64,000 bases of DNA from Siphonodentalium dalli (lineage: Eukaryota > Mollusca > Scaphopoda > Gadilida > Siphonodentaliidae): positions 34,100,918 through 34,164,917 of the forward strand of contig CP136062.1 of NCBI GenBank assembly GCA_032622095.1, written 5' to 3'. Position numbers and translations under genes: made by a program. The notes beneath the pieces were generated by a model. That model was not told where the DNA came from, made no database searches, and was given only the letters and a program-made list of their open reading frames with translations. Positions 1 to 64,000 of the stretch are shown piece after piece (position 1 is the first letter of the stretch; each line of letters opens with the position of its first letter).

Positions 1-212
1 GGAAATCCGCACACTTATACGGCTAATCTATCAGTGATTTCAATGGCTGATAAATGGCTAACCATCGGCCAACAGCGAGTAACTGGCAACCCCACCAAAA
101 AACGATTTCGAGTTACAGAATCCACGATGTAGATTAGAACCCTCATCGCCAGCGATAGCGGGCGAGATGGCTTGGAGTTGTACTCCTAACTGAATGAACC
201 ACCGAGGTCCCT
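1..212 (-). mobile_element. tRNA-derived SINE, copy a (tail cut by window edge)
   Basis: On the minus strand, positions 212 to about 185 read GGACCTCGGTGGTTCATTC then AGTTAGGAG, resembling a tRNA 5' arm and pol III A box (TGGCTCAGTCGGTTAGG in the related copy c). About 60 nt on, GGGTTCTAATCC resembles a B box. The body and tail that copy b shows (28773-28860) lie outside the window. Confidence 0.6.
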
Positions 213-1520
213 TTGATCGCTGGAACCGAACCCGGATATCACCTTAATGTTCTGACATTTAAAGGTCGCATTTATAACCCCACCTTTCGCATATTATCTG
301 GAAGGGCCGTGGCAGATATAATATATCGAATCACGATGAAAATTTGGTACGTATTATATAATTAGTTTGTTCATTAGAGGACCATATAATGTTGTAAGTA
401 TGTTTATACCCCATAACGAAATTATCGGGGTATATAGGAATCAACTTGCCAGTCCGTCCTTTGGGTCGTTCGTTCTCATTTGTGCTGTTTGTGATCTAAA
501 TATTATGTCGAGCCCATATCAATGAACTAAAATATTGTTTGAACTAAGCTCCTAATATGGAGATATAAATTTTCAAAGCGAACATTTATGAGGTTTTTTT
601 TTGGTGTCCAAAGTCAATGAGGAAACGTGTCCGTGAATTGAGAGTTACTATACTGTCCAATGTTAGTGAGGCAAAGTGCCCATGTACTATGAGTCATTAT
701 ACTGACCAAATATTGTGAGGCAAACTGTCAATATAGGGACGCAAAGTGTTCATGAATTAAGAACTACTGTACTTGAAACATAGAGAGGCAATGTTCATTT
801 AGAAGGACACACAATGTAAACATTTGTTATATCTCAGTGACGATTGGAATTTTGATGCTTTTTAACTAACCTGTTAATTACAAACTAATACAAGCTCATT
901 AATATGAACATCGAACTTACCTCATAACCACAAAATGTTAGAACCTGTTTTGATAACTCATACATATGGACACAAATGTAACTCATAACATGTTTCACTC
1001 ACAAACGCTGTGTGTTGGCGGCACCGTCTGTAAACGCAATTTTGGCCGGGTTTTTAATGCAGATATATCCCGTTACGCAACATGCATAATTTTGTAAGAG
1101 TTTATATTACAACATTTTTGGTCAATTGTTATTGAAACTTGTAATGAATATATATTACCATGCAAGTCTGTGCACATGCGATTATGAGGCCCGTCGGAAC
1201 TTTTACTAGGGATATCCCCCTTTTTCGACTTACAATTATCATATGAATTATGTTGGCGACATGCATAAATTTGTCCGATCTTGTATCACTTGTGTTTTGT
1301 TCACAAGGAGAGTGGGGTATCATCACTCCCAGTGGGACAGACTTACATCTAGTTCCGTTCTAGAATCATCGTGCTTAGTTCGTCAGAAAATAACAGGAAT
1401 TTTGCTACAATGTCTACTGACGTGACGCCATGTGGCAGCCATATTGGATTTTCGTAAAAAACAACAAATTAAAACAATAACAAATGCCGAACACACAGAA
1501 AAGAGAAAAGAACGCTAAAC
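1..1520. repeat. Large dispersed repeat, copy a (window-truncated)
   Basis: Near-identical to about 28863-30385 over its whole length, with scattered single-base differences and small indels, and more distantly related to 31615-33360. The left end is cut by the window edge. It contains the head of a tRNA-derived SINE (1-212, minus) and ends in a short basic reading frame beginning MPNTQKREKNAK at 1484. Similarity to copy b stops near 1520. Confidence 0.85.
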
Positions 1521-1720
1521 ACGATTCACAAAATACAACATTAAATAGCGAAGATAGTCTTAATCCTTCCCCAAAAAAACAATTAACTAAGGAAGACTTT
1601 AAAAACAACAAACCAAAGAATGAACCCCCATCGCCAATTCTAGGAAATATCCCAAGTCAGATAACAGAACTTATGTTTTATGGTTTATGGCAATTATGCC
1701 AAAGGGGATGTCTGATATGA
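1484..1720 (+). pseudogene. Lys/Asn-rich reading frame fragment at the end of repeat copy a
   Basis: 78 codons from an ATG within the large repeat; charged and polar (KREKNAK, KKQLTKEDFKNNKPKNEPP), like the N terminus of a retroelement ORF1. Repeat copy b begins the same way at 30348 (MPNTKKRKKNAKQ) and then diverges and stops. I do not recognise a family. A chance ORF in a repeat remains possible. Confidence 0.3.
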
Positions 1721-1960
1721 TAACTTAGGGCAAGGTACGCCACGCCACACTGACACACCGAGCAGGCAAATAAAAACCAGCGTGATGCATCGACTGACAA
1801 CAGTAAGGTGTGAACCCTCGGCTATCTAAAAGTCAACAAAAATAGTTAGGATAGTAGAACGGTTGATTATTCATCGGTTATGTAAAGTTTTAATCACGCG
1901 ATAATAGTATAAGGCTTATGCATGTATATATTAAGTAAACACAGTGGTTGCACACCCATT
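1670..1960. repeat. Dispersed repeat shared with about 61757-61960
   Basis: Both loci run from a TTTTATGGTTTATG start through a CCCTCGGCTATCTA block to a GGATAGTA(G/C)AACGG block in the same order. No termini or coding sequence recognised. Confidence 0.6.
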
Positions 1961-2032
1961 AGTTACACAAATATAGATAAAGGTTATCGCAGTATACATT
2001 GGATGAGTATAGTTCCTGCTAAATATAGTTAA

Positions 2033-2624
2033 AGGGGTACTGTACGCCATTTTCAATAAATTCCCGGTGATAACAACGATCTATTATCGATACTATATAG
2101 AAATATAAGTAATTTGAGTCGAAGATGTATTCTGTAAACGCTCAGGTTAATAGGCTATCTTAAAATTTAATAATTTAAAAGTTAATAATTTAATATAAAT
2201 TGATTTTATGGCTCCAGCCATAAAATGGCGTCTCTTAAAATTGGAATTTCCGTGTACAAACCGTAATCAAATTATAATTGAGGGATACTGGATTAATAAA
2301 ACAATTGCACACACGATCGTTTGAAACATTATGCTTATACGGGGAGAAAACCCAAGCCACTCATTGACTAGTGACCATACACTAACTTAAATGAGTATAT
2401 GGGACTGCTAAGCATATAATATAATGTTTATTTGATTCATTTGGTTGAAAACTGTACAAAAATTACTCGACAACGACAATTTGTATTTTTGCATTCCGGT
2501 AAATTTGCCATCCGTAACAATACTTCGTACTCAACAGACTTTCAAAAAATGGAAAAGTTGTTACCTTATTCTCCGACTCGGGGATTATAGAAACCAACAA
2601 CAACATCTTGGGTACAGTACCCCT
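2033..2624. mobile_element. TTAA-flanked MITE (piggyBac-type), copy 1
   Basis: Ends in the inverted repeat AGGGGTACTGTAC and is flanked on both sides by TTAA (2029-2032, 2625-2628), the target duplication typical of piggyBac elements. 592 bp, no coding capacity. A second copy of the same family, with the same termini and flanks, is at 30871-31503. Confidence 0.85.
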
Positions 2625-2628
2625 TTAA

Positions 2629-3330
2629 AGGTTATCGTTGTACATTAGATGAATATTGTTTGTAAATTCCTAAATATATGTTTATGACGCACATTACCCC
2701 ATTTCCATCCATAGTTATGCTACATAGTACCCCTCCCCATTTATGTATGATGTATATGACGCTCGTCTCACAGTTATGATGTATATCATCCCCCTCCCCA
2801 TCTCATAGTTAAGTTTTATGCCAATATGGCAAAGTGCATGGCAGATATAATAATTTGGGGCAACTATAGTTGAAGGTTATCGTCTCTCATTGGACGAGCA
2901 GTTACTCAAAATATAGTTAAAGGTTATCGTTGTCCATAGGATGATATTGTTTGTAAATTCATATATATATATATGGAAAGAGTTAAATGGTTTCCATACA
3001 TGTATACACACGGCAAAAGTTTTATCGCTGTTCAGATATCGTATATTTAGATTTTTAAAATCTTATTATAAATGGTCCACCTTTTCTGGTGGTACGTTTA
3101 TGTTTTTGTTTATTGTTATGCAGTGTTTAACTATCGGTATATCTTGATGGTTTTGGAGGAAAAATAATAAACCCATTTTGGAAAATGTTTACTATACCTC
3201 CAGCTGGAAAAATGTGGCCAAATTTCCCTCTCCATCAAAATACATGACATCAAACTAGATAAAAACCCACGCGAACGAGAGTCTCTCTTATCGGTAATCA
3301 CGTTAATTACGCTAGCGTATGATCATATTA
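2629..3330. repeat. 5' flank with short direct repeats
   Basis: Three related segments around AAAGGTTATCG followed by a CATTRGATGA-like stretch and TGTTTGTAAATTC lie near 2629, 2870 and 2923; a fourth is at 1980-2030. The rest up to 3330 is unrecognised AT-rich sequence. Confidence 0.45.
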
Positions 3331-3640
3331 TTCTCTGATAATGCTTTTTAAATGTTTATGTGTTCCTTGCCGCGCAGAATTTACACCAAAGCGGAAGAAT
3401 AATGTAATCCTGGTAACTACTTCAGACTGTCCATGTATCACGCTGATGAAGACCAACTCATTACTTTTCTCGTGTTTACGCTATACCACTGTCGACAAAT
3501 TCCTAGATACTAATCGCTGTTAATGAACAAACGCACTTCAAACAGTTAGCACTTCAGACTGTATTCTCGACGAGTATCTCAAAGAACACAGTCTGAGGTG
3601 CTGACTAATATTTCTAGACCCTCACCGATATCTATGGACT
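3330..3640. repeat. Dispersed repeat upstream of exon 1, shared with 45830-46210
   Basis: Both loci share ATAATGCTT, a CCGCGCAG block, GACCAACTCATTACTTTTCT and a terminal AACACAGTCTGARGTGCT. One copy lies just upstream of exon 1, the other just upstream of exon 4. No coding content recognised. Confidence 0.6.
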
Positions 3641-3687
3641 AAAAAAATATCATAAAGTCGCAATCGTGTCGTCACATAACGAATAAG

Positions 3688-3903
3688 ATGACAATGTTCA
3701 AGGAGAAAGAGCGCACTAATATAAAAAACTATGTGTACTCTCGCCAGGGATCATCCATTCTTGAGGTTTACATGTATGTGATATACAACTATCTAATTAA
3801 GTACGTTCCAACATACGTGGCGCCGAATTTTATCTCGTTATATGGACTTTTGAACAATGCAGTTGCATGTTTGATCATATGGTCGTTGGATTATGAATCT
3901 GGG
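3688..3903 (+). CDS. CEPT1-like: CEPT-like exon 1 (start codon to residue 72)
   Basis: Opens at ATG 3688, with a second Met two codons on, and ends phase 0 at a gtaagt donor (3904). Reading on past the donor gives an unrelated tail and a stop at 4137. Residues 15-22 (YVYSRQGS) and 43-55 (YVAPNFISLYGLL) align with the family's HRYSASGRS and MAPNxITLxGL blocks, followed by the start of the first membrane helix (NNAVACLIIWSL). The N-terminal leader is short, about a dozen residues before the first conserved block, so an additional upstream coding exon cannot be excluded. No promoter element was recognised upstream. Confidence 0.85.
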
Positions 3904-6900
3904 GTAAGTACATGTATGCATAAATGCACATATTGTGGGAGAACCACATCCGATTTGACACCAAACTTACTAAACGCAAGTATTTCAATAAATGTTGTAT
4001 TACAATTGCAAGCACACAACTTCATTCTTTCATATAAATTAGATAACGTGACTCTCGTTGGCAAAATTACTCTCATCTATTTATCCAGCCTGTTCTCCAG
4101 AACATCCGCACATTATCTGCTTACGTTATCGCTTTAGGTCAGTAATCGGTTGAGAATTGCCTCTTTTTGAGTCGATAATATGCTGAACATGAGAACGTTG
4201 TAGTCACATTGTCGACTCACAATGACGCGATTCTAAGCAGATTATGCACACACAATGATTTTTAGCCAACTCGCGATTGTTCAAGTCAACGCTACTTAGC
4301 ATGTGTTTTCACTGTGGCCATAACACGAAATAGCGGAAATGACTCTACTATCTGCTTATTTCAGAATCAAATAATCACATTATATACCTATTTCACTGTA
4401 TAGTTCGATATGTGCGTATTTGCGCGAGGATTTGTTTTTTATCGGTGATTTTAGACCGGCCCCCAGATGAGGGTAGTTTCACTCGAAAGGATAGAAATGT
4501 TGACGCTATCTTCAATTATCCTTGCCACATGGGGGGTTCCAAAATACCGTGGTATCCAGGGCGGAGCAGGTGGAACATATTTTTTGATATTTTTAGTGTT
4601 TTTGACCTGCAAATTTCAGTATAATCAGGAAAACCAATAAAACAAGACAAATGTCGAATAAAGTATACTTTAATATCATATATTTATTATATCTGGGCTG
4701 CTTAACATTAATCTTGTGCAATAAATAATATTCTCCAACTTTGTTTGTGAAAATGCCAAAAACATTGCAAAAATTGCAGTGCTTTTTAAAAAATGTTTTT
4801 CAGAAGATTTACTAAAATTTATCATTTTTTGGAATAAAGCACTCAGTGGTGCATCAACATTTTTCATAATTATAAACCTGATTCGTTGATATCAACGTCA
4901 CAACCACTGATATCCAACAAACCGAGATATTTTTAAAAACTTAACCCTCCCCTAAAACTTATTTTATATCTGAAAATACCTGTCAAGTCAGAATAGCACA
5001 TTTTTGTTCCGTTGTGTTAACCAATAAAGAGTCTTATCATATATCATGGAATTATAATGTATCTGGGGTGTTTTATGTTATGGGAGAGTCTATTTTGTTT
5101 AAATATTTGATTGTTTTTGGGTAAATCAGCTAAAATGTTCATTATTTTTAAGTGAAAACATTCTGAAAAATTTCCATGACTTTGTCGGATTTATGGATAC
5201 AGCTGCAAAACATGCACCGGAATAAGCATAAATTCATCCCCAATACCAGGCATTAAATTATATAATCATGTACCAGACCAGAAATAAGAAATAAAGTTAA
5301 ACTTAACCCTACCCCAAGATAGTGTTCTTACTGCTTTCAATGTTATGATATATGCTACTCAACTTGAAATATCACTCAGACTAGTGGATCTAATTCATAC
5401 CACATATTGCAATAATATTGCCCACGGATTATGCAATCTCATCTTCACAGTCACTGTCAATTTTATCAAATGTGATGGTATCAGGCAACATAATTACTAT
5501 TCAACATCTTCAGGGAAGTTTGGTTCAAACAACCCAGGTTGCATATAGGGCGTCCACCCATGAAGTGCTATATCGGGGTGGTTGATTTGGCAACGGTTGC
5601 AAGTATCCACTGTTTTTGGTATCATGTGGGGTCGTTTTGGGTGTAGAATTAAAGATTCCTTACATGATGGAAGTGCAGAAAGATCAACTACCTTCTGCTG
5701 ATTTTCAAACTTCTGCTAATTCACTTTTCTCGAACGTTGACCATATATGTATATGGCACATGGTAACTTCTCGATTGTATTAAGAGTGTCACTGTCCAAA
5801 ACCCAATGCGTTCCTAAATAAGCCATGACTTCCATATATTTTGATCATCTTTCCAGCAACTTCCAGAAGACTTTGTTTTCCTTTTCGGAAAAACGATGAA
5901 AGGTAATTATTACCTGTGAAGAAATGCAACCCAATAACTCCATTCTTCTGTATATTTGGCTGCCAAAATGTGGAAAATGGTAGATATTGCCCCACAGTGC
6001 CCCACAATCGCTTACAAGTTGTGGTTGATGTATACAATTGGATATTCTGCCTTCTATACATTGAACACTAACATGTTTGATGCACCTTGGTTAATTTTTA
6101 CTTAATTTGTCACCACTGGTATTACCATACATATTGGATGTTTCTCTCACAAACTTGACATAAATATCGGGGACAAAAATTTCAAGTAAAATGTAACTAT
6201 ATTTGATATGAAAGATGTTTATTGTTTTGATCTACCTTATATGTGTCACATTAATGTTACCAAATTACTTAAAATGGCTTCCGAAATGGCAACCATATCT
6301 TTTACATATTTAGGTAAATAAGAGTTTCTGAAATGTTCTGTATGCGAACGGTATGAATATAATTTGTCAGGTTCGCGCATATCATATCGATTACTGGCAA
6401 CTTGTCTTGATCGGGGTGGCAACATGAGCGTGAGGTAATTGGGGACTTGGTTGTTTATTATTTTAAACATGGTGTGCAACTCGTGAAGTTCTCGTCGAAT
6501 TTCAAGCCTTGACCATCCTACTTCGTCAAACAAGCGATTTATATCTACGGAACGCGTTAATCCTGTTACTATTCTTGCAGCATCCTTGTGTATGTCATCG
6601 AACTTTTTAAATAAGTAATATGTTGCTGTGCCCCACACTACATCGGCATAGTCTATAATTGGTAATATATATGCTATGTATATTTTTTCAAGCGACTTTC
6701 GGTCTAGGTCGTACTTCAGTCTTCTTAATTGTGAGAGACGCGATGTTGCTTTGTTTGCTATTGTATTTATATGAGTGTTCCAGTTTAGATTCGATTGTAT
6801 TTCAAGTCCAAGATGTTTGTGTGAATTTGTAAATAATACATTTTCTTGTTCAAATTTTAAATTCGGGGTCACGTTGTTATTTGTAAGGGAAAAGGAAATT

Positions 6901-9900
6901 GCCCTAGGTTTCGTTGGGTTAAATTTAACTAGCCATTTATTTGCCCAGTCTGCGGACTCTTTCAAGGTCATCGTTCATGTTCTTGGTTAGGATATCGATG
7001 TCATAATGGGTAGTCATAAGGCAAGTATCGTCCGCGTACATTCTTGTGGTTGCATTAATGTGATCAGGGAGGTCGTTTATGTAAACTAAAAATAGGAAAG
7101 GGCCAATAATTGAGCCTTGAGGGACACCCGCTGGGATAACTTCAAAATTTGAGAAGGAGTTGTTCACTAAGACCCTTTGTTTGCGATTGAACAGATAATC
7201 TTTTAGCCATTCTAATAGATTTCCAGAGACTCCATATTGTTCCAATTTATATAGCAGCCCCCTGTGCCATACTCTCTCGAATGCCTTTGATATATAAAAA
7301 AATACTGCACATGTATAGAGGCTGTTGTCGAGACTATGGCACAGGTTGTGATATAATTCTATTAACTGGTATGTTGTACTATGGCCAGGGAGGAAGCCAG
7401 ACTGGTGATTATATAACAAATTATTTTCCGTGAAGTATGTCATAATATGTTGTATGACCACTTTTTCGAAGATTTTGCCTAATGTCGGAAGGAGAGATAT
7501 TGGACGGTAATTTGCGGAATCGGCTGGGTCGCCTTTTTTTGAAAATAGGGATGACGTTTGCCTTTTTCCAGGTTATTGGAAACTTACCAAGATCCAATGA
7601 TTTTTTATAAATTATTAATAGGGGGATTGCGATATTTTCGGCAGTACTATGCAACATTTTTGGGCTGATGCTATCGTGACCATACGCCTTATTTAAATTT
7701 AATGATTTTATAGCGCACACGATACTTTGATATGTGATTGGGATTTCGGATAGTATGTTATTGGATCTACGAGGGAAATAAGGGAGATTTTTGGCATCGT
7801 CCTGTATAGTGGCATTAGAAATGAATCTTGCGTTGAGACACCTAGCTTTTTCGTAATCATCGGTTGCATATGATTTCCCTTCCATTGATACGTCGCCATT
7901 GGGGCTATACAGAGGTGGGGTATTCGTAGATTTCTTTTTGTTAAGTAGATAATTCATAATATGCCAGAAATCGCGGGGAGTGGGGGTTTCATTTATTTTC
8001 TCCTCAAGTTTAGTTTAGAATTGCGATTTTGCATATTTTTTCATGTTGTTAACTTTATTTCTAATATCCTTGTATTTTCTCCAAGTGTGCTCTGTATTTC
8101 GTTTGAGTGCTATTGATCTGAGTCTATCGCGACGTCGTATTTCTCTCCGTATGTCGGAATTAAACCAGAATTTGTCCTTTGTCCTTATCGTCACTGTCAT
8201 TTTGGGGATTGATTGTTCCATTATTTTAATAAATCTCTCGGTAAATAAGCTTACTGCATCGTTTATGTCATTTACTGGTTGCCAGCAATTCATGCCATTT
8301 GCTCTCATTTATTAAGATATTCGCTTTTTGAAAATCTGCATTTTTATAGTTCCAGATAGTTCTTGTGAAAGAGGTCGCATGCAAATGATCATATGAAATT
8401 GTCGCGTAAACAGCGTAATGATCAGACAATTCAAGATTTAGAACGTCAGCGTCCCGGACACTCAAGTTGTTACTCACGATTATAGGATCGAGTAGGGTGC
8501 TGGTTCTAGTGGTAACTCTAGTTGGGGTTTTTATTACGTCCTTAAGTGTATAGAAATCAATAATATTATTGAGTTTGGAAGTGGGGCATAGTAGATTGGA
8601 GTTAAAATCTCCAAGTAGAATTATATTTTGGGAGACATCTAGTGCCTGAGATATGGACAAATCTAGCAGATCCCAATAGTTCGATCGGCAATGTTGATCT
8701 GATCGATACGATAAGCATAGCAAAATATGTTGTGATTTTTAGACAATGTCAAACCATAGCATTGAAGAAGTATCGGTTTCTAAATCGTTTCTCCTTTTGA
8801 AGACCAGATGAGAGGAGCCGTATACGCATAGTCCACCGCCGTAGGAATCTCGATCAAGTCGGATAGGGGGGCTGAAATTATCAATCTCTAGTCTATCGGA
8901 GGGGTACGAGGGGTCAAGGTGAGTTTCGGTGAAACATAAGATATCGAAGTCATTTATATAATGGAATACTGTTAATGTGTTGCCTTCGTGTACAGTTTTA
9001 TGGCTTGGGCTGGGCCCTGGATTGCTGTGTACCGATCCGGAGCATAACAAAAGCATTGATATGACCAGAATAATTAGAGGGAGATTTATTCTTAATCCTT
9101 GAGGTATCTTATAAATTCTATGGGTTTTCGTACTTAATGGTGAGTGGCGAGTAGAAAGCCTCCCTGAATTGAATACGCCAGTCGCGATGCGGTGCTGCAG
9201 TGGCGATATTCCCATTTCGGTCTGTTTAGGTTGGAAAAAGGAACAGTTTCGGCGGCACCGGAGCGAGACTGGCGTACATTGGATACAAATATTTAAATAT
9301 GTCGTGTTGGAGCGGATAGGAGGATGACAGCGCAAGGTGGAAAATGTGATTGTCGGATATCAGTGGCCAATGGTCATGTGAACAGATATACATGGAGTGA
9401 CTGTATGACAATGAATGTGGTGAATCGGTATACAGGGTGTAACTATATAGTCATGGGTCAGCGTGGTTGCACTGTTATGAAGAGGTATGTGTATAAAGTG
9501 AGTGGCTATATCACCATTAGTCAGGTGCATATGTTAACCTGGAGTGATTCTATGGTCATGGTTGGGGAGTATATGTATATCTTGCGTGGCTATTTTGCCA
9601 TGGGTTTGGTCAACATGTATACAGTGACGCATGACCAATGGTAAGGATAATAGCTATAAAAGGATTGACTGTATGATCATGAATTGTCATCACCTGCTGT
9701 GCTTGCATGTTGACTCATGGGTGTATGGCATTTGTGGGGTGTGCGGGTATACACAAGTGTGGCTATACATGCATATGGTCATGGTGATGGGAGCGTGTAT
9801 AAATCAGTGGCTGTATGGCCATTGACGGTATGCATGGAATGGAGTGACTCTATGGTCATGGATGGGATGTATCATATCTTGAATAGCTATATTTGGCCAT

Positions 9901-12900
9901 ATGCGTGGCGAATAGGTATACGGTGAGTAACCGTATGACCAACGGTGAGATGAATAGATATACAAGGATTGACTTATGATCACGAAAGTTGTGTATATGT
10001 ATACAGGCAGTGACTATATGATTATGGGTCATGTGTATGGAGTGAATGATTGACTAACTTGTCATGTGTGGAATGATTATGTGTATGTATACATATGGAG
10101 TGACTGGATGTTAGTGAGTTGTTTTTACTTGTGTAACCTGCACTGGGTCCAATACGCTCCATGAGATTTTGCGCTTAGGTAGTCACCGCTCCCGTGTTTA
10201 AAGGGACACAACAATCTTCCCCGGTATATCCCGATTGGCTGAAGCAATAACATATATATATACGGCGGAATCCCGCAGATAACTATTTTTAGCCACAATT
10301 CCAATCCGCGCGATCCGATTGGTCGGCGATCTTTCGTCACCAATTTGATAAGATTGTTTTGAGAATAATAACTATCATTCTCAAGACCAAATAAATTAAT
10401 TAAAACTTAATTAGTTAGAACGCATATTTGAGTTAGATTATCTGAGTTTTATCTCCGTGTATGTTGTGTTGAATGGGAATGTTGGGTCCTCACATATGAA
10501 ATCAACGATTATTGCCTGGAAAACTTGTCAAAAACTCGGTTCGAATTGAAGTTCGTGTGATCAGATCAGGCTATGTTGTTGACATTCTAATTGAATATTG
10601 TCAACAGCGGGAATTCTCATCCTGATGACCCAGGAGAGTGACTCAGGTCACAATTAATGGGAACTTTTGGAGAACCTATCGTTCAAACACGCAGATTAAA
10701 AAAAAACAGTGTGGGTAGATAGCGTCAGAAAAATGTACATGTAGCAAGTGCAATTTGACACTAAAATGTACATGTATGGCTTTGGACTGGACTGGCCGCA
10801 GTAGGCCTACACTAGTACAGGCCTTGCAGATTCAAATTGAACTAAAGTCTCCAACAGTGACCTGTAGTATTAAAATAACTAATTTCAAAATGTGTGGCCC
10901 AGTATTGTGGGATGCCAAATTGACATTTAATAAATAATTGAGCTTAAGCGCAATAAGGATTCCCTTATTAGCGCAATAAGGAAAAATTTAATTGCCCTTA
11001 AGCACAATAAGAGATTCCTTATTGCGTTTAAGCGCAATAAGGAATTTCCTTATTGGGCTTAAGTGCAATAAGAATATTCCTTATTGCGCTTAAGCGCAAA
11101 TAAGGAATATTACATAAACTCCCTATAATTCCAATAGTGTAGTCCATGGTGCAATGGGTGGAGTTTATTGGTCACATGGTGACTGTCCACGTGTAGGCCA
11201 ATTCAGATTCCATCAGATTCTATCCCTGTTAACAGGCAAATATAGGATAATTCTACTATTTTCTCATGAGGGAGATATTAATTGCACTTAAGCGCAATAA
11301 GGATGTATTGCGGTTAAGCGTATAATAAGGAATGTTCTTAATAAGATTCCTTATTGCGCTTAAGCTCAATTATTTATTAAATGTCAATTTGGCATCCCAT
11401 ACAGTATTAGATATATTGGGAGGAGGGTAGATCATGCCATGAATCTCTACTCTTATGGGATGCCAAATTGACATTTAATAAATAATTGAGCTTAAGCGCA
11501 ATAAGGAATCTCTTATTGCGCTTAACGCTTAAGGAATATTCTTATTGCGCTTAAGCGAAATTAGATCTTCCCTTATGCGCTTAAGCGCAATAAGAACATC
11601 CCTTATTGCGCTTAAGCGCAATAAGAACATCCCTTATTGCGCTTAAGCGCAATTACATCCTTATTGCGCTTAAGCGCAATTATTATCTCCCTCATGAGAT
11701 CACCCCTCTGCAAATAGTAGAATTATCATATATTGCCTGTTAACAGGGATAGATATTGATTGCACCATGGACTAAACCATTTGAATTATAGGGAGTTTAT
11801 GTAATATTCCTTATTGCGCTTAAGCGCAATAAGGAATCTCTTATTGCTCTTAAGCGCAATAAGGAATTTTCTTATTGCGCTTAAGCGCAATAAGGGATTC
11901 CTTATTGCGCTTAAGCTCAATTATTTATTAAATGTCAATTTGGCATCCCATATACTCTGGCTAATATGACTTTGGGGCATAGATTTGGGCCATAGCTATG
12001 GTCATATAGCAATAATGTGGTGTCACTGTATAAGGGCTTGCTTACCTCATATGGTGTACTTATTGACTTAAATCGGGTTAAAAACCCTATTGTCATATTA
12101 TCAGCATCCCTGTCCCAAAAATTGGTGTTTCATTCCGGGAGCTTTGATGTCTCACTCCTCGATCTCTGGTAGTTTTATTAAATCAGCGGCTCTTGCACAG
12201 ATCTATAGTATTTCCAGGTCATATACTGTAGCGCGAATATGGTGTCACTGAGGACCTGCTTCCCTAATATGGTGTACCTGTATATGTACTCGAAAATCAA
12301 AGTTGCCCCAACTAATACAGAAGTTAATACTACCACGAGTTGCCACAACTAAAACAGAAGGTAATGCTATTGCGAGTCTACCATTTCGATAAAGAACTTA
12401 GGCTTGCTCCCATGCAAACCAATGAAAACAAGAGGTGATATGTCAATAAGAGCTAAGGTTGAGTTATGGATAAACCTATTTATTCACCAGGGGTGTTTAG
12501 TTACATACATGTATAACCATGAAATGCGCTTAAGATTAGGCAATTGGTTGTGCGTAAGCAAAATTGATTGCGCTTAAGCACAAATAATTATGTTTTCAAG
12601 AACAAATCACTATGCTTAATCACAATCGATTGCACTTAAGAGCAACGATTGCTCTTAAGCACAATGATAAGTTCAACTAATTGTGCTTAAGTGTAATTAT
12701 TTGTGCTTAAGTGCAATTAATTGCACTTAAGCGCACTTCATTATTAAATGACAATTTGGCCTCCCAGAGGCGAATGCCCGTATAAATCATATTCTACCAG
12801 TACAAAACCTCGGGAACTTTTTTAAGTATTGATAGAGAACCTTATAAAGCTGAAAAAATAACAAGGGGAATATATTTCTTTATTAATACCTGTCGCTTAA

Positions 12901-15900
12901 TAGTTTATTCATAAGTAGGTGAAAGTGCCAACTCGAGATGACATTATTTAACAGACTTGATGGGTGAGTTTGCTATGCGCACTTACAATCATGGAATTTC
13001 TGCAGGGTAATTAATTCAGTGTTTTTGTGATATCAGCTCACTAAAGCCACAAAAAGCATGCATTTTCGAGCTGGGACCACCCCATACTTTGAAGTTGATT
13101 ATCGAGGAACAAATATAAACAAAGAAATATGTTCCCTGCCTTGTTTGTTCAATGTTATAAAGTTCATTATCAAAACATAACAAAATTCCCAAGTTTTGTA
13201 CTGATGGAATAAGATCTCTACAGGCGCTAAGCAGGCTCCAGGCTCCAGGCTCCAGGCTCCAGGCTGTTGACCCAACATTCAACAATAATTTGAACAAGGA
13301 CTAAATCATGCCAGAAGCTCCCACAAAAATATTCATGATTGCCAATTACTCAGTTAATAAATTCAATTGCAAGTCTATCACAGCTAGTGACAGTCAGTTG
13401 TGGTATTCAGTTATTAACAGACTTGTAATTATTTTAAATTTAATTCATTAGTGAAAATTCATACATGTGTTAAGTACCTTATTAATAAATCATTTAATAT
13501 AAGTCTTCTTAAATATATCTCTTCATGATATTGATGATGTCCATCCCTCTCATGGCAGACCCCAGACTCCTATACCGAATACTAATAACAAATAGGTGGT
13601 TTTTCTGTTTACCAGCAGGTACCAGATAAGAAAATATGTATAGTGACAATGGAGTGAAATCTCCTGGAACTGTAAGATTTATATCACAGTTTGTCATTGA
13701 GCATCAAATTGATTATTTTTTTGTCAAAATGACATATTTAGATATAATTCAGTATCATACTTCTTGGTGAGCTGGGGTTATGGACAATATTTCAGCAGCA
13801 AAAATGTAATTATTTTCATATTTATAATAGTGTGAAATAACCATGGCTTCTATCCTATATTTTTTATCTTGTACCCATGATTCACCTATGTTATTCAGGA
13901 TTTATGGGAGGTGCTAGTATACCATCAGTAGTCAGAGTAATCAAAACTATGTGGTTCATTTATGAGACAAAATACCGAACCTGGAGGGTCGGAACTAAAA
14001 CTAATTACAACAAAAATTGTCTATTTAGGAATAAAATCAATTGACCCTTTCATTATGGGAGCAGCATTCACCCTTCCATGATTGGAGCATTGGAAATATT
14101 GCAAAAAAAACCTGTGCTAATGCATTCTCTTATATATGGTAGTTTCCAGTAGGGATCCTAGACTATATAAGAGAATATATTACATTGGCCTAACAATATT
14201 TACCTTGACCTTGTAAGCCAGTGCATTCTCTTATATATATGAGGCTACCTATGGTACCTGCAGATATAAGGGAATGCACTGGCACATGATTCAATGCTCC
14301 ACTAGCGCAGCTCCCATCAAGAAATGGTTATATTATATATTTGAGTCTCCCAAGTTCTTCCAACTGCATATTTTGTAGATTTTATTTCTTTGCTTTACAG
14401 AAGAAATTTAATCATTTACAAATTTCCAAATTCACTAAAGATGGATTATCTCTTCCTCTAACATGTGTTGTATAGTTTACTGGTTATAAAATAATAAAAA
14501 TAAGCCGGAGATACCTGTCTGGAAATGTTACTATCAATTAATATTGATTTTAAATCAATATGTATTTTTTAATGCGAGAATTAAGTGGGATATATATTTG
14601 TTCCTATTTTTTTTAGAAAAAGTTCCAACAAACACGTGCCCTAAAATACTGGACATTGATTGTATGCTTATTATAATACTAATTGATAGAAGTGTTTCCA
14701 GACAGGGGTCTTCGATTCATATTTATTATGTTATACACAGGAAACTATAAAATACTTGTTATAGAAAGAGATAATGATTAATCCATCTGTAAGAGTAAGG
14801 GTTTTTCAAGTTGTGTGTCTTCAAGAATGGGAGTGTATCACACTGAGCCAAATTCAATATATGATGGTCAGGTATTTCAAAAACAAGAAACAAAATTAAC
14901 AGCTTTTTCATAGTTTTAGTAATTTTCTGACTAGATTGTGTACAAAAGATGATTTCTTATTAGTCTATGGTGAAGACGGTGCGATAATACGCAAAATTGC
15001 GGTAAATGCACCTTATCAGAAGAAGAAGAAGAAGAAGAAGAAGACAAAACTATTTTTGAACAAATTATGTGTTAGACTTACAAACTGTGAAGGGATTTCC
15101 AAACACATTGTGATGCTATCGTTTTACAATTGAAAGTGTTCTAAATAATTTTGCACATTTCATGACTGGAGCTTCCTGAAATTTAGCGAAAACACTGTAC
15201 CAATGCATTCTCTTATATATGACAGTCTCCCATAGGCAGACTCACATATTTAAGAGAATTCATTGGCCTAACAACATTTATCTTGACCATGCAAGCCAGT
15301 GGATTCTTTTATATTTACAACCTGCCATATTGGAGACCATTATTTATGATTAATCCTTCCATAATTGGAGCTTCATGAAATTTTTTGAAAACTTGTGCCA
15401 ATGCATTCTCTTATATATGCGAGTCTCCAATAGGATGCCTTGCATATATAAGAGAATGCATTAAGCTAACAATACTTATATTGAACTTCTAAGCCAGTGC
15501 AGTCTCTTATATTTAAGATTGTATATATGCGAGATTCATATATATAAAAGAATGCATAAGCATGACTGGTTGTTTTTTCTATTTATGCCCCAACATTTGT
15601 TAAACAGACAAAAATGCCAAAAAATGGCTTTTTTGGAAAAGTATCAAGACTGAAGGAGTAATCTCAGTCATAAGTTAATTTTATTCAACAAAACACCAAA
15701 AAAACAAATGCCATGAGAAAAACAGGGTATATGGATTTAAATTTATTTCAATTTGCTCTGGATATGGGGGGGGGGGGGTAATATATATTCAGACACCTAT
15801 GATACTTTTTTACATTTTACCATTTCTGCGATTCACCCACCCCCGCAACCAATTTCTTTCCCTCTTTACAATTGTTTTCCCAAAGCATTTTTCAACACCC

Positions 15901-18900
15901 CTCCCCATCTGTCTGTCTGAATATATATGTGGAGATTCTATGAGGAAACAACTATTTTTTACCATCTTACCATCCGCCCAGAACATTAAACCTTTCTAAG
16001 GCTGAAGGGGTCACTCTCACCAAAAAAAGTGCTGAAGGGTACACATGGTTTGAAAATGTGCTGAAGGTTTGTGATCGCCACTAACACCGTTACTTAAACT
16101 GTGTTTCTGAAAGTCTGACGCCCATGAGCAGTTTGTTTTCAGTTCATTTTCTGTTCATTGGAACGTAATCAATTATTTTCTAACAGAAATCATGGCAGAT
16201 ACGAAATCTAAACGTCATTTAGAACGACATTTCAAACCCTGTATACCATTCAGCACATTTTCAAATCCTGTGTACCCTTCAGCACTTTTTTTGGTGAGAG
16301 TGACCCCTTCAGCCTTACTAAGTTAGATACATGTAGGTCTACCATTACATATAACGCTGTAAGGCAATAAAACCAATTATGCTTTTAAAGCGTAATGGAG
16401 TTACGCTTAAGCATAATCAGCCATTACATGTTAGATTGATCTCCCATATAGTACTTAATATATGCAATGACAATGTTGTTGTTTGAGCCATCCAAATGAT
16501 TTTGGAGTATAAATATAAGCAGCAAGCGAAATAATTGAAAAATAATTTATTATATATGATAAACAAGCATAAATTATAAATAGTTAAGCAATAGTTCCTT
16601 GTTAGCATTGTTGAAAACACCCCATACTGTTGTTCCCCTCGCAGAGCAGATAGAAAACCGTCAATGTCACTGATATCAACAACCGACTATTCCAGGTGGT
16701 TCCATTCCACAGTTGTTTTAACAAAGAAGGAGTTTTCGTATTGTGAGCTGCTAGTACGCAGAAGTTGGAACGATTCTGTGTTGTTACACACCTCCTTCTC
16801 CACCGGATTTTGACTGACACGTACAGTCCTCAAATTTTGTTGGCTGTAGCCTGTATGTGCCTTGTGTTTTAGATAATCAGGCTTAGGAAGTGCTGGGAGC
16901 AACCCCATGACTATTTTGTGGTATTTAACCAGTCGCTGTTCTTTCCTTCTGGGAGCTTTACCTCAGACAGCATGTCTGTGACTGATCCATCATCTCGTCT
17001 GTATATGTTCTTTTCTGTATCTCAGTGTTCTTTGAGTTTAAGAGAGATCTCGAGGTCAAGTGACCAATTTTGAATGGGGATTTCCATGCAAATCTGCAGA
17101 GCAAAATTTAGAGTTGCACATACTTCTGAGTGTGACTTGATGTAGTATTGAAAACAACAGGTATTTACAGGGACGCCAGAAGCATCAAAGGGCAAGGGGG
17201 CAAACCAACCAGGGGGGCACTTTTCGGGTACCCACTGGCCTCACCTGAGTCAGGCCAGCAAGGGGGGCAAATGCCCCCGTATGTCCCCCTTCTCTGGCGT
17301 CCCTGGGTATTTATCTGGCGACTGGCGTGTCCAATTGGAACTTGTTCCATTATAAATTATAATGTTGGTGTATTTATTTTTGAATTTTATATTGATATTT
17401 CGAATCTGACAAATATAAGTTATGTAGGTCAAGTGATATGTAATTCCAGAAAAAAATTCTCAAAAATATATTTATAGCAAAATTTTATAATTTACGAAGC
17501 GGACCCACCAGATAAATACCTGTTGTCTAGTAACACATCAAGTCACACTCAGAAGTATGGTGACACTCCACAGTTTCAACAGGTATGGGCCCAGAAATAG
17601 GGGGCCCATAGATTCATTGAAATTTATCTGGATTATGATCCCAAACCATATAGACAATATATATATGCCTGAAATTAGTACAGAATAGGCATTCAGAATT
17701 TGATACATAATTTCCATAATATATGGGCTATCAAGAGTTATGGCCCTTGATCTTTTGATCGAAAATGTGATTTTTATTCAAAAAATGACCAAAATATTGC
17801 ATTTTCATACCCAAGAGGCACGAATACCAGATTTTTTCAAGCATGGTCACCTATGTTGGTTTATAGGTCTCTGGCTTCCAACATCAATGTGAAAAAATTT
17901 CAAACTTTCGCCGTTAAATTTTCCAGAAAATCAATTTTTAATGCAGATGACAAATTATGGGTGCTAAAAAATTGACCCAGTATCTAGAGCCACTGTTTCG
18001 CAGAAAACGCTACTGCTGTCTATGGGCGGGGTCAAGGTCACTTGCACTTAATTTTTTCATCAGTCGAGAACACCTTCTAAAATTACACAAATTCATATCC
18101 AACCTTGTCTTAATATACATACCACATTAATGGTGCCAGAAACCACTACTAGTAGCACTTTATATCTATAAAATCACCCCTAATGATCATTCGAAACTGT
18201 GGAGTGTCACCTTAAGGGGAATGCAATTTCACTAATCTTTAATAGGGACCACACCTCCATATTCTCTGCATTATACCGCTTAAAATGATATATTACACCC
18301 CATGCGTTATTGCAATCACAGGCAGCAAGATTGGGTGGGGATTTACATGCACCCCCATGATTTCACCTCTTTTGGGTCTTTCAGAACCCAGTGACGTTAT
18401 GCTTGACGTAGTGACAAAATGTATATAATCAACCATCATTTATAGCTTGAAAAAGGTCTGAAATGCTAAAATGTTGTATAAAATATATTATGAGATGCAT
18501 ATTTTCCTCAGATATCAAAATAAAACTTAATATTTCATGCAACTACTATCTTTAATACTCTCCCAAAACCATGGGTTAAACAATTCCAAGTCTTATTTAG
18601 CATTAAGGGAAAGCTATACACGGTTATGACATCACATGAACAATATGTTGTCAAGTGAAATATGTCCAGGGAAACCTGAATTATTATATTTCACACTTGT
18701 GAATAAGAAAGACTGAATATATAATCTTTTAGTATACTGTGTAATGTCAATGTCAGCCTGTTCAGCTAAGATTCAAGGAACATGATGTCATGAAGAAGTA
18801 CCCATCATCTAAAAAATCATCAATAACAATACACATGAACCACCCCCCCCCCCCTGCTCCAAGACTCCATATCCCCACCAATTTATATGTCTAAAGGCCA

Positions 18901-21900
18901 CCTGTATTGGAATATCCATAGAAGAATGGTGTATTTAACATAAAATGTTCCTTCTAACTGAGCAGATTTGCTAAAAATGATTTTCAATGTAAATATATGT
19001 CAAGTTGACAGATGATAATGGTGCTATTTGCTGGTCTTTAAGGTGACACTCCACAGTTTCAACAGCTATGGGCCCAGAAATAGGGGGCCCAGCATAGATT
19101 CATTGAAATTTATCTGGATTATGATCCCAAACCATATATATATGCCTGAAATTAGTACAGAATAGGCATTCAGAATTTGATACATAATTTCCATAATATA
19201 TGGGCTACCAAGAGTTATGGCCCTTGATCTTTTGATCGAAAATGTGATTTTTATTCAAAAAATGACCAAAATATTGCATTTTCATACCCAAGAGGCACGA
19301 ATACCAGATTTTTTCAAGCATGGTCACCTATGTTGGTTTAGAGGTCTCTGGCTTCCAACATCAATGTGAAAAAAATTCAAACTTTCGCCGTTAAATTTTC
19401 CAGAAAATCAATTTTTAATGCAGATGACAAATTTTGAGTGCTAAAAAATTGACCCAGTATCTAGAGCCAATGTTTCGCAGAAAACGCTACTGCTGTCTAT
19501 GGGTGGGGTCAAGGTCACTTGCACTTAATTTTTTCATCAGTCGAGAACACCTTCTAAAATTACACAAATTCATATCCCACCTTGTCTTAATATACATACC
19601 ACATTAATGGTGCCAGAAACCACTAGCACTTTATATCTATAAAATCACCCCTAATGATCATTCGAAACTGTGGAGTGTCACCTATATGCAACTCTTCAAC
19701 TTTTGCTCCGCAGATTTGCATGGAAATCCCCATTCAAAATCCACCACGGCGGAAGACACACACCATTCGTTGCTCTTTCCAATTTTTCGGCATCTTCCGC
19801 TTACGAAAACTTCTTATTTGATCGCAATTTTGATCCTTATTTTGCCAATTTAAGCTCAATATATCTCAGTCTTTTTCTAACGATATCCTGACAGTGAAAC
19901 CATTCTTGACAGAACACAGGGATATCCCCAATCTATTTATAGCATATCAGGCTGTATCAGGGGAGATAAACCATGCATGCAGTTTATAGAAGCGTTAGGA
20001 ACAGGCAGTAAACAGCTGATTTCAACAACAACAACATGGTGGCGATTATTTGTGAGTCCCTTTAACGTGATTTTGTACCCGTCCTATAGTGATTTTGTTG
20101 AATATTGTGTGTCGTCAGCAACAACAATGGTAAGTTTGATAAATATTTGCATGATATCGTTACGTTTTGATGCGCGGTTGGGTAGAACGTGTCCCAAACA
20201 TGGATACAACACCATTCCCGTGGCTGTGGACCGTATATATTTATGCTGAGAGGCGCCGATCACTGAGAATTCTGACTGAAAACAAGTAGACCGCTCCCTC
20301 AAATGCAATTTTGTACACCCCGGAGGTTTCCCACTCGGTGTTAGGTGTCTCGCGTCGTTTGTGGGTCAATATACCATGCTATATGCACACAAGTTAGAGA
20401 GTAAAACATCATTTTCCGTTTAAATAAAACGTTTTCCCATCACACACTAGGCTCCTGTTCTAATTATGCTGAGGCTCCTGTTCTTAATACCAAATAAATC
20501 GCACGCTCCTGTGATTTCCATTGGAAATCACATAAATATTTGGTAGAAGTTTTCACAATTTGAACAGATTTTCAAGGTAAAACGTGGGTGAACATGTTGT
20601 CTAAAGGTAGTGTGAATATTCAGCGATTGATTGGGCTTTATATATATATACATATGTCCGTATATGCCACGCCCCAATATGTAGGGAAATATCCACTGGT
20701 TGTCGGGCAGAAAGATGCTACACACCCCCCCCCCCCCCCCCCCAATATTTTCGGGTAGTTTCTGCCCTGACTAGTACTAGTGAAAGTATAAAAATACCGC
20801 GCGCATAATAATAAATTATTCTTCTCGGTAAAACTCTTTTATGCAATAGGGCGAGGTTTGTTTTGAGTACATTTCTAAGTTTTGTAATCAAATCGCCGAT
20901 TCGCGCCAAATAAACTTGAGTGGGTCAAACTTTTGAATCAATGCATTGTACAATCTCGGATGTACCAAAATAGATATAAGGGTCACTAACTCCACGAAGG
21001 GACACAAATAAACACAATACATACATGTTATAACGTATATGTCCATTTGCCCTCCCACGATGGCGAGATCAAAATAATGTCATCAGCATCCTTATTTGTA
21101 ATGTACCAACATGTAGACATTGATTGGATATAGTAGAGTCGCTTATGTACTTTCGTGGGAATTTTTTGAATAAATGTAGAGACTATGATATTATGATAGG
21201 GTATCACTTACTTTGTCGGAAAAGTTTGTTAGACTTCATGGGTCCGCGACTGGAGAGAATTATGACGTCACAAAGATGGCGTCATTGTCAGTTCAGTTCA
21301 GATGTAGGGTTGTCATAAGAACTGACGAATTCAATTTCTTAATTGTTATATACATTCTTTTCAGTTAGGGCAATTCATCAATAGTAGTTCTCGAAGTACA
21401 GTACCCAATTTCACGGGAAAATGTTATTCCAGTCAAAGATGGCTGCCAAAATGGCACTAAAAAATCAACAATTATGCGATTTTCAAGAATCTCATGTAAT
21501 GACCTTCCGTTTGGTATCGACTGCGAATTGTGACAACTCTGTGTTTAATTATTGCTTCAGCAATGTGGTGACCAATTGTATTGTACAACACATGTTCGAT
21601 CTGTCAAAAATCCACTTTAGACAATCGAATTATAGCATCTTGTCAAAAATTAATTCCGATATTGTAGCAATAGATTTAAAGAAATGAGCGGCATTCAGTG
21701 ATGGGAAAGAAGTATTCGTGCCACATACGGAATTATTATCACACTTCAACAAAACTGTTCAATTTCGTCCAAGATGGCTACCAAAATGGCGGTCAAAATA
21801 CAAAAGTCAGTGTTCGTTACGGTACATCACCAAATGTCGCCCTGGCATTCCATCATGGGAATTAGGTTAATCGGCTACTTTTAAGTAAATGCGCATAGCT

Positions 21901-24900
21901 TTAATTTCTTATACACATTAGCGATGTCCTATACGGCTTACGCGGCATTTCTTCAAATTTCCTGATATTAAGTGAGGAGGGTGTTAAAGAGAAAAATCCA
22001 TCTCACAATGTGAAATTAGAAAGTATCTTAGACCGCCATCTTAGCTTGGGGTGGGCAAGTGTTACTATTCCAATGTCTAGACTTCTGTGCTATACCCTAA
22101 GCCAAAGTACTAAGTGAGAAGTATTGGTGGTTATCATATCAAATGGTAATTGATGATGCAGTTAATTATTAGTTCTTGTCGTGACATATCGGTAGAAAAT
22201 GCATATAGTGTATCATACGCAACTGCTTATTGTGATAGCTATGAAGTGGGATTGTACTTCCCAGCTATACCATGAATCTTGGCAAGCTAGAAACAACACA
22301 TCCTTGTTTATAAAACACAAACAATAGTAGAATTAATGCTATGGCTGTCATTTGGCCTGCTTGTCTCACCGTTAGTTGTGCTGTAACCTTTAATTAAATT
22401 TGCATGGTAACACCATTTGAACCTCGTTTAGCTGAATTTAGCAGGTTTCAATCGTATTGATAACCACGACAGATCAAAATAGAATAGACACTCATAGGTG
22501 GGTAATAAATCCGTATAAGCGGTAGTGTCCCATATCAAGCTTAAAGTGATATATTGTGAATACCAGGTTCTGAAATCTGGATGATTGTTTTCACAAAAGT
22601 AGTCCAACCACTTTCATTGCAAATGTGGAGTTTTGAAAAGTTAATATAAGTTAGTGACCCCACATGGCATGTTATTCAGTTGAAATGAACATTGCCATAC
22701 ACCAGGCTAAATCCCCACAAACGGGCGAAGTGGTATGTCTGATTCTTGGCTTTCCTCGTGTTCAGTTAATTGGTGGTAGCCACACAAAGTGATTCGCCCA
22801 ATATACGAAAGGTGGCTTGGCATGAACACGGTAGGATGGTATGGACCATTGATAGTATACAGCAAACTAATATCCCATTTTGATTTCTATGATTTAGGCA
22901 TGTGAAACGTTTAGTGAGACAATGCATTACGTTTGTACATCAGTTTAATAGGAAAGCGGTTCTGGGCAATGATTATGACTGCCGGTGGCACTTGATTAGC
23001 GATTATTTTGAAGTTTATCGAAATCAACAGGGACTGCGCAACTGCTTTGCATATCCAACCATGCAGCTTAGATGACGACAGAATGTGGATGGTAAGCGCA
23101 ATAGATACTAGCCAAACATAGACAGGCGATACTTATTATGATACTAATTTCCGCGTACGATCACACGGTGGGAACGGGTGAATCGTCCATTGGTAGTGAT
23201 GGGTCTTCCAGTGTCATGTAATCAGTTTGATTTATTATGTCAATATACTCTGGAATCCAGGTTCTTAATACTGAATGACATTATGGGGCAACGCAGTCCA
23301 CTAACTTCTTACAACATAATGTGAAGTAATATTTGGAGTTAATAACAGCTCATGACGTGCCATGTTGATTCTGGTTATAACGTTATCATGAACCAAAGGA
23401 AATGTGGATATGAAGGAAGTTGAATTAGCACGCGTAACTACGGAGGTGGCCATGGTTCACTATACTAATAATAGCGGCATCTTTCAGATCATATTATATA
23501 GGCCGATCCATATATATCCCAATGACTCAAACTGTTCTAATTCTATTCTACTAGGAGTTATCAGATCAGTCTTGCTATATCCCATAAATTGTATATATCA
23601 TGCTGCATTCATGCATCTTGATAATCCCCCCAACCAAGTGGCATGTATATGTTAACATCAGCAGAACACGGTCATGGTGAGGCTATTGTGGGCAGAGCTC
23701 CATGCATATTCACGTGAAAATCAATCCAGTTTGATCAGATAGACTTTAGTTTAAACAGTATTTATTCCATGAATAATACCAAAAACTATTAGTATGCGTT
23801 TAATCGTGGACCGGATTCGACATGAACTGTGCAGGCTTATGTGAGTAATTTACGGGAATCATTTTATATTCACCCCACTATACATTTGTACATACATGTA
23901 GTGATACATAAATATGCTAATATCGCTGTAATACAAGTAAATATATTGCTTGAGTTCTAGTTCAAATTTGTCAAGATCCCATCTTGGTCGTCATAATACT
24001 GCACGTGTGGAAATGTAGCGGTACTTAGTATGAACTGGTGACAAGAAGCAGTCTAAGCATGAGGCAATCATCAACATTTCTTCCTGCACATATGTTTGCC
24101 AGAATGGTAGAATGGGGTTTTTGATCATTTTGTGTCGATTTTTCATTCCAATCATCAAGGCCCCGGGAGATCTCATGGTTTATATTTTCAATTTCAGGCT
24201 TCAAAAGCCAGCTACTGTTAGCTATATACAGTAATCTGATTGAGTCCGTCGCTACACCTTTTAGTATACGAGTAGATAAACTCAATTGTTATCGATATGC
24301 AAGAACGTATGGCGAGCACATGCATGATTTGAGCATTGGTAGCTGACATCGCCTGAAGTTGGAAACTACAATAGTATCTCCACATACCACGTAGGTCTCT
24401 ATTAAATTATTTATATAATATCAGAATCGAGTTTGGCACAAGTCCATATACTTAACGTGCTTGAACATATATTTCAGTATTATCTATTTCTCACCGAAAG
24501 CCCATGTATGATAATGATATGCGAATGTACCTTTCTTGCACGATGTGATATATTTCGGAAATATATCTATTTTAAAGTCAAAATTCGGCATTCCCGCCAC
24601 ATTGGCGGCCATCTCGATTACAATGAGATATTAATAACTCCGGATAATCTAGATCGGAGTACATTCATTCATATATCTAACACCGAGATATCGTTCTCCT
24701 GTTGTGGACATGTTATTTGACGTGTGCAAATATAATGTTTGGCGAATTTTCACGATGCTTATTTGGACATTTGGACAATAATTGTGATATGAACTCGCAT
24801 ATTGAGTCATTGCAGAAAGACAACTACTATGAATGTGCCGTAACATGGCGAATATTTATTTGGAAGAAGCAAATTAGTCTACTAAATTCACCTTCTACAT

Positions 24901-27900
24901 GACAGAAACGTAATTGGATGAAAAAGGGTAAAATTTACGTATTATCGTATTTTGGCCGCCATCTTGGAAGCCATCTTGGATTAAGTTGACAGTTTCTGGA
25001 TCCAGTTAGATGTAAATACCCTATGTAATGATTATACTCATTTCCATCATCGATTATTTCTAAATTTCTATAAGGATATAGTTAGAAAATAAAAAAGTAT
25101 ATTTTGGCGAAATTCATACCAATTCCTTTAAATCATCGCATTTGGAGAAGACAATCTAGGTTATGATTCAAGAAATCAACTAATGTGATGCCTAAGTGGT
25201 TTGTTATCAAGATTGAAGAGAAGTATATTCCCTAATCGTCACCAGTTCGATACAATCGGAAATGATGTAGGCGACATGTATGGAAAATCATCAATTTCCC
25301 ACTTCCGGTCGCGATTTTGGCGGCCATCTCTGATCGAGAGGACACATTTTCATATAAAAATATAACATGGCGTCACACCGTGCACGGTACAAAAGGATTG
25401 TAATTTATTTTACATCAAAATCATATTTTTATCATGAAATCTAACAATGGCTAACTTAAAAAAATGAGCATGGCGGCCAAGTTTGTGACGTCATCAGACC
25501 ACCCAGTCTGAAGTAGAGACCATATACTGGCTCATGAACATGGTCTCTATATTTGTTCATGAATTTCCCACGGGAGCCCAAAATCTGACATAAGCGACTC
25601 TACTAATATATTAATAGGAAATTTAGGCCTATATTCCCTGCTAAAGTGGCATTGTCGATTTGACGTATAAACCAGTCTGGGTAAACGACGACTCAATATA
25701 CATTCGAATATAGAGTCTATAGAGACTAAATGCCATTTTTCGTTTCCCGATCTGTGAGATTATGTTTCAGCGGGTAATGCGATTGATCGCGCAATTTTCC
25801 AATGGACCAATGAAACCGCTACCTGTTAAATAACAACTATTCGTGGGCGGACTGTCCACAGAAATCGCACCGCACACACAAATTGACAGTGTGGCAAAAC
25901 AAAATGACGTCACGTAATTGACAGCGCGTACCCGATTACATGCGAAATGGGACCTGTCAATCATCGTTGCTCCAAAAAAACGAAAATTGATCGATAGTCA
26001 TCAGACTGAATATATAATGATATATTTAGTCTATATTTATTCAGACTGCGTATAAACGTATCATTTTATATGCGACAGATGTGTTGTCATATATATACTA
26101 GTAGTTTGTTCGCGTCTAAGTGATTGTAAGCTTATCTGATACAATTATTATATGTCAAGTTATTATTATTAAAAAGTGTTTCTGTGACTTTTAATTAATC
26201 ATGTGCATTACTCCCTGCAATCATTTTCATTTATGTAAGATTTCAAACCAGGGTTTGGTAAAACATTCAGATATGAACCTTAAATTCGAGTTAAGGGCCT
26301 TTATGGTAGACCTACAGCAGCTGGCATGTCTAAAAACTAAAACGTCTAGTTGACGACGCTATATGCGATATATGACATATATGTGTAATGGAATGCATGT
26401 CTTATTGTGTGGTGTCGACAGCAGCAGAAACATTAGTATGTTCTACTGGCATAGGTACACCTTGAAGTTGCCACTAAATTGTCCAAACCGAATTAAGTAA
26501 AGTCAACCGTAATTTAATATAGAACAGGAGCACACATATACACCTATTTACATTCACAGTCTCTATACGTCTGCTAAAACATAAAAAACGCACGAAATCC
26601 CGCGAATTGTCTAGCCAAACCTGTCAAATGCATGTACATAATGTTGCAGTCATCATAGAACAGGAGCGTATTTATTTAATCACTTGACGAACAGAAAGCG
26701 AATACATAATCCACCCGAGAACAGGAGCTATTTTTCGCTCATTTGAAACTGCTATATTCGAGTTAGCGGAACTAATTTTGGCCGAATTGTAGACTGCCAG
26801 ATCCGCAACGATACGCAGTAAAAAATCGCTGTTATATTCGGAATTAATACCACTTTTGATGTAATGAAAGTTCAATGGAAAGTGTACACAAATGAATAGC
26901 TGATGGAAACATGCGCGGTATGACCCCACATTCCTGTCATCTTCACTTATTATTATTGTTTTATGATGATTATATATCTAAGTACAATAATCAATCAAGA
27001 TATTAGCTGATTTGCTACAACTTCTCACCATTCATCCAGCATTTGTAAGTCGAGCACATGGTCCAAATCGTACCGCGAACAGGAGCGCGTCACTTTAGCT
27101 CGGGAGCGGTATTCACCTAAGCGCAAAATCGCATGGAGCGTATTGGACCCAGTGATCCTGTGTCGCTATCGCTTTCCGCTGGATAATGTTCCAGCAGAAG
27201 TTCGATAATCAACACAGAAGGTACGTGATATTTCTTATATGTGATGACTCTTTAATTATACAATCAAAACGAGGCAACATGATAGCAAAACAGTGGAGGC
27301 GTGCAACCGTTGCCAAATCAATCAGTCCCGATGTAGCATTTCATGGATTGACGGTCGATAGGCAACATGAGCTGTTTGAACCATTCTGCCCGAAAGATGT
27401 TGCACAGGAATGCCATTGACTGATACCATCACATTCGATAACATTGACATGACAGTGACGATGAGATTGCATAAACCGTGGGCAATATATAATATGAATT
27501 ATATTAACTAGTCTGAATGACCTTTCGCGTTCAGTAGCATAAAGCATACAATTGAAAGCATTAAGAAAACTATCTTGGGGTAGGGTTAAGTTTTACTTTA
27601 TTTCTTAATTCTGGTCTGATACATGATTATAGAATTTCATGTCTGGTATTGGGGATGAATTTATTCGTATTGTTGTGCATGTTGTGCAGCTCTATCCATA
27701 AAACTGACAAAGTCATGGGATTGTTTCTGAATTTTTTTACTTAAAAATAATGAAAATTTTAACTAATTTATTCCAAAAAATAAAATATTTAAACGATACA
27801 TTCTAATTCCATGATATATGATAAGACTCTGAATTGGTTAACAAAACTGAACTAAAACGGGCTATTCTGACTTGACAGGTATTTTCAGATATAAAATCAG

Positions 27901-30900
27901 TTTTAGGGGAGGGTTAAGTTTTTAAAAATATCTCGGCGTATTGGATATCAGTGGTTGTGATGTTGTTATCAATGAATCAGGTATGTAATGCTGAACATTT
28001 TGATGCACCACTCAATTTTATAGAAAATCTTCTGGGAATTTATTTTTGAAAAAGCACTGCAATTTATGCATTGTTTGGCATTTTCGTGAACTTTTCACAA
28101 AAATTGTTGGAGAATAACCAATTATTGCACATGATTATTGTTCAGCAACCCATATCAGATATTCAGGTATATTTTATTCAACATTTGTCTTGTTTTATTG
28201 GTTTTCCTGATCATACTGAAATTTGCAGATCAGAACACTAAAAAGGTTTAACAAATATATTCCCCACCTGCTCTGCCCTGGATATCTCAGTGTTTTGGAA
28301 CCCCCATGGGGCAAGGGTAATTTCTAACCTTTCGTGCGACACTACCCTCATCTGGGGCCGGTCTATTTGTTGAGGCACAGTCCTCAGTGTCGAATATTTT
28401 GACAGTAAGAGCAGAATTGTGTATTATTAAAATGGTCGTAATATATTAGTTTGATGCAGTGTAATAGCAAAATAAATATCAGGAATAGGATAACTAGTCT
28501 ATGTTGTTATCCTTCATTCCATTCTCTTCTCTTCGGATTGGCTAACAAGACTATATTGTTCCAAATTGGAGAAAAAAATGGAACCCGACTGCTCTAAATT
28601 TTAGAACGTATATGACATACACACTGCGTGTAATGTATTTAACATATGTTCATGACTATTCTGACCACCATAACCCGATAAGAATATATTGTCGACAAAA
28701 CGAGCGTAATAGATTTCACGACCCGTTGGATAAATCCTAATGAGGCATAACACAGGAATTTATTCATCGACCTATTTGATTGTTGATTGATTGATTGATT
28801 GGTTTTTATGTCGCTTTCAGCAACTAAGGTCATATCACGAAATTGCCAGTTTTAGAGGTGGGGGAAATCCGCACACTTACGGATAATCTATCAGTGATTT
28901 CAATGGCTGATAAATGGCTAACCATCGGCCAACAGCGAGTAACTGGCAACCCCACCAAAAAACGATTTCGAGTTACAGAATCCACGATGTGGATTAGAAC
29001 CCTCATCGCCAGCGATAGCGGGCGAGATGGCTTGGAGTTGTACTCCTAACTGAATGAACCACCGAGGTCCCTTTGATCGCTGGAACCGAACCCGGATATC
29101 ACCTTAATGTTCTGACATTTAAAGGTCGCATTTATAACCCCACCTTTCGCATATTATCTGGAAGGGCCGTGGCAGATATAATATATCGAATCACGATGAA
29201 AATTTGGTACGTATTATATAATTAGTTTGTTCATTAGAGGACCATATAATGTTGTAAGTATGTTTATACCCCATAACGAAATCATCGGGGTATATAGGAA
29301 TCAACTTGCCAGTCCGTCCTTTGGGTCGTTCGTTCTCATTTGTGCTGTTTGTGATCTAAATATTATGTCGAGCCCATATCAATGAACTAAAATATTGTTT
29401 GAACTAAGCTCCTAATATGGAGATATAAATTTTCAAAGCGAACGTTTATGAGTTTTTTTTTTGTGTGTCCAAAGTCAATGAGGAAACGTGTCCGTGAATT
29501 GAGAGTTACTATACTGTCCAATGTTAGTGAGGCAAAGTGCCCATGTACTATGAGTCATTATACTGACCAAATATTGTGAGGCAAACTGTCAATATAGGGA
29601 CGCAAAGTGTTCATGCATTAAGAACTACTGTACTTGAAACATAGAGAGGCAATGTTCATTTATAAGGACACACAATGTAAACATTTGTTATATCTCAGTG
29701 ACGATTGGAATTTTGATGCTTTTTAACTAACCTGTTAATTACAAACTAATACAAGCTCATTAATATGAACATCGAACTTACCTCATAACCACCAAATGTT
29801 AGAACCTGTTTTGATAACTCATACATATGGACACAAATGTAACTCATAACATGTTTCACTCACAAACGCTGTGTGTTGGTGGCACTGTCCGTAAACGCAA
29901 TTTTGGCCGGAATTTTTAATGCAGATATATCCCTTTACGCAACATGCATAATTTTGTAAGAGTTTATATTACAACATTTTCGGTCAATTGTTATTGAAAC
30001 TTGACATGAATATATATTACCATGGAAGTCTGTGTACATGCGATTATGAGGCCCGTCCGAACTTTTACTGGGGATATCCCCTTTTTTCGACTTACAATTA
30101 TCATATGAATTATGTTGGCGACATGCATAAATTTGTCCGATCTTGTATCACGTGTGTTTTGTTCACAACGAGAGTGGGGTATCATCACTCCCAGTGGGAG
30201 AGACTTACATCTAGTTCCGTTCTAGAATCATCGTGCTTAGTTCGTCAGAAAATAATAGGAATTTTGCTACACTGTCTACTGAAGTGACCGCCCTGTGGCA
30301 GCCATATTGGATTTTCGTAAACAAACAAAAAATTAAAACAATAACAAATGCCGAACACAAAGAAAAGAAAAAAGAACGCTAAACAAGAAATTCAATTAAT
30401 TGAGGAAAAACACCCACTATTCCGAGTGGTAATGATAAGCTATTGGAGGGTCTACTCGTTCACATGCAAAATAGCATAATAACATTGAATGTATCAATGA
30501 CATCAACAGCTTGGAGATGGGAATAACCCACCATATATGGTAGATATTCAACCAGGCTCTGCTTAAGTTTGTTAATTGATGACTGATGTACATGTACAAT
30601 ACACACACATAGTAATAACAAGTAACCTTATGATTTTGAAACTAACCATGATAGAATATTGACAGTAAGGTGATATTAACTACTACGAGTACTATTAGTA
30701 ACAATAGTACTAATTTTCTAGCATAATATATTGTGTAGGGCCTACATAATGTATGGGAAATATTTAAGGCCAAAACAATAGTTACAATACAATTATAATT
30801 TTTTTTTTAATTAAGTGCAAGAAGAGCTAATTGCGCTTACGTGCAATATGGGAATATCTATTGTGCTTAAAGGGGTACTGTACCCCAATTTCAATAAATT

Positions 30901-33900
30901 CCCGGTGACAATAGCGATCTAATATGAATATTATATTATAAAATAACTAATTTGAGTCGACGATGTCTACTGAAAACGTTCCGGTTAACAGGCTATCGTA
31001 AAAGTAAAATTGAATTATTCAATATAAATTAATTTATGGCTGGAGTCATAAAATGGAGAATTATGCCATTACAAGTTACCGTTCTTGAAATCGCATATGT
31101 TGCGTGTCTTTTATCGACGAACATTATTGAGTTGCAAACAAAACATGTTACCTGCAAAAGAAGGCCCGTTATAACCGATTCGGAAAAAAGGAGAAAGAAA
31201 CAAGAGTCATAAAGCGTCAAGTATTTTATAGGGAGTGAGATTGTTCGATGGAAGAGATTGAATGCATCAATCGAAGCTGTGAGCAATGAACTTCCGGTTA
31301 TTCCTGCGACCTGCGTCTTCTCCGGTGAAGGTCAAAAACATGGCGCGTAGTTTGAAATCGTAATATTTTTGTTTCCAAGATCAAAATTTTCTTCGCTAAA
31401 TTAGGTTTATACGAAACTCATATCACACGAACACAATCTAACTTGAAAGTTATTTCAATGGGAGTAAATAAAAAAATCGCCTATCTTTGTGTACAGTACC
31501 CCTTTAAGCGTGAGATAATTATGTGATAAATATAGTTACGATGTACATGTAGGTTGTATACAATGCTAATGTATCAAGCTAATACTATTCCGAAATTTGC
31601 CTTACTTTCATCTGTTTATCAGAGATTTATTCTGGCACAGCCCATTGTGCTGAACATTTTGACAGTTATAGCTGAATTGTGTATTCTTAAAATGGGTCGT
31701 AAAATATTAGTTTGATGTAGTAAAATAACCAAATAATATGTCTTTAATCTGAAAGAAACATACCGTAAAAACGTCGTAGCAATATCCCTTCTGTTTTCAC
31801 CCAGGAACAGCAATGAGACGCTTGTTTGCTGCTATATCAGGAATAGGCCAACAAATCTGTATTTTCATCATTCATCTCATTCTATTCTCTTCGTATTGGC
31901 AAACAAGTCTCTATTATTCCAAATTGAAGAAAAGATGGAACCCGACTGTTCTAAATGTTAGAACGTATAGAGCATACACCCTGCGTATAATGTATTTAAC
32001 ATATGTTCACACCTATTCTGACCACCGTAACCCGATAAGAATGAATTGTCATACTTTTAGATTTCACGACCCGTTGAATAAATCCTGCCGAGGCGTGTAT
32101 TCGTTGATATATTTGATTGTTGGTTGATTGACTGATTTATTGATTGATTGGGGTATGATGTCGGTTTCAGCAACTAAGGCCATATATCACGACATTGTCA
32201 GTTTTAGTGGTTGGGAAATCCGCACACTTACGGTTAATATAACAGTGATACCAATTGCCGATGAACTCGTCGACCATGAACGGCAAACAACTGGCAAATC
32301 CACCAGATAACGATTTCGAGTTACAAAGTCCACGATGGAAACATGTGGATTTGTATCCTCATCGTCTGCGCCGGAGGGCGAGACGGCTTTCAGTTGCACC
32401 CCTAACCGACTGAGCCACCGATGTCCCTTTAATTACTGGAACCGAACCCGGATATCACCTTAATGTTTGACAATTAACGGTCGCATTTATAACCCCACCG
32501 ATCGCATATTATATGGAAGGGCCGTGTTGATATCGCAACCATTGTAGATATATGTCGGATCTCAAATTTGGTACGCAGTATAATAGCGAGTTTTCGATAC
32601 CCGTCCAACGGGAACATGTACGGGGAAATCGGTGAACATCGTCACGGCCACTTGGGTACTTTCAATGCAGCACATAAAGCGAATGGGATTTGGAACGGGT
32701 AGATTGTCCCATTGACCGGTAACATTCCACTACGATTTTCTCACTCAAAGGTTTCATGAATTCCATGAAAATGTAGTCAGCTACAAAAATCCCAATTCTT
32801 GGGATAAATATTCCCGTTCCCCGATCATTCGATTCCAAAGATTCCAAACCAATGTTTACTCACTATATTAACCACAACATGTTATTAATGCAGTGAACAT
32901 ATTTGTTATGAAAATATTGGCCTTCCCTATTTATCTAAGTGTTAGAATCCGCCTCGAGAATGTCAGCATAAAACCCGGCTTAAAATGACAACTTCATTGA
33001 TATTTGCCCATCAAATCTTGCAATAAATAGGTTAACGCATAGCTGACTACAATTTCATGGAATTCATCAACCTTTGAGTGAGAAACCTTACATTACAACA
33101 TTTTCCGGTAAATTGTTATTGAAACATGACACGAATATGTATTGCAATGGAAGTCTGTTACATGAGATTGTGAGGCCCATCCCCACTTATAATTATGTTG
33201 GCGGCATGCATAATTTTGTCAGATCTTGAATCACTTGTGTTTTTGTTGATGACGGGAGAGGGGTATCGTTAGTCCCAGTGGGACAGACTTACATCTAGTT
33301 CCGTTCTTGAATCATCGTGCTTAGTTCAATAGAAAATAATGGGTGTTTTGCCTACCCGCTGATTATTTCAGCCATGGGCAATATGTTCTCCTACAAAGAT
33401 ATCGTCACCATCAAACGCTATTTTAATGAAGTTGTGTTCGCATTATCCATTTTAGAATTTTAGATTTATTCTCCGTTGTTTTATTTTGTGTGTGTGTGTT
33501 GACAGCCACCTGCATGGTGCTTTCTGATGTGCATAGTGTCTGTCCTGATATATCAGACGGCAGACGCTTTGGACGGGATGCAATGTCGACGTATCTGGAA
33601 GGCAGACGGTCCCATAGATGATGTGGTGGACCACGTATGCGATGCGATATCAACAAGTAAGAATCATAATTAAATATGCACTCTGTGTACTTTCCTAGCC
33701 GTTTTACTTGCTCGAATATATGTTGTTCTTGATATAGTGCATTTGTTTTTTGTTGCAGGAACTCGACTAATGTTTTTTATGTAGTGCACTGTTAAAACTT
33801 TTCCGTTCTCATACGGTACAAAGTTCCGGAAAATTGCTGCCGGCACAATGTACAGTAATGGTCACGAAACATTGTACCATTTCATTACGGCCATATGTTC

Positions 33901-36900
33901 TGTACGGCGAAAGAACAATGTTCCATATTCATATAGGACATAGAACCGTAACAAAACGAGAGTTTCGCATTGAGCGTCGCCTCGTTATATATAAACTAAC
34001 TACCTGGACTATATATAAACCAAGCTTCTGGTGAATACGGCCCCATGACGTGTCGACTTCAAAACATGCAATTTGACCAGAGGTGACCGATCATCAACAC
34101 TATCCACGGATTAGTTGACATATTTGATCCCATTATTCCCTGAACTAGTTGTGCATATATGTGACACATGTACAGTTTTGTATTGCGCGTTCGCATTTAC
34201 ATTTCAGTATTCTTGTCAGTAATGACAAGTATAGCGATATGCGCAAATGAAACCCAACAGACAACAATCTTGACGTCATCGATGGTAATATTTGGCTTAA
34301 CACACGTGCGAGCATACGTCACCGGTACGGTACATTTCGAAAGGTGAGCATGATATATGTCTAAGTCACTTTAAGCAGTTTCTAAAATGTATTATGCTGC
34401 CAGTTTGGATGGTGTCTGATGATATACATGTTCGGTAAACTATTTAAGGACAACTGATATACGCAACAGATATGATGTAGTCGAATTTGAAATCAAATAA
34501 TTATTGTGCAGCGTAATCTAAAGTTATGATCACATATATAAATATCTAAATGCAGAGGTGAATATGATACGATACGTCCACCAACATAGTATATATATAT
34601 CTTTATTATCCTCCATATATGGAGATTCATATATAAATGTTACATTATGAGAACAAACACAAATTTGGTACATAACACAGTGTATTAAAAATTAAGGATT
34701 ACAAACATATCTACAACACATGTCTCAATATGTATGACGAACCAACTACACATATACACACACTCATGCACTACATGAAATAGACATTCCATTCTACAAC
34801 CATATCGTACCTACAGACAGAGAAATAGCATACTCCGATACGACCAAGCTGGAGTTGGACCCAAATCAGGGATCTCTCTCTCTGGAAGACCCACAAACGC
34901 CAATGCCTTTGTGCAGTCTTACCGACTCGGAGCCGACCATTTCCCCAGCACTACTTACAGACATACAGACGACAGTCAGACAAGCAGGCATACGAGACAA
35001 ACAACCAAACAAACGGCAAACATACATACATACAAATGTACTTACTGGTAAAACAATACACAGATACATGTGGTATGAACAATTACGAACACGCTTATAA
35101 CTGCATGTTATGATCGAGTTTATATGAAGGTTTGGGAGATCTAGTCAGGACTTGGCGTCAGTCGATCAACATATACTCGCCAGAGGAATGCAGCTTTGTT
35201 CACGAAAAAATCTATTAGTTTATTGTCTTCTTCGGGAGCACAGTATATGTTTTCATGTAGACATGTTAGTAGAACGCGCGTTTTGGATTCTACATCCAGT
35301 TTGTCATATTGCATATAAATGTCTACATGAAACAAGTTTAGTAGATCGAATTCAAAGGTATTTCGATCGTCGCAAATGGCAGAACATTCGATTAAGGCAT
35401 GTTTTACAAGATCTTTATGTTTGTTGTCACATAGTACGCAGGTTTCCTCATTTGTTTCCAGTATGCAAACAAGGCGTGCAATAAGTAGATATGATTTTTT
35501 ATGGGCTGGGTATATGCGACAATTTTCCCATAGCCGGGACATGCATAACGTTGGATGGACGGCAGCGAACCTGGCAAGTCGAGTATCCTCATTTACGCTC
35601 ATGTCCCAATGTTCTCTATTAACTTTTGACCATGATTCGTTTATGGCACATTTCCATGTGGATTTCTTAGGGAATATTGAATTTTCGATGTAGTTTTCAA
35701 GAGCTTCGGTCATGTCATATTTGTTAAGAGTGTCAATGATGTCAGACATGTAACTTGATGATGAACATGTAGTGCCAACTATGTACTGATATAAGCGCGT
35801 GAGAAATACTTGTTTCACAGTTTTAGAAGATGTTAAGTTGCACAATGAACCGAAAAGTGACAATTTACGTTTTTCAATAAGAGATAGCATTGACGAGGTT
35901 CCGACCAATCCTTGGGCTATAACCGTTTTGGTTTAGATTCCATAGTAGTTCTGAACATTTCAGTATTCTTGTCAGTAATGACAAGTATAGCGATATGCGC
36001 AAATGAAACCCAACAGACAACAATCTTGACGTCATCGATGGTAATATTTGGCTTAACACACGTGCGAGCATACGTCACCGGTACGGTACATTTCGAAAGG
36101 TGAGCATGATATATGTCTAAGTCACTTTAAGCAGTTTCTAAAATGTATTATGCTGCCAGTTTGGATGGTGTCTGATGATATACATGTTCGGTAAACTATT
36201 TAAGGACAACTGATATACGCAACAGATATGATGTAGTCGAATTTGAAATCAAATAATTATTGTGCAGCGTAATCTAAAGTTATGATCACATATATAAATA
36301 TATAAATGCAGAGGTGAATATGATACGATACGTCCACCAACATAGTTACATTGTATATACATGTGAGAGTCATGCACACATAACGTACATAACTGTGTTA
36401 CATTTTTGCACAGTCAGCACAACATATTCTCGTGCAAATAGGTTCATATTGAACCTATACCTGATTCTGAAATAAGCCCATATTGAGATAAAACCGATTA
36501 TCCCGTTGAATAGCGCGCGTCGCAGTGAAAACACACTATAAAGAGCGTGAATTCCGGTATGCCGCTTTTTTCTATTTTCGATAGCAATGACACTGAAAGT
36601 GTCTGTGGTTATCTGTTTTCGTTTCCTGAAATCATTAATATAATTATGTAACTAATTATGGGTGAAAGTATGTTCATCTGGGATTCTCCCGGGGACTCCT
36701 AGAGGTGAGTATCGATTGTCCGAGTGTTGTTTGGTTCTGAAGAGAATGAGAAGTCCACATTGTGTGGTGGCTGAAAGTCCATATGAAAGGTGGATTTGAA
36801 TTAATACCTCCCCGGTGGTTTCAGTCACCTCTTCGTTCAGTCAGGTCCGCGTGCTCTGCCGCGTCCACCAACACACGCGCGTATTGCCATTATATGGCTT

Positions 36901-39900
36901 CGGTTTGTACTTCGGGGGCATGAATGAATGTTGTTTAATTTTCGACGTTAAGCGTGACTGACGTTGATTTATTGACATCTGTCTTTGGAAGTGCTCGTAG
37001 TATTATTTTGCTCTTCTCATTATCCTTGCACTTCAGTTATCAGCATGTCGCTAAGGTCCCCCGCCACCTTTGTTATCGCGACGACGAATGCATGTGTCGC
37101 CTTCAAATAGCAGGAATTTCGCACGTAAAATAGCCTATTTGACAGCGACCCAATTATCCCGCTGGTTTGCCACAAAGCGAGAAATCGACGAAGCATAAAA
37201 TATCTGTTGTGATCGCGCCGTGTTCAGCGATTCAGTCGCTTCCAACTGTGGAACAATTAGACAAAATTGGGAGACAGTGAGGCACCACGTCCATGTGTAT
37301 ACATATGTTTGTGTGTGGCTTTTGACAAACATTAGCATGAACACATTCGCAACAATGTTCCAATGTCATTACTGTAACGTCAGTCACAACTTTGTAACAA
37401 ACTAGATTATGTTTGTCACCATATAATTGATCTGCATGGTCACTACTATTAAATTTCTCAGCTCAGCGCGTTCATACAAATAGGAATAACCACTTTGATT
37501 GGTCAATCGAGGAGCGCCGTCAACGTCCTTTGATTGGATTTGCCAATCCGGTGACTATCCGATCGAGCATCACGTTGTGAGGTAATGGACACATATATAT
37601 ATATATAGGTACAAGTCTTTATTACGTCGTGAATAAGATACAAGCAGTGTATACAAATATGACAATCGATGATCATAGTGTTAGAATAATCGAGCCTCTA
37701 CGTATTAGAGGCTCGGAAGTGGAATAGGAAAAGCATGATATCTTGGGGAATTGTATTTACTTATATACCATTTGGGTGAATACATAATGAGGTGTTTGGT
37801 AATACACATCGGGATTGGTCCCGCTGTTATGGTAATTTCCTCTGACCATATTTGGGGAGCCTTCTTCATTGTGTGTAGGTCTTGGTAGGGAGTAAGACGT
37901 GTGAGGTTTCTTTCCTTAAGGAACCGAACATGGATATTCGAGTTTGGGGTATATATATGTCCTTGAATCAAGTTATGGGAATATAATGGGGCATGTGTAG
38001 TTATGTCACATACCTCCCATACCACGGAAGATTTTCGGCTTAGTTGAAAATCTTTAGTTCTATCAAAAGAAGGGACATAATGGGGGTGTATGATATGTTG
38101 ATCTGGTTAGCTTGATTGAAGGACAATGATATATACATAGTTATAAGTAACATATAGCATATTGGTAATAGACGTACATATAATAACAATGCATTCAATA
38201 ATAAAATGGTGAAATAAATTATGATGAGAGACAATTCGTTTTTACCATTGCTGTAAATGTTTGCACATATTTATACTTTTAGATATGAAAGTGTTGGGGT
38301 CAATTTGACCCTTTGGCTGGAGTGTAGCATATTGGTTTGGTGATTTATCTTGTCTGATAAGAACACGTGTGTTTATGAGATGGTGCTCGTGGCATGTTAA
38401 TTGATCTGTTTCTTGACAGGTGAAAGCGACTTTGATATATTTGGCTAATTAATAGTGATGCTTGTATTTCACAGCCTATCGTGTCATAATAGCGTTGCTT
38501 TGTTGCAGCTGTTCAGACATTTTCGCAGTAACGATATTTGGGGTAGAAATATGCCCCTTATGGAAAATGATGTGGTGAAGTATATAAGTATATAAGTATA
38601 TATATAATTAAATAAATTTGGAGCGCGCGTGTTTGACATATATATAGTCTTATCGAACCCATGTGTGATGGGTCATATAAGTCTGGCTGTATAGGTGAAG
38701 TTGCGTGTGTTTATATGTACAGGGGGGTATGCCTTTGTATAAATAAAAAATAATATCATTGCATGGTGATCTATATCGGTAGCATTGTATATGAATGGTA
38801 ATTGTATGTTCCTATTAAGTTGTATTGATATATTTGAACAAAATGTGTTCCTGACGTGATATTTTGTTCTTGGACAAATTATATCGGAAATTTGTATTCG
38901 TTGTCCTATTGGAACAACTTGATGATTGTACGCGTGTGGGATTTGGATAAAGAAACTTGATGCTTCTTTATACGTGGGTTCTATACATCGTTTCGGCTTA
39001 ATGAATAGTAATGGTAGTATGAACTGATGTTGGACATGTGTTAATTTGAGTTATAGGATCAGATATAGGGCCTATATGAATATGTTATTAATGACAGTTA
39101 ATCATTGGCAACTATATTTGACAATAATATATGGGGTAGGGAAGAATATGATAAATATTGCTTAAGGACTGACAATATTTGTGTCGTTTGGGATAAAGTG
39201 CACATGGTGAGCCTATTTTGGCACGGTACATGTACATGTGGGTAAGCGGCGAGATGATGGCTGAAGTTTGCACGTGAATTTCGTGTTCATGTGTATTGGA
39301 TTTTAGTTTTTTGTTGCACGATATAGATGCGTGTGGGGTCCGTGTATTGCGCGTTACATGTATGTAAGAGTGAGCTTCAGTTACCTCTGTACATGTATCT
39401 GGGATTTTTATGCACGATTGTGCACTCTTTGGGGCTTTATATGTTGCGAGTTACATATATGTAATCGTGAGCTTATGCTAGCTCTGTACACGTATCTGGG
39501 ATTTTTATGCACGATTGTGCTTTCTTTGGCGGCGTTTATTGCGAGTTACATGTATGTAATAGTGAGCTTTAGTTAGCTCTGTACATGTATCTGGGATTTT
39601 TATGCACGATTGTGCACTCTTTGGGGCTGTATATGTTGCAAGTTACATGTATGTAATAGTGATCTTATGCTAGCTCTGTACATGTATCTGGGATTTTGAT
39701 GCACGATTATGCACTCTTTGGGGCTGTATATGTTGCGAGATACATGTATGTAATAGTGAGCTTATGCTAGATCTGCACATGTATCTGAGATTTTTATGCA
39801 CGATTGTGCATTCTTTAGGACGGTTTATTGCGAGTTACATGTAGGTCTTAGTGAGCGTATGTTAGCTCTGTACGTGTATCTGGGATTTTTATGCACGATT

Positions 39901-42900
39901 GTGCATTCTTTGGGGCTGTATATGTTGCGAGTTACATGTATGTAATAGTGAGCTTATGTTAGCTCTGTACATGTATCTGGGAATTTTATGCACGATGGTG
40001 CATTCTTGGGGCCGTGTATTGGATTATTTGTGTATTTTCTATTTATGTGTAGAAAAAAAATTATGATTTGTTTTATTTGGGGGGGGGTATTTTATTTGTT
40101 TTTAACGCAAGTTCGTATATCTCTCCCTCTCTCTACTGTACGTGACATTCCACAAGAGTTTATCAGACCCTTATTTGAAAATAACACCCTTCGACTTTAT
40201 CCGATACGAGATTCCATGTGTGCACTTGCACATTGTGTACACTGGACTTGCGAGTACTGGTTTATTATATGATTATTAAATAATGTTTAGTGTGTTAATT
40301 TATAAGTACATATTATGTGTAAATGCATCGAAGAAATATTTGGATGAGTGGTATTAAAGATGGTTTACTATCGAAATTGGATGGAAGTGTCCATGGTGAT
40401 AGATATATAATTGTGGCCTATATATGTATAGTACATCTGGCGGTTAGTTTGATATATATTTCTTGAGAACGGGCGAGATAAAAGATGATTAGGTGTTTAT
40501 AATATATTATAGGTGTGGTTCCTAAGGATTGTGAAAATACTGAATATTGGAGAGATGCAGTGGTTAATATTCCACACGCCATATAATAAATAGCGTTTGT
40601 TGACAGTAAGGGTTCCATGCCCTTAAATAAAGAGCGTTTAGTTGTCCCTAAGGATTGCGGAAATACTGAATATCGGGGTGGTGCATGCCGTGGTTAATAT
40701 TCCACATGCCATATAATAAAAGGCGTTTAGTGGCAGTTTAAAATAGGGTGTCATGACGTCAAATAAGGTCGGACAAATGTCCGTAAAATGAGGTATATTA
40801 GGGATTTGGGACAGTATTGTTGATGGGAGAAATGCCGTGGTTTATGTACCAATCGCTCTATAATAAAGAGCGTTTTGTGGCGGTAAGTTCGTTGGATAAT
40901 TGTCATTTGTGTGTTTGGGGAGGCGTGCACATACTGAAATATGTAACTAAGGATTATTAGATATGGGGTTTGATTGGCAACATTGGGCGAACATGTGATT
41001 ATTAGCAGTTAGGTGCATAGGAAGTGTTTTCATGGGTGGTTGAAAGTGTCCAGTGTATGTAGTTAACTGGTGCACATCGTATGATTGTGTACTTGTGTCT
41101 GACATTTTGCAGTCTCGTTTTGGGCATAATTCGTCGCTTATGAATTGATTTCTAATGAAACCATAATTTCGCGATTATCGGCGTAAGGGGGGGGGGGTGC
41201 GGTAATGCTTTAGCGAACGCTTGGTGAGATGCAGTGATTTGAGGTAGGTGTATAATCCTACCGTTATTGTTATTTTATTATTCGAACATTGCGAGTAAAG
41301 GTATCGTGCCTTAGCACAATCAGTATATATATATTTACACGAGCAATCTGTCAGACATCTGACTGGCTTAAATTATACGCTTGTATTGCATTGACCTAAT
41401 AATCATGAGAACGAGTTTTGTTATAATGAAGATGAGTACTCTATACTCTTCAATTATTAAATATGTCAATGTGATATGTGAGTAGACACTATGACTTAGT
41501 GTATACATATATTATAACCGTGTTATCAGCGATGTATATTTGCGTTCATGGTTTGATTAAGGGGATGATCGGTTGTGAATATGTCATTAATGCCAATAAG
41601 TTGTTGGCGTGTATATATTACAATGCTATGTGGTGTATACACTCTTAACTTCGTGTATACATGCATCCAACCGTTTGATTCACGGGTTGGTCAGTTATGA
41701 AGATATTTATGAATAATATAAATGCATTATTTGATTGTTGCTCTGTGTCTATAAGACACACATTGATGCATATCTATATCTATATTTGCAATAGGATAAT
41801 TATACGATTATAAGTGCTATTGTACATGTATGACTTCTGGTACTCTTTCCAGGATTGCAACATTAACTGATATAGGCAACTATAGATCACTTACATAAAT
41901 GACCTTGACATTGCTTTTAAGAGCAAATGTCGTCTCAGTGCACATTGATGAATGTCCTATAATAGTCGGTACTGCGTATAGAAGATATTTTGAGGACTAA
42001 CATTATCTGGTTAGTTAGTTAAACTAAGTTAGCTAATGTTTGTTTAAAAGTTTAATTTGTTTTCCTGTATATTGGTCGGAGGTAATATTTATGATTTAAA
42101 AAAATGCTAGTGTTAAAGGGTTAATTAATTAATATAAAATCGGGTAAGCCATTTTGGGAATCACTATTAATTTCCATGTGATTTTACAATTATTCCTCGG
42201 GTATGAAGATGGTAACGTTTGGGTTAATGTATCTATTCTTTAATTATAATGGGTAATTTCCAATAAACTAAAATCTTAAATAGACATGTGGAGTATGGCA
42301 TTGATCACGTGATCTGCCATTATGGGTTTGTATCGTACAGTCGTTCTGTGGGTAACATCCTTAGCATTCGAAGCGAATCGCTGACATAAACGGAACCTGG
42401 TGGTGAATTGATGGGTAACAGGTGATTGCATGGGCATCAAATGAAGCCGAGTTCCCAAAGTCTCCTTGAGACAATTTAGCACTTGTAACTAATTGCTATG
42501 AATGTAATGAGAAATATGATAATTGAAAGGATCGGCATTTTAAATTGGCGGGGTCCCTGTATATGACGAGGGATATAGCGTACGGAACGAATGATAGATC
42601 ATTAGTATAGTGTGTCAGCTATATATATATATAAACATCTTAGCGAACAGTGAAATAATTGTTTTTTTGTAGGCCGAATTTGAAGGGTTAGCTTGACTAA
42701 GGTTTCTCCTATTCTATTATGTTTGAGATGGTCTTGTTTTATTGGTGGGGGGGGGGGCTTTCCCAATTGAAGGCAATGCGCGTGATAGGCGCCGTGTGAT
42801 GTACTAGTAACTTAATTAATGAATATCATGTAATTTTGAGTTTAAATATACGTATTATGGACTTTTTCGAGAGTATGAAACTGATAAGTTAGTACTCAGG

Positions 42901-45900
42901 TGCTATGCCAGCCTGGGTAATGTCGCCTTCTACTAAGTTTGGGGAAATTTTCAACAAAATGGACGATATAACCCCATAACAAATATAATTTAACTATATG
43001 ATCAATTGTAAATATTCACATTACGATTGGGGTCGCCACTGTATATGTCAGCGAGAAACTAGCACAAATGATTTCGCCATCGAGGGTCATTTTAATTGAT
43101 TAATTTATAAGAATGCTGATGTGTGTGCTGGCCGAACGAAGGGTGTGGGTTAATACTTAATTTTGGGGTCGGGGTATGTATAGATGAGGCATCTAGATGG
43201 ATACGGGACTGTGCTTGATATATATGCGTGTGCTTTGCGGCCGTGCGTGTGCTATGTCGCTGATTATATTATTGAGTCAAGTATAATTGAAGCAATGAAG
43301 ACGTAACTGAGTTCCCGATTTCCATAATTTTTATCGATATATGTATATATACACTCAAATTGAAAGGATATCGCGATTGCGGATATAAAATATTGTAAGT
43401 GATAGTAGATAATTCAGAATTAGTTTCTTCTGAGATATTTGTCTGTATATACTTTTGAAGTTATGACTTCAGACCAACAGGAGTGTGCCACATGGAAAAC
43501 CCATTCAGATTTAAAACGTGAAGGTGGCATATGCCAAATCAGTGATTGACAGACTGGCATGAGCCGTGAGTAATCAATTGGTCAAAGACGCTAAGTGTCA
43601 GTCATTATCGAAAGATCTATATTACATGTCTATTAGGTTTAATTGCTTCGGCGTTATGACTCAACGTACACCTGTTATCGAGAATTGAATTAGAGATTTG
43701 GGAAATGAGATAGTGCCCTGTTTGATATATATGCTAAATGACCATGCCACTGGCATGGGTCAATATTTTCGCTTTTTGGCAAGTTCATGCCGTGAGATGA
43801 CAGGGTGCCTGTCTCTATGTCTAAGGGGTGGGCTGGGAGAAGGTGTCGTTTTGTCTGCCTTTGTAAAAAATTATCATGAGTTCTATCTAGATATTTGGTT
43901 TGAAGTTAGTTTGCATTATAACGCAACTAATTTGTATTTATTTAATTTGTGTTTAATATGAATTACGCCTTATTAAATTTATTTTTAATGTGAAACGTTG
44001 AACGTGTTCTACCTGCTTTATTGCATGTGAATGATATGATGCGTGTATATGTTGCGTATCTCGTGGAAGGGTGTTTAATACATTAAAGTAAAACGCAGTT
44101 CACATGTTAGTTGTGTCCAGTTGGCAGGTTAGATGTTTTAATGCGGTGGTTTGAATGAAGAGCGTTTCTGGTTGCATGGTGCACCTGTGTTATAGATGGG
44201 GCGGTGTATGCTTCGATGTAATTATAGGAGTTTAATGGGGAATAATTTGTTTTCTTGGATTGTGTTTAATGCAAAATATCACCATATGTATGGCTGTTAT
44301 GTAAATTTTAACGGTTAACGGTTAAATGTTATGTAAGTGTATATTGTTGTATAATAAAGAGTGTCTCGTATGCACGAATCTGTTAGGACCTACTACTCGC
44401 AAATACTGTTATGGTAGGCTATTTTGGCGCGAAATGTGTTTTTGTTTTGTTCCAACGCGTGTACCTGTGTGAAATGTGGAAATGGATGTTTGAAGGGGTG
44501 TGCAAAGTGTTATGTGGCAGAAATGATAAATTGAACGGTCACTCACCCGATTTCCAAGAATAATGATGTGCACGAATCTGTAGAGATGAATGTCTATACT
44601 GGAACTAGTAGGTGAGCTAACGAATGTTTTGTAGATGTGAGTTTGTGGGTGACGAAAGTTTGTCCGGAACCGTGTGTGAATTTTTATATGCGGAGAGCGA
44701 AGTAGTCTGCATGTGGCTGGAGCTGTGTCCGTATGTGAGTGTTTATTGTTGAAGTAACAGCGTAATCTGTTGTTGAGAAAACTCTGTTCGAAGCGTAGTG
44801 AATGGTTATAACTGGAGAAGCACTGTGGACTGTATAGTTGAAGAAGTTGTGTCCGAGCATGTGGCGAAGACTTGAGATATTTATGTAGAAGAAGTGTGGT
44901 TGAAATTGTACGTGTCTGTGTGTAATGTCGTATTGTCAATAATTCTCAACGCGAGAATATTGGTGATCACCGGATCTGCCAATATCATCAGGCTGTGTTC
45001 CGGTGGTTGAGTCGTGGTTGAGATTGTCTGGTTTGTTGGCCGTTGATTTATGCGTTGGTCTAGTATATATCTTGGCAGTGGTCGTCTAGTATGTATCTTG
45101 GCAATGGTAGTCTAGTAGCTGAGACTTCAAGCTGTGTAGAAGTGAGACGCAGAACTGTTCACTGTACCATTAATACTATGTGAGGTAATGGACACATAGA
45201 TATATATAGGTACAAGTCTTTATTACGTCGTGAATAAGATACAAGCAGTGTATACAAATATGACAATCGATGATCCTAATGTTAGAATAGTCGAGCCTCT
45301 ACGTATTAGAGGCTCGGAAGTGGAATAGGAAAAGCATGATATCTTGGGGAATTGTATTTTCTTATATACCATTTGGGTGAATACATACTGAGGTGTCTGG
45401 TAATACACATCGGGATTGGTCCCGCTGTTATGGTAATTTCCTATGACCATATTTGGGGAGCCTTCTTCATTGTGTTTAGGTCTTGGTAGGGAGTAAGACG
45501 TGTGAGGTTTCTTTCCTTAAGGAACCGAACATGGATATTCGAGTTTGGGGTATATATATGTCCTTGAATCAAGTTATGGGAATATAATGGGGCATGTGTA
45601 GTTATGTCACAACGTATAGTCCTGAGCGTCGCCCTTTATAAACTACCTGTAATATGTATAAACCGAGCTGGTAAATACGAACCCTTACCTGAACCGTTGG
45701 GCTGGCTATGTATGACTTAATCTTGGGCTGAATTTGTGTTTACATAATCCTTAATTAACACAATTTCGAAAAACCACGAAAAACGATCATTCAGATCGGA
45801 TAGATATTTAGACGTTATAATCTCTCATAATGCTTAGGAAAGGTATCAGCTGTTTTAAATGTTCTTTTCCGCGCAGCAGTGACACAAAAGAGGAAGAATA

Positions 45901-48900
45901 ATTGATTACCACTTATGAATGTCCAGGGATCACGCCGAAGAAGACCAACTCATTACTTTTCTCAAAACTTTATATACATTGTCTTCTCACGAAATATACA
46001 TTAATGGTCGCGTCTATGGAAAGTTAACTATATATAGTTATCAGATAGATAGTCACTGTTGCTTCCACGAAAATCGTTCCCATTGAAGTGCATGAACAAA
46101 ACGGCAAATTTCATCATAACACTGTTGGCAAATCCTAGATAACAATCGTCGTTAATCAAACACACACATCTTGCACATATCAAAGAACACAGTCTGAAGT
46201 GCTTACTGATATCTCACAATAAATTAGTTATATTAATATCTGTATTTAGCTACTTATATGTCTTAAATATATCTGAAATGATTTTATTTTAGATTCGACT
46301 GTACGGAGGCCCAGTTTACGCTTTGTCTGATATATGCACTGAGTGCTGTCTTGGGAAGAGACATCTGGTTGACGGAGGTGAGTAATTGCCAATGTTATTC
46401 TACGTTTAACAAGTGTGTTTGTAACTGTGGATATAAAGCCTCATACAATGTACCAATGATATGATAGCGAAAAATACTTAATCGCGGTTCACGATTAGAT
46501 AGCGAAAAATAATTAATCGCGGGTCACGATTAGATAGCGAAAATACTTAATCGCGGCCCACGATTAGATAGCGAAAAATACTTAATCGCGGTCACGATAT
46601 GATAGCGATTGCTATTCAAACGCAGTAAAACGTGTCACGCGAGATTAAGTTATAGTTCGAAGTGAGTATCCTGAGTTAATCGGAAGGGTGATAACTCTAT
46701 ATATAGAGGATCTACAAGGAGTCCCCAGTTTATAGCGGAATTTACTGGACGAGTCAAGTAAATTATATCTGGACCGTGCCTTTAAATTGGCGAGGTCCAG
46801 TCCTAATTTACTGGAAGAGTTTTGTAAATCCCGATATAAACTGGGAACGAGTTGTAGATTCAATTTATTACATGATCCAAAACCTCGACAAAACATACCT
46901 AAATCAACAAAACTAGCATCGGCTTCTGTAAGGCATGTAATGACGTTTCACATAACTATGCTTTGGTTATCCGCGTAAAGAAATAGTCCCAGATAAATAA
47001 AGACTCTTTGTCGTATGTAATGGCGTATATTAATGACATAACTTTTCGAACTCTTCATTCATTATAGTTTCTTTGAAAAATATTTGAAGCCATAGTATTT
47101 TGAGACGTAGCGTACGAAATGTAAACATGCGACAAATCAGAAGTCAATGGTCACATGGCACTATTTCCTGTTATTAAACGAACGTTTAACATCACAATTT
47201 ATTGATTGGGTTTATTGCATGGAATAAGGGTAGGATCATGTAATAAATATATTTATCCTCCGCTCACTACCTCTATTGCCTAAATAAAGCCTGCCTAATA
47301 AACGTTACGTCAAGGTAGCTTTATTAGGTCAACGTATATTTATTAGGTTAGTACTACTTTTATGACGTAATTTGATATGCAAATTGCGCAGGTAACTAGG
47401 GACGTAAACCGGCCTTAATGGCGCAAATGTGATTTCAGAACGTTTTCATCGTGCATAATTCACTAAAATAATTCGTAAAATGATATATGATTTAGCTCTA
47501 AAACATCTATAAATCATCAGAACAAGGTCTGCTTATAATAAATTTAAAAGGCCAACGAACTATTTCGCCCTAAGCTGCACTCAGGTTTCCCCACGTCATG
47601 AACGCTAATTGGTTTGCTTGACCTAATAAATGTAAGGCGTCATCGAAGTAACGAATGTAAAACTGAGGAAAATGACAGATTTTTCTCGCAAAAGGCAAGT
47701 TTTGTGCGATGGATATATAAAATATGTAGCTAATATCGTCGCTTAAACTGCTTATGTCCGCTCGGGGGATTGCCATATATTGGACTCGGCAGCTCGCCCA
47801 ATTAATGCTCAAATCGCCCTCACGGACATACACAATTTAAGCGACGACACTAGCTACATATTCTATATTTATTACATACGAACGACGAAATAACGGAGAT
47901 GTTTATGAAATAAACTTTGGTCGGACATATCTAAAATTTTACTATTGCAATCACTCTTTAAACCACCTGATACAGACCAATATGTTACTCGGTAGTAATA
48001 CAAAACTATTAGTTAAAATGCCTCAGTGCTAAATGGTATGTGGCATGCCACGCCAGCCGTTGAGGCATGCCAATATCCCATAATATGTCAAATATAGCGA
48101 ATTATCGAAATATGAAATACAACGAAAAAGCGACCCGTTATATTGATTATACAGATAGATAGTATCATTCTATTTGGTACCGAGGGGGATATTGTAAATC
48201 AGATACTTTATCTAAGATTGTGGGTGGGTGTGCTTGGAACTGGACGCCAAATCTTTAGAAACAGTTCTTCAAATATCTCCAGTTATTTCGTCAATAATCC
48301 TAACCTCGCGTGACACTGAGTCTCGTTACTACGATTGAATAGCAATCGCTATCGAACCGTGAACCCCGATTAAGTATTTGTCGCATTGTAATCGTGTTTT
48401 TGTTTTGTCACAAAGTGACAGTTCCTTCCTAGAGGATAACTCCAACTATAAACAACGTCGGATTGTTTTAAACGACTTCAAATGTAACGTTGTAACCCTT
48501 TTTAACAAGGTGTAGTGAAAATATTTTCATTTTTATATTTGGAGTTGTTCTCTGGTAAGTAAATGCTGTGACCAAAAAACACATATGACTTTCTAACCGG
48601 TGATACCCGGTTACAAATGCGTAATGCATATTTTTGGCGCACCAAATCTGGACATATCTACTTAATCAGAGGTGGTAACCAAACACGAATCTACTTTCAG
48701 GAATCAAACCAGCATGGGGCCTAACAAATATTCTGTATCTTATAGATAACTTCCACCTGGTCTTACACACTTGGAGATGTTTTGGTGATAGGATACGTGT
48801 GCGCATTCATCAGCAGAGCGTGTACTGTACTGACAGCCACGTGGGACTTGCATACAACTCCACAACATAAAGTACACGAGGTTGGTTGGTTGAAACCTGT

Positions 48901-51900
48901 TTGCTGCCGCCGAAATGTGACGCGTCACGTTCAACCGGTGCTGATAGGGTCACTTTGCATATCGAGCCTTAATATTTAAATTGGTTCATATTGGACTTAT
49001 TTGATTCTGAAATAATCCCGTAATTAACTTATACGGTTTATATTTCGTTGAAAGGCACGGACCACCGTGACCAAATTAACTTTGTTCATATTATACAGTT
49101 ATCGCCCGCGCGTGAGTGAGACATGGGGATTTGTCGCCAGCTCGAGACCAGAATGTCACCCGAGGGCCTTCAAGTCCCAGGGTGACATTCCGGTCGTGAG
49201 CCGGTGACAAATCCCCGTGTCTCACGAAGGCAAGGGTGCCAAATGTCTTGTTAAACGACCAACCCGCATGTTACTGCAAATCATAGCTCGAGTAGGCATA
49301 CATGTACAAACTTGTTAAACACATAAATGTATAGTAACTGCTTCGTTATGCATCTGAACATTGAACAAATAATGAGCAATGGAATAATGTTCATTTGTGA
49401 TTGTAGAAGTTGATCGTTACACTGCACCCACTCGCAGAATTGAATCCGTTTGCAGAGTGGCTCTTTGTCGCAGAACTTGATATATTCAGATTCATCTGCT
49501 TGTCAGATGGAGATACATCGGTAGCTGGTATGGGTTCCTGTGTAACTGTAACCGAAATGTTACCATCGCTTCCGTATATTATATTCAATGCGTGACAAAC
49601 AGTTTCTGATATATTCCTTTTCTTCTTGTCACTTACATGGCTTGAGTAGTGCCTAAGATTGCTTTCACTCTTATGCCCAGAAACACACAGTATTTGCCTG
49701 CTATCGACACCAGCTTGATCCAAAATCGTTATGCTTGTTGGACGCATCGAATGATTTGTGTATATTTGTGATAATCTCGCCATTTTGGAGATATTTGCCA
49801 TCAAACCACCGAGAGTGTTTTTCCCAATAGGCGAGTAACAGTACCACTTGGAATCATCCGTAAAGGAATCTCTCGGTTTTTGCCACAGACAGTCGATTTC
49901 AGAATTCACTCTTGAAATATAATGCTCGAAGGAAAGCACTGGGCAGTTCTTGTTACCTAAAAGCGAATAATACATGTACATTGAATTTAAATATGTTAGC
50001 ACGTGTACAATTGCGGGAGGAAAATATAAGTATATGTAGGTGTATAGGAAATGTAACATGAACAAATGCATGGGCCTTCTCTGTGATTTATTTCGGCAAA
50101 CACTGTATTGTAATGTCGATGGCGTATTCTGCAAGAAAGTGGACTATATATGTTAGTTTCATCGATAGTTCGCAGGTGCAGCCTATGACGTCACGCTCCA
50201 GGGACTGCAATGTAAGTTTCACTGCATTTCTCCCGATCGATATATATATAGTGTTCGGCTAAAATGCGTCGAGAAATATCCAAAACAGAAGTATTTCTCA
50301 GTGCTTGCTCAATAACTACATGTGACCCGTCATATCAAAACTAGTCGTAAGTCGAAAAATATTTTGTTTGAGGTATGTGCTGCATGTGCTTTACATAGGT
50401 CGCACACGTAATGTGTTGTTGCGGTCCAAAGTTATAGGATTTTGAATGGCAGCATAAACCGGTTCCAGATATAATCAGAGATAATCGCATTTAAGAACAA
50501 AGAAAATTAACTAAATTCTTAATAAATATACACCGCTATATGTCCAAATTACAAAAGCACATTAATAGACACAAACTTCACTTTTTGCTACTTTATGTCG
50601 ACAGAGTAGAACTATATACAAATGTGTCAGATTTGTTTGGATTTTTAATTTTTTTTTATATTTTATGTATTTACTGAGTATTAGAAATCCCGACTTACGA
50701 CTTGTTTTGATATGGCGGGTCACACATTACGATGCAAGTGTCGAAAAGGTAATCATAAATTAAACAAGAAAACCATAGTCAGAAATGGTAACGCCACCAA
50801 GATCATATTATTAGCCATAAATAGAACTAGCTTTCAAATTCCATGTGGGAAATTTTGATACTTCCATATATCAAGTGTTCCCGTTTCTCGTGTTATACAT
50901 TACATTCTTCAAGTTGTCTTTTTATTACACTAGCTGGTGGGCCCGACTTCGTCCGGGCTGTTTCCCATCTGATTTCCGGCGAAAGGCGCGATTTGACCTT
51001 GAATTGACTATTTTGAAAGTCAATGTCAGATCGGGGTCATGATTTGACCCGTCCAAAACACTCTCCGGAGAAAAGTACCCCTAGGTATCAAAATTTCGTC
51101 GAAATCCATCCGTTTTACCCGATTTTACCTTTGATTGGACATATTGAAGGTCAATGTCACGCCGGGGTCACGATTTGACCCGTCCAAAGCACTCGCCGGA
51201 CAAAAGCACCTCTAGGTATCAAATTTTGTCGAAATAAGTCCGTTTTACCCAATTTGACCTTGAATGACAATTTTTAAGGTCAAGGTCGGGGTCACGATTT
51301 GACCCGTCCAAAACATGCCCCGGACAAAGGTACCCTAGGTATCAAATTTCGTCGAAATCCGTCCGTTTTACCCGATTTGACCTTGAATGACCATTTTGAA
51401 GGTCAAGGTCAGATCGGGGTCACTATTTTACCCGTCCAAAACACTCCCCGGACAAAAGTAGCCCTAGGTATCAAGTTCAAATTCATCCGTTTTACCTGAT
51501 TTGACCTTTGATTGACCATATTGAAGGTCAAGGTCTCGCCGGGGTCACGATTTGACCGATCCAAAACACTTCCCGGATAAAAGTAGCCATAGGTATAAAA
51601 TGTCGTCGAAATTCGTCCGTTTTACCCAATTTGACCTTGTCAATTGTTTTAAAGGTCAAGGTCAGGTCGGGTCACGATTTGACCCGTCCAAAACACTCCC
51701 CGGACACAAGTATCCCTAAGTATCAAATTTCGTCGAAATCTATCTTTGATTACCACACGATCGCATGCTTTCCACTACAGCTTTTAAAGCGACCTATTTT
51801 TACTTTTACATCGACCTAATTACTAGCCTAGTACCCAGGCCAACATAAAAGGACAATCTCTTGGGATATGCATTGACTGAAGCGCGTGATGAAATTGCAA

Positions 51901-54900
51901 AGGAAAGTAATGACGGCGATTCCAAATGTGAAAGCGAAGAGAATCCAACACATGACACTGCTGTGGGTATGTAATGACTGAGGCGCGTGTTGAAATTTCA
52001 AAGGAAAGTAATGTACGTGACTCTATCGGTACGATTGAGTCAGGTACGAGATTACCTAATTACCCATAATCCAATCCCCCATTGGACAAAAACATATTAC
52101 ACCGGTGGCGGAAATTGTCGACGGACGTACTTATGTTTGGAAACCACTGGCGATGATTACCAACCTATGGCAAATTGGCAATATCTCAACTTGAATTTTC
52201 ATGTTCAGCATGCAGCTTGAGCTAAAATGCATTCTGAAATAGCGTCTTACATATAAAATTATGCAGCTTCTCATGTCTCAGCCACAAATAATGATAATCC
52301 TATTTTTTCGAACAACGTATTCGGAAACACACATGAATAGTACAACCACCGGGCACTCTGAACCAACGGGGCCCGCATCTTCGTTATGTCGCAATAATCA
52401 AAGCGTCCCTTTAAGTTTACAATTTCAGCATGTACGCGACACTATCGGTACGATTGAGTCAGGTACGAGACTACCTAGTTACCCATAATTCAATCGCCCA
52501 TTGGACCAGGCGTTATTCAATTTTCGAAAACATATTACACCGGTGGCGTAAATAAGGACACATTTTCCTGTTTCGCCTATATCTGTAATTCGACAGAAAT
52601 TTATATTGTACAAAACTTAACACAGATATTCCGTATACAACGGAAAGTATATAATCACTGAACTCAACTCTTTATTCATACATCCTGCCTACCGTTGCCG
52701 TGTCATCAGAAATGTCTCCTCTGTGATTTGTGTCAAGTTCATCAGGGGTGCCGGGTAGACGGCCACCAATGGCCACGGCACTCCACACAATACATATACA
52801 AATTGACATGTATTATAATGTATTAATGTATAATGTATTGTATTGTGGTATACATAACATTTATCCAGATCGAATCAAGTGACAATATCAGTAAACTGTT
52901 GTCGATATCTTAGACACGTTTCTACCTAATAATAGCGATGATCATAACGATGTTAAATTTGTGTATATATCCTTATGGTCCTTGAAAAAACGTTTTAGTC
53001 CAAACCGGAGTGCCATAATTCCAGATTTCTTAAAAGAAGTCCCATCTTGTTTCCTGGCGCCGGCATAAACGTCCCACGAAATATTCAGCCCATTCACATC
53101 AAAGTTGTCAAAATCTGGATTTTTACCATATTCCAGGAAGCATTTCGCAGCTCCATCCGTCCTTCTAACAGCTCCTTAATAAAATTCACAAAGCGAGTAA
53201 TTTTTTTCTCGAATCACTTGTTGTCGTATGCTTTTCGCGAAGAGAAAATAATGTCGATCGATGTAAGGGGCGTAACTCAAAACAACAAAGAATGGTTAAC
53301 ATTGAAGTGCTCGAAACATTCGGAATACGTTGGGCCCACGCAAATTTGGCAACACCACGGGTGTGTTTTTGTGTTTTCGTGTGTCTTATACAAACTGTGA
53401 ATTAGTAAGATTCGGGCATTTCCGTAGATTTCTCTGGAGCGGTCAACAACTCAAAAATGTTGACCTCGAGGGCAACAAGTTAGTTACAGGGCAGCACTAG
53501 AAATTGTCGTATATCGCGTGGTTTCCTTTCTACCAATCAGGGAACGGCAATTAGGGAAGAAGAATGAAGTGTAACAATGAACATATTTTGTCCTGCTAAT
53601 ATGTTCATTTAGAGCTTACGGTCCAGAATAACTAGCTCAAATAACCCTCGCTATACCAAACGATTCTCCTACTCAGTTATACATGTGTACATTGGAATGG
53701 TATAGTATGCATCTGGAGGGTTTTTATGAAAAAAATACAGAATGAATCCTATTATAGGTGAGATATTTTCAGATAATAAGTTAAACCATGGTCGTTTGTT
53801 GAGCTTATCTCCTATATATTTTGAGAACTACGTATATATATATGTGTGTGTGTGTATAATATATATCTGTGTATGTGGGTACTTCATAGAATCGAAAATG
53901 GCTGCGCGGATCGAGCTCAAATTTCGTATAAGTGTAAAAACACACGGGGATCGTCGACGTCGCATTTTGGACGAGCTCTGAGCACTCCTTGACCCCTGAA
54001 GTGCGACCTTTGTTTCGATACGATGGGTTTCGCTATCGATTCGCTCGCGATCCAAGAGGCGTAACTCTACATGTTTTATATCTGTTTATGTATATTTTTA
54101 TATCCATATTCACTTCAAACTGCTAAACCCGTTGAGCCAAAACTTGCTAATACCTTCCAAAATATAGAATTTACATTTTCTTATATATACATTTCTTGTT
54201 ACGGATGAAAATCTTAGTCTATTTTCGATACATTCATATAAACAAGCTATAAACATACACCCCTCAAATCGTGCTAACTCACGCAGCTTATATGGCTGCT
54301 GAATTTCAGTAAATACCAGGCAGTGCGATACGTCCCCGAATCTGACGGGACTTCCACTGCTTTCTCCTTTGACCATCTCGTAGAGGTGGGGGTCACTCCC
54401 AAGCCGTGAATGCCAACAACAACGACATTGTTGGCGACACAATGCTAATTTTCTCTTTACGGCAATGTCAGAATCTTTGGGCGAGAATTTTTGGGTGGCC
54501 ACCAAGCCGTGAATGCCAACAACAACGACATCGTTGGCATACCTCATTTAGGGACGGGTATCATAATTCCTCTTGATTAAAAAGACAGAATTAACTCATT
54601 ATAAAATGCGTGTTGCCCCAATCCGTGAATGCCAACAACAACGACATCGTTGTCATACCTCTTTTAGGGACGGGTATCATAATTCCTCTTGATTAAAAAG
54701 ACAGAATTAACTCATTAAAAAATGCGTGTTGTGTGATTCTTATGTCTGTCGTTCCTAGGGACGGGGGAAATTTTCATCGGGTCAGTTTGTACCTTAAATC
54801 ATAACTCTTTTAGGGATGGGTACCATAATTTCTCTTGATTAAAAAGGCACAATTAACTCATTGAAAGGCGAAAAAAATGTCATGTTTCGGACCAACGCCG

Positions 54901-57900
54901 CCAGTGGCAGGCTAACCTGCTAGTCTACTATATAATTTGAGACTTCCGTATATATGTATATATATATATGTGTGTGGGTACTTCATAGAATCGAAAACGC
55001 GTATACAGATTGAGCTCAAACTTATGTAAGTGTAAAATCCCACCGACACCGCCGTGGTCGCGTTTTGGAGAAGCTCAGAGAACCCGTTCTCCAAACTCAG
55101 TCACAAAAAACGACACTGCGGTGGTTAAGACATCAACGATCTTTATATTGACCTTATACGGAGGTGTTAACAATCAACGCTCTTTATTGCAATGGACGTG
55201 GCTAAACGACTGACCCCATGCGTCCGAAATACGGATGCGAATTCCAATTGACGTGGCTAAACGACTGACCCCATGCGTCCGAAATACGGTTCCGGACGAA
55301 ATGCAATTATCTCGACTAAAAAGGCAGAATTGATCTAAGAGCTCGAAATATTATGCAGAGGGATTTCACGACGGGATTAATTGACTGTCCGCTCTGAAGT
55401 TTAGGACGGGGAGGACGGGTACCATGAATTAACTCATTGAAAAACAAAGAATGCGTTATCTCGGAAACGGGTGGAGCTATCGACTTGAAATTTGCTATGT
55501 GAATGTATCTTGTCCCGGATACAAATTTTATCGGGTCGCCGAGCCCGTGCGACGCCCGTGCAGCGCGTGCGCAGACGAGATCTCGGAAACGGGTGGAGCT
55601 ATTAACTTGAAATTTGGTATGTGAATGTATCTTGCCCCGGCTACGAATTTTATCGGGTCGCCGAACCCGTGCGACGCCCGTGCAGCGCGTGCGCAGACGA
55701 GATCTCGGAAACGGGTGGAGCTATCGACTTGAAATTTGCTATGTGAATGTATCTTGCCCCGGACACGAATTTTATCGGGTCGCCGAGCCCGTGCGTGTTG
55801 TGTGATTCTTATGTCTGTCGTTCCTAGGAACGGGGGAAATTTTCATCGGGTCAGTTTTATCCGCCCGATGTACCTTAAATCATACCTCTTTTAGGGACGG
55901 GTACCATAATTTCTCTTCATTAAAAAGGCACAATTAACTCATTGAAAAGCAAAAATAATGTCATGTTTCGGACCAACGCCGCCAGTCGCGGGCTAACCTG
56001 CTAGTCTACTATATATTTTGAGAACTACGTATATATATAAATATATATATATGTGTGTATATTTGTCCTTTATAGACTCGAAAACGGCTGCACCGATCGA
56101 GACCAAACTTCCCATTTAAGGGTAAAAACACACGGGAATGGTCGTCGCGGCGTTTTGGAGAAGCTCTGAGCACCCGTTCTTCACTCCCAGTCACAAAAAA
56201 ACGGCACTGTGGAGTTAATCGCGTTGATAGTTAAAGAGCGTTCGTATCCGCAGTGTCGTTGATAAAGAACGTATGCGTGTAATGTGATTCTTACGTTTGG
56301 GTCCGGGCTGAGCGTGACTGTATCCAGACATGAGCGTGTTGAGTGAATCTTACGTACTTAGGGCTTCCTAGGAACGGGGGATATTTTCATCGGGTCAGTT
56401 TTTTCCGCCCGAGGTGATCTTCACCTAGAAACGGGTACCCACAAATGATATATATGTGTGTGTCCTTTATAGACTCGAACCGATTGAGCTCAAACTTGCA
56501 ACCTAGGGATACTTTTGTGCGGGAAGTGTCATGGACGGGTTAAATTGTGACCCCGACCTCACCTTGACCTTGAAAAAGATCAATTCAAGGTCAAATCGAG
56601 TAAAACTGGCGGATTTCGACGAAATTTTACACCTAGGTGCAGCATACGTGTCTCGGAAGCTGTTGCAATTGCTTTTTCGAACAAATCCATGAGACAAACC
56701 ACGATGTACCGTAAATCATACCTCTTTTAGGGACGGGTACCATCATTTCTCTTGATTAAAAAGGCAGAATTAACTCATTGAAAAAAAAATTTAAATTAAA
56801 AAAGTAAAAAGGCAGAATTAACTCATTTGAAAATTTAATTTAAAAAATGTCATGTTTCTGACGACTGCCGCCAGTGGCGGGCTAACCTGCTAGTCTATTA
56901 TATAATTTGGAACTTTTGTCTGTCTGTCTGTCTGTCTGTGTTATAAACTCGAAAAATTCTCGACCGATTCGACTCAAATTTGGTATGTGGGCCTACTGTG
57001 ATACGGGGAACAACATGGGTGGGTCAAATTTCACGTGCGATCGTGTCCTTGACCTTGACCTCGCTCATATACGCTCATATAGGCATGTTTCTGGACCTCG
57101 ACCGATCCGACTCGAGTTTGGTATGTAGGCCTACTTTGATCCCGGTGACAATAAGGGCGTGTCCAACGTGTCCTTGACCTTGACCTCGCTGATATACGTT
57201 CACATAGGCATGTTTCTGGACATCGACCGATCCGACTCAAATATGGTATGTAGTCCTACTTTGATCCAGATAACAATATGGGTGGGTCAAATTTGGTATG
57301 TGGGCCTACTTTGATACGGGGAACAACATGGGTGGGTCCAATTTCACATGGGATCGTGTCCTTGACCTTGACATCGCTCATATACGCTCATATAGGCATG
57401 TTTCTGGACCGATCGAACAACGTGGCGGATGCAATCACAAATAAATCACTAAATAGCTCGGACGAAGTCAGGCACATTCTGAATATTTCCAAAGGGAACT
57501 ACAGATATGGTATAAGGGATAAGCATACAGTCGAATTCTTCCACGATTAACGTATCTATTACGTTGTACACCAGCAATAATTTCTAACCAACCTGCCTCA
57601 ATCCATCGACTTGTTCAGTATAGCACCATGATTCCGATAATAATGTATTGAATTATACCCAGAACGCGATTTCGATGACAAAGTTTAGAATAACAGTTTC
57701 CCGATGAAAGTATCAACTTAAAATATCGAATATTATTGTTGACTACATATATGCAAATTAGCCAACACCTCAACTTGTGTTTTTTTGGAACTATTTGTAT
57801 AATATAAGATTAATGTCTGTGCGTGCGTGCTTGGATATATTCTTGCAATATAACATCAGGCAGGCGACAAATACAATGTGTTCTTGCTCAGCGGGCGATA

Positions 57901-60900
57901 ATGTGATTTGTCGCCCGGCATCTAACAATACTTGGGCCAATCGGAAGGGAGTAAAATAGGGAGAATTGTAACATATTCAATAGACATTACTAAAAACTGT
58001 TCATCGAATATTTTTACTGATAATAATAAACGTGTGTTGTATGTTAACCGGACACTGCATTATCAGGTCACGCAATCCTGATTGCAGCTATATATTATAG
58101 TTATATTTTACTATAATCGTTCAACCTGGATATTTCCGTATTGTGGATTCGACAAAAGAGGGATATTCCAAAACCATATTTCATAAAATGAATCGAAATC
58201 AGTGTCGCACCAATCCATGTTTCTGTGATAACTTGTCCGGATCCATGCGAATTAAATGATTAACCATGATGGCACATGATATCAAGTCCATTAAGACTCA
58301 ATTGGTATAAATATTGTTATTGTTATTGTTGAGCGGTTCAGTTTTCATGACTTTCATACTTGTGACTTTATTAAATAGATAAGTTGGTGCAAAAGGCAAA
58401 ACAAACAAAGATAAGTTGGTGATAAAGGCTACAAAACAAATGTTATCCAGAGACTGCAATATTGTTAACCCTTCCATGTCTGAAACTTCCTGAAATCTTG
58501 CGAAAGCTATGTGCCAATGCATTATATTATATATGCGAGTCTTTCACAGGGAGCCTAGCATATATAAGAGGATAAATTTGCCTAACATTATGTACCTTGA
58601 CCTTGTAAGACGGTGCATTCGCGTGTATAATTGAGGCTCCCAATGGGAAATTCGCATATATAGGGCAATATACAGAAACAGGATATTTAATGTTGCACTA
58701 CCGCAACTCCCGTCGTGGGAACAGTGTAAATTGACATCATTTAAACCTTTACACAAAACAGGGGAAAACGTTTGTTTTGCACTCTCAAATTCAACTATAA
58801 TATATAGTGCCACTTGGCGGTTTGCGCTCCAAAATACACCTAATAATATTCGCTTTTGAATTTGTCCCGGAATCGAAATAGGTGGTTAAATACTTGAACT
58901 ACCTTAATTTCATGGAACATTAAAGAGCGTTCTGTGTTAGTCTATTCCTGATATGGTGGAAATCTAGAACGATTGTTTGATTTCTTAAAAGAGCTGGGAA
59001 ATATCTGTGACCATTGGAAGTATTGCCGAGAGCACATGAAGCCGGTATATCAGTATTTCGTACATAGAGGATATACAACTCGTCCTCAGTTTATAGCGGA
59101 ATTTACAAAACGAGTCCAGTGAATTAGGTCTGGACCGAGTCTACCGCTATAAACTGGGGACGAGTTGTAGATTATATTTATTACATAACCCAGAACCTCG
59201 GTAAACATACTTAAATCAACAAATGGGACGTGAAACTAACATCGGCTTCTATAAGGCACGCGATGATGTTTCACGTAACTAAGCGTTATTTTTCCGCGTA
59301 AAGAAATAGTCCCAAATAAATAAAGACTCTTTGACGTATTTAATTGCATAAATTTAATGAAATAAATTTTCAAACTCTTCATTCCTGTTCTCCCGAATCT
59401 GAATCTACGATTATTCTCCGACGCTTAATGGCTGGTGCTGGTTCGCTCCTGTCGCAATTATGCAATTTCACTTCAAAAGTGCCGCCATAAACATTTCGGA
59501 AAAGCGAGTTCGCTGTGCCCTGGACATTCATTTGATTGTTTGATGTGTTCGTGTTTGTCATTGTTTTCATCACTGAGTGGATATTTCTCGGAACACTTTC
59601 AACTCTAGCTGGTACGTCTGTTGATATAGTGTTAATTGCATTTTCTGGAGTTACCGATGATTTTCTGGAGTTACCGATGATTTTCTGGATTACCGATGAT
59701 TTTCTGGAGTTACCGATGATTTTCTGGAGTTACCGATGATTTTCTGGAGTTATCGATGATTTTCTGGAGTTATCGATGATTTTCTGGAGTTATCGATGAT
59801 TTTCTGCTCGACGACGACAGAACACGTGAGATTTGTTGATGTTGTTCTGAATTCAAACAGCTGTAGTTGTTTACAGACTGGATGTTTTTGTGACCGCTAA
59901 TTTGTACAATATGGTTTGCCGGGATTTCAAAGTCATTTATTTTCTGGATCATATGCTTTCCTGCACTTTGGATTGACATGTGTTTTTCTGACGAGAATCC
60001 GGCTGTTTTACACATTCGTCGCATCAATGATCCCAGTTTATTCACTCCAATTGGCTGACTATTGAACCACATTTCACCTGGTTTGGGTAGGCCTATTCCG
60101 GTGTGGGTTGCAAGATAGAACGGACGGTCAGCACGATTGAAATCCTTCGGACGTTTATCTCTGTAGATTTTGTAGATGCTGACAATACATTTCAGTGGAT
60201 CAGTGTTATTAGCCCATAATTTTGGACGGATTCTGCGGATATCTCTTGGATTGGAACCGGTCATGATCTCAGTCTGACGTTAATTAAATTCCAAATATGG
60301 AAGAGAATAATCTGGTTCACACAATGTTATGTCATCCCGCACATGTCTCGATGCTCCTCTGTACCACGCAGACCAAAACGAACCGTGAAGTAAAACCAGA
60401 GTGTATTTGTGATGGCCATGGGTAGGGACGATCCGAACTGCTTAGTTTCCCATCGTGCATCGATCTCTGCATCCGAAATTCTGACTTGTGTGGTGCATTT
60501 CCCTTGACATCACGTTTCAACGACTTTTGTTTACATTTGAGGACTTCACGAACCTGTGCAAACTCAACGCTGGTAATGATCGAATAGCCATATTTCTGAC
60601 GCCTCAATTGTCTGTCGAAGCTTGATATAAATCCCCGAAGTGATGTAGGCTCATATTCGGACACATCGGATTTGCGGACACCAATCAGGAATTTGCACAT
60701 CAACGGAGATAGTTCACCATGTGGAATTAAGTGAATTTCCCGGACTGTGTTACCTGTGTTTTCAAGGTAAGTTTTGAAAAGTTTTAGGTCACCAATTGTT
60801 TTATAGAGCGTGTTCTTGCTGCTTTGTTGAACCACGAATTCATTTATGTCGGATTCAAAAACCTCTGCGAACCTTCTATTTTTGAAGACTTGAATTTGAT

Positions 60901-63712
60901 GTGGAAGCGATTGCATCATCAGCAGGTGTACTTGTTGACGTCGGCTCCTAGTCGGCTGACAGCGACAATCTTTCCGGCTCTAATTCAACTTCAAAATCTA
61001 TTCCATCCATTTTCATGTTGTAATATTCGCCATCTGCGCCGATCCGATGACCAATTATTGTTCCCTGGCCCTCATTGTCAATATGTACATATTGTTGGAA
61101 AAATATTTGAAGCCATACTTTTGAAACGTAGCGAACGGAATGTAATAAGACGATAAGCCAGAAATCAACGGTCAAGTTGGTGCAACGATATACTTTTGGG
61201 TACACCTGGCACTATTTCCTGTTATTAAACGAACGGTTAATATCAGAATTTATATAATGGGTTTATTGAATGGAAGAAGGGTAGGATCATGTAATAAATA
61301 TATTTTGTCAACCTATAGCGTATACCTCCTTCAAAATTACATAGACATAGTTTGGAAGTTCGAGTGAGCCATGTCCGTTTAAGTACAACTATAATAGTTG
61401 AATTCATGATGTGTGTGACCTGATTAACTGACCACTCTTCATTCTCAAATGAAATAGGTAAGTGTTTACGAATGTTATTCTTCAGCTTTACTATTACCCA
61501 CATCAGTCGTGTTTGTCTCCACGGGAAGTCTATTGCTGTATAAACATGTTCTACAATGTAAAGATGTTCTACAATGTAAAGATGTTCTACAATGTAAAGA
61601 TGTTATACAATGTAAAGATGTTCTACAATGTAAAGATGTTCTACAATGTAAAGATGTTCTACAATGTAAAGATGTTCTACTATGTAAAGATGTTCTACAA
61701 TGTAAAGATGTTCTACAATGTAAAGATGTTCTACAATGTAAAGATGTTCTACAATGTTTTATGGTTTATGCCATTATGGCAAAGGTGATGTCAGATCTAG
61801 TAATCTCAGACTGGGTGGATAGAACCACACTGACCCCCCGGACTAGCAGGAAAATACTAGTATGAAGGATCAGCTGGTAACCGAGAGTTACCCCTCGGCT
61901 ATCTATAAGCCAACAAAGGATATAGGATAGTACAACGGCCGATCATTCTGTCGTCATATATGTAATTTTTCCACTTGATATGTGTATAAAATAGGTGTAT
62001 GCATATACACATCTTACAATCTATACATATTCAATTCTTGAATTGTCTGCAGTATATGATTATGTGATATTTATGTGGTGGTAAACCAGTGTATAACCAC
62101 TTAACCACGATTCAAAATAATGAATTTAGATGTGCCACATAGGGTAATACATCTTCCTGTGTCAACGATGTATGCAAGTTACAGTGCACTTACCAACATC
62201 ATTATATTATTACCTTATGAGTTTGGAACATAATATAAATGGTTAGATTCTATACTTAGTATACATGTAAGTGGGAATTATATTTCAAAATAATTAGTAT
62301 GCGGGTTGGAGATGACTATATGTATATCATATATCAATCATTATTAGTAGTTGTTAATTAATAATGCCGTTCGTAATACATGTAGATAAGTTTGTAATGA
62401 ATGTGGTATCTAAAGTTATGGATGACACGAGAAAGAGAAGGATGTCTGCTATAGGAATATTAAAGAAGAGAGGCTAGTTTAATGATGACCAAGGTCCCAA
62501 TTTATCGCAGACAAATTGCACCTCGTTCTTGTGACATAAATGTTGAAATGGAAGCTGGATTCTGGAGCGGTTTATTGAAATTTTGAAAAGAGTTTTTGAA
62601 CGTACCCCTAAAAGTTTATTTTATGCCAAAGTTAGAATTTAGATAATTTTGGAAATAGACTCCCAATGAGTTGAAAAGATGTCAAAATGGTTTGATAAGA
62701 TCATCTTCAGTTGCAGATTGCTGACTCTGTAACACACTAAGCGCATGTCACGTGATGTTTCGGCCCTTTCTACAATGTAAAGATGTTCTACACTGTAAAG
62801 ATGTTCTACAATGTAAAGATGTTCTACAATGTAAAGATGTTCTACAATGTAAAGATGTTCAACAATGTAAAGATGTTCTACAATGTAAAGATGTTCACCT
62901 TTGTGTATTTTAAACTATCACATAAATCTTTACAATTTAGTTCTCAGATTTCCGATTGCCGACATGGAAGTCTCTGTTATCAAAAATAATTGATCTCTAT
63001 ATGCATTTACCCGGTTTGTTATCGGGTCTAAAATTGGTACCGACAACGAATGCAAGAAACATGCTTTTGTAAAATAAAATATTAGAAATAAAAAATAAAC
63101 ATTCAAACATATATATGGCTTCAAATAGTATCTGGCTCCCTCCGTGTCCATATATTTACAACATGTCATCTTGCAAGTAGGTTCATATTGGACCTAAATT
63201 TCACATCGGTTCACAGTTGACTTATTTGATTACGAGTAAGCCCATAATGGACTTACACTAGTTTAACCGTTGGATGGTGCCACAGTGAAAACACATTATA
63301 AAGATAGTACATCTGGTAAGTCGAGAGTTTGTTTATTTGTGTTATTTTCCAGCATGTTCTCGTGAAAATAAACACATATTGGCTTAGTTCATATCGCAGT
63401 CACATGTAGGACTGTTTTAATAACCATCGCTTAGACCCATATAGAGCGAATTTAAGTTTTAGAATAATACCAATATCACCTTGTTTTGCTCAGTTATAAA
63501 TAAAATAAGCCTGCATTGTGCTCATGCGTAATAAGGTTATGTTGTTATTTTATTCCTTGTTATAGGTGAAACAGGTGATGTGGGCGTTTATCAAATTAAC
63601 AATACTTGCATCACAGGTGTATTTCATCAAAGACTATTCAGCCGATTGGGGTATCATGCCTAAGTCCCTGATACTTGGATTACCGCTGGCGAAGCTGAGT
63701 ACTGAACTTCTG
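3688..63712 (+). CDS. CEPT1-like: Choline/ethanolaminephosphotransferase-like gene, five exons, 3'-partial
   Basis: Spliced CDS: join of 3688-3903, 33506-33656, 34208-34343, 46293-46377 and 63566-63712, giving 245 codons; the family is usually about 390-420 residues, so the C-terminal half lies beyond the window. Family members transfer phosphocholine or phosphoethanolamine from the CDP-alcohol to diacylglycerol in ER/Golgi membranes (Kennedy pathway). Order of evidence: N-terminal YSRQGSS and VAPNFISLYGLL blocks (exon 1), the CDP-alcohol phosphotransferase signature (exon 2), the HVRAYVTGTVHF block matching the family's HWQTYVSGTLRF (exon 3), CTEAQ matching VTEVQ (exon 4), then a membrane segment (exon 5). 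All junctions keep frame (phases 0, 1, 2, 0). The signature is altered, so activity is uncertain. It could be a divergent CEPT1, CHPT1 or SELENOI orthologue, or a lineage-specific paralogue. Confidence 0.85.
4453..5718 (+). repeat. 1.2 kb inverted-repeat pair, left arm
   Basis: Reverse-complement partner at 27190-28364. Shared landmarks include the GACCGGCCCC end, AATAAAACAAGACAAATGT, TTTATATCTGAAAATACCTG and GGCAACGGTTGCA. Divergence is moderate, so the arms are not a recent duplication. The small ORFs in each arm (5345-5548 +; 27341-27547 -) show some shared residues, but I see no known domain. Confidence 0.75.
5719..6245. other. Unassigned sequence downstream of the LINE
   Basis: Lies 3' of the minus-strand LINE. 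It holds a 90-codon minus reading frame (5789-6061) without recognised homology, which could be LINE 3' UTR or chance. Confidence 0.3.
6246..9335 (-). pseudogene. Non-LTR retrotransposon ORF2 (endonuclease plus reverse transcriptase), broken
   Basis: A minus-strand LINE of CR1/L2/Jockey type. N- to C-terminal: a hydrophobic segment with GSVHSNPGP (9050-9005 region); an APE-type endonuclease with CFTETHL, GGGLCVYG, LLGDFNSN and LSDHYAVYATI; a linker (8015-8308); then reverse transcriptase with AGVPQGSIIGPFLFLVYIND and RMYADDTCLM; and a C-terminal segment with HTMFKIINNQVPNYL. It is not intact: in-frame stops at about 8739 and 8015, and frame changes near 8290, near a T-run at 7534-7540, and near 6960. 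The endonuclease's first catalytic Asn block appears shortened. It lies antisense in intron 1 of the CEPT-like gene. Confidence 0.9.
9336..10125. repeat. Degenerate minisatellite with TGACTRTATGRTCATG-like units
   Basis: About 0.8 kb of imperfect repeats built from variants of GTGACTGTATGACCAATGG and GTATACAGGGTG, with irregular spacing. The open + frames here (9324-9926) are by-products of the repeat. Strongly T/G-biased on the + strand. Confidence 0.6.
10143..10200 (+). repeat. Terminal-inverted-repeat-like block, left
   Basis: Begins CACTGGGTCCAATACGCTCC and continues through ATTTTGCGCTTAGGT and ACCGCTCCCG; the same sequence occurs inverted at 27105-27160. Flanks are AACCTG on the left and ATCCTG after the right block, 5 of 6 bases alike. 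It could be the end of a 17 kb element or of an independent short copy. Confidence 0.5.
10201..10908. other. Intronic sequence, nothing recognised
   Basis: AT-rich unique-looking sequence; the 60-codon + frame at 10755-10937 runs into the next MITE and has no homology I can name. Confidence 0.3.
10909..11949. mobile_element. Two MITE copies forming a 1 kb palindrome
   Basis: Each copy (10909-11398 and 11457-11949) has termini reading GGGATGCCAAATTGACATTT inward, followed by runs of the palindrome TTGCGCTTAAGCGCAA plus ATAAGG. The non-palindromic cores are inverted relative to each other: ACATAAACTCCCTATAATT with TCCATGGTGCA in the first, TGCACCATGGA with ATTATAGGGAGTTTATGT in the second. The whole locus can therefore fold on itself at three scales. 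No coding capacity. Confidence 0.85.
11950..12529. other. Intronic sequence, nothing recognised
   Basis: A few short direct repeats (ATGGTGTCACTG, TATGGTGTAC) but no gene, termini or RNA. Confidence 0.3.
12530..12765. repeat. Diverged relative of the GCGCTTAAGCGC MITE
   Basis: Many variants of TTGTGCTTAAGCACAAT, ending with ATTAAATGACAATTTGGC then CTCCCA, which corresponds to the MITE terminus. An older decayed copy. Smaller traces of the family are at 16345-16420 and 30800-30868. Confidence 0.6.
12766..14029. other. Intronic sequence with a heptamer microsatellite
   Basis: Mostly unrecognised AT-rich sequence. 13229-13264 is about five tandem copies of CAGGCTC. No gene supported. Confidence 0.4.
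14030..14340. repeat. GCATTCTCTTATATAT repeat family, copy 1
   Basis: Carries the shared block ATGCATTCTCTTATATATG, then an inverted TATATAAGAGAAT partner, and CCTTGACCTTGTAAGCCAGT. The ends (GGGAGC, GCTCCC) are inverted relative to each other. Related copies are at 15155-15330, 15345-15560 and 58465-58720. Confidence 0.6.
14341..15154. other. Intronic sequence with an (AAG)n microsatellite
   Basis: Nothing recognised apart from an (AAG)n run at about 15019-15043. The + frame at 14544-14750 contains SRQGSSI, which also occurs in CEPT exon 1, but nothing else matches. Confidence 0.35.
15155..15560. repeat. GCATTCTCTTATATAT repeat family, copies 2 and 3
   Basis: Two tandem same-direction copies, each opening with a GGAGCTTC(C/A)TGAAATTT block, followed by CAATGCATTCTCTTATATAT, AGTCTCC and inverted ATATAAGAGAAT. 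Confidence 0.6.
15999..16315. mobile_element. TA-flanked MITE (mariner/Tc1-like)
   Basis: About 50 bp inverted termini: AGGCTGAAGGGGTCACTCTC inward from the left, its complement at the right, with TA on each side (15997-15998, 16316-16317). 317 bp, noncoding. Confidence 0.75.
16318..17067. other. Intronic sequence, nothing recognised
   Basis: Contains short overlapping frames on the minus strand (16602-16908) without recognisable homology. Confidence 0.3.
17168..17305. mobile_element. hAT-type MITE with 8 bp target duplication
   Basis: Inverted ends CAGGGACGCCAGA and TCTGGCGTCCCTG; flanked by GGTATTTA on both sides (17160-17167, 17306-17313). 138 bp. The opposite arm of the fold-back (17507-17530) keeps one uninterrupted GGTATTTA (as its complement), which confirms the insertion. 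Confidence 0.9.
17559..18211. mobile_element. MITE with GGTGACACTCC ends, copy 1
   Basis: 653 bp with 19 bp inverted ends GGTGACACTCCACAGTTTC. Closely similar, in the same orientation, to 19042-19682. Outer flank TAT, inner flank TTAA; its own two flanks do not match. Noncoding. Confidence 0.85.
18212..19041. other. Spacer between the two GGTGACACTCC MITEs
   Basis: Begins TTAAGG and ends CTTTAA. It holds a run of C at 18842-18854 and no recognised gene. It appears to have travelled with the two MITEs. Confidence 0.5.
19042..19682. mobile_element. MITE with GGTGACACTCC ends, copy 2
   Basis: 641 bp, same ends and orientation as 17559-18211. Differences include one extra AGC near the start and loss of TAGACAATA. 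Right flank is TAT, equal to the left flank of copy 1. Confidence 0.85.
19741..20440. other. Intronic sequence with an unassigned 90-codon frame
   Basis: The + frame at 19977-20249 has acceptor- and donor-like sequence nearby (caatggtaagt at about 20128), but its residues match nothing I know. No other feature. Confidence 0.25.
20441..20520. repeat. Cluster of GCTCCTGTTC-type decamers
   Basis: GCTCCTGTTC near 20452 and 20476, and GCTCCTGTGA near 20503. The reverse complement GAACAGGAGC recurs at about 26524, 26657, 26718 and 27078. The spaced pattern resembles subterminal transposase-binding repeats. Confidence 0.45.
20521..21130. other. Intronic sequence with a 20-plus base C run
   Basis: A homopolymeric C tract lies at 20725-20744; otherwise AT-rich, nothing recognised. 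Confidence 0.4.
21131..25605. mobile_element. 4.5 kb TIR element with YY1-like motifs near its ends
   Basis: Left end TAGTAGAGTCGCTTATGT is matched by its complement at the right end (25588-25605), with TA as the probable duplicated target. Similarity continues inward imperfectly for about 170 bp (TCGTGGGAATTTTT..., AGAGACTATG, ATGACGTCACAAA on the left; complements on the right). AAGATGGC motifs occur at 21273, 21436 and 21771; inverted GCCATCTT or GCCATCT at 22035, 24608, 24958, 24970 and 25323. No transposase frame was found. Confidence 0.7.
25606..26515. other. Intronic sequence, nothing recognised
   Basis: AT-rich, with short inverted runs around CAGACTGAATATATAATG at 26001-26050. Confidence 0.3.
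26516..27160 (-). repeat. Subterminal GAACAGGAGC repeats ending in a TIR-like block
   Basis: GAACAGGAGC occurs four times (about 26524, 26657, 26718, 27078), and the segment ends with GGAGCGTATTGGACCCAGTG, the complement of the block at 10143. This looks like the right end of a DNA element oriented to the left. Confidence 0.5.
27190..28364 (-). repeat. 1.2 kb inverted-repeat pair, right arm
   Basis: Reverse-complement partner of 4453-5718. The + frame 27186-27419 lies here and has no recognisable homology. Confidence 0.75.
28370..30385. repeat. Large dispersed repeat, copy b (fullest)
   Basis: 28863-30385 matches 1-1520; 28370-28860 matches 31615-32210. Includes a complete SINE (28773-29072) and ends with a short MPNTKKRKKNAK frame. 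Closeness to copy a indicates recent duplication. Confidence 0.85.
28773..29072 (-). mobile_element. tRNA-derived SINE, copy b (complete)
   Basis: The minus strand starts GGGACCTCGGTGGTTCATTC with an A-box-like TTCATTCAGTTAGG, then a B-box-like GGGTTCTAATCC about 60 nt on. Near the end it has the conserved body block GACCTTAGTTGCTGAAAGCG, finishing with a (CAAT)n tail (28775-28800, seen as ATTG repeats on +). About 300 bp. The tail form suggests LINE-dependent mobilisation. Confidence 0.75.
30386..30866. other. Intronic sequence, nothing recognised
   Basis: AT-rich; the last 70 bp contain decayed TTAAGTGCAA motifs of the palindromic MITE family. Confidence 0.3.
30871..31503. mobile_element. 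TTAA-flanked MITE (piggyBac-type), copy 2
   Basis: AGGGGTACTGTAC ends with TTAA on both sides (30867-30870, 31504-31507). The first 140 bp closely follow copy 1 at 2033. 633 bp, noncoding. Confidence 0.85.
32110..32430 (-). mobile_element. tRNA-derived SINE, copy c
   Basis: The minus strand has TGGCTCAGTCGGTTAGG, a very clear A-box region, then a weaker B box (GGATACAAATCC), the CTTAGTTGCTGAAA body block and an irregular CAAT-rich tail. Diverged relative of copies a and b. Confidence 0.75.
32736..33091. mobile_element. Short inverted-repeat element inside repeat copy c
   Basis: TCTCACTCAAAGGTT and a following TTCCATGAAAATGTAGTCAG are mirrored by CTGACTACAATTTCATGGAA and AACCTTTGAGTGAGA. About 355 bp, noncoding; target duplication not resolved. 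Confidence 0.6.
33506..33656 (+). CDS. CEPT1-like: CEPT-like exon 2 with CDP-alcohol phosphotransferase signature
   Basis: Acceptor is a (TG)n-rich tract ending gacag at 33505; donor is gtaag at 33657; 50 codons plus 1 nt. It reads a hydrophobic stretch, then YQTADALDGMQCRR, then GPIDDVVDHVCDAIST. The family has YQSLDAIDGKQARR and LGELFDHGCDSLST. The consensus is D-G-x2-A-R-x8-G-x3-D-x3-D. Here the first D-G, the Arg and the last two Asp are kept, but Ala is Cys, the second Gly position is Asp, and the spacer is one residue longer. The opposite strand is also open here (33423-33656), but only the + reading has splice sites and homology. Confidence 0.88.
33657..34207 (+). other. CEPT-like intron 2
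   Basis: 551 bp, GT to AG, by far the shortest intron in the window. Holds a short fold around ACATTGTACCATTTC and its neighbours and no mobile element that I can delimit. Confidence 0.7.
34199..34590. repeat. 392 bp direct duplication containing exon 3, left copy
   Basis: Repeats at 35955-36346 at a constant offset of 1756 bp; the one difference I see is ATCTAAATG versus ATATAAATG. The outer flanks differ and the LINE fragment sits exactly between the copies. Confidence 0.9.
34208..34343 (+). CDS. CEPT1-like: CEPT-like exon 3, first copy
   Basis: Preceded by tttacatttcag and followed by gtgagc. 136 nt: 2 nt complete the codon split from exon 2, then 44 codons, then 2 nt. It reads FLSVMTSIAICANETQ, then SSMVIFGLTHVRAYVTGTVHFE, which aligns with the family's FVVLGTCIAVQLG and FYCAHWQTYVSGTLRFG. 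It starts about 10 nt inside a 392 bp direct duplication (34199-34590), so an apparently identical exon with the same splice sites recurs at 35964-36099. Confidence 0.85.
34591..35954 (-). mobile_element. 5'-truncated LINE fragment (3' end)
   Basis: Minus-strand insertion. Its 3' end has AATAAAG followed by an (AT)n tail at 34591-34612. The main reading frame (35141-35908, 255 codons) is the C-terminal part of a non-LTR ORF2, downstream of reverse transcriptase: FAAVHPTLCMSRLWENC, then a zinc-knuckle-like C-x2-C...H...C in CVLCDNKHKDLVKHALIEC. It has no start of its own and is cut at the 5' end by the exon-3 duplication. It is a different family from the LINE at 6246-9335. Confidence 0.8.
35955..36346. 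repeat. 392 bp direct duplication containing exon 3, right copy
   Basis: Partner of 34199-34590. Begins ACATTTCAG and ends CCACCAACATAGT like the left copy. Confidence 0.9.
35964..36099 (+). CDS. CEPT1-like: CEPT-like exon 3, duplicated copy
   Basis: I see no base difference from the exon at 34208-34343, and its acceptor (aacatttcag) and donor (gtgagc) are intact, so either copy can be spliced. The exon is 136 nt, not a multiple of 3, and enters at phase 1 and leaves at phase 2, so including both copies would shift frame. Productive transcripts therefore need one or the other, unless one copy is silent. The duplication lies exactly either side of a LINE fragment (34591-35954). A collapsed haplotype or assembly error is possible but does not explain the LINE between the copies. 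Confidence 0.6.
36347..37571. other. Intron 3 segment with a shared repeat block
   Basis: 36435-36545 belongs to a three-copy repeat (also 48975-49060 and 63180-63310) with TAGGTTCATATTG, TTGATTCTGAAATAA-like and CAGTGAAAACACAYTATAAAG blocks. The rest is comparatively CpG-rich and unrecognised. Confidence 0.5.
37576..38010 (-). repeat. LTR, left (3' LTR in element orientation)
   Basis: 435 bp, TGTGA...TCACA. Carries TATATAAG (37761 region, minus) and AATAAAG (37617-37623, minus), and a small palindrome CGAGCCTCTACGTATTAGAG. The (TA)n near 37594 is longer than in the right LTR. Confidence 0.85.
39331..40020. repeat. 95-97 bp tandem repeats inside the LTR element
   Basis: Seven units, each with GAGTTACATGTATGTAATAG, GAGCTTATG, TAGCTCTGTACATGTATCTG and TTTTATGCACGATTGTGCA. 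Spacings between GAG-TTACAT landmarks are 97, 95, 97, 97, 95 and 97 bp. Confidence 0.9.
40520..40880. repeat. Degenerate tandem repeat of about 130 bp inside the LTR element
   Basis: Two clear units and a weaker third sharing CCTAAGGATTG, ATACTGAATATYGG, GTGGTTAATATTCCACA, and CATATAATAAA followed by AGCGTTTAG. Confidence 0.7.
45179..45611 (-). repeat. LTR, right (5' LTR in element orientation)
   Basis: 433 bp, same ends and signals as the left LTR, with scattered substitutions such as GATCCTAATG versus GATCATAGTG. Confidence 0.85.
45616..46292. other. Intron 3 end, with a repeat copy
   Basis: 45830-46210 is the diverged partner of the repeat at 3330-3640. No gene until exon 4. Confidence 0.5.
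46293..46377 (+). CDS. CEPT1-like: CEPT-like exon 4
   Basis: Acceptor attttattttag, donor gtgagt at 46378. 85 nt: 1 nt completes an Arg codon with exon 3, then 28 codons ending phase 0. It reads FDCTEAQFTLCLIYALSAVL then GRDIWLTE, matching the family's [25 protein letters not shown] region, a loop plus a membrane helix. The exon was found from homology and phase; it is too short to stand out as an ORF. Confidence 0.82.
46461..46602. repeat. Four tandem 34-36 bp units
   Basis: Units of GATAGCGAAAAATACTTAAT followed by CGCGGTTCACGATTA. An inverted relative with GAACCGTGAACC and GATTAAGTATTTGTCGC lies at 48353-48383, so the two may be ends of one element of about 1.9 kb. Confidence 0.65.
46704..47262 (-). 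mobile_element. Non-autonomous deletion derivative of the Crypton-like element
   Basis: About 560 bp that match the two ends of 59065-61305. 46704-47060 follows 59065-59385 (TTTATAGCGGAATTTAC, AAGAAATAGTCCCA, AATAAAGACTCTTTG, ACTCTTCATTC) and 47075-47262 follows 61095-61305 (AAAAATATTTGAAGCCATA, CACTATTTCCTGTTATTAAA, GGGTAGGATCATGTAATAAA). The roughly 1.7 kb coding interior is missing. Confidence 0.85.
47263..48395. other. Intron 4 segment with a small palindrome
   Basis: 47705-47872 is an inverted repeat with ATGTAGCTA and TCGTCGCTTAAA near each end (mirrored), probably a short MITE. The rest is unassigned. Confidence 0.45.
48396..49115. other. Intron 4 segment, mostly unassigned
   Basis: 48975-49060 is the second copy of the repeat also found at 36435-36545 and 63180-63310. 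Nothing else recognised. Confidence 0.4.
49116..49225. repeat. 110 bp near-perfect hairpin
   Basis: GTGAGACATGGGGATTTGTC and CAGAATGTCACCC on the left are mirrored by GGGTGACATTCCGG and GACAAATCCCCGTGTCTCAC on the right; loop about 17 nt. GC-richer than its surroundings. A small palindromic MITE is likely. Confidence 0.7.
49391..49956 (-). CDS. Tyrosine recombinase (DUF3504/Crypton-like) C-terminal exon
   Basis: Minus-strand exon opening after acceptor cttttag (49957-49963) and ending at a stop at 49391. It reads NCPVLSFEHYISRVN, SPIGKNTLGGLM, then YTNHSMRPTSITILDQAGVD, SGHKSESNLRHYSSHVS. These are the NHSxR block with its catalytic Arg, the GHxS block, and the Tyr (HYS) of the tyrosine-recombinase fold seen in Cryptons and host genes derived from them. 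The ATG-initiated frame runs on to 50134, but that part is hydrophobic and low-quality, consistent with intron. The N-terminal exons were not found. It may be a transposon remnant or an antisense nested gene; the frame is clean for 188 codons. Confidence 0.75.
49957..50929. other. Intron 4 segment, nothing recognised
   Basis: No further recombinase exon could be found here by eye on the minus strand. AT-rich. Confidence 0.3.
50930..51760 (-). mobile_element. Helitron-like 3' end with internal 123-130 bp tandem repeats
   Basis: On the minus strand the left edge reads GCCCGGACGAAGTCGGGC (hairpin), then CCACCAGCTAG followed by T, the usual Helitron 3' end. To its right lie about six tandem units with TCCGTTTTACCCGATTTGAC, AAGGTCAAGGTC, GGGGTCACGATTTGACCCGT and CCCCGGACAAAAGT. 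Spacings of CGTTTTAC landmarks are 130, 123, 124 and 130 bp. The other end was not found. Confidence 0.6.
51761..52600. repeat. Partially duplicated segment with an exon-like scrap
   Basis: 52014-52090 and 52430-52510 share ATCGGTACGATTGAGTCAGG, TACGAGA and TTACCCATAAT. The frame around 51866-51966 (TEARDEIAKESNDGDSKCES) is partly repeated at 51980 (TEARVEISKESN). No family recognised. Confidence 0.4.
52601..53807. other. Intron 4 segment, nothing recognised
   Basis: Contains a 117-codon + frame (53047-53400) without known homology. Confidence 0.3.
53808..54923 (+). mobile_element. Helitron-like unit A
   Basis: Begins TCTCCTATATATTTTGAG after a host A and ends with hairpin GCAGG-CTAA-CCTGC merging into CTAG. 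Near the 5' end it has a (TA)/(TG)n tract, then ATCGAAAATGGCTG and GAGCTCAAATTTCG. The interior carries CGTGAATGCCAACAACAACG three times (near 54404, 54510 and 54624). Confidence 0.7.
54924..56004 (+). mobile_element. Helitron-like unit B
   Basis: Starts TCTACTATATAATTTGAG directly after unit A's CTAG and ends GGGCTAACCTGCTAG. Contains the same TA/TG tract and GAGCTCAAACTT block, and a 122 bp tandem triplication at 55458-55795. Confidence 0.75.
55458..55795 (+). repeat. 122 bp tandem repeat, three units, in unit B
   Basis: Units start ATCTCGGAAACGGGTGGAGC at 55458, 55580 and 55702 and include ATTTTATCGGGTCGCCGA; the third is incomplete. Confidence 0.9.
56005..56893 (+). mobile_element. Helitron-like unit C
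   Basis: Starts TCTACTATATATTTTGAG immediately after unit B's CTAG and ends GGGCTAACCTGCTAG. Contains TA/TG tracts, GGTCAAATCGAGTAAAAC like the repeats at 50960-51750, and a degenerate poly(A) region at 56782-56847. Confidence 0.75.
56894..57415 (+). mobile_element. Helitron-like unit D, 3' end not found
   Basis: Starts TCTATTATATAATTTGGA after unit C's CTAG, then (TCTG)n, AACTCGAAAAATTCTCGAC, and an irregular tandem repeat around GGTATGTGGGCCTACTTTGA at 56981, 57118, 57244 and 57295. The sequence leaves the family near 57415 without a CTAG end. Confidence 0.55.
57416..58464. other. Intron 4 segment, nothing recognised
   Basis: AT-rich; a short (TTATTG)n tract at 58314-58330. Confidence 0.3.
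58465..58720. repeat. GCATTCTCTTATATAT repeat family, copy 4
   Basis: Same order of blocks as the copies at 14030 and 15155-15560 (CTTCCTGAAAT, GCCAATGCATT, ATATATGCGAGTCT, CCTTGACCTTGTAAG), more diverged. Confidence 0.6.
59379..61000 (-). pseudogene. Crypton-like tyrosine recombinase, frameshifted
   Basis: The N-terminal core-binding part is 60332-60919 (SLPHQIQVFKNRRFAEVFES, then YEPTSLRGFISSFDRQLRRQ, then GNAPHKSE). A different frame over about 60420-60330 has NTLWFYFTVRFGLRGTEEHR, with the first catalytic Arg. The frame changes again to 59770-60264 (QPIGVNKLGSLMRR, SGHKNIQSVNNYS). Where the minus-strand exon at 49391 has NHSMR, this copy has HMSIQ, so the second catalytic Arg appears lost. 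The tail (59379-59573, SLFRNVYGGTFEVKLHNC) is separated by a 20 bp tandem repeat. The start is uncertain; a upstream frame continues to about 61050. Confidence 0.8.
59641..59806 (-). repeat. 20 bp tandem repeat inside the recombinase gene
   Basis: About eight units of TTTTCTGGAGTTACCGATGA on the + strand; the third is 19 nt. Because 20 is not a multiple of 3, each unit shifts frame, and the C-terminal tail is out of frame with the catalytic part. Confidence 0.9.
61546..61761. repeat. 18 bp tandem repeat, array 1
   Basis: Twelve units of ATGTTCTACAATGTAAAG, nearly perfect. As 18 is a multiple of 3, all + frames stay open, producing a spurious MFYNVK polypeptide. Confidence 0.95.
61762..62768. 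other. Spacer between the two 18 bp arrays
   Basis: 61762-61960 matches 1670-1960. The rest is AT-rich with no recognised gene. Confidence 0.45.
62769..62897. repeat. 18 bp tandem repeat, array 2
   Basis: About seven units of the same monomer as at 61546-61761, same orientation, about 1 kb away. Confidence 0.95.
62898..63565. other. End of intron 4
   Basis: 63180-63310 is the third copy of the GGTTCATATTGGACC ... CAGTGAAAACACATTATAAAG repeat (also 36435 and 48975). The last 15 bases form the exon 5 acceptor tract. Confidence 0.5.
63566..63712 (+). CDS. CEPT1-like: CEPT-like exon 5
   Basis: Acceptor tattccttgttatag, donor gtaagt at 63713; 49 codons, phase 0 at both ends. The residues VKQVMWAFIKLTILASQVYF fit the family segment around [20 protein letters not shown], and the exon ends in a second hydrophobic stretch near LILGLPLAKLSTELL, where the family has STIAGTSVLSPFL. 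Similarity is weaker than in exons 1-4; the call rests on position, hydrophobicity, phase and clean splice sites. An internal acceptor at the acag ending 63574 is an alternative start that would also keep frame. Confidence 0.7.
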
Positions 63713-64000
63713 GTAAGTATTCCAGTACATAGAATATACAATGACGCTCCAACGCTTTGTTATGTCGGCCGTATGAGAGACCAGGATAATTAATCCGCCA
63801 CTTTTTACATGAAATCCACTCTGACAACAAAATCATCCCGTTTAATACTCGACCTTTGATTGCCATAGCTTGCTTCCGATAGCAATACATGAATGTCTGA
63901 AATAGACCAAACACCTAACAATTATTGTCTTTACATATATATCATGCAGGTAAAATGTGTCATGTTACTTTGTGTATGCCTATTTATTAATGTTTATTGC
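63713..64000 (+). other. Start of CEPT-like intron 5
   Basis: Follows donor gtaagt; no further exon recognised before the window ends. Confidence 0.6.

Follow-up and report, generated by a model that had tools for sequence, protein, structure and literature searches.

The window analysed here is a 64-kb stretch of DNA, and coordinates are window positions unless stated otherwise. It contains exons 2 and 3 (numbered as in a first-pass annotation) of a gene on the plus strand. Exon 2 (33557–33656, 100 nt) carries a DGxxxR motif, and exon 3 (34208–34343, 136 nt), which has its native acceptor region, is conserved at a paralogous locus. An identical duplicate of exon 3 is present at 35964–36099, also on the plus strand, preceded by 9 nt of native acceptor and then by LINE sequence. 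Exons 2 and 3 join in frame to encode a peptide homologous to choline/ethanolamine phosphotransferases. Searched against the PDB, this peptide matches 8gyw (E 1.9e-7, 76 of 79 residues aligned), and a Pfam search with the same 79 residues returned no recognised domain. The catalytic motif DG(x)2AR(x)8G(x)3D(x)3D is not intact, the corresponding stretch reading DGMQCRRIWKADGPIDDVVDHVCD with C in place of A, D in place of G, and one extra residue. Because of this degeneracy, the gene is termed CEPT1-like here, with no claim of enzymatic activity. Judged by these homologies, the duplicated exon is part of a CEPT1/CHPT1-like gene.

The first-pass annotation had described a 392-bp segment repeated at a constant offset of 1756 bp, and the repeat is just as described. 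The same 392 bp occupy 34199–34590 (copy 1) and 35955–36346 (copy 2), neither assigned to a strand, with 391 of 392 positions identical and sharp edges. The sole mismatch is at 34546 (C) and 36302 (A), and outside the copies identity drops straight to background. Between them lies a 5'-truncated LINE on the minus strand (34591–35954), which corresponds to positions ~4740–6175 of the 6175-bp element minus a 74-bp internal deletion and is ~99% identical to dozens of other genomic copies. Its 3' end, with the (TA)n tail (...AATAAAGATATATATA), adjoins copy 1 at 34591, and its 5' end meets copy 2 at 35954; relative to the element, copy 1 is the 3' copy and copy 2 the 5' copy. An open frame on the minus strand (35141–35932) encodes the C-terminal 263 residues of the LINE ORF2, 99% identical to ORF2 of copy L034. 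In the DNA between the copies, similarity to the LINE is confined to 34592–35956. We considered filler DNA in the ~22 bp beside copy 2 (35933–35954), at the 5' junction, and ruled it out, as these bases match the element upstream of the 74-bp deletion, with a 7-bp microhomology. Because these last bases are also element sequence, the LINE fills the gap between the copies exactly, and the claim that it does so holds. The AC at the 5' junction can be assigned to either element or target, so that the duplication measures 390–392 bp.

The duplicated block was also said to include all of exon 3 and both of its splice sites. This is correct for the exon; the splice sites are duplicated only minimally. 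The block opens 9 nt 5' of the exon (ACATTTCAG), and the branch-point and pyrimidine region of the second copy is thus antisense LINE. Each exon copy has its AG and GT, and upstream pyrimidine content falls from 72% at exon 3 to 56% at its duplicate. A further suggestion was that the insertion may have created a pair of mutually exclusive exons. The presence of AG and GT at both copies favours this idea, as does the exon length, since including 136 nt twice shifts the frame, as had been pointed out, and joining exon 3 to its copy leads to a stop 15 codons past the junction. However, nothing prevents double inclusion, the second copy has only the reduced acceptor described above and lacks the native branch-point region, and the encoded peptide is the same for either copy, so that mutually exclusive use would leave the protein unchanged. 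On these sequence grounds, a functional pair appears very improbable. The simplest expectation is that one exon copy is used and the other is skipped.

A search of the assembly (2.23 Gb, nine contigs) with the 392-bp segment returned, besides the window copies, one close match, a diverged paralog ~200 kb away, and no further close match among the matches listed. Both exons are matched at this paralogous locus; the exon is 93% identical between window and paralog (9 differences in 136 positions), and the intron that follows is 77–78% identical. In alignment, the paralog (L058) has a single copy of the segment, joined on one side to the left flank of copy 1 and on the other to the right flank of copy 2 (outer edges: window ACCAACATAGTTACATTGTATA, paralog AACAACATAGTTGCATTGTATA). 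This arrangement is a natural empty site, of the form expected before the insertion. The following intron of the paralog carries an insertion of its own of ~5 kb (~988–6025 of the reverse complement), with long inverted repeats and a possible 5-bp TATAT duplication, which looks like a DNA transposon.

Other repeats and open frames are scattered through the window. A 660-bp direct repeat (17556–18212 and 19039–19683; 96% identity, 1.5 kb apart) has AGGTGACACTCCACAGTTT-like ends and seems to belong to another repeat family, not to the LINE. A 435-bp direct repeat (37576–38010 and 45179–45611; 97%) flanks an 8-kb block with a strong G-over-C skew (38–46 kb) and resembles the LTRs of a non-autonomous element. 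On the minus strand, open frames at 49391–50143 and 59770–60979 resemble tyrosine recombinases (Crypton-like) by eye, and two 18-bp minisatellite blocks (61477–61811 and 62696–62958) read CKDVLQ in one frame.

The LINE family and its target-site duplications

A genome search with a 1364-bp query returned at least 40 copies of the LINE, all 96–100% identical (771 first-look candidates). Comparison of 5' flanks gives a full element of 6175 bp with two ORFs and a (TA)n tail. ORF1 has weak coiled-coil-type matches only, and ORF2 contains an APE endonuclease (PF03372, E 3.6e-7; PF14529, E 9e-5) and a reverse transcriptase (RVT_1, E 3e-29). The nearest solved proteins to ORF2 are L1 ORF2p and R2, and the endonuclease alone found no relative among solved structures. 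Truncation at the 5' end is variable, with 5' ends from position 1 to ~4750, and the 3' end is fixed, all copies ending ATAAAGATATATA. Given its ORF2 domains, its variable 5' truncation, and the first-nick preference considered below, we classify the element as an APE-type non-LTR retrotransposon (LINE). All intact copies that include the endonuclease end have SNH at the position of D229-H230 in L1 (alignment to L1 by eye). SNH in place of the usual SDH, together with a reverse-transcriptase motif HADD in place of YADD/FADD, is found in L003, L005, L006, L009–L013, L015, L016, L018, L019, L021, L025–L027, L029, and L030. The roles of the L1 endonuclease residues (D229-H230) are listed in PMC3670995, and their replacement by SNH is a possible element-side clue to the long duplications.

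In 30 copies, we compared the sequences bordering the element on its 5' and 3' sides with each other. These were the best-scoring matches, a choice that favours young and long copies and leaves short truncations under-sampled. LINEs normally duplicate only ~7–20 bp of their target, a short target-site duplication (TSD) being typical but not defining, as some insertions have none. In this sample, anchored duplications were present in 16 of 30 copies and ranged from 19 bp to 3226 bp, 14 of them longer than 100 bp. By increasing length, they measure 19 bp (L023), ~50 bp (L027), 115 bp (L028), 181 bp (L013, 95%), 331 bp (L003), 354 bp (L025), 392 bp (the window copy), 628 bp (L030), 643 bp (L008), 937 bp (L026), 1397 bp (L024), ~1517 bp (L021), 1625 bp (L005), ~1912 bp (L016, 97.6%), 1982 bp (L015), and 3226 bp (L006, 99.97%). 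L003 lies inside a 62-bp satellite, yet its duplication is 100% identical in one register only; L021 is also in satellite, where the best register reaches 98.75%, and L016 is repeat-rich and less secure. The 15 secure values have a median of 628 bp, with 13 above 100 bp and 5 above 1 kb; adding L016 makes these counts 14 and 6. Four duplications (L005, L006, L015, and L024) overran the first flank, and an extended flank completed them as predicted, ending no more than ~10 bp from the element ends. Repeats shorter than 20 bp occur in 2 of 30 copies (that of L014 is 8 bp), and the usual TSD of 7–20 bp thus does not hold for this family.

The same LINE family makes long duplications routinely, from 19 bp to 3.2 kb, and the pattern is seen on all nine contigs examined. 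Many of the duplications are 100% identical, so that the family is of very recent origin and is probably active. The first-pass annotation had suggested searching the genome for other copies of this LINE and measuring their flanking repeats, and at least 14 of 30 copies proved to have near-identical repeats of 115–3226 bp that end at the element ends (>1 kb in 6). Its reading of the window locus as an extremely long TSD gains strong support from these sister copies and from the empty site in the paralog.

No duplication was found in 10 of 30 copies within 2–7 kb of 5' flank (0.5 kb for L017), so other insertion outcomes are common. For seven copies without a TSD, we searched the genome with the 3' flank. 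In the five informative cases, no further close copy of the flank was among the matches listed, which rules out for these five a TSD longer than the fetched flank; of the other two flanks, one is a dispersed repeat and one matched distant places only. The analysis gave no score to two copies in satellite DNA (L004 and L020) and passed over L018, which is interrupted.

First nick, second end, and the cause of the long duplications

In target-primed reverse transcription, a bottom-strand nick fixes one boundary of the duplication, and the other is set by the end used for the second strand. Across 15 sites, the first nick has the consensus AT|(A/T)A (P < 1/5000), and the second end at the same 15 sites has no sequence preference (P = 0.56). 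The first end is endonuclease-like. Human L1 likewise has no second-cut consensus (PMC12809410), and its absence here is therefore not diagnostic of a foreign second end. Insert length and duplication length are weakly correlated (Spearman 0.52, P 0.047; 0.42, P 0.18, with repeat-rich sites removed), a hint that the duplication may grow with the insert. If real, this link would fit a second end that recedes during cDNA synthesis, as a fork would.

The window locus almost certainly contains a long insertional duplication. The best explanation overall, to which we give a probability of about 0.8, is that an APE-endonuclease LINE was inserted by target-primed reverse transcription with a long duplication, the exon being carried along as a passenger of the insertion process. 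A young, probably still active element entered an intron of the CEPT1/CHPT1-like gene on the minus strand; its first-nick end lies at a preferred AT|(A/T)A site, and the 392 bp between this end and the one used to finish the second strand became duplicated. The element would normally make, or use, no nearby top-strand nick. Its cDNA would instead be joined to a 3' end far away, which could be a random nick or the nascent strand of a replication fork, and fill-in would then duplicate all of the sequence between the two ends. We regard this account of the second end as slightly better than an even bet.

Several other histories could in principle leave a LINE between two repeats. The geometry alone would allow tandem duplications to have come first, with a LINE later hitting each junction, but the coincidence would then have to recur at 16 loci, each time with repeat edges that agree exactly with both element ends, and this order of events is excluded in practice. 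Unequal crossing-over between two LINE copies is known for repeats generally. It requires LINEs at the outer edges, however, and the 64-kb window has no other copy of this LINE, nor does the paralog have a LINE at either outer edge; for the window locus, these LINE-free edges refute it. Repeats are also prone to misassembly, but an assembly error would have to account for unique outer edges, for the private mismatch that tells the two copies apart, and for the recurrence of the pattern at many loci on nine contigs with lengths from 19 to 3226 bp, and we give it hardly any weight.

A further alternative is a cause on the side of the host. If germline nucleotide-excision repair (NER), or another step that places the second nick, were weak, all LINEs would be expected to make long duplications, and the length distribution here is indeed like that of NER-deficient cells (PMC5223499). 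On the other hand, ERCC1 (Rad10) and XPA domains were found in the genome, and a second young LINE family shows no long duplication in 5 copies. This control family (L065–L075) has an (AATCC)n tail, an open frame of ~1041 aa, and copies that are mostly 98–99% identical; the 3' flanks of several copies sit in other dispersed repeats. Three control copies with both ends read have no duplication within 320–400 bp, and a local partner of the 3' flank was present in 0 of 5. The comparison of long duplications, 0 of 5 against 14 of 29, gives P = 0.06 with a small control. This contrast is suggestive of an element-specific cause, and a host-wide one seems unlikely.

With insertion by the LINE itself as the preferred reading, it is possible that long duplication is its intrinsic mode of integration, although we put this forward tentatively. 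The element would supply no nearby second-strand nick, a distant 3' end, most attractively the nascent strand of a fork, would capture the cDNA, and insertion would normally be coupled to a tandem duplication of 0.1–3 kb.

Comparison with known systems

Nematode RTE-1-like elements are reported to make variable TSDs of up to ~200 bp, below the kilobase scale. In XPA-, XPC-, or XPD-deficient human cells, engineered L1 made TSDs of 5 bp to 5.3 kb (median 1495 bp, compared with 14 bp in complemented cells), and Servant et al. suggested as the second end either an unrelated nick far from the first or a replication end (PMC5223499). That system resembles the present one in having an endonuclease-type LINE, TSDs of a few base pairs to kilobases that mostly exceed 100 bp, and a proposed distant second end. 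It differs in that a human element was used in repair-deficient cultured cells, whereas here a natural germline family is found in a genome with ERCC1 and XPA segments and with a second LINE that is apparently normal. TSDs >100 bp never exceed 10% in HeLa cells (PMC5223499), and single long-TSD cases reach 29.9 kb (PMC5717806). ZfL2-2 in wild-type chicken DT40 cells gave a 1228-bp TSD in 1 of 25 insertions, the rest being ≤20 bp (PMC2666801); it shares the occasional kilobase TSD, but such lengths are routine here. Human germline L1 has the same 5' truncation, target-primed reverse transcription, A/T-rich first-nick consensus, and absence of a second-cut consensus (PMC12350158, PMC7617806). 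Its TSDs, however, are typically 7–20 nt, with a median of 21 bp (PMC12350158) as opposed to 628 bp in copies with a TSD here, and it has a TT|AAAA first nick and a poly(A) tail where this family has AT|(A/T)A and (TA)n.

Kilobase LINE TSDs have been described before, as exceptional cases in cultured cells and as the usual outcome under NER deficiency; here they are routine in a germline family. The literature searched, which left most subscription papers outside its scope, contained no report of a natural germline LINE family with routine kilobase TSDs, and this missing report is accordingly not proof of novelty. Pipelines restrict TSD length to 5–30 bp (PMC2912911) or to 10–49 bp with 200-bp flanks (PMC13295347), and with standard searches limited to ~5–50 bp, comparable families elsewhere would score as TSD-free.

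How LINE integration is finished, including the agent, timing, and position of the second-strand cut, has been called unresolved (PMC7617806, PMC12809410). A second end hundreds to thousands of bases away, beside an apparently normal LINE in the same nucleus, makes a comparison of the second-strand step one that can be run. Long LINE duplications are also a simple source of exon-scale tandem duplication, and if the intrinsic mode of integration considered above is true, it would make this LINE a natural generator of tandem, LINE-separated duplications of exons and gene segments.
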